The notes under the pieces were generated by a model. That model was not told the origin of the DNA. It ran no database searches and saw nothing but the letters and a program-made list of their open reading frames with translations. The position numbers and the translations under genes were made by a program. A stretch of DNA of 42,259 bases from an uncultured Bacteroidota bacterium (GTDB lineage Bacteria; Bacteroidota; Bacteroidia; AKYH767-A; 2013-40CM-41-45), in NCBI GenBank assembly GCA_937871435.1, contig CALMQM010000067.1:1-42259 (forward strand), written 5' to 3'. This document shows, in pieces, positions 1-42,259 of this stretch. Numbering within the stretch: the first letter of the stretch is position 1; every line of letters starts with the position of its first letter.

Positions 1-1
1 T

Positions 2-3000
2 GGTAACGACGGATCTGCTTCAGTAAGCGCTTCCGGTGGTACAGCTCCATATTCCTATAACTGGACACCGTCAGGCGGATCAGGGGCCAATGCATCAAAT
101 CTGGGTGCCGGAACCTATACTGTTACAATTACAGACGGAAATTCTTGTACGCAAACAGCAACTGCAATTGTAAACCAACCATCTCAACTCACCGGAAATC
201 TCACTCCTTCACCTGCATTATGCAATGGTAGTTCGAACGGTTCTGTTTCAGTGGCAACAGCCGGAGGTACTGCAAATTACAGTTATAACTGGTTCCCTTC
301 CGGTGGTACCGGAGCGAATGCTACAGGATTGACGGCAGGTACTTATACTGTGACTATTACTGATGCAAACGGATGTACTACCAGTGGATCGGCAAACGTA
401 ACGGAACCGAGTGCCATCGTACTTCAATCGAGTACAACTCCAGCAACATGCGGTACATCAAACGGAACCGCTTCTGTTGTTGTCAACGGTGGTTCATCTC
501 CATATTCTTATTCATGGTCACCTTCGGGTGGCTCTTCCGGGAATGCAAATAATCTAACGGCAGGAGCTTATACAGTAACTGTGACAGATAACAATGGATG
601 TACGCAAACTGATGTAGCCAACGTTTCTAACACAGGTGGACCAACAGTTGCTGCCAATATTCTTCAGCCTGTTTCCTGTGCAGGAGGCAATGATGGTTCA
701 GCCAATGTAGTTGTATCTAATGGTACAGCTCCTTTTACATACAGTTGGTCTCCCTCAGGAGGAAGTGGTTCAAGTGCAACAAATCTTCAGGCAGGTAATT
801 ATACGGTGGATGTAACAGATGCGAATGGATGTATTTCTTCAGATAATGTTACCATCACAGAACCAAATTCAATTGTTGCACAGGCAAGTTCTACTTCAAC
901 TTTGTGCAATGGTTCCTCTGACGGAGGAGCTTCTGTGAATGTTGCTGGAGGTACCTCTCCATATGCCTACGCCTGGTCACCTGCAGGTGGATCTTCTGCA
1001 ACTGCAAATAATCTTGCAAGCGGTACCTATACGGTCACTGTAACTGATGCCAATGGATGTACCAGAACTGCTACCACTTCAGTAACGCAACCTGCAAGTC
1101 TTGTTCTCAATACGACTCCTGTTCCTGCCGCTTGCAACGGATCAGCAGACGGTTCAATTAGTGTGGGTGTTAACGGAGGGACAAGCGGATATACCTATTC
1201 CTGGTTTCCGTCCGGCGGATCTTCATCCACTGCATCGAATCTTGCAGTCGGGAATTATACAGTAACAGTCACTGATGCGAATGGTTGCACATCTTCTTCC
1301 ACTGCTACGGTTCAACAACCGGCTGCAATAGCACTTCAAACTAATTCTACACCTGCCACCTGCGGTACAAGTAACGGCAGTGCAAGTGTGGTTGCCAACG
1401 GAGGTTCAGCGCCATACACTTATTCATGGTCTCCCGGAGGTGCAAATACTGCAACAGCCTCTAATATTTCTGCCGGAGCTTTTACTGTGACGGTTACTGA
1501 TGCGAATGGTTGTACGAATACAGCTGTTGTGAATGTAGCTAATACCGGAGGTCCGACAATTGCAGCAAGTGTCACACAAAATGTTTCTTGTAATGGTGGA
1601 TCGAACGGTACTGCTACTGTCAATGTAGCCAACGGAACCGCGCCATTTACTTACAGTTGGTCTCCAACCGGTGGAAACGGATTGAATGCTTCAGGACTTT
1701 CAGCAGGAGCATACACAGTAACTGTGCATGATGCAAATGGCTGTGTTTCTACAGATAACATCAATGTTTCGGAACCTTTGTCAATCAATGCACTCACAGC
1801 AACATTGCCTGCCAGTTGTGCAGGAACTGCAACAGGCAGTGCTTCAGTAAACGTAGCCGGTGGAACAACACCGTATACATATGCCTGGTCCCCATCAGGA
1901 GGAAATGCTTCTACTGCGAATGGGTTGAATGCAGGAAACTATACTGTGACAATTACCGACGCGAATGGTTGTACGAAGAGTGCGTCTGCGAGTGTACAAC
2001 AACCTGCCGCTCTGAGTCTGAATATTCAACCAACAAATACTTCATGCAATGGAGTGTCTGATGGTTCAGCGATTGCGAATCCAAATGGAGGTACACCGAA
2101 TTATTCTTACAGTTGGTTCCCTTCAGGTGGTTCCGGAGCTACTGCAAGCAATCTCTCAACAGGAAACTATTCTGTAACAGTAACTGATGCGAACGGTTGT
2201 ACCATTTCTCAATCAACCACGATACAACAACCCAGCGCTATTGTATTGCAAACATCTTCTACTCCTGCTGCCTGCGGAACATTTACAGGGACAGCAACAG
2301 TTGTTCCAAACGGAGGATCAGCACCTTATTCATATTCCTGGTCTCCAGGAAACGCTATCACTGCAACTGCATCCAATCTTGCAGCTGCAGCTTACACTGT
2401 TACAGTAACGGATGCGAACGGATGTTCAAATACAGCAATTGCCAATGTCTCCAACACCGGAGGTCCAACCATTGCCGCAAGTGTTACACAACAAGTAACA
2501 TGTCATGGTGGAGCGAATGGTGCTGCCACTGTAAATGTGAATAGCGGAACAGCTCCTTACACATATTCCTGGTCTCCGAGCGGAGGTACTGCGGTTTCTG
2601 CAAACGGACTTTCAGCCGGAATATATTCGATTATTGTTCATGATGCCAACGGATGTGTGTCAACAGATAATGTTACTATTACTGAACCGAGTGCTATTGC
2701 AGCGCAATCGAGTTCAACCGATGCATTGTGTTTTGGTTCTGCAAGTGGAGGAGCTTCAGTGATTGTAGCAGGAGGTACTTCCCCTTACGCGTACGCCTGG
2801 TCACCGTCAGGAGGAAATGCTGCTACAGCCAATAATCTTTCGGCAGGAACTTATACTGTAAGTATCAGCGATGCGAATGGATGTACTTCCACCAGTTCGG
2901 CAATTGTTGGTCAACCTGCGCGATTGACTCTTTCTATGAACACAGTTCCTGCCAGCTGTAACGGTGGGTCAGATGGCTCAGCTACGGTAAATGTTTCGGG

Positions 3001-6000
3001 AGGTACTTCAGGATATTCTTATGTATGGTTTCCATCCGGTGGTTCTGCAGCGACAGCCAGCAATCTTGCAATTGGAAGTTATAGTGTTACAGTTACTGAT
3101 GCAAACGGCTGTACCTCTACTTCCTCAGCGAGTATTTCTCAACCTGCTGCAATGACATTACAAACTTCAACCAATCCGGCGAACTGCGGTTCATCCAATG
3201 GGTCTGCATCGGTTGTAGCAAATGGTGGGTCCTCACCTTATTCGTACTCCTGGTCACCGGGATCATCCTCCAGTGCGAATGCTACCAATATCCCGGCCGG
3301 CGCTTATGTGGTTACTGTTACAGATGTAAACGGATGTACATCTACTGCATCAGCAAATGTTACCAATATTGGCGGACCAACTATAGCAGCAAGTGTTGCA
3401 CAACATGTTAGTTGCTTCAATGGAAACAATGGTTCCGGAACGGTGTCTGTTTCCAGTGGTACTGCTCCGTATACATATTTGTGGTCTCCTGCCGGTGGTA
3501 ATGGTGCAACAGCAAATAACCTTAGTGCCGGTGCTTATACTGTTACAGTTCACGATGCGAATGGTTGTGTATCAACTGATCAGATAACTATCACCCAACC
3601 AACAGCTCTTGCTGTTCAAACAAACGCATCCGATGCCTTGTGTTCCGGTTCAGCAACCGGAAGTGCCGGAGTAAATGTTGCCGGTGGCACAACACCTTAT
3701 TCTTATGCCTGGGCTCCATCGGGAGGTTCCGGTATGACTGCCAATAACCTTGTTGCAGGTATTTATACTGCAACAGTTACAGATGCAAATGGATGTACAC
3801 TGACAGGATCATCAATAGTAGGTCAGCCGGCTGCTATCACTACGTCAATGGTGCATACTAATGCAAGTTGTCATGGAGCAGCAGATGGAACTGCATCAGT
3901 CACAGCCGGTGGCGGTGCTTCAGGATTTTCATATTCCTGGTTCCCTGCCGGTGGTTCCGGATCTTCCGCAACCAATCTTGCAGCAGGTAGTTACCAAGTT
4001 ACAGTTACTGACGCGAACGGATGTACTCGTTCAGCCAGTGTTACTATTACGGAACCTGCATCAATGACAATTCAGAATAGTTCTACTCCTGCTACCTGTG
4101 GTTCGTCTAACGGATCAGCTTCAGTTGTTCCTGCAGGCGGATCTGCCCCGTATTCATATGCATGGAATCCTGGAGGTGGAAACACTCCAACCATAAACAA
4201 TATCACAGCTGGTGCATATACTGCTACAATTACCGATGCGAATGGTTGTACCTCTTCTACAACTGTTGTGGTGAACAATACAGGAGGGCCAAATGTCAGC
4301 CTTGCCTCTTCAACAGATGTGACTTGTGCCGGTGCGTCAAATGGAAGTGCGAATGTGAATGTCAGCGGGGGAACCGCGCCCTATACTTATGCCTGGTCTC
4401 CTTCCGGAGGATCTGCTTCCAGTGCCAGTGGTTTATCAGGAGGAAATTATACAGTGACAGTAACTGATGGCAGTGGTTGTCTGAATGTAGTCTACGTCAC
4501 CATTTCAGAACCGGCCGGCATCGTTTTACAAACTTCATCCACCGGAACAGCATGTGGAGGTTCTACAGGAACAGCCAGTGTAATTGCGGCAGGTGGAACC
4601 GTACCTTACACTTATTCATGGTCTCCTGGTACTGCGACTACTTCAACAGCGAGTGGATTGACAGGTGGCAACTATACAGTTACTGTAACTGATGCAAATA
4701 CATGCACCAGTACGGCTGCAGTAGTTGTACCAAGTATCGGTGGCGCTTCCGCTTCCTTGCTTACATCCACAGATGTTAGTTGCAATGGTTTATCGAATGG
4801 TTCAGCAACTGTAGTAACAAGCGGCGGAACTGCACCGTTCACTTACGCATGGTCTCCTTCTGGTGGTTCAGGAGCCAGCGCAAGCAATCTGGCAGCCGAT
4901 ACGTATACCGTCACTGTAACCGATGTTAACGGCTGTGCAGCAAATGTTATAGTTGTAATCAATGAACCGGATGCAGTGAACATTTCCATGAGCATGACTC
5001 CTGCTGCCTGTAACGGTGGAACAAACGGAACAGCAACTGCAACAGTCAATGGAGGCACTCCGCCTTACCAATATCAGTGGAGTCCTGGTGGAAGCACCAA
5101 TGCAACTGCAAACAACCTTGGTGTCGGTCATTACAGTGTGGTTGTAACTGATTCACGAGGCTGTGCCGAAGTAAATGATATAGATGTATTGTCTGCATCC
5201 GGAATTGTTCTTACTCCATCTGCAACAGATGTAAGTTGCTACGGAGGATCAAATGGAACTACAGCAGTAAGTTCTGTTGGAGGTACACCTCCTTATACTT
5301 ACAACTGGTCACCTGCCGGCGGAACAGGTTCCAATGCAAGCGGTCTTGCCGGAGGAAATTATATCGTTACTGTTACCGACGCCAGCGGATGTACCACTAC
5401 TGCATCCGCAACTGTAAATGAACCGGACGCACTATTACTTGCTGTGACAGGTGAAGCAACGCTTTGCGCCGGTCAATCTACTTTATTAGAAGCAACAGTT
5501 ACAGGTGGTACAGGTCCATACACTTACAATTGGAGCAGCGGACCAAATTCGCCAACACAAACGGTGAGCCCTCTTGTTCCAACAAATTATACTGTAAGTA
5601 TTACTGACGCAAATGGATGTACCACTGCACAGGAAAGTGTGACAGTTGATTTGTATCCTGCTCTTTCTGTTGTCGCCACCGGTAACAACACATTGTGTGG
5701 CGGAACTCCGACTAACATAAGTTCACTGGCATCCGGTGGTGACGGAAATTATACCTACAGTTGGAACAATGGTGCTATTATCGGTTCTTCTGCAACAGTG
5801 GTTCCGGATCATGATTCAACATTCACAGTAACTGTTACGGATGGCTGCGGATCTCCTGCTGTTCAGGATCAGGTTATACTTTCAGTGGCGCCTGCTCCGG
5901 TTGTCGCATTCACCCCGCACGAAGTGAATGGATGTACACCGGTACATGTTGATTTTATCAATGAAACAGTTGCTCCTGCAGGGTCAGTGTATAACTGGAA

Positions 6001-6673
6001 TTTTGGTGACAACAGTACCGGAAATGATTTAAATCCATCTCATGATTATACCGTACCGGGAACTTACAATGTGAGTCTGCTTGTTACTTCACCGGTTGGA
6101 TGTGAAGGATCCCTGCTGATCCAACAACTTGTAGAAGTAACATCTTATCCGTCAGCAGAATTCAGTCAGTCTGCTACAGATGTAACATTGGCCAGTTCAA
6201 GTATTGCATTCACCAATATGAGCTCAGGAGCTACAAATTACACATGGGATTTTGGTGATGGATCACCACTTAATACTGATGCGAATCCATCTCACACTTT
6301 CCAGGATACAGGTACTTATATTGTTCAACTGATCACAACAAATGAGATGGGTTGTACTGATACAATCAGCAGTCTTGTAAAGGTGACTGAAGATTTCATT
6401 ATTTATATTCCGAATGCGTTTACTCCAAACAATGATCAGGTAAATGACGGGTTTATTGCTACAGGTGTTGGCTTTGCAGATTACGATATGTGGATTCTTG
6501 ATCGTTGGGGATTGAAAATTTTCCATTCAAAAGATAAAAACCAACCATGGGACGGTACATATTATCAAAATGGAAACATGGCACAAAATGATGTGTATGA
6601 ATATGTGATTCGTGTACATGATTTCCAGGGTAAACTTCACCGTTTCATCGGACATGTAACTCTGGTGAGATAA
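2..6673 (+). CDS. Giant SprB-repeat adhesin, 3' part (T9SS type B cargo)
   Basis: The reading frame is open from base 2, so the gene is cut at its 5' end by the window; 2223 residues are visible. About 24 SprB-type repeats of roughly 76 residues fill nt 2-5430, each with a core like GGTxPYxYxWSPSGG, then AGxYTVTVTDANGC and an EP or QP linker. After two degenerate Ig-like units come two PKD domains (nt ~5900-6130 and ~6150-6385, with NWNFGD and TWDFGDG cores). The end (nt ~6391-6670: IPNAFTPNNDQVNDGF, then WDRWG-like and WDGTY motifs) is a gliding-motility-associated or type B T9SS signal. The protein is therefore expected to be secreted through the outer membrane and held on the cell surface. 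SprB-repeat proteins act as mobile adhesins in gliding Bacteroidota; a role here in gliding or attachment is inferred. Repeat units follow a higher-order four-part order described in the findings. Confidence 0.93.
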   Translation, partial: GNDGSASVSASGGTAPYSYNWTPSGGSGANASNLGAGTYTVTITDGNSCTQTATAIVNQPSQLTGNLTPSPALCNGSSNGSVSVATAGGTANYSYNWFPSGGTGANATGLTAGTYTVTITDANGCTTSGSANVTEPSAIVLQSSTTPATCGTSNGTASVVVNGGSSPYSYSWSPSGGSSGNANNLTAGAYTVTVTDNNGCTQTDVANVSNTGGPTVAANILQPVSCAGGNDGSANVVVSNGTAPFTYSWSPSGGSGSSATNLQAGNYTVDVTDANGCISSDNVTITEPNSIVAQASSTSTLCNGSSDGGASVNVAGGTSPYAYAWSPAGGSSATANNLASGTYTVTVTDANGCTRTATTSVTQPASLVLNTTPVPAACNGSADGSISVGVNGGTSGYTYSWFPSGGSSSTASNLAVGNYTVTVTDANGCTSSSTATVQQPAAIALQTNSTPATCGTSNGSASVVANGGSAPYTYSWSPGGANTATASNISAGAFTVTVTDANGCTNTAVVNVANTGGPTIAASVTQNVSCNGGSNGTATVNVANGTAPFTYSWSPTGGNGLNASGLSAGAYTVTVHDANGCVSTDNINVSEPLSINALTATLPASCAGTATGSASVNVAGGTTPYTYAWSPSGGNASTANGLNAGNYTVTITDANGCTKSASASVQQPAALSLNIQPTNTSCNGVSDGSAIANPNGGTPNYSYSWFPSGGSGATASNLSTGNYSVTVTDANGCTISQSTTIQQPSAIVLQTSSTPAACGTFTGTATVVPNGGSAPYSYSWSPGNAITATASNLAAAAYTVTVTDANGCSNTAIANVSNTGGPTIAASVTQQVTCHGGANGAATVNVNSGTAPYTYSWSPSGGTAVSANGLSAGIYSIIVHDANGCVSTDNVTITEPSAIAAQSSSTDALCFGSASGGASVIVAGGTSPYAYAWSPSGGNAATANNLSAGTYTVSISDANGCTSTSSAIVGQPARLTLSMNTVPASCNGGSDGSATVNVSGGTSGYSYVWFPSGGSAATASNLAIGSYSVTVTDANGCTSTSSASISQPAAMTLQTSTNPANCGSSNGSASVVANGGSSPYSYSWSPGSSSSANATNIPAGAYVVTVTDVNGCTSTASANVTNIGGPTIAASVAQHVSCFNGNNGSGTVSVSSGTAPYTYLWSPAGGNGATANNLSAGAYTVTVHDANGCVSTDQITITQPTALAVQTNASDALCSGSATGSAGVNVAGGTTPYSYAWAPSGGSGMTANNLVAGIYTATVTDANGCTLTGSSIVGQPAAITTSMVHTNASCHGAADGTASVTAGGGASGFSYSWFPAGGSGSSATNLAAGSYQVTVTDANGCTRSASVTITEPASMTIQNSSTPATCGSSNGSASVVPAGGSAPYSYAWNPGGGNTPTINNITAGAYTATITDANGCTSSTTVVVNNTGGPNVSLASSTDVTCAGASNGSANVNVSGGTAPYTYAWSPSGGSASSASGLSGGNYTVTVTDGSGCLNVVYVTISEPAGIVLQTSSTGTACGGSTGTASVIAAGGTVPYTYSWSPGTATTSTASGLTGGNYTVTVTDANTCTSTAAVVVPSIGGASASLLTSTDVSCNGLSNGSATVVTSGGTAPFTYAWSPSGGSGASASNLAADTYTVTVTDVNGCAANVIVVINEPDAVNISMSMTPAACNGGTNGTATATVNGGTPPYQYQWSPGGSTNATANNLGVGHYSVVVTDSRGCAEVNDIDVLSASGIVLTPSATDVSCYGGSNGTTAVSSVGGTPPYTYNWSPAGGTGSNASGLAGGNYIVTVTDASGCTTTASATVNEPDALLLAVTGEATLCAGQSTLLEATVTGGTGPYTYNWSSGPNSPTQTVSPLVPTNYTVSITDANGCTTAQESVTVDLYPALSVVATGNNTLCGGTPTNISSLASGGDGNYTYSWNNGAIIGSSATVVPDHDSTFTVTVTDGCGSPAVQDQVILSVAPAPVVAFTPHEVNGCTPVHVDFINETVAPAGSVYNWNFGDNSTGNDLNPSHDYTVPGTYNVSLLVTSPVGCEGSLLIQQLVEVTSYPSAEFSQSATDVTLASSSIAFTNMSSGATNYTWDFGDGSPLNTDANPSHTFQDTGTYIVQLITTNEMGCTDTISSLVKVTEDFIIYIPNAFTPNNDQVNDGFIATGVGFADYDMWILDRWGLKIFHSKDKNQPWDGTYYQNGNMAQNDVYEYVIRVHDFQGKLHRFIGHVTLVR
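290..4849 (+). repeat. Higher-order 912-nt tandem repeat (four SprB units each)
   Basis: The repeat marked by a WFP(S/A)GG core recurs with its Trp codon at 290, 1202, 2114, 3026 and 3938, exactly 912 nt apart each time. Inside each period the Trp codons of the four units are spaced 225, 231, 228 and 228 nt, for example 290, 515, 746, 974, 1202 and then 1427, 1658, 1886, 2114. Unit A ends in a NTGGPT-like linker, B in EP, and C and D mostly in QP. After 3938 the order changes to A, B, A, B (Trp codons 4163, 4394, 4619, 4850). The repeats are diverged at nucleotide level, so the length is preserved without recent homogenisation. Confidence 0.9.
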
Positions 6674-6883
6674 TCGTCGGAACAACAAATCATCTTTTAT
6701 ATAATATGAAGCAGGAACTTTAAGTTTCGGCTTCGTTATTTTAGCAGATATATCGCTTTTGTCCACCTCTGATTTTTCAAATGAGAAATTTTCAGGGGGA
6801 AAAATTCAATGTTGATTACAAATCATAATGAACTGCGTTGAAATGAAAATTCGTTCGGGAAATACATCCGGCTAAGGTTCAAA

Positions 6884-6914
6884 AAAAAATCCCGATCAAC
6901 GACCGGGATTTTTT
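6884..6914. terminator. Bidirectional intrinsic terminator
   Basis: A perfect 11-bp stem (AAAAAATCCCG at 6884-6894 with CGGGATTTTTT at 6904-6914) encloses a 9-nt loop and has A and T tracts on its two sides. It sits between the convergent adhesin and recQ genes and can end transcripts from both. Confidence 0.88.
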
Positions 6915-6933
6915 GTGTTCAGTTAAGATGGAA

Positions 6934-9120
6934 TTAATTACCCAACTCCGACATGAATTTGATACGCATAAGTCTGATGTCATCCAGAGTATAATCATTT
7001 TCCCCTAATTCTTTCAGCGCATATTCAGCAGAATCAGTTTCGGCAGTTTTAAAGAATTCAAATACTTCGGCCTGGCGATCTTCATCTATTACTTCATTGA
7101 TATAATAGTTGATGTCAATTCGGGTTCCAGAACCTACGATACTTTCAATTTCAGTAAGCAGATCACGCATCTGTAAACCTTTCGCAGAAGCCATATCATC
7201 CAGAGAAATTTTTCGGTCGATATTCTGAATCAGGTATACTTTCAGGACGCTCTTATTAACCACCGATTTCACGACAAGATCCATCGGTCTCTCGATCTCA
7301 TTTTCTTCAACATATTTTGAAATGAGATCGAGGAATGGTTTGCCGAATTTTACGGCTTTACCTGCTCCTACTCCAGTAATATTTTTTAATTCATCCTGAG
7401 TGATCGGGTATTGAATCGCCATTTCCTCCAACGAAGGATCCTGGAATACAACAAAGGGCGGAACATTTTTTTGCTTGGCTATTTTTTTCCGAAGATCTTT
7501 GAGGGCTGCAAACAATTCCGGATCAGCTGCGGCTCCTCCACCTCCAAATTCATCATCATCATCTGCTTCGGCATTGCTGTAGTCATTGTCTTCGACAACC
7601 AGAATTTTCACCGGCTTCTTGAGGAAAGCTTTTCCTTTTTCGGTTACTTTCAGAGTGCCGTAAGTTTCTATATCTTTTGAAAGGAATCCGGCCAACAAAG
7701 CCTGTCGAATAATCGCTGTCCAGAATTTCACGTCCCGGTCTCCACCTTCGCCAAAAATTTCCAGCTGATCATGGTTGTGAAGTTTCACTGCGTTTTCCTG
7801 CTTCCCTGTGATCACATTCACAATGTGTTCCATCGCGAATTTCTCTTTTACTCCGAGTACTGCCTCGAGTACTGTACACATTTCCTCTTTGCCGTCGAAA
7901 CTCTTCTTAGGATGCAGACAATTGTCACAGTTTCCGCAATTCGATTCATTGTAGGATTCACCAAAGTAATTTAACAGGACTCTTCTCCGGCAAACAGATG
8001 TTTCCGCATAACCGACAGTTTCGAGTAGCAGTTGCTTCCCTACCTCCTGTTCGGCTACGGGTTTACCCTTCATGAACTTTTCCAGTTTTTCAATATCCTT
8101 ATAACTGTAAAAGGTTACACATTTTCCTTCACGACCATCACGACCGGAACGACCAGTCTCCTGGTAGTATCCTTCGAGGGATTTTGGAATGTCATGGTGG
8201 ATTACAAAGCGCACATCAGGCTTATCGATACCCATCCCGAAAGCGATAGTAGCCACAATCACGTCAATGTCTTCCATCAGGAATTTATCCTGTGTTTCAG
8301 CACGGACAGATGCTTCCAGTCCGGCATGGTAAGGCAGAGCTTTGATTCCATTCACAGCGAGTGTGGATGCAACTTCTTCCACTTTTTTTCTGCTCAGGCA
8401 GTAAACAATGCCTGATTTGCCCATATTTTGTTTGATGAACTTGATGATTTCTTTCACCACATCCACCTTGGGACGAACTTCATAATACAAATTCGCTCTG
8501 TTGAAGGACGCCTTAAAAACATTGGCATCCATCATCCCCAGGTTCTTCTGGATATCAAGTTGAACTTTAGGAGTAGCCGTTGCGGTGAGAGCGATAATGG
8601 GTACCTTACCTATTGCTTCAATGATGGGGCGCAAACGACGGTATTCTGGTCGAAAATCATGACCCCATTCTGAGATACAATGCGCCTCATCTATGGCAAA
8701 AAACGAGATTTGAACCCCACGAAGAAATTCTACATTTTCATCTTTGGTTAAAGATTCAGGGGCTACATATAACAGTTTGGTACGACCTGATTTAATATCC
8801 GCTTTGACCTGAGCAATTTCTGTTTTGTTGAGTGATGAATTCAAAAAATGGGCAACACCATCTGCATTGCTGAACCCCCTCATTGCATCCACCTGATTTT
8901 TCATCAATGCAATCAATGGAGAAACAACTACCGCTGTTCCGTCCATGATCAGCGAAGGCAGCTGATAACACATGGATTTTCCACCACCGGTCGGCATGAT
9001 CACAAATGTGTCTTTCCCGGCCAGTACGCTCTGTACGATTTCTTCCTGCTCCCCTTTAAACTTGTCGAATCCAAAATATTTCTGGAGATAGGTTTTCAGA
9101 GGTTTTTCCGCCACTAACAT
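6934..9120 (-). CDS. recQ: ATP-dependent DNA helicase RecQ
   Basis: 728-residue 3'-5' DNA helicase for recombination and stalled-fork repair in the cytoplasm. Visible motifs are Walker A TGGGKS (44-49), DEAH (144-147), motif VI QETGRSGRDG (320-329) and the zinc cysteines C377, C395, C398 and C401. An RQC winged helix follows (~405-500), then an acidic linker (~510-525) and an HRDC domain (~532-605). The last ~120 residues look like an additional helix-turn-helix module, as in RecQ proteins longer than the ~610-residue E. coli form. The start is ATG and the first helicase motifs follow at the usual distance. It is transcribed away from kdsD and ends against the terminator shared with the adhesin. 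Confidence 0.96.
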   Translation of the reverse strand: MLVAEKPLKTYLQKYFGFDKFKGEQEEIVQSVLAGKDTFVIMPTGGGKSMCYQLPSLIMDGTAVVVSPLIALMKNQVDAMRGFSNADGVAHFLNSSLNKTEIAQVKADIKSGRTKLLYVAPESLTKDENVEFLRGVQISFFAIDEAHCISEWGHDFRPEYRRLRPIIEAIGKVPIIALTATATPKVQLDIQKNLGMMDANVFKASFNRANLYYEVRPKVDVVKEIIKFIKQNMGKSGIVYCLSRKKVEEVASTLAVNGIKALPYHAGLEASVRAETQDKFLMEDIDVIVATIAFGMGIDKPDVRFVIHHDIPKSLEGYYQETGRSGRDGREGKCVTFYSYKDIEKLEKFMKGKPVAEQEVGKQLLLETVGYAETSVCRRRVLLNYFGESYNESNCGNCDNCLHPKKSFDGKEEMCTVLEAVLGVKEKFAMEHIVNVITGKQENAVKLHNHDQLEIFGEGGDRDVKFWTAIIRQALLAGFLSKDIETYGTLKVTEKGKAFLKKPVKILVVEDNDYSNAEADDDDEFGGGGAAADPELFAALKDLRKKIAKQKNVPPFVVFQDPSLEEMAIQYPITQDELKNITGVGAGKAVKFGKPFLDLISKYVEENEIERPMDLVVKSVVNKSVLKVYLIQNIDRKISLDDMASAKGLQMRDLLTEIESIVGSGTRIDINYYINEVIDEDRQAEVFEFFKTAETDSAEYALKELGENDYTLDDIRLMRIKFMSELGN

Positions 9121-9199
9121 TGTATTGAGTTGATTTTTATGATATTACGATAAATAAAAAGGTATATGCTTTAGAAAAGCAATCGGAACTAAAATTAAA

Positions 9200-9207
9200 T
9201 AATTTTG
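9200..9207 (+). promoter_or_regulatory. Bacteroidota -7 promoter element of kdsD
   Basis: TAATTTTG matches the TAnnTTTG consensus at every fixed position. No convincing -33 TTTG was found at the usual spacing. The element overlaps a possible TTG start at 9205, which argues that translation begins further downstream. Confidence 0.5.
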
Positions 9208-9258
9208 CCGAAATACCGAGTGAAAAACGGATGTACTTTAAAAAAAATTTTCAAACAC

Positions 9259-10224
9259 TTGAAAACTCCATCTCAAATAAAAAAAATAGCTCAGAAAACG
9301 CTTGATATAGAGTCAGAAGCGATTTACAATCTGAAGAATTATGTGAATGAAAATTTTGTTAAAAGCGTTCTGCTGATACAAAAAAGTAAAGGCAGAGTAG
9401 TTGTTACCGGCATCGGAAAGAGCGCTATTATAGGACAGAAAATAGTCGCGACACTTAATTCCACAGGTACACCATCCATCTTTATGCATGCAGCTGATGC
9501 GATACATGGAGATCTTGGAATTATTCAGAAAGATGATGTGATCATATGTATTTCCAAAAGCGGTGATACACCTGAAATAAAAATTCTGGTACCGCTGTTA
9601 AAATCCTGGGGCAACAAGCTCATCGCAATTGTTGGCAATATAGAATCCTACCTTGGTACTTCAGCAGACTTATGTCTCAATACTTATGTGAAACAGGAAG
9701 CGTGTCCGAATAACCTGGCTCCTACCAGTAGTTCAACCGCTCAACTGGCAATGGGAGATGCATTGGCAGTTTGTCTGCTTGAAATGAAAGGATTCTCCAG
9801 TAAGGATTTTGCAAAATATCATCCTGGTGGAGCCTTGGGAAAAAAGTTGTATTTGAAAACAAAAGACATTTTTCCACACAATGAAAGTCCAAGAGTCTTT
9901 GCTGATGATGATCTGAAAAAAGTGATTGTAGAAATTTCTTCAAAGCGATTGGGAGCAGCAGCTGTTCTTCAGAAAAACAAACTTGTGGGAATTATCACTG
10001 ATGGTGATTTGAGGAGGATGTTGCTGACCGGTAAAAGTATCGACAACATGAAGGCGAAGGATATCATGAGTGTCAATCCCAAGACTGCCGACAAGGATAT
10101 GATGGCAGTGGATGCTTTGAATCTGATGAAAACGCACAACATCTCTCAATTGATCATTACAGATAAAGGCAAATATGCTGGTATGGTTCATTTGCATGAT
10201 CTCGTGAAAGAAGGCATTCTATAA
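9259..10224 (+). CDS. kdsD: Arabinose-5-phosphate isomerase (KdsD/KpsF/GutQ family)
   Basis: Converts ribulose 5-phosphate to arabinose 5-phosphate, the first step of Kdo synthesis for lipopolysaccharide. An N-terminal SIS domain carries VVTGIGKSAIIGQKIVATLN and the AADAIHGDLG segment; it continues through EACPNNLAPTSSSTAQLAMGDALA and KYHPGGALGKKLY. Two CBS domains follow, with GIITDGDLRRML and the C-terminal HLHDLVKEG. The frame is open from a TTG at 9205, but that codon lies in a -7 promoter box. A TTG at 9259 gives a 321-residue protein beginning MKTPSQIKKIAQ, which matches the N-terminal spacing I remember for flavobacterial homologues. A GTG at 9220 is the other option. The gene is divergent from recQ and followed after 110 nt by tatC. 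Confidence 0.9.
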   Translation: MKTPSQIKKIAQKTLDIESEAIYNLKNYVNENFVKSVLLIQKSKGRVVVTGIGKSAIIGQKIVATLNSTGTPSIFMHAADAIHGDLGIIQKDDVIICISKSGDTPEIKILVPLLKSWGNKLIAIVGNIESYLGTSADLCLNTYVKQEACPNNLAPTSSSTAQLAMGDALAVCLLEMKGFSSKDFAKYHPGGALGKKLYLKTKDIFPHNESPRVFADDDLKKVIVEISSKRLGAAAVLQKNKLVGIITDGDLRRMLLTGKSIDNMKAKDIMSVNPKTADKDMMAVDALNLMKTHNISQLIITDKGKYAGMVHLHDLVKEGIL

Positions 10225-10334
10225 GGTTGTGAAACATGGCGATTTCTTCTTGTTAATAAATCAAAGAATCGGGTTCAATACAATTCCTTCCAAACAAATC
10301 TTTACAATTTCAAAAAGCTATCTTTACCGCCCAA

Positions 10335-11174
10335 ATGGCGATTTTTAATTTCCTCAACCCTGATAAAAACCCAACCGGCGAGATGTCCTTTCTCGGACAT
10401 CTGGAGGCATTACGCTGGCACCTCTTCCGCTCCGTAGTGGTAGTGATGTCGCTCGCATTGATCCTCTTTTTCTTCAAGGAATTTCTTTTTGACGGAGTAT
10501 TGCTTGCACCGAAAAACCCACACTTTATTACCTATCGTGCACTTTGTCATTTGTCAGCCAAACTGAACCTGGGTGATGACTTATGTATCACCACCAGTCC
10601 GTTCATTCTGATCAGTACAGATATTTCAGCACAGTTTACAACACATATGTGGGTGGCCTTTATTGCAGGTTTGGTGTGCGGCTTTCCGTATGTGGTCTGG
10701 GAACTCTGGAGATTCATCAAGCCTGCATTGCATGAGAAAGAGCGCCGCTATGCAACCGGTATTGTTTTCTATACATCCTTTCTTTTTCTGCTTGGAGTAT
10801 TATTCGGATATTACATTATCACACCGATGACAGTAAATTTCCTGGGTAATTATCAGGTAAGTACCGAGGTTCAAAATACAATTACACTGGATAGTTTTAT
10901 CTCCACGGTAACCACGATGACTTTACTTACCGGAATTGTTTTTGAATTGCCCATTGTCGTCTATTTCCTTACGCAAATAGGAATTCTCACTCCGACTTTT
11001 ATGCGTACCTACCGCAGGCACGCTGTGGTAGTGATTCTGGTGATAGCAGCGGTGATCACTCCGACATCTGATGCCACCACACTGATAATGGTTGCGCTTC
11101 CGCTCTATTTCCTCTATGAGATCAGTATTTTCGTAAGCGCTTATGTAATCCGCAGTAAAAATAAAATTGCTTAG
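10335..11174 (+). CDS. tatC: Sec-independent protein translocase TatC
   Basis: 279-residue inner-membrane core of the twin-arginine translocase, which exports folded proteins with RR signal peptides. The N-terminal EMSFLGHLEALRWHLFRS stretch is the TatC hallmark, with the conserved Glu just before the first membrane helix. Also visible are the GFPYVVWELWRFIKPALHEKER segment, the YYIITPMTVNFLG region, a FELPIVVYFL helix and the closing AAVITPTSDATT motif. Six hydrophobic segments are present. An extended periplasmic loop after the first helix is common in Bacteroidota TatC. No tatA or tatB lies in the window. The downstream AhpD-like gene begins 12 nt after the stop, so the two are likely co-transcribed. 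Confidence 0.96.
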   Translation: MAIFNFLNPDKNPTGEMSFLGHLEALRWHLFRSVVVVMSLALILFFFKEFLFDGVLLAPKNPHFITYRALCHLSAKLNLGDDLCITTSPFILISTDISAQFTTHMWVAFIAGLVCGFPYVVWELWRFIKPALHEKERRYATGIVFYTSFLFLLGVLFGYYIITPMTVNFLGNYQVSTEVQNTITLDSFISTVTTMTLLTGIVFELPIVVYFLTQIGILTPTFMRTYRRHAVVVILVIAAVITPTSDATTLIMVALPLYFLYEISIFVSAYVIRSKNKIA

Positions 11175-11186
11175 TTTGAACTCTCC

Positions 11187-11531
11187 ATGGATAAAGCCGT
11201 TATAGAATTCAATGAATACAGGACGCGGATGAACGAACGTATCCTGGCAAACGACAATTTGGTGATCAGGAGATTGTTTAATCTGGATACCAATACATAC
11301 ACATCCGGTGCATTGTCTGTGAAAGTGAAAGAACTCATGGGCCTGGTTGCTTCAATGGTTCTTCGTTGTGACGATTGCATTAAATATCATCTTGGAAAAT
11401 GCAAAGATGAAGGTGTCACCACTGAGGAAATTTTTGAAGTTTTTGCTGTCGCGAACATTGTCGGCGGAACAATTGTGATTCCACATTTGCGCCGTGCTGT
11501 TGAATACTGGGAAGCATTGCAAGCCGGATGA
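11187..11531 (+). CDS. Carboxymuconolactone decarboxylase / AhpD-like protein
   Basis: 114-residue small alpha-helical protein with the CxxC-x3-H signature of the AhpD/CMD superfamily (C61, C64 and H68 in RCDDCIKYHLGKC). The TTEEIFEVFAVANIVGGTIVIPH segment that follows is typical. Proteins with this motif act as peroxidase-linked thiol reductants or are uncharacterised; the redox motif is intact, so a thiol-disulfide role is plausible but the substrate is unknown. It starts 12 nt after tatC and ends 36 nt before the DUF5686 gene, in an apparent plus-strand operon. Confidence 0.85.
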   Translation: MDKAVIEFNEYRTRMNERILANDNLVIRRLFNLDTNTYTSGALSVKVKELMGLVASMVLRCDDCIKYHLGKCKDEGVTTEEIFEVFAVANIVGGTIVIPHLRRAVEYWEALQAG

Positions 11532-11567
11532 TCTGCCAGATACACGGCAATTGAGCCGGTAAATAGT

Positions 11568-14048
11568 ATGCTAAAAAACGCCCTCCTCTTTTTATCTTCT
11601 TTACTGATCCTGTTGAGTTCTTCGCCGGAAGCGAAAGGTCAGGTTACGCGTGTAAGCGGACGTGTCTATGATCCATTGACGAATGAACCTGTTGCTTTCG
11701 CGAGTATTTTATTTCTTGGGACAACTACGGGAAAAAACACTGACATTGACGGCAACTTTTCCATCGAAACAATGGAGAATGTAGACAGCCTGCGAGTTAC
11801 ATTCATTGGTTACTTACCTGCAACATTGCCAGTACAAAGACACAAAACACAGGTGATCAACATTGCTCTTCGCGCGAATAAATTTGATTTGCCGGAAGTC
11901 GTGATAAAGGCGGGAGAAAACCCGGCATTGATTCTCCTTAGAAAAGTGCTCGACAACAAACCAAAAAATGACCGAAGTGAGCTTACTTCATTTCAGTATG
12001 AATCGTATAACAAGCTTGAATTTGACATCAACAACATTACGGATAAATTTAAACAGAAAAGAATCTTCAAACCGTTTCAATTCATTTTTGATAATGTTGA
12101 TTCCTCCACTTCCAACAAGATTCCCTACCTGCCGGTATTTCTGACGGAAACAGTTTCAGATGTGTACTTCCGTTCAGATCCCACACACCGTAAAGAAGTT
12201 ATTAAAGCAAGTAAAATTTCGGGTGTAGAAAATGAAACAGTATCTCAATATCTGGGAGATTTGTATTCGAATATAAATATTTACGACAACTACATTTACC
12301 TTTTTCAAAAAGGTTTTGTGAGTCCGATTTCCGGCCTGTCACAGTTGTATTACAAATATTCTCTGATGGATAGCGCATTTATCGGCAACAACTGGTGTTA
12401 TAAAGTAACCTTTCATCCACGCAGAAAACAGGAATTGACATTTAATGGTGAAATGTGGATTGCGGACTCTTCATTTGCCATTCGAAAAATAAATATGCGC
12501 ATCGCGTCAGACGCGAACATCAATTTTATCGAAGACCTTGCACTTGTTCATGATTACGAATATGTAAACAACGAACATTGGATGCTGACAAAAGAAGTGA
12601 TTGTTGTGAATCTGGCTCCAACAGAAACCAAATCAAAACAAACAACCGGATTTATTGGAAGGAAGACAACATTTTACAGAAAGTTTGTACTGGATCAGCC
12701 CAAGGATGTAGATTTTTTCAAAGGGTCAGAAGTTGATTTGACAGAAGATGCCAAGAAACATTCATTGTCTTATTGGGACTCCACACGTGCAGAAAGTCTG
12801 TCCAAAAATGAACGCGCGATTTATACCATGATAGATACCATCAAAACAATTCCTGCTTACAAAAGATGGTCTGATCTGGTAAAAGTTTTTGCTACAGGAT
12901 ACAAAGCGGCGGGCCTGGTAGAAATTGGACCTGTGTACACATTTGTCAGTTCCAATTCCGTGGAAGGATTGCGCCTACGTTTTGGCGGACAAACCAGCAA
13001 TAAATTCAGTGAACGGCTTGTAATTGACGGTTACGGCGCATACGGAACAAAGGATGAAAGATTTAAATACGGAGGGACTACACGATTTTTTATTACTAAA
13101 AAACCGCGAGTAATAGTCGGTGGAGAATACAAGCACGATGTGGAACAATTGGGAAAGAGTGCGAATGCTTTTGCCGACGACAATTTTTTCGCTACTGTTT
13201 TGCGAAGAGAAAAGAGTAACAAGCTCAACGACATTGACCAGGAAAAAATCTACCTGGAGAATGAATGGGTGGAAGGTTTCAGCAACCGGATTTCATTTAC
13301 ACACAGCGAGTATAAACCATTGGGAATTCTGGACTACACCTATTATCTGAATGACGCGAAAACAGATTCCTCAAATAAGATTAATAATTCTGAAGTGAGT
13401 TTGTATGTTCGTTTTGCATACAAAGAAAGATTTGTAAGTGGAAAAGTTGACCGCCTTTCATTAGGAACACGTTATCCAATTTTGCACCTTCAATATTCAC
13501 ATGGATTAAAAGATGTTATTTACAGTTCTTTTGTGTATGATAAACTTCGCTTTAAAATAGAGGACAATATTTATCTCGGAAATTTTGGTATTTTTAGTTA
13601 CAGTGCTGAAGTTGCAAAAATTTTCCAGGCACTTCCCTACCCATTGCTCTTTATTCATCCAGGGAACAATTCATTTGTTTATGATAAAGCCGCATTTAAC
13701 CTGATGAATTTTTATGAATTCGTGAGTGATGAATATGTGAGTATTAAAGCGGAGCATCACTTTGGAGGAATTTTTCTTGACAGGATTCCGGCATTGAGAA
13801 AATTAAAATGGAGAGAAGTTGCAACTTTTAGTGGCGTGATAGGAAAACTCTCTCCGAAAAACAGAAGATTACTTTCGAACCCGGACGTATTTTACAACAT
13901 GGAGAAAAAACCCTATATGGAAGTAGGTGTTGGAATCGAAAACATTTTTAAAGTATTACGCATCGATAACATTTGGAGAATTTCTTATCTCGATCACCCC
14001 GGCATTTCAAAAGTTGCCATATTGGGAACCGTATCCCTTTCATTCTGA
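11568..14048 (+). CDS. DUF5686 / CarboxypepD-reg-like outer-membrane protein
   Basis: 826-residue exported protein. A signal peptide covers ~1-25 (MLKNALLFLSSLLILLSS..., cut after KGQ). A carboxypeptidase-regulatory-like beta-sandwich follows (~28-105: SGRVYDPLTNEPVAFASILF, then DIDGNFSI and FIGY). The remainder matches the DUF5686 type common in Bacteroidota: an N-terminal region beginning with LLRKVLDNKP and YESYNK, then many amphipathic strands ending in an aromatic residue (AILGTVSLSF), as in an outer-membrane beta-barrel. Its function is not established; similar proteins resemble TonB-receptor accessory barrels. It lies between the tatC block and lptB, which suggests an envelope role. 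Identification of the family is from memory of its architecture. Confidence 0.85.
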   Translation: MLKNALLFLSSLLILLSSSPEAKGQVTRVSGRVYDPLTNEPVAFASILFLGTTTGKNTDIDGNFSIETMENVDSLRVTFIGYLPATLPVQRHKTQVINIALRANKFDLPEVVIKAGENPALILLRKVLDNKPKNDRSELTSFQYESYNKLEFDINNITDKFKQKRIFKPFQFIFDNVDSSTSNKIPYLPVFLTETVSDVYFRSDPTHRKEVIKASKISGVENETVSQYLGDLYSNINIYDNYIYLFQKGFVSPISGLSQLYYKYSLMDSAFIGNNWCYKVTFHPRRKQELTFNGEMWIADSSFAIRKINMRIASDANINFIEDLALVHDYEYVNNEHWMLTKEVIVVNLAPTETKSKQTTGFIGRKTTFYRKFVLDQPKDVDFFKGSEVDLTEDAKKHSLSYWDSTRAESLSKNERAIYTMIDTIKTIPAYKRWSDLVKVFATGYKAAGLVEIGPVYTFVSSNSVEGLRLRFGGQTSNKFSERLVIDGYGAYGTKDERFKYGGTTRFFITKKPRVIVGGEYKHDVEQLGKSANAFADDNFFATVLRREKSNKLNDIDQEKIYLENEWVEGFSNRISFTHSEYKPLGILDYTYYLNDAKTDSSNKINNSEVSLYVRFAYKERFVSGKVDRLSLGTRYPILHLQYSHGLKDVIYSSFVYDKLRFKIEDNIYLGNFGIFSYSAEVAKIFQALPYPLLFIHPGNNSFVYDKAAFNLMNFYEFVSDEYVSIKAEHHFGGIFLDRIPALRKLKWREVATFSGVIGKLSPKNRRLLSNPDVFYNMEKKPYMEVGVGIENIFKVLRIDNIWRISYLDHPGISKVAILGTVSLSF

Positions 14049-14156
14049 TTTTGGCAGATCGGCAGGATTAAGCATCTTTGCAGCGTGATTTCAGAAAAAT
14101 CATTTTCCGGATAAAACCTGAACAATTCACTTCATCATTCTTGTTATCGCCACTTT

Positions 14157-14882
14157 ATGTTATTACGCTCTGAAAACCTGATCAAACGTTACAAGCAGAG
14201 GACTGTTGTAGACAACGTATCCATACAGGTTCGTCAGGGTGAAATTGTGGGTTTGCTGGGGCCAAACGGTGCCGGAAAAACAACTTCCTTTTACATGATT
14301 GTTGGTTTGATCAAACCCAATGAAGGAAAAATTTACCTGGATGATCAGGAAATCACCAATCTCCCGATGTACAAGCGATCACAATTGGGAATTGGTTATC
14401 TGGCACAGGAAGCGTCTGTGTTCCGAAAGTTGAGCGTAGAAGACAATATCAAAGCGGTGTTGGAAATGACTAAACTGAGTAAAGCGGAACAGACGGATAA
14501 ACTGGAATCATTGCTGCAGGAATTTGGACTCAACAGAATACGTAAAAACAGAGGAGATTTACTTTCCGGTGGAGAAAGAAGACGAACTGAAATTGCCCGT
14601 GCTCTGGCTGTTGATCCAAAATTTATTTTACTTGATGAACCTTTTGCGGGAGTAGACCCAATCGCTGTGGAAGATATTCAAAGCATTGTCTCTTTGCTGA
14701 AACACAGAAATATCGGTGTGCTGATTACTGATCACAATGTTCACGAAACATTGACCATTACAGACCGTGCTTATTTACTGTTTGAAGGAAAAATTCTGAA
14801 AGCAGGTACTGCCGAAGAGCTGGCCGCCGATGAGCAGGTGAGAAAAGTTTATCTGGGACAAAATTTTGAGCTCAGAAAATAA
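14157..14882 (+). CDS. lptB: LPS export ABC transporter ATPase LptB
   Basis: 241-residue cytoplasmic ATPase that powers LptFG extraction of lipopolysaccharide from the inner membrane. Walker [10 protein letters not shown] is at 35-43, the Q-loop Gln at 84, the signature LSGGE at 136-140 followed by [11 protein letters not shown], Walker [10 protein letters not shown] with D160 and E161, and the H-loop His at 193 in [10 protein letters not shown]. The [20 protein letters not shown] stretch is characteristic of LptB. Length is normal. It lies 108 nt after the DUF5686 gene and near kdsD, consistent with an LPS theme. A dyad (14897-14912, AAATTT-TCTG-AAATTT) just downstream has no clear T tract, so I do not call a terminator. 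Confidence 0.95.
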
Positions 14883-15000
14883 AATACTCCTATAAATTTT
14901 CTGAAATTTCTTCCTGTCGGCATATGGCAGACAGTAAGGACATCTCACATCAACAATTTAGGTGTACTATAAGTGCAGATATCCGGGTGTCTGTCGGATT

Positions 15001-15252
15001 TCAATTGGCATTGAGCACAAAGTGGTAGGATTCCATGATTGGATTTGAAAGAAGTTTTTTACAAGCCTCATCCACTTTGTTTTGAGCTTCTTCTTTTGTT
15101 CCTGCTTCAACTTCCAGAGTGATGTGCTTACCAATCCGAACGTTCCCTATTTCCTTTAATCCCATATTTGACAAACCGTGTCCAACGGCTTTGCCTTGAG
15201 GATCAAGAAGTGCTTTAAGAGGCATGACATCAATTTCCGCTGTAAATTTCAT
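15001..15252 (-). CDS. purS: Phosphoribosylformylglycinamidine synthase subunit PurS
   Basis: 83-residue subunit that bridges PurL and PurQ in the fourth step of purine biosynthesis. The MKFTAEIDVMPLKALLDPQG start, the GLSNMG and IGKHITLEVEAG segments and the ANKLLSNPIMESY-like end are characteristic, and the length is normal. A separate PurS implies that this organism uses the split PurS/PurQ/small-PurL enzyme and not the fused ~1200-residue PurL. purQ and purL are not in the window. It lies 10 nt after pssA on the same strand, so the two are probably one transcript despite unrelated pathways. Confidence 0.92.
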   Translation of the reverse strand: MKFTAEIDVMPLKALLDPQGKAVGHGLSNMGLKEIGNVRIGKHITLEVEAGTKEEAQNKVDEACKKLLSNPIMESYHFVLNAN

Positions 15253-15262
15253 GGATCAGTAT

Positions 15263-15994
15263 TTATGAGGTTTGCTTTTGAGTAGAATTTTGAATGATTG
15301 ACAAAAGTACATAACAACCTATAATGATGGGGATGGCTGCAAAGAAAAAGAATGGAATGAGGAGGGCTGAAATAAGGAGAAGGATATATTGAAATTTGTT
15401 GTTTTTAAAACTCATGTCTTTGAACTTTAGAGAAAATAGCGGCAACTCCGAAACCAGCAGAAAGGAACAAATAACGGAGAAGACGATAAGGAAGTACGGA
15501 TTCAGAATTATGGGTCCAAAAGCATTCAGATCCTGTTTTAACATTAATGGAAATGATACTACTAAGAGCGTATTTGCGGGGGTTGGTAGTCCGATAAATG
15601 AAGTGCTTTGCCTGGTATCAATGTTAAATTTTGCCAGTCTGAGAGCTGAAAAAACGGTGATAACAAATGGGAAAAACTGCAGAATTTGTCTTAAACTATT
15701 AGATTCGATGATTGTCGATAAATTAGACATTTGCAATAACTTAAACACTATTAACCCTGGAACAAATCCAAAGCTGACTGCGTCAGCTAATGAGTCAAGT
15801 TCTTTTCCGATTGGGGAAGTAACATGCAATGCTCTTGCGACCATTCCATCCAACAGGTCAAAGAAGGCTGCAATGAAAACCAAATAAGCAGCCCAATCGA
15901 GATGGTTTCTGAAAACCATAACACTTGCCACACAGCCGCAGAATAAATTGAGGCAAGTGAGCGCATTGGGGATTTGTTGTCGAATGAAATTCAT
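15263..15994 (-). CDS. pssA: CDP-diacylglycerol--serine O-phosphatidyltransferase
   Basis: Makes phosphatidylserine, the precursor of phosphatidylethanolamine, in the inner membrane. The CDP-alcohol phosphatidyltransferase signature D-x2-DG-x2-AR-x8-G-x3-D-x3-D is complete in DLLDGMVAR through GKELDSLAD. Several hydrophobic helices follow and the length (243 residues) is usual. The frame is open to an ATG at 16033, but that codon overlaps the -33 box of a good promoter, and the ATG at 15994 (MNFIRQQIPNALTCLNLFCG) matches the normal family N-terminus, so 15994 is chosen. purS follows after 10 nt. Confidence 0.94.
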   Translation of the reverse strand: MNFIRQQIPNALTCLNLFCGCVASVMVFRNHLDWAAYLVFIAAFFDLLDGMVARALHVTSPIGKELDSLADAVSFGFVPGLIVFKLLQMSNLSTIIESNSLRQILQFFPFVITVFSALRLAKFNIDTRQSTSFIGLPTPANTLLVVSFPLMLKQDLNAFGPIILNPYFLIVFSVICSFLLVSELPLFSLKFKDMSFKNNKFQYILLLISALLIPFFFFAAIPIIIGCYVLLSIIQNSTQKQTS

Positions 15995-16000
15995 GTGGCT

Positions 16001-16030
16001 CAAAATTAGTTTTTCATTTGGTTTTTCAAA
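16001..16030 (-). promoter_or_regulatory. Promoter of pssA-purS
   Basis: On the minus strand TTTG (16027-16030) is followed by 18 nt and then TAATTTTG (16001-16008), matching the Bacteroidota TTTG-N~19-TAnnTTTG promoter. It lies six bases ahead of the chosen pssA ATG, so the message would be almost leaderless. Confidence 0.7.
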
Positions 16031-16268
16031 CATTTTCGCTCAAAAGCATGTTCGTAACATCTTCGATTTTCACTCTGAAAAGAACCTTCAAACGCATTGA
16101 ATTCCTGTATCTTTTATCCCTGTTTCAGGTATAAGTATTCACAATCAAAATACCGCTGTTGGCGTAATGTGCAACTGAGGTATCGACTTGAAAATGGTAA
16201 TTTTACATTCATTGTAAAGAACAATAAAAGCAGGTGCAGGACGTTTCGTCTGGTATCCTAATTTAAGA

Positions 16269-17345
16269 ATGAATATGCACTCAAAAAAAACTTTACTCAG
16301 CCTTGTCTTTAGTAGTATCTCGTTGATAACAATGGCCCAGGCGCCGAAGTACAGCAATGAATTTTTGTCAATCGGAGTTGGCGGAAGACCGATGGGTATG
16401 TCAGGAGCTGTAGTTGCCGGTGTGGATGATGCTACTGCAGCTGTGTGGAATCCGGCAGGATTAACCGGTATCGAAGGCAATCTCCAGATTGCTGCAATGC
16501 ATGCCGAGTTGTTTGCCGGCATTTCAAAATTTGATTATGCGACGCTTGCAACAAAAATCGATTCTGCCAGAACTCTGGGATTTTCCATCGTTCGTTTCGG
16601 AACAGATGATATTCCAAACACTTTGGACCTGATAGACGCTTCCGGTGTCATTGATTATTCTAAAATCAAATCTTTTTCCATAGCGGATTATGCCTTCTTG
16701 TTCAGTTATGCCAAGATTTCAAAAATAGCCGGACTCCGATTTGGTGGTAATGCAAAGATTATTCATCGTAAAGCCGGAGATTTCGGTAAAGCCTGGGGAT
16801 TTGGATTTGATCTCGGAGCGCAATATCACAGCAATGGCTGGGAATTCGGGATCATGGCTAAAGATGTCACCTCCACTTACAATGCCTGGAGCTACAATAC
16901 CGATTTGCTGGAAGAAACTTATAGCAAAACAAATAACGAGATTCCAAAAAACACCACTGAAATTACTTTGCCGAAACTGATTCTCGGAGCCGGTTACAAA
17001 TACGAATTCAGCAAAAAAATCACCGGACGCATGGAGCTGAATGCGGACATGACTTTTGACGGACAAAGAAACGTTCTGATCAGTTCTAATCCGGTGAGTG
17101 TGGATCCACACATCGGACTGGAGATCGGTTATGCAAACTTTATTTTCCTCCGGGGTGGTATACAGAACATTCAGAAAGTAAAAGATTTTGACGGACGTTC
17201 TTCCACAATTGTTCAACCGAATATGGGTGTTGGTTTGCGCCTGGGCAAGCTCACAATTGATTACGCACTCACCAATATCGGCAGCCAGGAAATTCTTTAT
17301 TCAAACGTATTTTCACTTAAACTGGATATCTACAAACACAAATAA
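16269..17345 (+). CDS. PorV/PorQ-family outer-membrane protein (PorV2-like)
   Basis: 358-residue protein with a signal peptide (~1-24, cut near TMAQA). It continues with FLSIGVGGRPMGMSGAVVAG and DDATAAVWNPAGLTGI, a signature of the PorV/PorQ and FadL-like barrel family. The rest alternates strands and ends in a typical barrel terminus (NVFSLKLDIYKHK). In T9SS, PorV is the outer-membrane shuttle that binds cargo C-terminal signals and brings them to the PorU sortase. The gene lies 51 nt before a PorU-like C25 peptidase, so it is best read as the second, PorV2-type copy seen in many Bacteroidota. ATG codons at 16269 and 16275 are both possible starts. A 6-bp dyad (TTTACA at 16202-16207, TGTAAA at 16213-16218) lies upstream. 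Confidence 0.85.
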   Translation: MNMHSKKTLLSLVFSSISLITMAQAPKYSNEFLSIGVGGRPMGMSGAVVAGVDDATAAVWNPAGLTGIEGNLQIAAMHAELFAGISKFDYATLATKIDSARTLGFSIVRFGTDDIPNTLDLIDASGVIDYSKIKSFSIADYAFLFSYAKISKIAGLRFGGNAKIIHRKAGDFGKAWGFGFDLGAQYHSNGWEFGIMAKDVTSTYNAWSYNTDLLEETYSKTNNEIPKNTTEITLPKLILGAGYKYEFSKKITGRMELNADMTFDGQRNVLISSNPVSVDPHIGLEIGYANFIFLRGGIQNIQKVKDFDGRSSTIVQPNMGVGLRLGKLTIDYALTNIGSQEILYSNVFSLKLDIYKHK

Positions 17346-17396
17346 TGCATTGAATTCGCTCAAATCAAAGAGTGAAATACAAGCTAAAAGATTCCT

Positions 17397-20300
17397 ATGA
17401 AAAGAATTTTACTCAGCATCCTCATCAGTACCTGCTCCTTTTTTCTGTACGGGCAGCCTTATGAAAATTCGTGGATAAATTACAGCCAGCCTTATTACAA
17501 AATAAAAATTTCACAGGAAGGCATTTACCGAATCAGTCAGCAAACGCTATTATTTGCCGGTGTTCAGGTAACAGGTTCTGATCCAAGAAAAATTCAGCTT
17601 TTCCATAACGGAGTAGAGCAGTATATCCATATCGAAGGAGAAAATGATGGTCAGTTTGACGCTTCAGATTTCATTGAATTTTATGCCGATAAAAATGACG
17701 GGTCATTAGATTCCAAATTGTATGCAGATGCAACCTGGCAGCCTACACCAAACTACAGTTTATTTACAGACACAGCAGTTTATTTCCTGACCATTAGTAA
17801 TACAGTGAATGGTAAACGACTTACTGATGTAAATGAGAATAATTATTCATCCTACTCCCCTTCTCCCTACTTCATCAAAGATTCCTATCAGGATCCTACC
17901 ACGCAGGCGCAAGCCGGCAGGTATATAGGATATAACCGAGGGATGAATTCAACTTCGATTGAATATACGGAAAGCGAAGGATGGTGTGATGTGTTTGGAA
18001 ATTACTCTGCAGGAAATTATCCGCTGACTGTGATGGTGAATACGGATAAAATTTACAGTAGCGGACCGAATGTGGAAATCACTACTTGTGTCGGAGGGAT
18101 CAATAACAATCCCCACAATATTTCAATTACATTTCCCGGTGCAAATTTTACTGACACGTATTATTCGCAGTCGCTGAGAAAGTATCCGTTTTCTGTTTCT
18201 CCTGCAGTCTTTACTTCAGCATCAACGCCTTTTGTTTACAACTCCACTACTCCATTGTCTGTAAGTCTTGCCGAATACAGCGCGTTCTATTGGCTGTCTG
18301 TTCGCTATCCGCATACATATGATCTGGAAGGAAGAAATACATTTCGCATGTATGTTCCGGATGATGCTTCACAAAGCAGGACGTTGATGAACATCAGCAA
18401 TTTTAATCCTGCCGCTACTCCGGTTCTTTATGATGTTACAAACCATAAAAGAATCCTTGTTACGGCATCCGGATCGAATTTTCAGTCTCTCGTTCCGAAT
18501 GATGGAAGCAGTACTCCAAAAATGTGTTTCATTTCCACTCCCGGTTCCATCCAATCGGTGACTTCAATTTCCGGAATCAATTATGTTGCGAATAATTTCG
18601 GTTTCTTCAACAACATGCAATCCATTGGACGGGATTCAGCATTCATCATCATCGCGCATCGTTCACTATGGAATCAGGCACAAACCTATAAAGCCTATCG
18701 TGATCAGACAACCGGCAACAAGGCCATTTTGATTGACGTGGATGAATTGGCTGACCAGTTTGCTTATGGAATTCAAAAGCATCCATTATCGATCAAGAAC
18801 TTTATTCACTTCACCCTGAACAGCTGGACTGTTGCGCCACCAGAGAACCTGTTATTGCTCGGCAAATCTATTTCCGGCGCGGATTTCAGAGGCAATCCCG
18901 GCTTGTTCGCATTGTGTCTGGTTCCTTCTTTCGGAGTTCCTACATCGGACCAATTGCTGACATCCGGAATTGACGGGTCTTTGTATGAGCCAAAGGTTCC
19001 GGTGGGACGTGTCTCAGCAAGAACAGGAACAGATGTAACAGATTATCTCAGCAAGGTGCAGGAATACGAAGCTGCTCAAGCCGGTGTTCCTCAACCCTGG
19101 ATGAAAGAGATCCTGCATTTCGGAGGTGGCGACAATCTTGCTCAACAGGAAACACTTGCAGGTTACCTGGATATTTTCAAAAATGTAATGGAAGACAGTT
19201 TGTTTGGTGGTCATGTTACAACTTACCTGAAGTATAACTCCAGTCCGATCGTCATTAACCTCAGTGATTCACTGCAGGCACAAATTGATTCCGGCGTTGC
19301 TGTGATGACATTCTTCGGGCATGCTTCCGGTTCAGGTTTTGATCAGAGTACAGATGAACCATCCGCATACAATAACCGTGGAAGGTATCCGGTTGTGGTT
19401 GCTAACTCCTGTTTTGCCGGTGATTTCCATGCGTACCAAAAAAGTGTAAGTGAAAAATTTGTTCTCGAACCACAAAAAGCTGCCATCGCATTTATCGCCA
19501 GTGTAGGTCAGGGAATACCGAATGATCTGTATAGTTATTCCAATGCATTTTTTGAAAATGCTTCCTATTACAATTACGGAGCTACACTTGGCCAGTTGAT
19601 GAAAAAAGCCATTGAAACGATTCAACAACCCAATCAGGAAAACATTCGCATTGTATGTAATGAAATGTCGTTGCAGGGTGATCCATCGTTAAGACTTAAT
19701 CATTTTTCTAAACCGGATTACACAGTCAATGAAAGTAACATCAGTTTCTCTCCATCCGAAATCTCTACCGACCTTGATACTTTCCAGGTAAATGTGACAC
19801 TTAGAAATATTGGGAAAGCTGTTCAGGATTCATTCCGTGTAAATGTCATCCGCACTTACCCTGACGGAATTGATTCTGTTTTTTCATTCAAACGTGCAAG
19901 ATGTTATTATCAGGATACGATCAATCTCACGTTGAAAACAGGAGGATTCAGTTCTGCAGGTGTGAATAAAATCAGAGTTGAAATTGATTTACCGGATTCT
20001 GTTTCGGAATATAACGACTACAGTAACAATTTCACATCAACCAATGTCTTCATCAAATCGAATGACATACTTCCTGTATATCCACCAAAATTCTCCATTC
20101 ACCCCTTCTCCAGTGTTACTTTGAAAGCAAGTACATCTGATCCGCTTTCAGATGTGAGAAATTACAGATTTGAAATTGATACGGTAGATCTGAACGTCGT
20201 TGATACAACACAGGGAATGTCACCAAGCCCTTTATTCAGATTTACAGTGATCAGTGACAGCGGTGGAGTATTCAGCTGGGCTCCTCCAAACTACACTTTG

Positions 20301-22493
20301 CTTGACAGTACGGTATATTTCTGGAGAGTTGCCAATGATTCAATCACACAGGATACCGTAAATTACAAATGGCAGGAAAGTTCATTTATGCACATCTCCG
20401 GGAAAACCGGTTTTGCCCAAAATCATTTTTATCAGTTCGGACACGATAAATTTGAAAATATTCAGTACAATACAACACCAAGGAAATATGATTTCGTTCG
20501 CAACAATAAATCTCTGCGAATATTTACTAATGGATCTCCTAACGGAACACAGGAACAATACAATGAGATCGGATATTTCATGAATAATTCCCCGGTGGAA
20601 TACAATGGTTGTCAGGCTGCCGCAGCAGTAATGATTGCTGTGTTGGATTCCGTAACTCTTGATCCATGGACGACTTGTGAATACAACTTCGGCCAGGCGA
20701 ATCCATGGCTCATCTATTCAGGAGCCTGTGGCGACGCGACCATGCAGGGATACAATGTTTGTCAGGGTCCGGGTGGACGTCAGCGTCCGGAAAACTTTTT
20801 TATTTTCCGATACAGTGATCCAGCTCAGATGCAGGCCATGCAAAATATGATTTCTCAGGTTCCATCCGGAAATTACATCCTCGCCTATTCATGGTACACC
20901 TATCCCTACTCGGTTGCTGATCCATCATTCAATGCTTCGCTGGCCGGACTTGGCTTCCATATGAATATGTTGCAGGATTATACCCCGTATATTTTACTTG
21001 TAAAAAAAGGGTATGCATCCACTATAGAAGAGAAATGGGGAACCAGCGATACATCCAGAATAGAGTTGAATACATTGCTGAGTGCAATCTGGAATCGCGG
21101 CACCATCACCACTGATCTGATCGGACCAAGTACACGTTGGGAAAGTTTCCATTGGAACCAGGTTCCTGCTGAAAATCCGACCAAAGATCAGGTGTACATC
21201 AACATATTAGGATTGAATGAACTGACTAAATCATGGGACACACTTGTGAATCAATTGACATATTCAACAAGTGGGAAGGACACGACGTTAAACTGGATCA
21301 GTGCCAGTACATACAATTACCTGAAGTTACAATCCTATGTTCAGGATGATTCATTGCGAACTCCGGCTCAGATGAAATACTGGAGAATTTATTATGATGA
21401 TGTTCCTGAATGCGCGTTGAATCCGAATCGTTCATTTGGTTTTTACAGCAATCCTATACAGGAAGGTGATACCGTGAGAATGAACATAGCAATAGACAAC
21501 CTTGGCGATTTGCCAATGGACAGCCTTGATGTGAGTTTCTATTTGTATGACAACAATCGTGTTCGCCATGATATTCAGAATGTGAAACTCGATTCTTTAC
21601 GACAAGGACAATTTCTGAATGCAAGTGTTGTGGTGGATCATACATTCGGTCTGGCTGGCAATAACAGTCTTTGGGTAGAAGCAAATCCGTTCAACTCTAC
21701 TCATCAGCTTGAAAAATACCATTTCAACAATTTGATGGAAATGAAGTTTTCCATGAATCGTGATCAGATCAATCCTATTCTCGATGTCACTTTTGATGGT
21801 GTTCACATTCTGGATGGGGATATTGTATCGGGCAAACCAACCATCAACATTCAATTGCATGACGAGAATAAATTCCTTGCACTGAATGATACCGCGAAAT
21901 TCAAAGTTTACCTCAAGAGTCCGAATTCCCAGAACATGATTCCGGTTTACTTCTCTTTCCCGACTTACGGAAATACCATGCGATTTACGCCTGCAGTATT
22001 ACCAAAAAACAGTTGCAAGATAGACTGGAGCCCGGTTTTTGATCAGGACGGTATTTATATGCTGGAAGTGGAAGCGACTGATAAGTCCAACAATGAATCC
22101 GGTAAATTCAACTATAAAATTTCATTTGAAGTGGTCAATAAATCCACGATCACTGAATTTTTGAATTACCCGAATCCGTTCTCCACTTCTACCCGATTCG
22201 TGTTCACACTTACGGGGAATGAAATTCCAACGCACATGAAAATTCAAATCATGACTGTTACAGGAAAAATAGTCCGGGAAATAATGCAGAACGAACTTGG
22301 AAATATTCACATCGGCCGAAACATTACGGATTATGCATGGGACGGAAAAGACGAATATGGTGATCAGCTTGCAAACGGGCTTTACCTCTATCGTGTAGTG
22401 ACTGACCTGCATGGCGAATCTATTGAGCACCGTGCGACTGATGCAGATAAGTTCTTCAAAAAAGGATGGGGCAAAATGTATCTGATGCGATGA
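17397..22493 (+). CDS. PorU2-like C25 cysteine peptidase, putative T9SS sortase
   Basis: 1698-residue exported protein. A signal peptide spans ~1-19 (ends SFFLYGQ). A PorU-like N-terminal region follows (YYKIKISQEGIYRISQQTL), then a gingipain-type C25 domain with the catalytic pair His642 (FFGHASG) and Cys672 (VVANSCFAGDF). CARDB-like Ig domains appear near 790-890 and 1380-1460. The C-terminal ~100 residues (NYPNPFSTSTRF, then AWDGKDEYGDQLANGLYLYRV) form a FlgD-like or T9SS-type fold. PorU cleaves cargo signals and attaches the protein to the surface. This one is longer than classical PorU (~1100-1300 residues), includes a Gly/Cys-rich middle section near 1050-1140 and pairs with the PorV2-like gene, so PorU2 is the best label. 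It ends 16 nt before a strong terminator. Confidence 0.85.
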   Translation: MKRILLSILISTCSFFLYGQPYENSWINYSQPYYKIKISQEGIYRISQQTLLFAGVQVTGSDPRKIQLFHNGVEQYIHIEGENDGQFDASDFIEFYADKNDGSLDSKLYADATWQPTPNYSLFTDTAVYFLTISNTVNGKRLTDVNENNYSSYSPSPYFIKDSYQDPTTQAQAGRYIGYNRGMNSTSIEYTESEGWCDVFGNYSAGNYPLTVMVNTDKIYSSGPNVEITTCVGGINNNPHNISITFPGANFTDTYYSQSLRKYPFSVSPAVFTSASTPFVYNSTTPLSVSLAEYSAFYWLSVRYPHTYDLEGRNTFRMYVPDDASQSRTLMNISNFNPAATPVLYDVTNHKRILVTASGSNFQSLVPNDGSSTPKMCFISTPGSIQSVTSISGINYVANNFGFFNNMQSIGRDSAFIIIAHRSLWNQAQTYKAYRDQTTGNKAILIDVDELADQFAYGIQKHPLSIKNFIHFTLNSWTVAPPENLLLLGKSISGADFRGNPGLFALCLVPSFGVPTSDQLLTSGIDGSLYEPKVPVGRVSARTGTDVTDYLSKVQEYEAAQAGVPQPWMKEILHFGGGDNLAQQETLAGYLDIFKNVMEDSLFGGHVTTYLKYNSSPIVINLSDSLQAQIDSGVAVMTFFGHASGSGFDQSTDEPSAYNNRGRYPVVVANSCFAGDFHAYQKSVSEKFVLEPQKAAIAFIASVGQGIPNDLYSYSNAFFENASYYNYGATLGQLMKKAIETIQQPNQENIRIVCNEMSLQGDPSLRLNHFSKPDYTVNESNISFSPSEISTDLDTFQVNVTLRNIGKAVQDSFRVNVIRTYPDGIDSVFSFKRARCYYQDTINLTLKTGGFSSAGVNKIRVEIDLPDSVSEYNDYSNNFTSTNVFIKSNDILPVYPPKFSIHPFSSVTLKASTSDPLSDVRNYRFEIDTVDLNVVDTTQGMSPSPLFRFTVISDSGGVFSWAPPNYTLLDSTVYFWRVANDSITQDTVNYKWQESSFMHISGKTGFAQNHFYQFGHDKFENIQYNTTPRKYDFVRNNKSLRIFTNGSPNGTQEQYNEIGYFMNNSPVEYNGCQAAAAVMIAVLDSVTLDPWTTCEYNFGQANPWLIYSGACGDATMQGYNVCQGPGGRQRPENFFIFRYSDPAQMQAMQNMISQVPSGNYILAYSWYTYPYSVADPSFNASLAGLGFHMNMLQDYTPYILLVKKGYASTIEEKWGTSDTSRIELNTLLSAIWNRGTITTDLIGPSTRWESFHWNQVPAENPTKDQVYINILGLNELTKSWDTLVNQLTYSTSGKDTTLNWISASTYNYLKLQSYVQDDSLRTPAQMKYWRIYYDDVPECALNPNRSFGFYSNPIQEGDTVRMNIAIDNLGDLPMDSLDVSFYLYDNNRVRHDIQNVKLDSLRQGQFLNASVVVDHTFGLAGNNSLWVEANPFNSTHQLEKYHFNNLMEMKFSMNRDQINPILDVTFDGVHILDGDIVSGKPTINIQLHDENKFLALNDTAKFKVYLKSPNSQNMIPVYFSFPTYGNTMRFTPAVLPKNSCKIDWSPVFDQDGIYMLEVEATDKSNNESGKFNYKISFEVVNKSTITEFLNYPNPFSTSTRFVFTLTGNEIPTHMKIQIMTVTGKIVREIMQNELGNIHIGRNITDYAWDGKDEYGDQLANGLYLYRVVTDLHGESIEHRATDADKFFKKGWGKMYLMR

Positions 22494-22508
22494 TCAGAAA
22501 ATATTGAA

Positions 22509-22545
22509 AAAAAAAACGGCGAAAAAAAATTTCGCCGTTTTTTTT
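22509..22545. terminator. Bidirectional intrinsic terminator
   Basis: A perfect 16-bp stem (A8-CGGCGAAA at 22509-22524 with TTTCGCCG-T8 at 22530-22545) has a 5-nt loop and lies between the convergent PorU2-like gene and yebC. The last base pairs overlap the yebC stop codon. Confidence 0.92.
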
Positions 22546-23254
22546 ATTTCAAATTATGATAGACTGCCTGAACGTCGTCATCTTCTTCAAACTTATCGAC
22601 GAGTTGTAAGATTTCGTCCTGTTGTTCTTCTGTCAACTCCACGAAAGTTGTTGGCAAACGTTCCAGGGCCGCTTTCTTCACCTCAATTTTCTTTTCCTCC
22701 AGTGCCTTAGCCATTTTTCCAAAATCTTCATAGGCTGTGTAGATGATTATTTCCTCCTCGTCTGATTCAAGGTTCTCCAGTCCATGATCGATCAGTTCAA
22801 GTTCCAGATCATCAGTATTGAGTTTGCCGTCATTGACGATTCTAAAAACACCTTTGCGCTGAAACATGAAATCGAGTGAACCGGTTTTTCCCAATGTTCC
22901 GTTTCCACGATTAAAATACATGCGGATATTGGCTACCGTACGGGTAGTATTATCAGTGGCTGTTTCCACCACAATGGCCACTCCATGGGGGCCATACCCT
23001 TCGTATACAATTTCCTCAAAATTCCCTTCATCCTTTGCAGAAGCCCTCTTGATCGCATTGTCGATGCGGTCTTTCGGCATATTCAGGCCTTTGGCATTTT
23101 GAATAGCTGTTCTTAATCTTGGATTGTAGTTTGGATCCGGACCACCGGCTTTTACAGCAATTGCGACTTCACGACCCACCCTGGTAAAGGCTTTCGCCAT
23201 TTTATCATAGCGGGCAAACATCTTGTGTTTACGTTTTTCAAATATACGACCCAT
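22544..23254 (-). CDS. yebC: YebC/PmpR family protein
   Basis: 236-residue protein of the YebC/TACO1 family. The start GRIFEKRKHKMFARYDKMAKAF is the Bacteroidota form of the conserved N-terminus. Further signatures are GGPDPNYNPRLRTAIQNAK, the NMPKDRIDNAIKRA helix, YEGYGPHGVAIVVE and NRTV-like TRTVANIRMYFNRGNGTLGKTGSLDFMF. YebC proteins have been described as transcription regulators and more recently as ribosome-associated factors that ease translation of proline stretches; either role is by family inference. The length is normal. Its stop codon lies inside the terminator hairpin. It is separated by 132 nt and a second terminator from the S41 protease gene upstream. Confidence 0.95.
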   Translation of the reverse strand: MGRIFEKRKHKMFARYDKMAKAFTRVGREVAIAVKAGGPDPNYNPRLRTAIQNAKGLNMPKDRIDNAIKRASAKDEGNFEEIVYEGYGPHGVAIVVETATDNTTRTVANIRMYFNRGNGTLGKTGSLDFMFQRKGVFRIVNDGKLNTDDLELELIDHGLENLESDEEEIIIYTAYEDFGKMAKALEEKKIEVKKAALERLPTTFVELTEEQQDEILQLVDKFEEDDDVQAVYHNLK

Positions 23255-23334
23255 AGAATTTCATTAAAATATAGGCGCAAACGTACGGGATTCATGAAAA
23301 TTAAGCAAACCCGCGGGGAGATTGGCTATATCCC

Positions 23335-23368
23335 AAAAAAAATCCCCAAAACAGGTGTTTCGGGGATT
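23335..23368 (-). terminator. Intrinsic terminator of the S41 protease gene
   Basis: A 12-bp stem with one mismatch (AATCCCCAAAAC at 23341-23352 against GTTTCGGGGATT at 23357-23368) has a 4-nt loop. On the minus strand it is followed by a run of eight T, and it lies 18 nt after the protease stop codon. Confidence 0.85.
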
Positions 23369-23386
23369 GCTTTTAAGAGCAGAAAA

Positions 23387-25147
23387 TCAATTCAATCCGT
23401 CGTCTTCTTCCCTTTCACTATTGGCCTTCGCCTGAGCTTCGCTACCGGGTTTACCGATTACTTTGTATGGTCCATCCCCTTTCAGAATGGAGGTATAAAG
23501 AGCAGAGTTATCCAAAACCTCAAGCGCTTTTTTCAAATCCTGATCTCCTCTGAAGCTGCTTTCAAGGCGGCCTTTCTGGAAGTAATACCTGGAAGCGATT
23601 TCACCTTCAAGAATCTCTTTTACTTCATCTTTGTGATTGATCAGATCCTGTTTCTTATAGTTGGCCATCTTCGCTTTCAACGCGTCGTATTCCTGTTTTA
23701 GCGCTTCGAAATGCTTATCCTTTTCAGCAGCTTTTTTGAAGGAATCCAGTTCTTTCTCACTCTTATCTGTGTATTCATATTTCTTTCCATTCAGGAAAGA
23801 AACAAATTCCTGGTATTCTGATTCACTGAGAGAAAAATCTTTTGCAGCAGCAATGGTTGAATGTTCTCTTGAATATTTGTTGGCATAGTCAAAGAAGTAA
23901 TAATTGTGAAACAAAGCTCCTGATAAATTGCTGTATGAATCCGGATCAGTATAAATATCAGGGAAAATTCCGCTTCCATCATAAATCACCCGTCCACCCT
24001 TTGTTTTGAATTCGGTGATGAGAGAATCCGCTACTTTTGAAACAGAACCGTCAGCATTGCGATGCGTATAATCGAGCGCCTGAATACATCGACCACTTGG
24101 CGTGTAATACTTCGCAATCGTTACTTTGAGCAAGGTGTTATAAGACAAATTATAAGTTTGTTGAACTAGTCCTTTACCAAATGTCCGCTGACCAATAATT
24201 ACACCTCTGTCCAATTCCTGAATGGCGCCTGTAACGATTTCGGAAGCAGACGCGGAGCCACGATCCACAAGAACAACTACAGGAATATCTGTGTCTACTG
24301 CTGTTTTGCTGGCGAAATATTCCATGTTCATCTCCTTCACTTTCCCTCTCTGAGAAACGATCTTTTGACTCTTGTCGACAAACAAATTGACAATATCCAC
24401 GGCTTCTTTCAGCAGTCCACCACCGTTTCCACGTAAATCCAAAATGACCGATTTCATTTTCGGATCCTGTTTCAAAGTAGTCAGAGCCTGCTTTACTTCA
24501 TCAGCAGAATTTTCAAGAAATTGTGTGAGCTTGATATATCCGGTATGGTCGTTGACCATTCCGAAATAAGGGACGTTTTTAAATTTGATTTCGTCACGAA
24601 CAATGGTTTTTTCTATGGGCTGAGGAACTCCTTCTCGCTGCAACACCATTTTCACCGATGTTCCTTTCTGCCCTTTCATAAATTCGGTAACATCGTCAAC
24701 TTTTTTACTTTGTGTGGTGACACCGTTTACCGAAATAATTTTATCTCCTACATGAATATCGGCCTTCTGTGCAGGGAAACCTTCGTATACTTCACTGATT
24801 TCAATCTGTCCGTCACGTTCGTGTACCAGAGCTCCGATGCCACCGTATTCAGCGGAAATATGTGTCATCCTGTAATCTTCAATCTCACTTTCCGGAATGT
24901 AAACTGTATACGGATCGAGGGAACGAAGCATGGCATCAGCGCCCTTCTTCATCAAATCACCGGGCTGAAGTGAATCCACATAATAAATATTCACATCACG
25001 GAAGAGTGTTGTGAAGATGTCGAGGTTTTTACTGACTTCGAAATAATAGTCTTCTACAAAACTGAAAGAAGCTATCGATACCAGTACGATCGAAATAACA
25101 AGGATGAAGCGTTTTGCACGGCGGGAAATGGATTTTATCCAATTCAT
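23387..25147 (-). CDS. S41 family C-terminal processing peptidase
   Basis: 586-residue envelope protease. An N-terminal membrane anchor or signal (RFILVISIVLVSIASFSF) is followed by a helical region, a PDZ domain (~95-170, with GGIGALV and HVGDKIISVNG), and the S41 catalytic core. The Ser-Lys dyad fits Ser300 in GSASASEI and Lys325 in TFGKG, spaced 25 residues as in E. coli Prc. The ~100-residue C-terminal tail is rich in Lys and Glu and predicted helical. CtpA/Prc proteases degrade or trim periplasmic proteins from their C-termini. The C-terminal extension differs from minimal CtpA. A 38-aa membrane peptide gene lies 102 nt upstream on the same strand. Confidence 0.93.
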   Translation of the reverse strand: MNWIKSISRRAKRFILVISIVLVSIASFSFVEDYYFEVSKNLDIFTTLFRDVNIYYVDSLQPGDLMKKGADAMLRSLDPYTVYIPESEIEDYRMTHISAEYGGIGALVHERDGQIEISEVYEGFPAQKADIHVGDKIISVNGVTTQSKKVDDVTEFMKGQKGTSVKMVLQREGVPQPIEKTIVRDEIKFKNVPYFGMVNDHTGYIKLTQFLENSADEVKQALTTLKQDPKMKSVILDLRGNGGGLLKEAVDIVNLFVDKSQKIVSQRGKVKEMNMEYFASKTAVDTDIPVVVLVDRGSASASEIVTGAIQELDRGVIIGQRTFGKGLVQQTYNLSYNTLLKVTIAKYYTPSGRCIQALDYTHRNADGSVSKVADSLITEFKTKGGRVIYDGSGIFPDIYTDPDSYSNLSGALFHNYYFFDYANKYSREHSTIAAAKDFSLSESEYQEFVSFLNGKKYEYTDKSEKELDSFKKAAEKDKHFEALKQEYDALKAKMANYKKQDLINHKDEVKEILEGEIASRYYFQKGRLESSFRGDQDLKKALEVLDNSALYTSILKGDGPYKVIGKPGSEAQAKANSEREEDDGLN

Positions 25148-25249
25148 GTATGTGGGATTAGAGGTTGATTTTATGAGACAATGGAATAATCTGCAAGAAC
25201 GGAATTTTTTAAAAAACTATTTCTTAAAAAGGGTTAATTCGAATGAAAT

Positions 25250-25366
25250 TCACTTCAGAAAACCCAATAGCCATTCGATCAATAACACCAAGGCCATCAC
25301 ACCAACCAGGATTATGAACATTGCCAGAGACGATCGTTTTTGACTGGGCTCCTGTTCGTTGGTCAT
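25250..25366 (-). CDS. Small single-pass membrane peptide, 38 aa
   Basis: An ATG at 25366 opens a 38-codon frame ending with TGA at 25250. The peptide begins with a polar, charged segment (MTNEQEPSQKRSS), followed by about 20 hydrophobic residues (MFIILVGVMALVLLIEW) and a short LLGFLK tail. This is the layout of a small N-in membrane protein. No function can be assigned. It precedes the S41 protease gene by 102 nt on the same strand and may share its transcript. Being shorter than usual gene-calling cut-offs it could be missed. The composition (17 of 20 hydrophobic residues in one block after a charged start) argues against chance, but there is no homology evidence here. Confidence 0.6.
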   Translation of the reverse strand: MTNEQEPSQKRSSLAMFIILVGVMALVLLIEWLLGFLK

Positions 25367-25519
25367 AGTTCAAGATATATGGTAGTTTGAGTTAGCATGT
25401 ACTTGAGGCTCGGGAGCTGATATCTAATATAGATTGTGATTGTATCGGGTAATATGAATTTAGAAAATTACCACCTGACCGGAATTCGTACTCAAACGAA
25501 CTATTTCAGAAGATGTTTT

Positions 25520-26056
25520 CTATTTATTGAATAATTCCCGGAATCTTTCCACACTCATTTCCCAGCGATTCACTTCTTGCTCAAAGTTAATGAAACCAGG
25601 TACAGTGAGGTACTTTCGTTGAAAAATGAAACCCAATTTCTCCAAAGTCCGGTTGGGTGCTGGATTCAGCGCATAGGGTTCACAGTACAGCATCTTCAGT
25701 TTCAAATTTTTGAAGAAAAATGGCAGAGTCATCGCTACCAAAGCAAGCCCATTCCCACTTTTCCTGTTATGCTCGTTCCACAAATGCAGATGCATGGAAG
25801 CATGTTCGCCGAAAACAATCCTGTTGACATTGGAATGTCCGACCGGAATTTTATCGATCTCCCAAATAATACAGTACGATTGCTTTTCTTCATATTTCAA
25901 GGTGGCCGCTTTATTCAACATCGCGGTAAGGTCTTCCACGGATGGCATTTTACTTAAGTCCACTCCCATTCTTTTCAAATGTTCAGGATCTGATTTTGTC
26001 CAATAGTCAACAAGATGTCCAATGTCTTCAACTTGCAATTCTCTGGTGGATAACAT
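25520..26056 (-). CDS. GNAT family N-acetyltransferase
   Basis: 178-residue acyl-CoA-dependent N-acetyltransferase. The GNAT fold shows in LSTRELQVEDIGHLVDYW (start), GHSNVNRIVFGEHASMHLHLW (beta-4), a degenerate acetyl-CoA loop around NRKSGNGLALVAMTLPFFF, and NPAPNRTLEKLGFIFQRKY, where the N-x-S/T-LEKLGF signature is clear. The substrate is not predictable. The frame extends to a TTG at 26083, but the ATG at 26056 gives the natural GNAT N-terminus and is chosen. It stands alone, with 206 nt to the next gene upstream and 153 nt to the small membrane peptide downstream. Confidence 0.88.
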   Translation of the reverse strand: MLSTRELQVEDIGHLVDYWTKSDPEHLKRMGVDLSKMPSVEDLTAMLNKAATLKYEEKQSYCIIWEIDKIPVGHSNVNRIVFGEHASMHLHLWNEHNRKSGNGLALVAMTLPFFFKNLKLKMLYCEPYALNPAPNRTLEKLGFIFQRKYLTVPGFINFEQEVNRWEMSVERFRELFNK

Positions 26057-26262
26057 TGCTTTAGAATTTATTGATAATTTCAAATTTTCCTACAATCAAT
26101 TCTTTGAATCAAACTGAGATCAGAATTCAATGAAAGATAAATTAATCTTAGCACAACCAATCCCGGATTTTTGAACAATGGTTTTACTGCAATGGAAAAG
26201 CGATGCTACCTCCAGGAATAATGATCATACACCATGTAGATATTTTTTGTTCAGGCAACCAC

Positions 26263-26871
26263 TCATTTGCACAAACCTTCTCCTTCTAATGCAGAAGCAT
26301 CCGATGGCTTGTATAAAAGAACTTTTTCAAAAGATGAAAGCGCACCGGCCTTGTCTGAAAGTGCAAGTTTTGTCCATCCCATCAGCAAATTGGAATCATA
26401 ATCAAATGGATAAAGCTCAAGCACAGTTTCAAGATATTTCTTTGCAGTCGAATAATTTTTGCGATTGTAATATATCAACCCAGTCCGGTAATTTACAAGC
26501 GCATTTTTCGGGTCTACAGAAAGAATCGCGAGGTATTGAGTGAGTACTTCATCCCATTTATTCTGAACAGACAAGGGATAAACTAAACCTAATTTTGCTT
26601 CTACAGAATTCGGGGCTAACTGAATCGCTTTTTGATAATAGGTAATGGATTCATTGTACTCACCGGCTTCATAATAAAGCCAGCCGATTCTTAAATTAAG
26701 CTCATAGGTATTTTCCGTTGATACTGATTTCAATTCCATCGCGGCTTTAGAGTATTGTTTACTAGTTTCGTAAGCGTAACTTTTGGAGAAAACAGATCGA
26801 AGAACTGTGCTTTGCTGAGCCTGTGAATAAGAAACAACAATCAAGAAGAGGAAGAGAGATGTCTTTTTCAT
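26263..26871 (-). CDS. Exported TPR protein, last gene of the PqqD operon
   Basis: 202-residue protein with a signal peptide (~1-18, MKKTSLFLFLIVVSYSQAQ). About four tetratricopeptide repeats follow, such as GWLYYEAGEYNESITYYQKA, TGLIYYNRKNYSTAKKYLET and LMGWTKLALSDKAGALSSFE. It is expected in the periplasm as a protein-binding scaffold. Its start overlaps the stop of the preceding gene by 4 nt, so the two are translationally coupled, and the preceding protein also begins with TPR-like helices. The partner is unknown; a shared complex with the barrel protein is inferred. No terminator hairpin is obvious downstream. Confidence 0.82.
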   Translation of the reverse strand: MKKTSLFLFLIVVSYSQAQQSTVLRSVFSKSYAYETSKQYSKAAMELKSVSTENTYELNLRIGWLYYEAGEYNESITYYQKAIQLAPNSVEAKLGLVYPLSVQNKWDEVLTQYLAILSVDPKNALVNYRTGLIYYNRKNYSTAKKYLETVLELYPFDYDSNLLMGWTKLALSDKAGALSSFEKVLLYKPSDASALEGEGLCK

Positions 26872-28304
26872 AATGTGTATTTTAATCCGATAGAAAACAG
26901 ATGACTTGAATATGGAGTTAGAATATTTAGGTAATGATAATCATCAGGATAAGAAATATAATTACTCTTCTTCCGGGCAAAATGACACATAACACTTAGC
27001 GAAAGGTGAGAACTGAGTTCTGTGTATGAAGAAATTGAAATGCGAAAATCGGTTCGATCGGTAGTATTGTGAACTACAAAACCATTTAATTCAGAAGCAT
27101 TCGTCAAATCACCAAATAAACCATAAACTGACAACCAGGAATGCCTCAGACAACGAAAATCAATGCCGGCATTTATGATTCCTCTCCCCTGTTTCTCTTC
27201 ATAAAAATATGAAACCATTCCTGAGGCTGAAAAGTTTGTGTTGCCGTGAGGAAACCATTTCAATCCCGCATTGCTTTGCACCTGGATCATAGAATTTAAC
27301 TCCGAATATGATACTCCTGCCTGAACAAGATATTTATTTATTCTTTTTTCGAGGATTCCTCCGATAAGGTATTCATTGGAGGCAATTGTACTGTCATAAA
27401 AATGATACACTGTTTTAAATGAAGGACCCGGATCAATAACCTGTGCATGATATGGTTCATCATTGTTCGTACTAAAGGAAATAGAGTACTGATTCGATAG
27501 ATAGTTCCCGAATAAATTCACATGAAATGTTCCCGTGATTAACCAGCATGCATTCATGTAAAAACTTTGTTGATTCACTAAACTCTTATGCCGGTATGTT
27601 GTATCCTTATAACTGTAAATATTTCTCAGGTAAAATACTCCATTGTATGTATCCGGAACACGACCTGTCAGCTTTAAATCAGTAGCGCTTAGTCTGTCTT
27701 CCTTTTGCATCTGTAAAGTATTTCCGGAACAATACAAATTTAACCAGGGAGCCACAAAATATTTTACACCCAATTGAGCAAAATACAGTTCTCCATTTAA
27801 TGCCTGCTGGGCATATACTCCATTTTTCCGAATATCAAGCTGATTGTTTTTTGAAAAATTATTATTTAGAATAATTCCTGAGCTCAGGTCAATGGATCTG
27901 ATCGCATAATTATAATGACTCTGTTCAATTCCTTTTGTAGAGAATATTTTTTTGTAAAAGAAACGGGCGTCATCATCATCTCCTGTCTGGGCTGAATTGT
28001 ACACCAACATTTGCAAGACATCCTCATCACTCTGATTTTGGCGCAATACTTTCAAGTATTCATCTGTAGAAGAAAAATAATCCTTCTTCATCATCATGGC
28101 ATAGGCAATGCGTTTTTGAATGAGTGTATTACCCGCTCCAAGTTCAACAGCTTTGCTTCCATGATCAATTAAACTATCCCATTGGCCTGTATAATAATCT
28201 ACATACGTCAGAGAATCGTAGTCGATCGAAAGCGGTAAATCATTTTGCGCTGACGACCGTTTACAAAACAACATGATTAAATAAACAATTACTGCGCTTC
28301 GCAT
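26868..28304 (-). CDS. TPR plus outer-membrane beta-barrel protein
   Basis: 478-residue protein with a signal peptide (~1-19, ends RSSAQ). A TPR-like helical domain spans ~25-140 (AYAMMMKKDYFSSTDEYLKVLRQ and DDDARFFYKKIF are TPR-type helices). From ~150 onward alternating strands rich in Tyr, Phe and Asn end in the barrel-like terminus SHLFSIGLKYTL. This TPR-plus-barrel order resembles YaiO-type outer-membrane proteins, but I cannot confirm the family. It overlaps the upstream fusion gene by 16 nt and the downstream TPR gene by 4 nt. A role as the outer-membrane member of the operon's complex is inferred. Confidence 0.75.
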   Translation of the reverse strand: MRSAVIVYLIMLFCKRSSAQNDLPLSIDYDSLTYVDYYTGQWDSLIDHGSKAVELGAGNTLIQKRIAYAMMMKKDYFSSTDEYLKVLRQNQSDEDVLQMLVYNSAQTGDDDDARFFYKKIFSTKGIEQSHYNYAIRSIDLSSGIILNNNFSKNNQLDIRKNGVYAQQALNGELYFAQLGVKYFVAPWLNLYCSGNTLQMQKEDRLSATDLKLTGRVPDTYNGVFYLRNIYSYKDTTYRHKSLVNQQSFYMNACWLITGTFHVNLFGNYLSNQYSISFSTNNDEPYHAQVIDPGPSFKTVYHFYDSTIASNEYLIGGILEKRINKYLVQAGVSYSELNSMIQVQSNAGLKWFPHGNTNFSASGMVSYFYEEKQGRGIINAGIDFRCLRHSWLSVYGLFGDLTNASELNGFVVHNTTDRTDFRISISSYTELSSHLSLSVMCHFARKKSNYISYPDDYHYLNILTPYSSHLFSIGLKYTL

Positions 28305-30451
28305 TGGGCTGTGGTGATAGTATCGCCTTCAATAATTTCTATCTTGTTGAATCCCATTTTATCAATATAAATTCTAAAGCTTACCTTTCTGATGGTCATA
28401 GTAGAAATTCTGGAGACTGAGGAAGAATGCAATTCCATTTTTGATGTGTATTGAAAATCATCCGCAAAAACATATTTCAAATTATAGGAAGATTTCACAA
28501 GACTGAAAAAAGGCGCGGACAGGTCTTCCATCCATTGAACCAAGAAATTTGACTTGAACATCACCGGAAAAGATTCTTCGAGAATCAGATCATTGTAATA
28601 GCCAAGAAATACTTTATAACAGCTTAAATAAAACTGATACAAAAATGACTCCTTCTTGCCTTCAAAAAAATTAAACCGGAAAACAACACCATCGTTTTCG
28701 AGACGAGCAAGACTTTTTAGTTCTTCACACCAAATGGTTATTCTGTTCCATTCATCGGTATACACAATCCAGTTTTCTGTTTTACCATTCCAATTCCATT
28801 TCAAATTCTTTCCCGGTTTAAATGCAAATGCATTTTTTAGTAATGGATTAATTTCCGGATTACGAATTGATTCTCCTTCATTTGGTTTCTCAAATATTTT
28901 CAATTGAAATTCTGTTCCTTTTCTTAAAATATATGACGCAACCGGATAATCAAATGTTTTTGCGCCCACTTTTGGATCCAGTTGAACCTGGAAATGGATA
29001 TGCGGTTCGGGAGACCTTCCGGAATTTCCGCACAAACCGATAATTTCACCTCGTTTCACAAAATCACCGGTCTTGAATTTTAAACTTCCTGCTTTCAAAT
29101 GAGAAAGCTGGGTGTACACACCGTTTCCATGATTCATTACTACTGAATTTCCCCAGTTCTCTTTCGTATTGACATCAAATATCTGATTGTCATCAATTGC
29201 ATCCACAACTGTTTCAATTGTTCCATTGCCGGGAGAAAGCACAGGTTTATTGTAACAGTAATAGTCTTCGACACTATTTCCCGGAGATGTATATGTCTTA
29301 CTTTCATCATCCTGAATTACAAAATCAAATGCATTCCTCCATTGTCCTAGATGAGTGATTTTGCCATCGTGCCCCTGGCTAACTGTCCATTCTCCCCAGA
29401 ATGGCAAGGATACAGGGAAAAATTTTGCATATCGATAATTATCTTTTGTAACCAAATAATGGTACAGGTTTTTCTCCGGTGATGAATATTGTAATTGTAC
29501 CTGATGCAGATATTTTCCATTCATTCTCCATTTAAGAAGATAAAGAAAAAATGATGTACAAACAGCTAAAGACAAAGTGAAAGCCGGAAGATGGAAAACT
29601 TTTAATACTTCTGAACTACCATAATGCACAATAGCAGTAACAGGTACCATACAAATTACCGCAATGAACGACCAGGTATTGGCAACAATAAAAAATCCGC
29701 CGAGAGAAATAGCAATAAAAATATAGTTTGCTCCAACAAAGAAGTGAGTAAGGTCAGTTGTGTCTAAACCTGTGAAATGATAAAATATAAATGCAGTTGC
29801 AAATCCAACTAATGCAAGTAAAAATGAAATCCTGGAATACAAAAATAATCCGGCAGCGATCAGTAATCCTGCAACACTATTATTTTGAAAAAAAACAGCT
29901 CCGAGAGAACGACAAAATAATTCAACAAAACGTGGCAGATGAAATGGAAGTAAAGATTGCAGATGAAAGAATGGTCCATTGAAAAAATCAGCTCCCGCTT
30001 GTATTGCAGGCGAGAGAAATGTGAGGTATTTTGCACTGAGCAATAAAATCCAGATAGTGACCAAAAAAGGAAAACCCATAAATGGTAATTGGTATTTTGA
30101 GAGAAATCCCTGGAAAAGAACTGTAACAAATAAACACAAAGCAGCCATCAGGATAAGGATGACGAAATATACAGGGCTTGGTTGAAAAAATGCTCCCATC
30201 CCCATTCCGACCAAAGCGCTGCAAAAGCCAAAGACACCTTCCTCAATGCTTACCGGATTCATGGTAAATGATTCTGCAAGGATGTTAGTGATGATAACTG
30301 ATAGCAATCCGGACAAACCAATGACTGGATTCAGGAAGGAAACAAATAGCAACAGAACACCAAACCACAAACTTCTCGCAAAAAAGATTTGCGAATAGCT
30401 ATAGAGCAATCCCTGAATTTGTCGCGAACTAATTTGCTCCCAATTGACCAC
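28289..30451 (-). CDS. Urea-transporter-like / M23 metallopeptidase fusion
   Basis: 720-residue two-part protein. Residues ~1-305 match the urea transporter (UT, SLC14-like) fold: ten or so hydrophobic helices with the internal duplication, GVFGFCSALVGMGMG in the first half and QNNSVAGLLIAAGLFLYSRI plus GANYIFIAISLGGFF in the second. Residues ~340-500 are an M23 (LytM/lysostaphin-type) domain with its ligands in place: His367 and Asp376 (THLGQWRNAFDF), His451 (LSHLKAG) and His484-x-His486 (EPHIHFQ). The remaining ~220 residues form a beta-rich tail. UT proteins pass urea or small amides; M23 enzymes cut peptidoglycan bridges or act as inactive binders. The start is GTG, 4 nt after the decarboxylase stop. 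What the fusion moves or cuts is unknown. Confidence 0.82.
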   Translation of the reverse strand: MVNWEQISSRQIQGLLYSYSQIFFARSLWFGVLLLFVSFLNPVIGLSGLLSVIITNILAESFTMNPVSIEEGVFGFCSALVGMGMGAFFQPSPVYFVILILMAALCLFVTVLFQGFLSKYQLPFMGFPFLVTIWILLLSAKYLTFLSPAIQAGADFFNGPFFHLQSLLPFHLPRFVELFCRSLGAVFFQNNSVAGLLIAAGLFLYSRISFLLALVGFATAFIFYHFTGLDTTDLTHFFVGANYIFIAISLGGFFIVANTWSFIAVICMVPVTAIVHYGSSEVLKVFHLPAFTLSLAVCTSFFLYLLKWRMNGKYLHQVQLQYSSPEKNLYHYLVTKDNYRYAKFFPVSLPFWGEWTVSQGHDGKITHLGQWRNAFDFVIQDDESKTYTSPGNSVEDYYCYNKPVLSPGNGTIETVVDAIDDNQIFDVNTKENWGNSVVMNHGNGVYTQLSHLKAGSLKFKTGDFVKRGEIIGLCGNSGRSPEPHIHFQVQLDPKVGAKTFDYPVASYILRKGTEFQLKIFEKPNEGESIRNPEINPLLKNAFAFKPGKNLKWNWNGKTENWIVYTDEWNRITIWCEELKSLARLENDGVVFRFNFFEGKKESFLYQFYLSCYKVFLGYYNDLILEESFPVMFKSNFLVQWMEDLSAPFFSLVKSSYNLKYVFADDFQYTSKMELHSSSVSRISTMTIRKVSFRIYIDKMGFNKIEIIEGDTITTAQCEAQ

Positions 30452-30455
30452 CTTT

Positions 30456-31829
30456 TTACAATTTAAAAGTTTTCAAGTGCGAAGGCATATGTTCCTGAGA
30501 GGTGAGTGTATCGATGGTTTCCCGGTCACGAATCTTATGAACTTCACCTTTTGCGTCTATCATCACAACATTCGGACGCATGCTGATGAATTGCATCCAT
30601 TGTGTCATGTTGTATGCGCCAACTTTATGAACGACCACATGATCGCCACGGCTCAGCAACGGCAGATTTACACTTTCACGAATTTTATCTATGTTCATGC
30701 ACAATGGTCCGAATACAACCATTTCTTCCGAATGATGAGTAAATTCCTGAGCAGGAGAAATTTTATGTTCATACCAAAAGGCGGTAAATAAAATATTGAC
30801 ACCAAAATCCATGATGGTAGCTCTTCTTCCATCAGATAATCGTTTATTGGCAAGAACAGTTCCTAATAAATATCCTGCATCGTCAATCAATGCTCTTCCG
30901 GTTTCCAGAATTAACAGAGGCAATTCCTCCTGTTTAAAACCAAAATTCAAAATGGTGGAGGTAATGGCTTCAGCATAATCATCAAATCCCGGGCTGCTGT
31001 CAACTCCGGGTAAGTATGAACCTCTGAGAGTATTGGTTGATGCAAATCCGCCACCGAGATCAAGATATTGGATTCGCGTATTCCATTTCAACCGGATATT
31101 GTATGCGAGGTCACACAACTTCGCGGCAGCAACAGCATAGGCATTTGCTGTAAGCATAAAAGTTCCAATATGACAGTGCAAACCAACCAATTCCATTTTT
31201 TCACAGTTCATGATTTTCACAATCGCCTGCCATGCCTGATAGGATTCATAGTTAAAACCGAAACGATCCCACAGTGGATAAACTCCAACATCCATATTCA
31301 CTCGAATTGCAACTCTTGCTTTTTTTGAAGAAGTTTCTGTGATTTCAATTAAATCATACAGTTCATCAAAATGATCAATGTGAATCAACGATTCATTTTC
31401 GATTGCACGTTTTAATTCCTCTACTGTTTTATCCGGTCCGTTGAAAATAATTTTGTTTCCGGGAACACCGTTACGAATCGCTTTTTCATATTCAAAGCCA
31501 CTTACCACTTCTGCCCAGGAACCTTCCTGATGAAATACATTGCAGACTGCATCAATGTAATTGGTTTTGTAACTCCACGCGAATTGAACTTTTGGGTACC
31601 GTGTTTTAAAAGCACGCACGGCACTTTGATACGTTTTACGCATTGTACGTTCCGAAATCACAAAACACGGAGAACCATAGTCATCAATCAGCCTTTTGAC
31701 GGGAACATTATCAATATGTGAAGTGGGCGCATACTCCGTTCGTGTACCGAATTTATTCATGAGACCGGAATTCATTTTCCGGATTATCGGTCGCTCGTAG
31801 CGCAACTTAGCTTTCGTTTCAGAAGTCAT
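30456..31829 (-). CDS. Fold-III PLP-dependent amino-acid decarboxylase (LysA/SpeA-like)
   Basis: 457-residue enzyme of the alanine racemase-fold decarboxylase family. The PLP lysine is Lys88 (AWSYKTNY). HCHIG (218-222), the phosphate-binding GGG (259-261), ETGR (309-312) and the C-terminal Cys377 and Tyr406 (GAYNMTQ) are all present, so it should be catalytically active. In diaminopimelate decarboxylase the Cys lies in a CESxD motif; here it reads GPLCMNID, so the substrate pocket differs from LysA. An N-terminal ~40-residue extension is present. The gene sits between an ATP-grasp gene (10 nt upstream) and the UT/M23 fusion (4 nt downstream). Substrate unknown: an amino acid or peptide-linked amino acid is inferred. 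Confidence 0.85.
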   Translation of the reverse strand: MTSETKAKLRYERPIIRKMNSGLMNKFGTRTEYAPTSHIDNVPVKRLIDDYGSPCFVISERTMRKTYQSAVRAFKTRYPKVQFAWSYKTNYIDAVCNVFHQEGSWAEVVSGFEYEKAIRNGVPGNKIIFNGPDKTVEELKRAIENESLIHIDHFDELYDLIEITETSSKKARVAIRVNMDVGVYPLWDRFGFNYESYQAWQAIVKIMNCEKMELVGLHCHIGTFMLTANAYAVAAAKLCDLAYNIRLKWNTRIQYLDLGGGFASTNTLRGSYLPGVDSSPGFDDYAEAITSTILNFGFKQEELPLLILETGRALIDDAGYLLGTVLANKRLSDGRRATIMDFGVNILFTAFWYEHKISPAQEFTHHSEEMVVFGPLCMNIDKIRESVNLPLLSRGDHVVVHKVGAYNMTQWMQFISMRPNVVMIDAKGEVHKIRDRETIDTLTSQEHMPSHLKTFKL

Positions 31830-31839
31830 GATCGGTTAT

Positions 31840-32889
31840 TTAATTCTCTCCCAATGCGGAGAAATGTTGAAATTGTTCAATGTCAATTATCATATCCCAG
31901 GAATACCGGATGAAAGTTTTTCCAACTGAATAACTGGTATAGGGTTCAATTTTTTCTCCTAATGCCATTTTCACAAGTGCGGCCGGTTGATTTTGACCCG
32001 CTCCTACTGTCAAATAAATCCAGGCAGGAAAACGGGGGTTTACTTCCATGAAATATGGTCTGCCATCAGTAGTAACCATCAATTCCAGTTCACATCCACC
32101 TCGCCAGTTTGTAGCCCGGATAAAATCCTTAGCCAGTTTAATCAGCTTACTATCTTCAAGAGTTACACCGGCCCATGCTTTGCCTTTATCTGTAATGAAT
32201 AACTTACGCATAGGTATCGCGGAGATGGTGTTACCATTTCCATCACCTAACGCAGCTACGTTAATTTCAGTACCGTGAATAAATTCCTGTGCAATAACAG
32301 GAAGACCCCATTTGGCCTCGAGTTTATGGAAAGCTTTTTGAGCTTGTTCCAATGTCTGACACACCGTTGCATCGTAGTATTTTCCCTTCACGACAAGAGG
32401 ATAATTAAAGTGGGCTGCTGCAGCTGACAATTCAGACGCCGCATAAATTGTTCTGTCACGAGGAACAAGGAAATTGTGCTTTTTACAAAAGGAAAAGAGA
32501 TTGATTTTGTCGCGGGCTTCAAATTGTTCTGTTGTAGGTAAAAATGTATGTATACCCATTTCCTTCAGTTTTGGAGAAAGCTTGATAAAATTATAAAGCT
32601 CCGCATCAAAATTCGGAATGAGTACATCAATCTTTTCTTTTTCGTGGATGTATTCAAGTCGTGTTAACAACGATTCGCTTCCGGCTGAAGGATAAGGAAT
32701 TTGATACGCTTTATCAGTAATCCCTTCCATATAAATTCCCGGTTCCAGGGACTCATAAGATAAGCCGATAATCCGTACATTGAAATCTTCACATTCACGG
32801 ATTCCCCTGGCCACAGGAACTCCGGGTCCGGGACTATCCACTGCATTCAATCCGGTTAATGCTACAGTAAATGTTTTCTTATTTTGCAT
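31840..32889 (-). CDS. ATP-grasp ligase (CPSase/PylC-like)
   Basis: 349-residue ATP-grasp enzyme. A Rossmann-like N-terminal domain (FTVALTGLNAVDSPGPGV) is followed by the ATP-binding lysine Lys168 in PLVVKGK, the QEFIHGTEINVAALG strand with Glu202, and the Mg-binding end E-x3-GRPYFMEVNPRFP with Glu282, Asn284 and Arg286. The family joins a carboxylate to an amine or thiol through an acyl-phosphate. Here it overlaps the PqqD-like gene by 11 nt and precedes the decarboxylase by 10 nt. It may therefore act on a carrier-bound or peptide substrate; this is inferred from context only. Confidence 0.88.
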   Translation of the reverse strand: MQNKKTFTVALTGLNAVDSPGPGVPVARGIRECEDFNVRIIGLSYESLEPGIYMEGITDKAYQIPYPSAGSESLLTRLEYIHEKEKIDVLIPNFDAELYNFIKLSPKLKEMGIHTFLPTTEQFEARDKINLFSFCKKHNFLVPRDRTIYAASELSAAAAHFNYPLVVKGKYYDATVCQTLEQAQKAFHKLEAKWGLPVIAQEFIHGTEINVAALGDGNGNTISAIPMRKLFITDKGKAWAGVTLEDSKLIKLAKDFIRATNWRGGCELELMVTTDGRPYFMEVNPRFPAWIYLTVGAGQNQPAALVKMALGEKIEPYTSYSVGKTFIRYSWDMIIDIEQFQHFSALGEN

Positions 32890-33130
32890 TGGAATTCATT
32901 AAGTAATTGTCACGCAACTCCTGCAGAAATTCATCCAGATCTCTTTCTACAGTTGACTTCTCAACATCATATTTCGAAAGGATGAATTGCTTAATTTCTT
33001 CCGGAGATTTATCCTGTTTCAGCAATGAAATTATATCTGTTGCTACTGGATTACTGGAAAAAGAATCCCCGTTTGTTGGATTAAAAAGGTAGCCGGATTC
33101 GCTGACTGCAATATTCGATAAGAGCTTCAT
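32879..33130 (-). CDS. PqqD-family peptide-recognition protein
   Basis: 83-residue PqqD/RRE-like protein. The pattern GYLFNPTNGDSFSSNPVATDIISLL, then KSPEEIKQFILSKYDVEKSTVERDLDEFLQEL, matches the PqqD core (FNP-x-TG-x-S-x2-N-x2-A, then an EI and a D-x-x-x-FL-x-x-L helix). PqqD and RRE domains bind leader peptides of ribosomally made natural products and hand them to modifying enzymes. No precursor peptide is recognisable nearby. It is the first gene of the six-gene operon, and its stop overlaps the ATP-grasp start by 11 nt. Confidence 0.85.
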   Translation of the reverse strand: MKLLSNIAVSESGYLFNPTNGDSFSSNPVATDIISLLKQDKSPEEIKQFILSKYDVEKSTVERDLDEFLQELRDNYLMNSNAK

Positions 33131-33402
33131 GAGTGGAGGTTGTGGGGTAATTTGATGTCAAATCCGAACAATAGTTTAATCCGATTTGAAACATAGAGTA
33201 AATATTACACCCGTGACTGCAATTCCAATTATTTGTCAGGTAAACAGGCGAAATATATCGGAGTCTGCAATTTGGAATTGGTGTCAGATTATTTTACGGT
33301 TTGATATTGAATGATTAAGTATTCTGGTTTTGAAACGAATCCCCGGAAATATCGGGTTAGGATTTCCGGAAATACAACAGAAAAAAGAACCATTTCTTAA
33401 TG
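33131..33402. other. 272-nt intergenic region between the LytTR regulator and the PqqD operon
   Basis: AT-rich, with no convincing TAnnTTTG promoter. Two dyads are visible. CAATTCCAA at 33220-33228 is the exact inverse of TTGGAATTG at 33272-33280. CCGGAAAT at 33343-33350 pairs with ATTTCCGG at 33362-33369 near the regulator stop. Neither is followed by a T tract on the minus strand. It could hold the operator of the PqqD operon. Confidence 0.4.
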
Positions 33403-34092
33403 CTACTTTCTATTGATAAACTCATTTACAGCATCCATATAAGTCGTGCCAACAGGTATTTCTTTACCTGCAATGCGAATCATTTTATTACGGATGCTTT
33501 CAATTCGTTTTACCGGAACAATATAACTTCTATGGACACGAAGAAAGTCATTTGCAGGTAAGATCTCAAGCACAGACTTCAGGCTCATCAATGTCATGAT
33601 TGGTTTGTCACCAACATATATTTTAATGTAATCATCCCATCCTTCAATGAACTGAATTGCATTGATGAAAATTTTGATCATTTGATAATCAGATTTTACA
33701 AAAATGAAGGGATCGTCCTCCTTGTCAGGATGTTTTATCTTATAAATTTGATGTGCCTTGTTTACTGCTTTTTGAAATCGGTCGAAGCTGAACGGTTTGA
33801 GCAGGTAATCCACTGCATTAAGTTCGAATCCTTCCACAGCATATTGATCAAATGCTGTAGTAAAAATTATGGATGGAGGCTGTTTGATAGATTTCAACAA
33901 CTGAATACCGTTGATATGAGGCATTTGTATATCCAAAAAAATCAGATCCAGATCATTCTTATGGATGTATTCAGATGCATTAATTGCATCATGAAAAGTT
34001 GCTTTCAATTGGAGAAAAGGAATTTGCTCCACATAAGACTGGATCAATTCAACCGCAAAAGGTTCATCATCTATGATTATACAACGCAACAT
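33403..34092 (-). CDS. LytTR-family response regulator
   Basis: 229-residue cytoplasmic regulator. A receiver domain (~1-120) has the phospho-acceptor Asp54 (LIFLDIQMP), Asp8-Asp9 of the acidic pocket, Thr79 and Lys99 (DYLLKPF). A LytTR DNA-binding domain (~125-229) has VKSDYQMIKI and LRVHRSYIVP, both typical. It starts on the stop codon of the kinase gene (TGATG, 1-nt overlap), so the two form a coupled LytS/LytTR pair. The next gene in the same direction is the PqqD operon 272 nt away, which makes that operon a plausible target. Confidence 0.94.
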   Translation of the reverse strand: MLRCIIIDDEPFAVELIQSYVEQIPFLQLKATFHDAINASEYIHKNDLDLIFLDIQMPHINGIQLLKSIKQPPSIIFTTAFDQYAVEGFELNAVDYLLKPFSFDRFQKAVNKAHQIYKIKHPDKEDDPFIFVKSDYQMIKIFINAIQFIEGWDDYIKIYVGDKPIMTLMSLKSVLEILPANDFLRVHRSYIVPVKRIESIRNKMIRIAGKEIPVGTTYMDAVNEFINRK

Positions 34093-35159
34093 CAGACAAT
34101 CAATTCCAAATGTACAACATAGTTGTTATTTAAATTATCAATTTGCAACTTGTGTTTCCCGGGATATAACAAGTCAAGCCGTCGCCGGGTATTGGCAATT
34201 CCAATATTTGTTGAAGCGGTAAGAATATTCGCGTAATCAAAAATCTGATTTGTTGTTGACAGAATCACTTTTGATTTCCCGACCACAATGGAAATACTGA
34301 TTGTGGATTGTTCATGCGTACTCACACCATACTTAAAGGTATTTTCAACAAATGGCATCAGAATTAAAGGTGCAACAGATACACCTTCCGGGTTACCTAT
34401 GACTTGAAAATTCACCTCCACCTTATCAGTCAGTCTCAGTTTCTGCAGATCAATAAAACGGGATAAATATTCTACTTCTTTCACTAACGGAACATAATCT
34501 TCTTTCGCTTCGCTGATAACATATCGCATCATCTCGGAGAGTTTAAGAACAGCATCTGCCGTCAGATCAGATTTTTTAGAAGCCAGTGTGTAAATATTAT
34601 TTAGTGTATTGAATAAAAAATGTGGGTTGATCTGAGCTTTCAGGAGCGACAATTCATGCGATTTCTTCTCGTATTCAATCTCCTGAGCACGCTTTTCTGA
34701 CTGAAACCAAAGGTCTGTTATTCTTCCAATTCCACTCATAATAAAAACGAGAGAAATAAGAAGTACGGAAGAAATAATCATTCCTCTGTTCAAAGGTCTT
34801 TCCGGGTGCATCATCTGGTCCGGAATAGCTACCAGAATGAGAAACAACACAACACAAAGAAGCACAATCAAACCATATTCCCATCTCTTTTGTCTGGAAA
34901 GAAATTTGGGAATAAAAACAAGCGCATTGAGGTAATAGAATGCGATCAATGATACATACAAGACGACCAGAAACAAACGAGGAGGCGGAGGAGGTTCCTG
35001 CAATCTTCCGGATTCAGGATTATTCAATTCCGGGGCCTGAAGTGTAACAGCAGACAATGGTCTTGGCTGAGGTCGCACCAGTTTTGGGAAATACATATAG
35101 TGCAAACTAATAAGAGCCGCCCAGACAAGAATATGCGTCAGTATTTTTGAGTAATTCAC
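34092..35159 (-). CDS. LytS/YehU-type sensor histidine kinase
   Basis: 355-residue kinase of the His_kinase (LytS/YehU) group. Four transmembrane segments lie in the first half (around 8-25, 65-85, 95-115 and 130-147) with no large extracellular domain. A proline-rich loop (EPPPPP) lies between the first two. The H-box KAQINPHFLFNTLNNIY carries the phosphorylated His180, and LMPFVENTFKYG and GIGIANTRRRLDLLYPG form the ATP-binding part. The frame is open to a TTG at 35174, but that codon is inside a TACATTTG promoter box, so the GTG at 35159 (MNYSKILTHILVW) is chosen; TTG at 35165 is possible. The signal sensed is unknown. Confidence 0.9.
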   Translation of the reverse strand: MNYSKILTHILVWAALISLHYMYFPKLVRPQPRPLSAVTLQAPELNNPESGRLQEPPPPPRLFLVVLYVSLIAFYYLNALVFIPKFLSRQKRWEYGLIVLLCVVLFLILVAIPDQMMHPERPLNRGMIISSVLLISLVFIMSGIGRITDLWFQSEKRAQEIEYEKKSHELSLLKAQINPHFLFNTLNNIYTLASKKSDLTADAVLKLSEMMRYVISEAKEDYVPLVKEVEYLSRFIDLQKLRLTDKVEVNFQVIGNPEGVSVAPLILMPFVENTFKYGVSTHEQSTISISIVVGKSKVILSTTNQIFDYANILTASTNIGIANTRRRLDLLYPGKHKLQIDNLNNNYVVHLELIV

Positions 35160-35171
35160 TTTCAAGCAATT

Positions 35172-35179
35172 CAAATGTA
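35172..35179 (-). promoter_or_regulatory. -7 promoter element of the kinase-regulator pair
   Basis: Minus-strand TACATTTG matches TAnnTTTG at all fixed positions and lies 12 nt before the GTG start of the kinase. No clear -33 box is seen. Confidence 0.5.
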
Positions 35180-35340
35180 GGTGACATATCTTAAAAAGCC
35201 ATCACTTTCGGTGAATGATAGAATTCTTCCCGCGAATGCTTTCATTTCCAACAGAAAGCGAAGTTGCACAGAATGCCCGGTCAACAAACCGGAATGCAAT
35301 CAAAATAATTCGAATACAGATTAGCTCCAGGAATATCCAT

Positions 35341-35916
35341 CTATACGGTTTCCAGATTCTCTACTTCCACTACCTCACCAGCTTTCATTGTTCCCAATTT
35401 TATTTGACCTATTCTTACTCTGAACAAACGAAGTGTAGGAAAGCCGGCGGCTGCAGTCATTTTTCTGACCTGTCTGTATTTCCCTTCCGTCAATGTAATA
35501 GAAATCCATGAAGTGGGACCATGTCGGTCATCTCTTATTTTTTTTGTACGTGGTGGAAAATCGGGATGTGGAGTCAGTCGAAAAACCCGGCATGGCAAGG
35601 TCTTATACCGAACATTTCGAATTCCAATTTCCACTCCATGCTGAAGTGATTTGATTGCTTCCTCTGTTATTTCGCCATCCACCTGTGCGTAATATTCCTT
35701 TTCAATATTCTTACTACGGAATTTTTCGCTCATCATTCCGTCTGTTGTCAGTAACAACAAACCCTCACTGTCTTCATCCAGTCTTCCAATGGCCATGACG
35801 CCTTCCGGAAAGTCATGTAATTCTCCCAACAGCTTCTTTTCTTTCAAATCACCTACGAACTGACTTAGGTATCCATATGGTTTATGGATAATAAAATGTC
35901 GGTGCATTTCGTTCAT
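35341..35916 (-). CDS. rRNA pseudouridine synthase, RluE-like
   Basis: 191-residue RsuA/RluE-type pseudouridine synthase without an S4 domain. The catalytic motif GRLDEDSEGLLLLT carries Asp47. IIHKPYGYLSQF near the start, the YYAQVDGEI strand and EGKYRQVRKMTAAAGFPTLRLFRVRIG near the end are all present. E. coli RluE modifies U2457 of 23S rRNA; the same target is inferred. The start is ATG at 35916; ATG at 35907 (fourth codon) also fits. It is a monocistronic gene between the kinase pair and yfiT. Confidence 0.9.
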   Translation of the reverse strand: MNEMHRHFIIHKPYGYLSQFVGDLKEKKLLGELHDFPEGVMAIGRLDEDSEGLLLLTTDGMMSEKFRSKNIEKEYYAQVDGEITEEAIKSLQHGVEIGIRNVRYKTLPCRVFRLTPHPDFPPRTKKIRDDRHGPTSWISITLTEGKYRQVRKMTAAAGFPTLRLFRVRIGQIKLGTMKAGEVVEVENLETV

Positions 35917-36006
35917 TAAAATTTGTCTGGAAATACTTATCCTGAAATTGAACGATCATTCAGATCTGTTCCGATTCAAAAGTATTTAGTCCTAAGTTTA
36001 ACATCT

Positions 36007-36555
36007 TCACTTTCCCCAACCATTTCTCTTTTTCAGAGAAATAATTTGAGCCAGGTGATGATCTCCATGCCAGGCATACATTGCGAGAAGTTGAAAAAGT
36101 GTGAATTCCGTCTTTGCTTCCGGATGAAATATTTTACGATCCCAGTCTTCATTCTTCAGGCTTCTTAGAAAGAACACCCACCGGAAGTGAAGCATTTTCA
36201 ATAAGTCAAGACTTAATTCCGGTGCTCCATGCATTCCATCTTCAGTTTGAGCCCATGCTTTTTCGTTGTAAGGTCGAATCGCAGGCAGAACTTCTGTCAT
36301 GCCTAATTTAAAACGGCAGTATGCATTCATGTGACTGTCCACGACATGATGCACAACCTGTCTTACTGTCCAGCCACCATCCCGGTAAGGAGTGTCCAGT
36401 TGTATATCAGATAAACCGTTCACTGCTTCACGGTACGCAAATGGAACATGATCAATCCGATGAATAAATTGTTTTACATCCTGAATTGAAGTCACAGTTG
36501 GTTTTATATATTTTCCAATCGGATACCTTAATTGATCGTCTAAATTGTCAGCCAT
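36007..36555 (-). CDS. YfiT/BstA-like bacillithiol S-transferase (DinB fold)
   Basis: 182-residue four-helix DinB-like protein. RYPIGKY and DGGWTVRQVVHHVVDSHMNAY at the front and AWHGDHHLAQI near the end give the three-His metal site of the YfiT family (around H69, H163 and H167). B. subtilis YfiT/BstA transfers bacillithiol to electrophiles, and several Bacteroidota make bacillithiol, so a detoxifying thiol transferase is the likely role. It has a good promoter of its own overlapping that of the divergent amidohydrolase. The gene ends 90 nt before rluE, with nothing notable between. Confidence 0.87.
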   Translation of the reverse strand: MADNLDDQLRYPIGKYIKPTVTSIQDVKQFIHRIDHVPFAYREAVNGLSDIQLDTPYRDGGWTVRQVVHHVVDSHMNAYCRFKLGMTEVLPAIRPYNEKAWAQTEDGMHGAPELSLDLLKMLHFRWVFFLRSLKNEDWDRKIFHPEAKTEFTLFQLLAMYAWHGDHHLAQIISLKKRNGWGK

Positions 36556-36566
36556 AAATGTTATAA

Positions 36567-36599
36567 TTTGGGAACATGCGAAGATATTGGTTTACTTTG
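36567..36599 (+). promoter_or_regulatory. Promoter of the amidohydrolase gene
   Basis: TTTG (36567-36570), 21 nt, then TTACTTTG (36592-36599). The -7 box fits TTTG but not the leading TA, so the match is moderate. It lies 27 nt ahead of the chosen ATG and covers the upstream ATG at 36576. Confidence 0.45.
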
Positions 36600-36609
36600 C
36601 AGTCACAAA
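36579..36609 (-). promoter_or_regulatory. Promoter of yfiT-like gene
   Basis: On the minus strand TTTG (36606-36609), exactly 19 nt, then TATCTTCG (36579-36586), one mismatch from TAnnTTTG. It overlaps the opposing amidohydrolase promoter over 21 nt. Confidence 0.6.
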
Positions 36610-36626
36610 ATCATATCTGTATTAAC

Positions 36627-38273
36627 ATGCAGCACAAACGCACCCTCACTTTTGTCATGCTTCTTGCAACTACTTTGTTAACCTCATGTAGCTGGACAAA
36701 AAAAGCAGATCTCGTATTACATAATGGGGTAATTTATACTGTCGATAATGGCTTCAATGTAGTTGAAGCTATGGCAGTTCGCAATGGAAAAATAATAGCA
36801 ATAGGACACAATGATGATATACTTCATGAATATCAGGCGACTGAAGTAGTGGATTTGAATGGCCAGGCAGTTTACCCTGGATTTATTGACGCACATTGCC
36901 ACTTTTTTGGCTATGCCAGCGATCTTGTAAAATGTGATTTGTACAATACCAAGTCTTTTGATGAAGTCTTAAACAAAGTAATTGACTATTCTAAAACGAA
37001 TACTTTCTCCTGGATACTCGGCCATGGATGGGATCAGAATGACTGGGAGCAAAAAGAGTTTCCAACTAAATCAAAACTCGACAGTCTATTTCCCAACACT
37101 CCGGTGTATCTGATGAGGATAGACGGGCATGCAGTATTGTGCAATCAAATAGCTCTTGATAAAGCCGGTATAACAGCGGCAACAAAAACTTCCGGAGGAG
37201 AAATATTACTTGTGAATGGCCAACCCAGTGGAATATTAATTGATAATGCAGTGGATTTGGTAAAATCAAAAATTCCTCCATTTGGAAATGACATGCATGA
37301 GAAAGCACTTATTCAGGCTCAACAGAATTGTTTTGCCGTTGGTCTGACAACCGTGGATGATGCAGGGCTCGGAAAAGATTCAATTCAACTGATTCATGAT
37401 ATGCAGAAGTCGGGTAAATTGAAAATACGTGTGTATGCAATGTTTTCTGATGAACAAAAAACGCGTGAACATTTCTTTCAGCACGGTCCTGTAAAAACTG
37501 AAAGGCTGACAGTAAGAGCGATTAAAGTATATGCCGATGGAGCATTGGGTTCAAGAGGTGCTTGTTTAAAAAAACCATACAGTGATCAACCGGGACATTA
37601 TGGTTTTCTTCTGAACAGTACAAAATACATGAAGGAAATTGCCGACGAAGCTCTGGAAAACGGATTTCAGGTTTGCACTCATGCTATTGGAGATTCCGCG
37701 GTGAGTGTAGTGATGAAAATTTATGCAGATCATTTGAATGGCGAAAATAACCGACGCTGGAGAATTGAGCATTGCCAGGTAGTCGATCCGAAGGATCACA
37801 ATTATTTCAGCGACTACAGCATCATCCCTTCAGTTCAACCAACGCATGCAACGAGCGATATGTACTGGGCAGAAGAACGGCTGGGAAAATCAAGGATCGC
37901 AAATGCCTACGCATACAAGGAGCTGAAAGACGAAGCGGGCAACTTGATTGTATTTGGAACAGATTTTCCTGTAGAAGACATCAATCCCATTTATACCTTT
38001 TATGCTGCGACTGAAAGGAAGGATTTACATGGCGAACCTTCCGGTGGATTCCAGCCAGAGAATAAGATGAAGAAAAAAGATGCCCTGAAAGCAATGACCA
38101 TTTGGGCAGCATATTCAAATTTTGAAGAGGAAGAAAAAGGAAGTCTGGAAGAAGGAAAAGTTGCCGACTTTGTTATCCTTGATCAGGATATAATGAAAGT
38201 AGACGGCGACAAAATTCCTAAAACATCTGTTGTGGCAACTTATGTGAACGGAGAAAAAGTCTATTCAAAATAA
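36627..38273 (+). CDS. Amidohydrolase lipoprotein (Amidohydro_3, YtcJ-like)
   Basis: 548-residue zinc or iron hydrolase anchored as a lipoprotein. The lipobox LLTSC places the lipidated Cys at residue 21. The metal site is visible as AHCHFFGY (His90 and His92), the KVYADGALGSRGA segment with the metal-bridging lysine, THAIGDSAV, EHCQ and GTDFPVEDINP. The family (Amidohydro_3) acts on N-acyl or N-formyl amides; the substrate is unknown. The frame extends to an ATG at 36576, but that start would lose the lipobox and lie in the promoter, so 36627 is chosen. It converges with the HMA gene with 25 nt between stops. Confidence 0.9.
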   Translation: MQHKRTLTFVMLLATTLLTSCSWTKKADLVLHNGVIYTVDNGFNVVEAMAVRNGKIIAIGHNDDILHEYQATEVVDLNGQAVYPGFIDAHCHFFGYASDLVKCDLYNTKSFDEVLNKVIDYSKTNTFSWILGHGWDQNDWEQKEFPTKSKLDSLFPNTPVYLMRIDGHAVLCNQIALDKAGITAATKTSGGEILLVNGQPSGILIDNAVDLVKSKIPPFGNDMHEKALIQAQQNCFAVGLTTVDDAGLGKDSIQLIHDMQKSGKLKIRVYAMFSDEQKTREHFFQHGPVKTERLTVRAIKVYADGALGSRGACLKKPYSDQPGHYGFLLNSTKYMKEIADEALENGFQVCTHAIGDSAVSVVMKIYADHLNGENNRRWRIEHCQVVDPKDHNYFSDYSIIPSVQPTHATSDMYWAEERLGKSRIANAYAYKELKDEAGNLIVFGTDFPVEDINPIYTFYAATERKDLHGEPSGGFQPENKMKKKDALKAMTIWAAYSNFEEEEKGSLEEGKVADFVILDQDIMKVDGDKIPKTSVVATYVNGEKVYSK

Positions 38274-38298
38274 GAACCACAACAGATATTCAATGATG

Positions 38299-38640
38299 TC
38301 AATGATGACCCTCCGGAGCTTTACAGCAATCCGGAAGTTTGTCGAAAGCTTTCGGATCCGCCTTCAATGAATCGGCATCATAGCCAATTTTTGTCAATGC
38401 AATTCTGATTTTGTCAGGAGTTGTTTTGGAAACTGTGTAAGTTACAGTCACCAATTTTGCATCAATATCCAGATGTACCGACTTCACCCCTTTTTCAAAC
38501 GACAAATCATGTTCAATAGTTTTTTTACACATATCACATAAACTTGAAGTATGAATTCTGATGGTATCTGTTTGCGCCATTAGAGTGTTTGTCGTTATCA
38601 AAAAGAAAGCAAGCAGCATTAATTTTTTTATCGTTTTCAT
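38299..38640 (-). CDS. Exported heavy-metal-associated (HMA) domain protein
   Basis: 113-residue protein. A signal peptide (MKTIKKLMLLAFFLITTNTLMAQ) precedes one HMA fold with the metal-binding CxxC at Cys35 and Cys38 (LCDMC), then SVHLDIDAKLVTVTY. The tail LPDCCKAPEGHH adds further Cys and His ligands. Such proteins bind Cu(I) or similar ions in the periplasm. The frame extends to 38709 but would overlap the receptor gene and hide the signal peptide, so the ATG at 38640 is chosen. It follows the TonB receptor by 40 nt and belongs to the same metal module. Confidence 0.88.
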   Translation of the reverse strand: MKTIKKLMLLAFFLITTNTLMAQTDTIRIHTSSLCDMCKKTIEHDLSFEKGVKSVHLDIDAKLVTVTYTVSKTTPDKIRIALTKIGYDADSLKADPKAFDKLPDCCKAPEGHH

Positions 38641-38680
38641 TTTTTTTCCTTTGGACGATGAATGATTTGATCTATTAATT

Positions 38681-40945
38681 TTATCGAATACTATAACGAA
38701 CTCCGGCATAAATTCTTCTCCCTTCTACCGGAGCATAAATATTGGTTGCATCGAAGGTGTTGGAAAACGGATTTTCCGGGTTAATAATCGGGTGCTCTTG
38801 TCTGTAATCAAGAAAATTTTCCGCCCCCGCATACACTTCAAATCTCTTGAAAACCTTGGTAGCCTGAAAATGCATCACAAAGAAATCCGGGCTGTATTCA
38901 GGAATATTTCCCTCATCAAGATCTGTGAATGTAGTTTCCAGTTTTTTCGGTCCGTCCCATACCAGGGTGTAATCAAACTTCCAATGTTCATTATTTGTAG
39001 CAAAAGAAATATTCAGTAATGCTTTTTCGCGAGAAGCCAATGGTTTTTGCTCCAGCTTTCCATTATAGGTTGATTTTACATCATCAAATTTATACGCCAG
39101 CCTGATCCCGAGATCTTCTATCAGTTCATAGTTCAACATTGCCTGGAAACTATTTGCATAGGAAATTCCTTTCAGGTTGTAGAATAAAATTTTCGAACTG
39201 TCGCTGTATGCATCCATCACCAATTGATTGATAAAATCTGTTCTGTAAAAATCAGTTGAGAAGGAACCTTCATGATGCGAAAGTTCAAATTTCCACGTAA
39301 AATTCAACCCATAATTCCATGCTCTCTCAGGAAGTATTTCTTCTGTGACAAACATTTCTTTCGAAGAGGCAAAACTACTAATGTTATCAGCATACAGATA
39401 AGGTAATCGAAAACTTCTTCCGGCACTTGCACGAACAAGGAAATTATCCGTGAAATTGTATTTTCCATGCAGACTGGGAGTAAATATCCAGTTGTAATCC
39501 TGATGATAGTCTTCTCTTAACCCCAGTACCAAACTCGTGCGGTCAACATGGTTGTAAGTATATTCAAAGAAAGCACCCGGCACAACTTCTTCTACCAGCG
39601 GAATGCTGCTGTAATTGTATTTCTGATCCAGTTTTTCATATCTGAATGCAACGCCTGTTTTGTACTGATGTTCTCGGCTCCAGAGTACATTCTGATAAAT
39701 ACTTTGAATGTATACAGTTTGTTGAGTCGCATCGTAGGCTTTCAGGCCAAAAGAGGAATTCATATTATGGTATGTGTATTCAACAATATTCCCAATACTC
39801 TTCATCGGAGTTTCAGGAAAAATAAATCCCAGCTTACCATATGCTTCCAGTCGTTGGGTTTCTATTGAAGTCCGGTAAGGATGCGAATGGGAGCCGGTAT
39901 TGACAATAGAATGTAACTGCCCTCCTTCTCTTTCATCGGCCAGAAATTTCACTCCTAACTGTGACTCCAGTTTTTTCCCGCTATGATAGTTCCAGCGATT
40001 GTACACATTCAGCTGCTTATTGTGCATGATATCGAGAAAACCATCCTTGTTACGGTCAATATCTTTGTCCATGTAATTTCCATGCACAAAAAGCATGGAG
40101 CTCCATTTCTCATTTATTTTTTGCTTGTAAAAGGTATTAACTTCAGCATTGCCATTTCCTTCACCAAAAATATTGAGATAAAATTTTGGAGTCGTTGTTT
40201 CTGCCGGCTTATGAAACTCAATATTGATCTGTCCTGTTGTCGATTCATATCCGTTCACAACCGAACCTGTACCTTTAGTTACCTGAATGGACTCCATCCA
40301 GGGACCGGGAATAAAACTCAATCCATAAATTGAGGCAATTCCCCTCATAGAAGGTATATTTTCTGTCATCAGCTGAGAATAAATTCCTGCAAGTCCCAGC
40401 AGCTGAATTTCTTTTGCACCGGTAATGGCATCCTTATATGAAACATTCACCGTCGGACTTGTTTCAAAAGCTTCAGACAAATTACAGCAGGCAGCTTTCA
40501 GCAATTCTTTGTGGGATATTTTCTCGACATTGATTGGGTTAATGGTAGAAACACCTACTCCTTCCTGCCTTGCAGCTACCTGAACTTCTTTCAGGTCCAG
40601 CACTTTTTCAAGTCGGATGTGCAGATCAGAATTGCTTTTTACTTCAAGTGTATCCGGTTTGTAGCCGACAAAACTCACAACTAATTTGGAGGGATACATA
40701 TCCGGACTTCTTAGTGTGAATTTTCCTTTTTCATCTGAACTGGTTCCATCCAGTGAAGGAAGCCAATAAATATTGGCACCTGTGATTGGAATTTCTTTTT
40801 GTGTGGCTTTATCATACTCCATGACAACCCCTTTCACAAGCGATTGTGCATACACATGATCTGACAAGAAATATGCGCAAGCTAATAGTAAAATGGAATA
40901 TCGTAGCAACGATAAGATCCGTATTGTTTTATAAATACAATTCAT
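38681..40945 (-). CDS. TonB-dependent receptor, likely copper/heavy-metal type
   Basis: 754-residue outer-membrane receptor. A signal peptide (~1-34, ends HVYAQ) is followed by a CarboxypepD-regulatory domain (~36-112, VKGVVMEYDKATQKEIPITGANIYW and DEKGKFTL). The plug domain (~130-240) contains LLKAACCNLSEAFETSPTVNVSY and SMRGIASIYGLSFIPGPWMESIQVTKGTGSVVNGYESTTGQIN, and the barrel ends in RIYAGVRYSIR. The Cys pair in the plug and the neighbouring HMA and HYC_CC_PP genes suggest uptake or handling of copper or a similar ion. TonB-driven transport is by family; the metal is inferred. Confidence 0.92.
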   Translation of the reverse strand: MNCIYKTIRILSLLRYSILLLACAYFLSDHVYAQSLVKGVVMEYDKATQKEIPITGANIYWLPSLDGTSSDEKGKFTLRSPDMYPSKLVVSFVGYKPDTLEVKSNSDLHIRLEKVLDLKEVQVAARQEGVGVSTINPINVEKISHKELLKAACCNLSEAFETSPTVNVSYKDAITGAKEIQLLGLAGIYSQLMTENIPSMRGIASIYGLSFIPGPWMESIQVTKGTGSVVNGYESTTGQINIEFHKPAETTTPKFYLNIFGEGNGNAEVNTFYKQKINEKWSSMLFVHGNYMDKDIDRNKDGFLDIMHNKQLNVYNRWNYHSGKKLESQLGVKFLADEREGGQLHSIVNTGSHSHPYRTSIETQRLEAYGKLGFIFPETPMKSIGNIVEYTYHNMNSSFGLKAYDATQQTVYIQSIYQNVLWSREHQYKTGVAFRYEKLDQKYNYSSIPLVEEVVPGAFFEYTYNHVDRTSLVLGLREDYHQDYNWIFTPSLHGKYNFTDNFLVRASAGRSFRLPYLYADNISSFASSKEMFVTEEILPERAWNYGLNFTWKFELSHHEGSFSTDFYRTDFINQLVMDAYSDSSKILFYNLKGISYANSFQAMLNYELIEDLGIRLAYKFDDVKSTYNGKLEQKPLASREKALLNISFATNNEHWKFDYTLVWDGPKKLETTFTDLDEGNIPEYSPDFFVMHFQATKVFKRFEVYAGAENFLDYRQEHPIINPENPFSNTFDATNIYAPVEGRRIYAGVRYSIR

Positions 40946-40976
40946 CTTTTTGATTTAGTTGATTAAATACACGCAT

Positions 40977-41010
40977 AAAAAATCCCAATTGCTCCGAAAA
41001 GAACAATGGG
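40977..41010 (-). terminator. Intrinsic terminator after the HYC_CC_PP gene
   Basis: Minus-strand CCCATTG pairs with CAATTGGG (one bulged base; plus-strand 41004-41010 and 40984-40991) and is followed by ATTTTTT. It lies 30 nt after the HYC_CC_PP stop and 32 nt before the receptor start, so it could attenuate and not fully end transcription. Confidence 0.6.
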
Positions 41011-41039
41011 TAGTTGACCTGAAGGTCATATGCATTCAA

Positions 41040-41453
41040 TCAAATCAAGAGGGAACCAATACTGTAAAGAAACTCAATTCCTCCACGCGAATCCGGAGGA
41101 GCTTTGTTTGTATAGATTTTGGTAAATGAATGTTGTGGTTTTGTAGAAGCCGAAAAAAGAACTAAAGGCAAACCAGTATCAGAATCTAAGTGCTGATATT
41201 TTAAAGTGTTTGAAACTACATCCAGTTTGTGATAAGAAATTGAAAGTTCGCAACATTTTGCCTTTAATGAGGAAGCCGGTTTTGAATGACAATTTTTATC
41301 GTGACTGGAACAACAGGATTTATTTTGAAACAGAGAAATCTGTTTTTTAGAACTAATGAAGCAGGTATGAACAGCAAGCACTACACCCGTTGAAGAAACG
41401 AGAATCGTAAGTGTAAGAAAAAACGCAAGAAAACGCCTGATTGAATTCTTCAT
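41040..41453 (-). CDS. HYC_CC_PP family protein
   Basis: 137-residue exported protein. A signal or anchor helix (RRFLAFFLTLTILVSSTGVVLA) is followed by VHTCF, a first CC (KSCCSSHDKNCHSK), a second CC (LKAKCCELSI) and APPDSRG. This is the H-x-C, CC and PP pattern that names the HYC_CC_PP family, found in Bacteroidota beside copper-related TonB receptors and HMA proteins. Cys and His richness suggests metal binding. Function is otherwise unknown. The gene leads the metal module and has a consensus -7 box just upstream. Confidence 0.85.
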   Translation of the reverse strand: MKNSIRRFLAFFLTLTILVSSTGVVLAVHTCFISSKKQISLFQNKSCCSSHDKNCHSKPASSLKAKCCELSISYHKLDVVSNTLKYQHLDSDTGLPLVLFSASTKPQHSFTKIYTNKAPPDSRGGIEFLYSIGSLLI

Positions 41454-41459
41454 TCTCTA

Positions 41460-41467
41460 CAAAGGTA
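41460..41467 (-). promoter_or_regulatory. -7 promoter element of the metal module
   Basis: Minus-strand TACCTTTG matches TAnnTTTG at every fixed position and lies 6 nt before the HYC_CC_PP ATG. No good -33 box was seen. Confidence 0.5.
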
Positions 41468-41504
41468 CATCATGAAATGGATTTTGGATGAAAATCCTGC
41501 CAGT

Positions 41505-42259
41505 TTATTGCAATATGACAGTTCCTTTCACAAAAATTCCATTTTTTCCAAGAATTCTAAAGTGATAAAGACCCGGATTAATTGATTTTGGAACTAAAAT
41601 AACATCTGCAGTCTGCGTAAGATGTACTTGCCAGACATCTCTGCCGAGATTATCCGAGAGAAAAAATTCTGAATCGTAATTGTATTGTGATCTTTTCAAA
41701 TGAAATCCCTGTTTACATTCAGCAGGATTTGGATAAACCACACCATCCGAAATATGCACTTCTGACAAGCCATCGCATATGTCAAAAGTAATCCTAAGTG
41801 TGTCCCCCGAAACGCAACCATTTGTATCAGTTACCAAAACGTAGAAATCAGCAGAATCCGGACCTGCATGTGGTGAAGTTGCCAGGAAAGTCTGATCAAA
41901 AGATCCATCCTGCCACAAATAATAATTGAAGCCCGGGCCGGCATCCAATAATATGCTTCCGGTATCGCAAACAGTTGTATCAGGTCCTAAGGAAATAAAT
42001 GGAAGCGGATTAATCACTACACCAACGGTATCCGAACTCTTCGGACATCCGTTCAAATCCAGCATGGAGAAAAAATAATTTCCGGGAGTACTAACCAGAA
42101 TATCCGGAATAGTATCGCCGGTTGACCATACGTATTGTGATCCATAAGGAGCCGTCAATTGCACTTGCCCACCAATGCAAAAACTCAGAGGGCCCGAAGC
42201 ATTTACATACACAGGATCAGCATCTACAATCAGAAAAATAATATCAGAAAACGCAACAC
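41505..42259 (-). CDS. T9SS type A cargo protein, 3' part
   Basis: The minus-strand frame stays open to the window edge, so the N-terminus is missing; 251 residues are visible. The left part holds Ig-like repeats typical of surface proteins (SFCIGGQVQLTAPYGSQYVWS, then SLGPDTTVCDTGSILLDAG and FYVLVTDTNGC). The last ~85 residues, from VVYPNPAEC to LYHFRILGKNGIFVKGTVIL, are a type A T9SS sorting domain. The protein should cross the outer membrane by T9SS; its function cannot be told from this fragment. It ends 51 nt before the HYC_CC_PP start on the same strand; no hairpin terminator was seen between them. Confidence 0.85.
   Translation of the reverse strand, partial: VAFSDIIFLIVDADPVYVNASGPLSFCIGGQVQLTAPYGSQYVWSTGDTIPDILVSTPGNYFFSMLDLNGCPKSSDTVGVVINPLPFISLGPDTTVCDTGSILLDAGPGFNYYLWQDGSFDQTFLATSPHAGPDSADFYVLVTDTNGCVSGDTLRITFDICDGLSEVHISDGVVYPNPAECKQGFHLKRSQYNYDSEFFLSDNLGRDVWQVHLTQTADVILVPKSINPGLYHFRILGKNGIFVKGTVILQ

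Follow-up and report, generated by a model that had tools for sequence, protein, structure and literature searches.

RiPP recognition elements (RREs) of lasso-peptide systems, such as TbiB1 and TfuB1/FusB1, bind the motif YxxPxL, which is carried by a small precursor. In butirosin (BtrJ/BtrK) and pyrrolysine (PylC) biosynthesis an ATP-grasp ligase acts with an amino-acid decarboxylase, or forms a side-chain amide, as would be the case here; the operon described below differs from BtrJ/BtrK in having no acyl carrier protein. The contacts made by an RRE have been described for LppB, in which N33 holds the proline kink of the leader and D70 hydrogen-bonds the leader tyrosine (PMC13381572). We analysed a window (the whole stretch of DNA under study, 42,259 nucleotides, from an uncultured Bacteroidota bacterium) containing an operon of six genes, D-G-P-U-B-T, in which the RRE D is strongly indicated by sequence to dock a leader-like tail of the decarboxylase P. 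The features of this region are as follows.

32879..33130, minus strand: D, a PqqD-type RRE of 83 aa (PF05402, PqqD, 48.8 bits)
33050..33052, minus strand: codon of D residue N27, the equivalent of LppB N33
32939..32941, minus strand: codon of D residue D64, the equivalent of LppB D70
31840..32889, minus strand: G, an ATP-grasp carboxylate-amine ligase of 349 aa (Pfam ATP-grasp)
30456..31829, minus strand: P, a fold-III PLP decarboxylase of 457 aa (Pfam Orn/DAP/Arg decarboxylase, both domains)
31746..31808, minus strand: leader-like N-terminal tail of P, residues 8-28, KLRYERPIIRKMNSGLMNKFG, which fits YxxPx[L/I]
28289..30451, minus strand: U, a UT-M23 fusion of 720 aa with a GTG start (Pfam UT, 179 bits, and Peptidase_M23, 59 bits)
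29441..30451, minus strand: U residues 1-337, urea-transporter fold with 10 TM helices
28889..29425, minus strand: U residues 343-521, M23/LytM domain
28292..28888, minus strand: U residues 522-720, beta-rich C-terminal domain with a confident model; no match was seen in fold searches that barely probed this region
26868..28304, minus strand: B, 478 aa, with a signal-peptide-like N-terminus, TPR hairpins and a FadL/OmpG/CymA-like outer-membrane barrel
26263..26871, minus strand: T, an exported TPR protein of 202 aa with a signal-peptide-like N-terminus (Pfam TPR)
33403..34092, minus strand: LytTR response regulator directly upstream of the operon, its likely regulator
34092..35174, minus strand: LytS-type histidine kinase, paired with the LytTR response regulator

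The operon is a well-supported conserved unit. The six ORFs lie on the minus strand with gaps of -11, +10, +4, -16 and -4 nt, exactly as given in the original prediction, which took them for one coupled unit; the same order on one strand recurs in about 40 Bacteroidota/Chlorobiota-Ignavibacteria loci, in agreement with that view. Relatives from Bacteroidota and Chlorobiota/Ignavibacteria MAGs share about 50-74% identity in G and P and about 20% in B, and since the same six genes recur in the same order at such identities across phyla, their arrangement is not due to chance. A search of 296 genomes of the phylum confined G, P and the long form of U to the same 27 genomes, in which P scores at least 586 bits, the next best score being 187. 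Two loci (L035 and L052) have U-B-T standing alone with D-G-P elsewhere in the same genome, T is kept in nearly all loci, sampling of the class found P in 59 of 295 genomes, and a partial version of the operon occurs in one Verrucomicrobia MAG. Among cultured bacteria, the operon is present in Pedobacter species. A plasmid search for P returned none. The question raised earlier, whether all six genes are conserved together, was answered strongly in the affirmative. Their homologues are not routinely scattered, nor did the operon match a characterised pathway, and the earlier remark that the combination is unlike any described one holds, with no published match found. Literature text searches for the gene combination, with thin coverage of subscription journals, gave nothing relevant. 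The unit is widespread, yet no description of it was found.

D is the sole PqqD-family protein of its genome and, on profile evidence, is closest to the lasso-peptide RREs. A profile of 36 homologues found TbiB1 as the best match in the PDB (E 1.3e-13) and also matched TfuB1 (E 9e-9), and the lasso PqqD model NF033530 matches 36 of 36 D homologues, in each case below its cut-off. By sequence, D is an RRE of the YxxP-binding type; the asparagine at residue 27 is present in 120 of 121 loci. The conserved N-terminal tail of P, (Y/F)E(R/K)PxI...K-F-G, fits the leader motif YxxPx[L/I], and (Y/F)xxPx(I/L/V) is found in all 38 aligned P sequences. The K-F-G segment holds its most conserved residues, the phenylalanine being replaced by Y, I or M in a few. 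Decarboxylases outside the operon lack the tail, and their matches begin later. In a tail-profile search of this genome and 20 related genomes, the strong matches were always P, and only P was found at a significant E value; no tail-like sequence was detected elsewhere in this genome. D thus shares with TbiB1, TfuB1/FusB1 and LppB its fold family, the proline-holding asparagine, the tyrosine-meeting aspartate and a YxxPx[I/L] partner motif, but here the motif is part of a 450-aa enzyme, and the operon has neither a leader peptidase nor a lasso cyclase. The spacing of Gly and Phe in the P tail also differs from that usual in lasso leaders. The P tails matched no leader family in NCBIfam or Pfam; this spacing and the lack of an NCBIfam leader model for the tail both count against the pathway proposed below. 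Stray matches were a weak one to DUF5972 (E 0.08) in L005 and one to Sirohm_synth_M in L060.

The first residue of the tail motif varies together with residue 64 of D. Among 121 loci, a Tyr tail is paired with Asp64 in 102 and with Asn or His in 8, while a Phe tail is paired with Asp in none and with Tyr, Ser or His in 11; the tail of L104 reads YERP. Because loss of Asp64 is confined to one clade, this covariation comprises few independent events, and a tree-based pair test was not significant, there being too few independent pairs. We therefore report the weaker count of where changes fall on the tree: all three Tyr-to-Phe changes lie within the 15% of tree length lacking Asp (p ~0.004).

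G belongs to the CPSase-like PRK12767 group, with a PylC-like N domain in 22 of 36 sequences and invariant ATP-grasp residues E282/N284/R286. P is closest to the N-citrylornithine decarboxylase FigC/FslC, as its family profile scores 278.6 bits against 7kh2, compared with 210 for DAPDC and 134 for BtrK. Active-site mapping onto FigC (PMC7857480) indicates that P keeps K63, R151, H198, C354, R290, T327, Y331, M355 and Y383. The catalytic Lys, His and Cys, the amide-side contacts and the Cys-Met pair of the catalytic loop are shared with this closest solved relative, whereas the citryl-binding H357, R387 and N389 are replaced by I, Q and M (I380 in >90% of P sequences, Q410 invariant in 38). P further differs in its extra N-terminal tail and in having an ATP-grasp partner, not an NIS synthetase. 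Assignment of P as the meso-DAP decarboxylase LysA was rejected, since the LysA hallmarks, the distal-carboxylate R343 and the acidic residue beside the catalytic Cys, are replaced (M378 adjoins C377) and the genome has a separate LysA-like gene, along with one further decarboxylase gene. P had been described as an amino-acid decarboxylase; its FigC-like active-site residues point instead to an N-acyl amino acid, rather than a free one, and we infer that this is what P decarboxylates.

Residues 1-337 of U share the fold and topology of the urea transporters UT-B and DvUT (Z 37; VIA Z 37.8 against human UT-B, 9j22), including the 10 TM helices, to which U adds the M23 and C-terminal beta domains, an altered pore glutamate (Ala at the second GEVxFQ motif in the U sequences compared) and no tie to urease. 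Both termini of U are predicted to be cytoplasmic: K+R is 10.5 on the N/C-terminal side and 3.6 on the opposite side, in keeping with the positive-inside rule, and standalone UTs are alike. The M23 domain should thus face the cytoplasm, and because of this prediction the earlier suggestion that the UT/M23 protein moves or attaches a product at the envelope is unsupported as worded. The zinc and catalytic residues of an active M23 peptidase are present (H367, D376, H451, H484 and H486, invariant in 46 homologues), with an H-to-D spacing of 9 where 4 is usual. For the pathway model, it would be unusual for an M23 peptidase to be cytoplasmic, and a UT pore, 2-3 Å at its constriction (PMC10541013), would be tight for an N-acyl diamine; both points count against it. 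For B no Pfam model reaches its cut-off, and the AlphaFold model of the protein (pLDDT 89.7) has N-terminal TPR-like helical hairpins followed by a FadL/OmpG/CymA-like barrel (VIA Z 20 against FadL). The order of TPR and outer-membrane barrel is shared with the exporters PgaA, BcsC and PelBC, the barrel itself recalling FadL-like channels, but the TPR part is short, the barrel is of the FadL/OmpG/CymA-like kind and the operon has no polysaccharide synthase. The earlier assignment of the last three products to the envelope is supported.

A genuine RRE may suggest a RiPP pathway with its precursor encoded elsewhere; that peptide would then be the ligand of D, and the P tail would play no more than a structural or competing role. 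By sequence D is indeed a bona fide RRE, but we consider this improbable: the short conserved peptide ORF expected nearby is missing, as no conserved ORF of 18-110 aa was found beside 56 loci except shadows on the strand opposite HK, AraC or operon genes; no leader-bearing small ORF reached a significant E value with the tail profile in this genome, P being its only significant match in the related genomes as well; and the operon has no further RiPP enzyme, none of the six products matching a lasso leader peptidase (transglutaminase fold) or an Asn-synthetase-like cyclase. The original idea of a small-molecule or peptide-type front half stands, with the tail of P as the likely partner of the RRE in place of a nearby peptide. 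A different use of RiPP logic would make P itself the substrate, with D presenting it to G, which would modify one of P's residues, perhaps within the conserved N-K-F-G segment, and so mature or regulate the decarboxylase. The gene order RRE, ligase, tailed protein and the absence of a second tailed protein or of a gene for a small peptide are consistent with this. The portion of LPP leaders that follows YxxP has no RRE contact and is proposed to touch the modifying enzyme (PMC13381572), and the corresponding part of the P tail holds the most conserved residues, K-F-G. Still, the complete FigC-like active site marks P as an enzyme, and successive steps by G and P are biochemically reasonable, so that we regard modification of P as unlikely.

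The kinship of P with FigC also raises a metallophore or siderophore-like pathway, with a chelator made by G and P and exported by U-B-T, as FigC, SbnH and PvsE are decarboxylases of carboxylate siderophores. Near some loci there are AraC regulators and, in a few instances, genes for RND-type efflux, which would fit, but the operon has no NIS synthetase, an IucA/IucC-type synthetase is absent among the conserved neighbours, the citryl contacts are lost and no TonB receptor is conserved with the operon; there is little probability in this view. The domain annotations of U would suggest that it takes up urea or an amide as a nutrient, or remodels peptidoglycan in the periplasm, and that the metabolic genes beside it are unrelated. 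This is very improbable: this genome has no urease, a true urease occurs in 1 of the 27 genomes with U but in 5 of 8 that have a standalone UT, the M23 side is predicted to be cytoplasmic, and U strictly co-occurs with G and P.

We propose, with about an even chance of being right, an RRE-tethered two-step cytoplasmic pathway (G, P) coupled to a membrane and envelope module (U, B, T). D, as adaptor, would dock the leader-like tail of P and bring P to G; G would acylate an ornithine- or lysine-like diamino acid at its side-chain amine with a carboxylate, and decarboxylation of this N-acyl amino acid by P would leave an N-acyl primary amine, a chemistry that we infer. More speculatively, as regards both route and product identity, the product could exit via the urea-channel-like pore of U, whole or as a piece released by the M23 domain on the cytoplasmic side, and then pass T and the barrel B. 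What is new here is D as a lone lasso-like RRE with the P tail as its probable partner, the FigC-like nature of P and the predicted cytoplasmic side of M23. Tentatively, a RiPP recognition element may have been co-opted to assemble metabolic enzymes, docking a full-size decarboxylase by its leader-like tag; the tagged enzyme would act together with an ATP-grasp ligase and with a channel, the cytoplasmic M23 peptidase of which would trim product or tag before export. If true, such a biosynthesis-export machine would represent a new class. Should D bind the P tail, RREs would also be enzyme docking modules, beyond reading precursor peptides, and some precursor-less RREs could then lie outside RiPP pathways. 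The model points to single residues, Y11 and P14 of P and N27 and D64 of D, and restricts the expected chemistry to amino acids acylated on the side chain.

The recurrent neighbours of the operon, none of them universal, include an AraC regulator and the LytTR histidine kinase/response regulator pair, the latter adjoining it in about ten loci. An IF-2B-family gene separates P from U in three loci and immediately precedes U in one more, and four loci have a T9SS-sorted protein as a neighbour.

The six minus-strand genes at 26263-33130 encode a PqqD-type RRE (D, 83 aa), an ATP-grasp ligase (G, 349 aa), a fold-III PLP decarboxylase (P, 457 aa), a UT-M23 fusion (U, 720 aa), a TPR and barrel protein (B, 478 aa) and an exported TPR protein (T, 202 aa). 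Re-reading of the open reading frames reproduced exactly the six frames and spacings of the original prediction, and a domain search upheld its assignment for each gene. Structure prediction and fold comparison give B TPR hairpins and a FadL/OmpG/CymA-like barrel. A search with U, using one genome per species, returned 56 loci; approximately 40 of these keep the order D-G-P-U-B-T on a single strand (D of L019 being identified by reading the sequence), and contig ends truncate most of the remainder. The named hosts include Pedobacter, Labilibaculum, Ancylomarina and Yeosuana, alongside many Bacteroidales MAGs, MAGs of Ignavibacteriae and Chlorobiota, and one Verrucomicrobia MAG that has most of the genes in an altered arrangement, with T-like genes ahead of an ordered D, G, P and U. 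The six-gene operon is real and conserved, and a literature search found no published description of it.

In an even sample of the phylum (296 genomes), G is present in 27. The same 27 genomes hold the P orthologue, separated by a wide gap from other decarboxylases (586 vs 187 bits), and in all of them a long UT adjoins G and P, the copy in genome G005 having a shortened open frame. At loci L035 and L052, U-B-T lacks an adjoining D-G-P, which lies elsewhere in the same genome. Because of this co-occurrence and these split loci, the coupling of the genes is functional, beyond mere gene order. One MAG of unstated completeness, G563, has U and no P match. The single-contig genome G124 carries G and P twice with equal scores, near both contig ends (L089, L092), the cause being either recent duplication or overlap in the assembly.

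The nearest solved relative of P is the N-citrylornithine decarboxylase FigC (7kh2; 278.6 bits with the family profile), ahead of DAPDC (210), BtrK (134) and SbnH (80). Mapped onto the residues of the FigC paper (PMC7857480), P retains the catalytic set K88, R176, H220 and C377 and the amide- or aliphatic-facing R312, T349, Y353, M378 and Y406; it has neither the acidic residue that would bind a side-chain amine in free form nor the DAP-binding Arg, and the citryl contacts H357, R387 and N389 become I380, Q410 and M412. The predicted substrate is hence an amino acid acylated on its side-chain amine, with an acyl part other than citrate. G, an ATP-grasp enzyme with invariant E282/N284/R286 and weak kinship to CPSase and PylC-like proteins, could for these reasons make the side-chain amide used by P. 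The operon falls short of the defining tests of three known classes: carboxylate siderophore clusters (no NIS synthetase, no citryl contacts), RiPP clusters (no precursor) and LysA. Apart from P, the same genome (GCA_937871435.1) encodes a LysA-like protein and one further decarboxylase.

D is the sole PqqD-family protein of this genome, and a profile of 36 D proteins has its best hits among lasso-peptide RREs, to TbiB1 (E 1.3e-13) and TfuB1 (E 9e-9). Lasso-type RREs recognise the leader motif [Y/W]xxPx[L/V/I/F/A] (PMC13381572, PMC6784204); in LppB an Asn holds the leader proline kink and an Asp bonds the tyrosine (PMC13381572). A short-ORF search beside the 56 loci found no conserved small ORF accompanying the operon. 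P itself carries a leader-like N-terminal extension that its relatives lack, and matches of the P profile to non-operon decarboxylases start past most or all of it. All 38 aligned P proteins carry this tail, as (Y/F)E(R/K)Px(I/L)xK(L/M)...NKFG or a slight variant of it, and a profile of the tail finds P alone at significant E in this genome and its relatives. D preserves the residues that touch the motif: position 27 is Asn in 120 of 121 loci, and position 68 (F68) is F, Y or L. A Tyr tail accompanies Asp64 in 102 of 121 loci and Asn/His in eight; none of the 11 Phe tails occurs with Asp64. The tree of G shows a single loss of Asp64, and each of the three Tyr-to-Phe changes lies in the part that lacks it (15% of tree length), for which a rough figure is 0.155 cubed, or ~0.004; a stricter independent-pairs test of this covariation has low power, and 48 further genomes added Tyr/Asp pairs only. 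These sequence patterns suggest that D probably docks the tail of P. The front half of the operon operates like RRE-guided recruitment, the recruited object apparently being an enzyme.

Residues 1-337 of U adopt the UT fold (Z 37). Loops on the side of the termini average 10.5 K+R and 3.1 D+E, vs 3.6 and 6.5 on the other, and standalone Bacteroidota UTs have the same bias (K+R 7.0 vs 0.8; four read, two full length); the termini, M23 domain and C-terminal domain are therefore predicted to be cytoplasmic. At 1.1%, the cysteine content of the M23/C-terminal part fits this side (B and T, which are exported, have 0.2%), with the reservation that three of its cysteines are largely conserved. Five M23 residues are invariant, and the H-to-D spacing is unusual. 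Just one of 27 U genomes has a true urease (on another contig), vs five of eight with a standalone UT, which makes a role in urea use or uptake unlikely. The sequences of B and T read as starting with signal-peptide-like stretches. We propose that a product might be exported through U, T and B, and that the M23 domain might trim the product or the tag.

At four loci the place between P and U, or immediately ahead of U, is occupied by a member of the IF-2B family (eIF2B/ribose-1,5-bisphosphate isomerase-like), which may serve the pathway as an accessory enzyme:
L007:7007-7915, IF-2B family gene
L015:7162-7995, IF-2B family gene
L016:7123-7953, IF-2B family gene
L052:5064-6062, IF-2B family gene

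Four loci have, within or adjoining the operon, a protein of ~260 aa bearing a sorting tail for type IX secretion:
L014:5414-6202, sorting-tail protein
L033:5776-6555, sorting-tail protein
L023:4002-4823, sorting-tail protein
L019:9543-10340, sorting-tail protein

The window also encodes a large T9SS-secreted adhesin-like protein and a Peptidase_C25 protein:
251-6673, plus strand, 2140 aa, adhesin-like protein containing 14 or more SprB repeats, PKD domains and a type IX secretion signal (CHU_C)
17397-22493, plus strand, 1698 aa, protein carrying a Peptidase_C25 domain of the sort found in T9SS PorU/gingipain-like proteins

Upstream of D, an AraC-type regulator replaces the LytTR HK/RR pair in ten loci (L014, L021, L025, L026, L030, L033, L040, L048, L051 and L054), hinting at two alternative controls of the operon.
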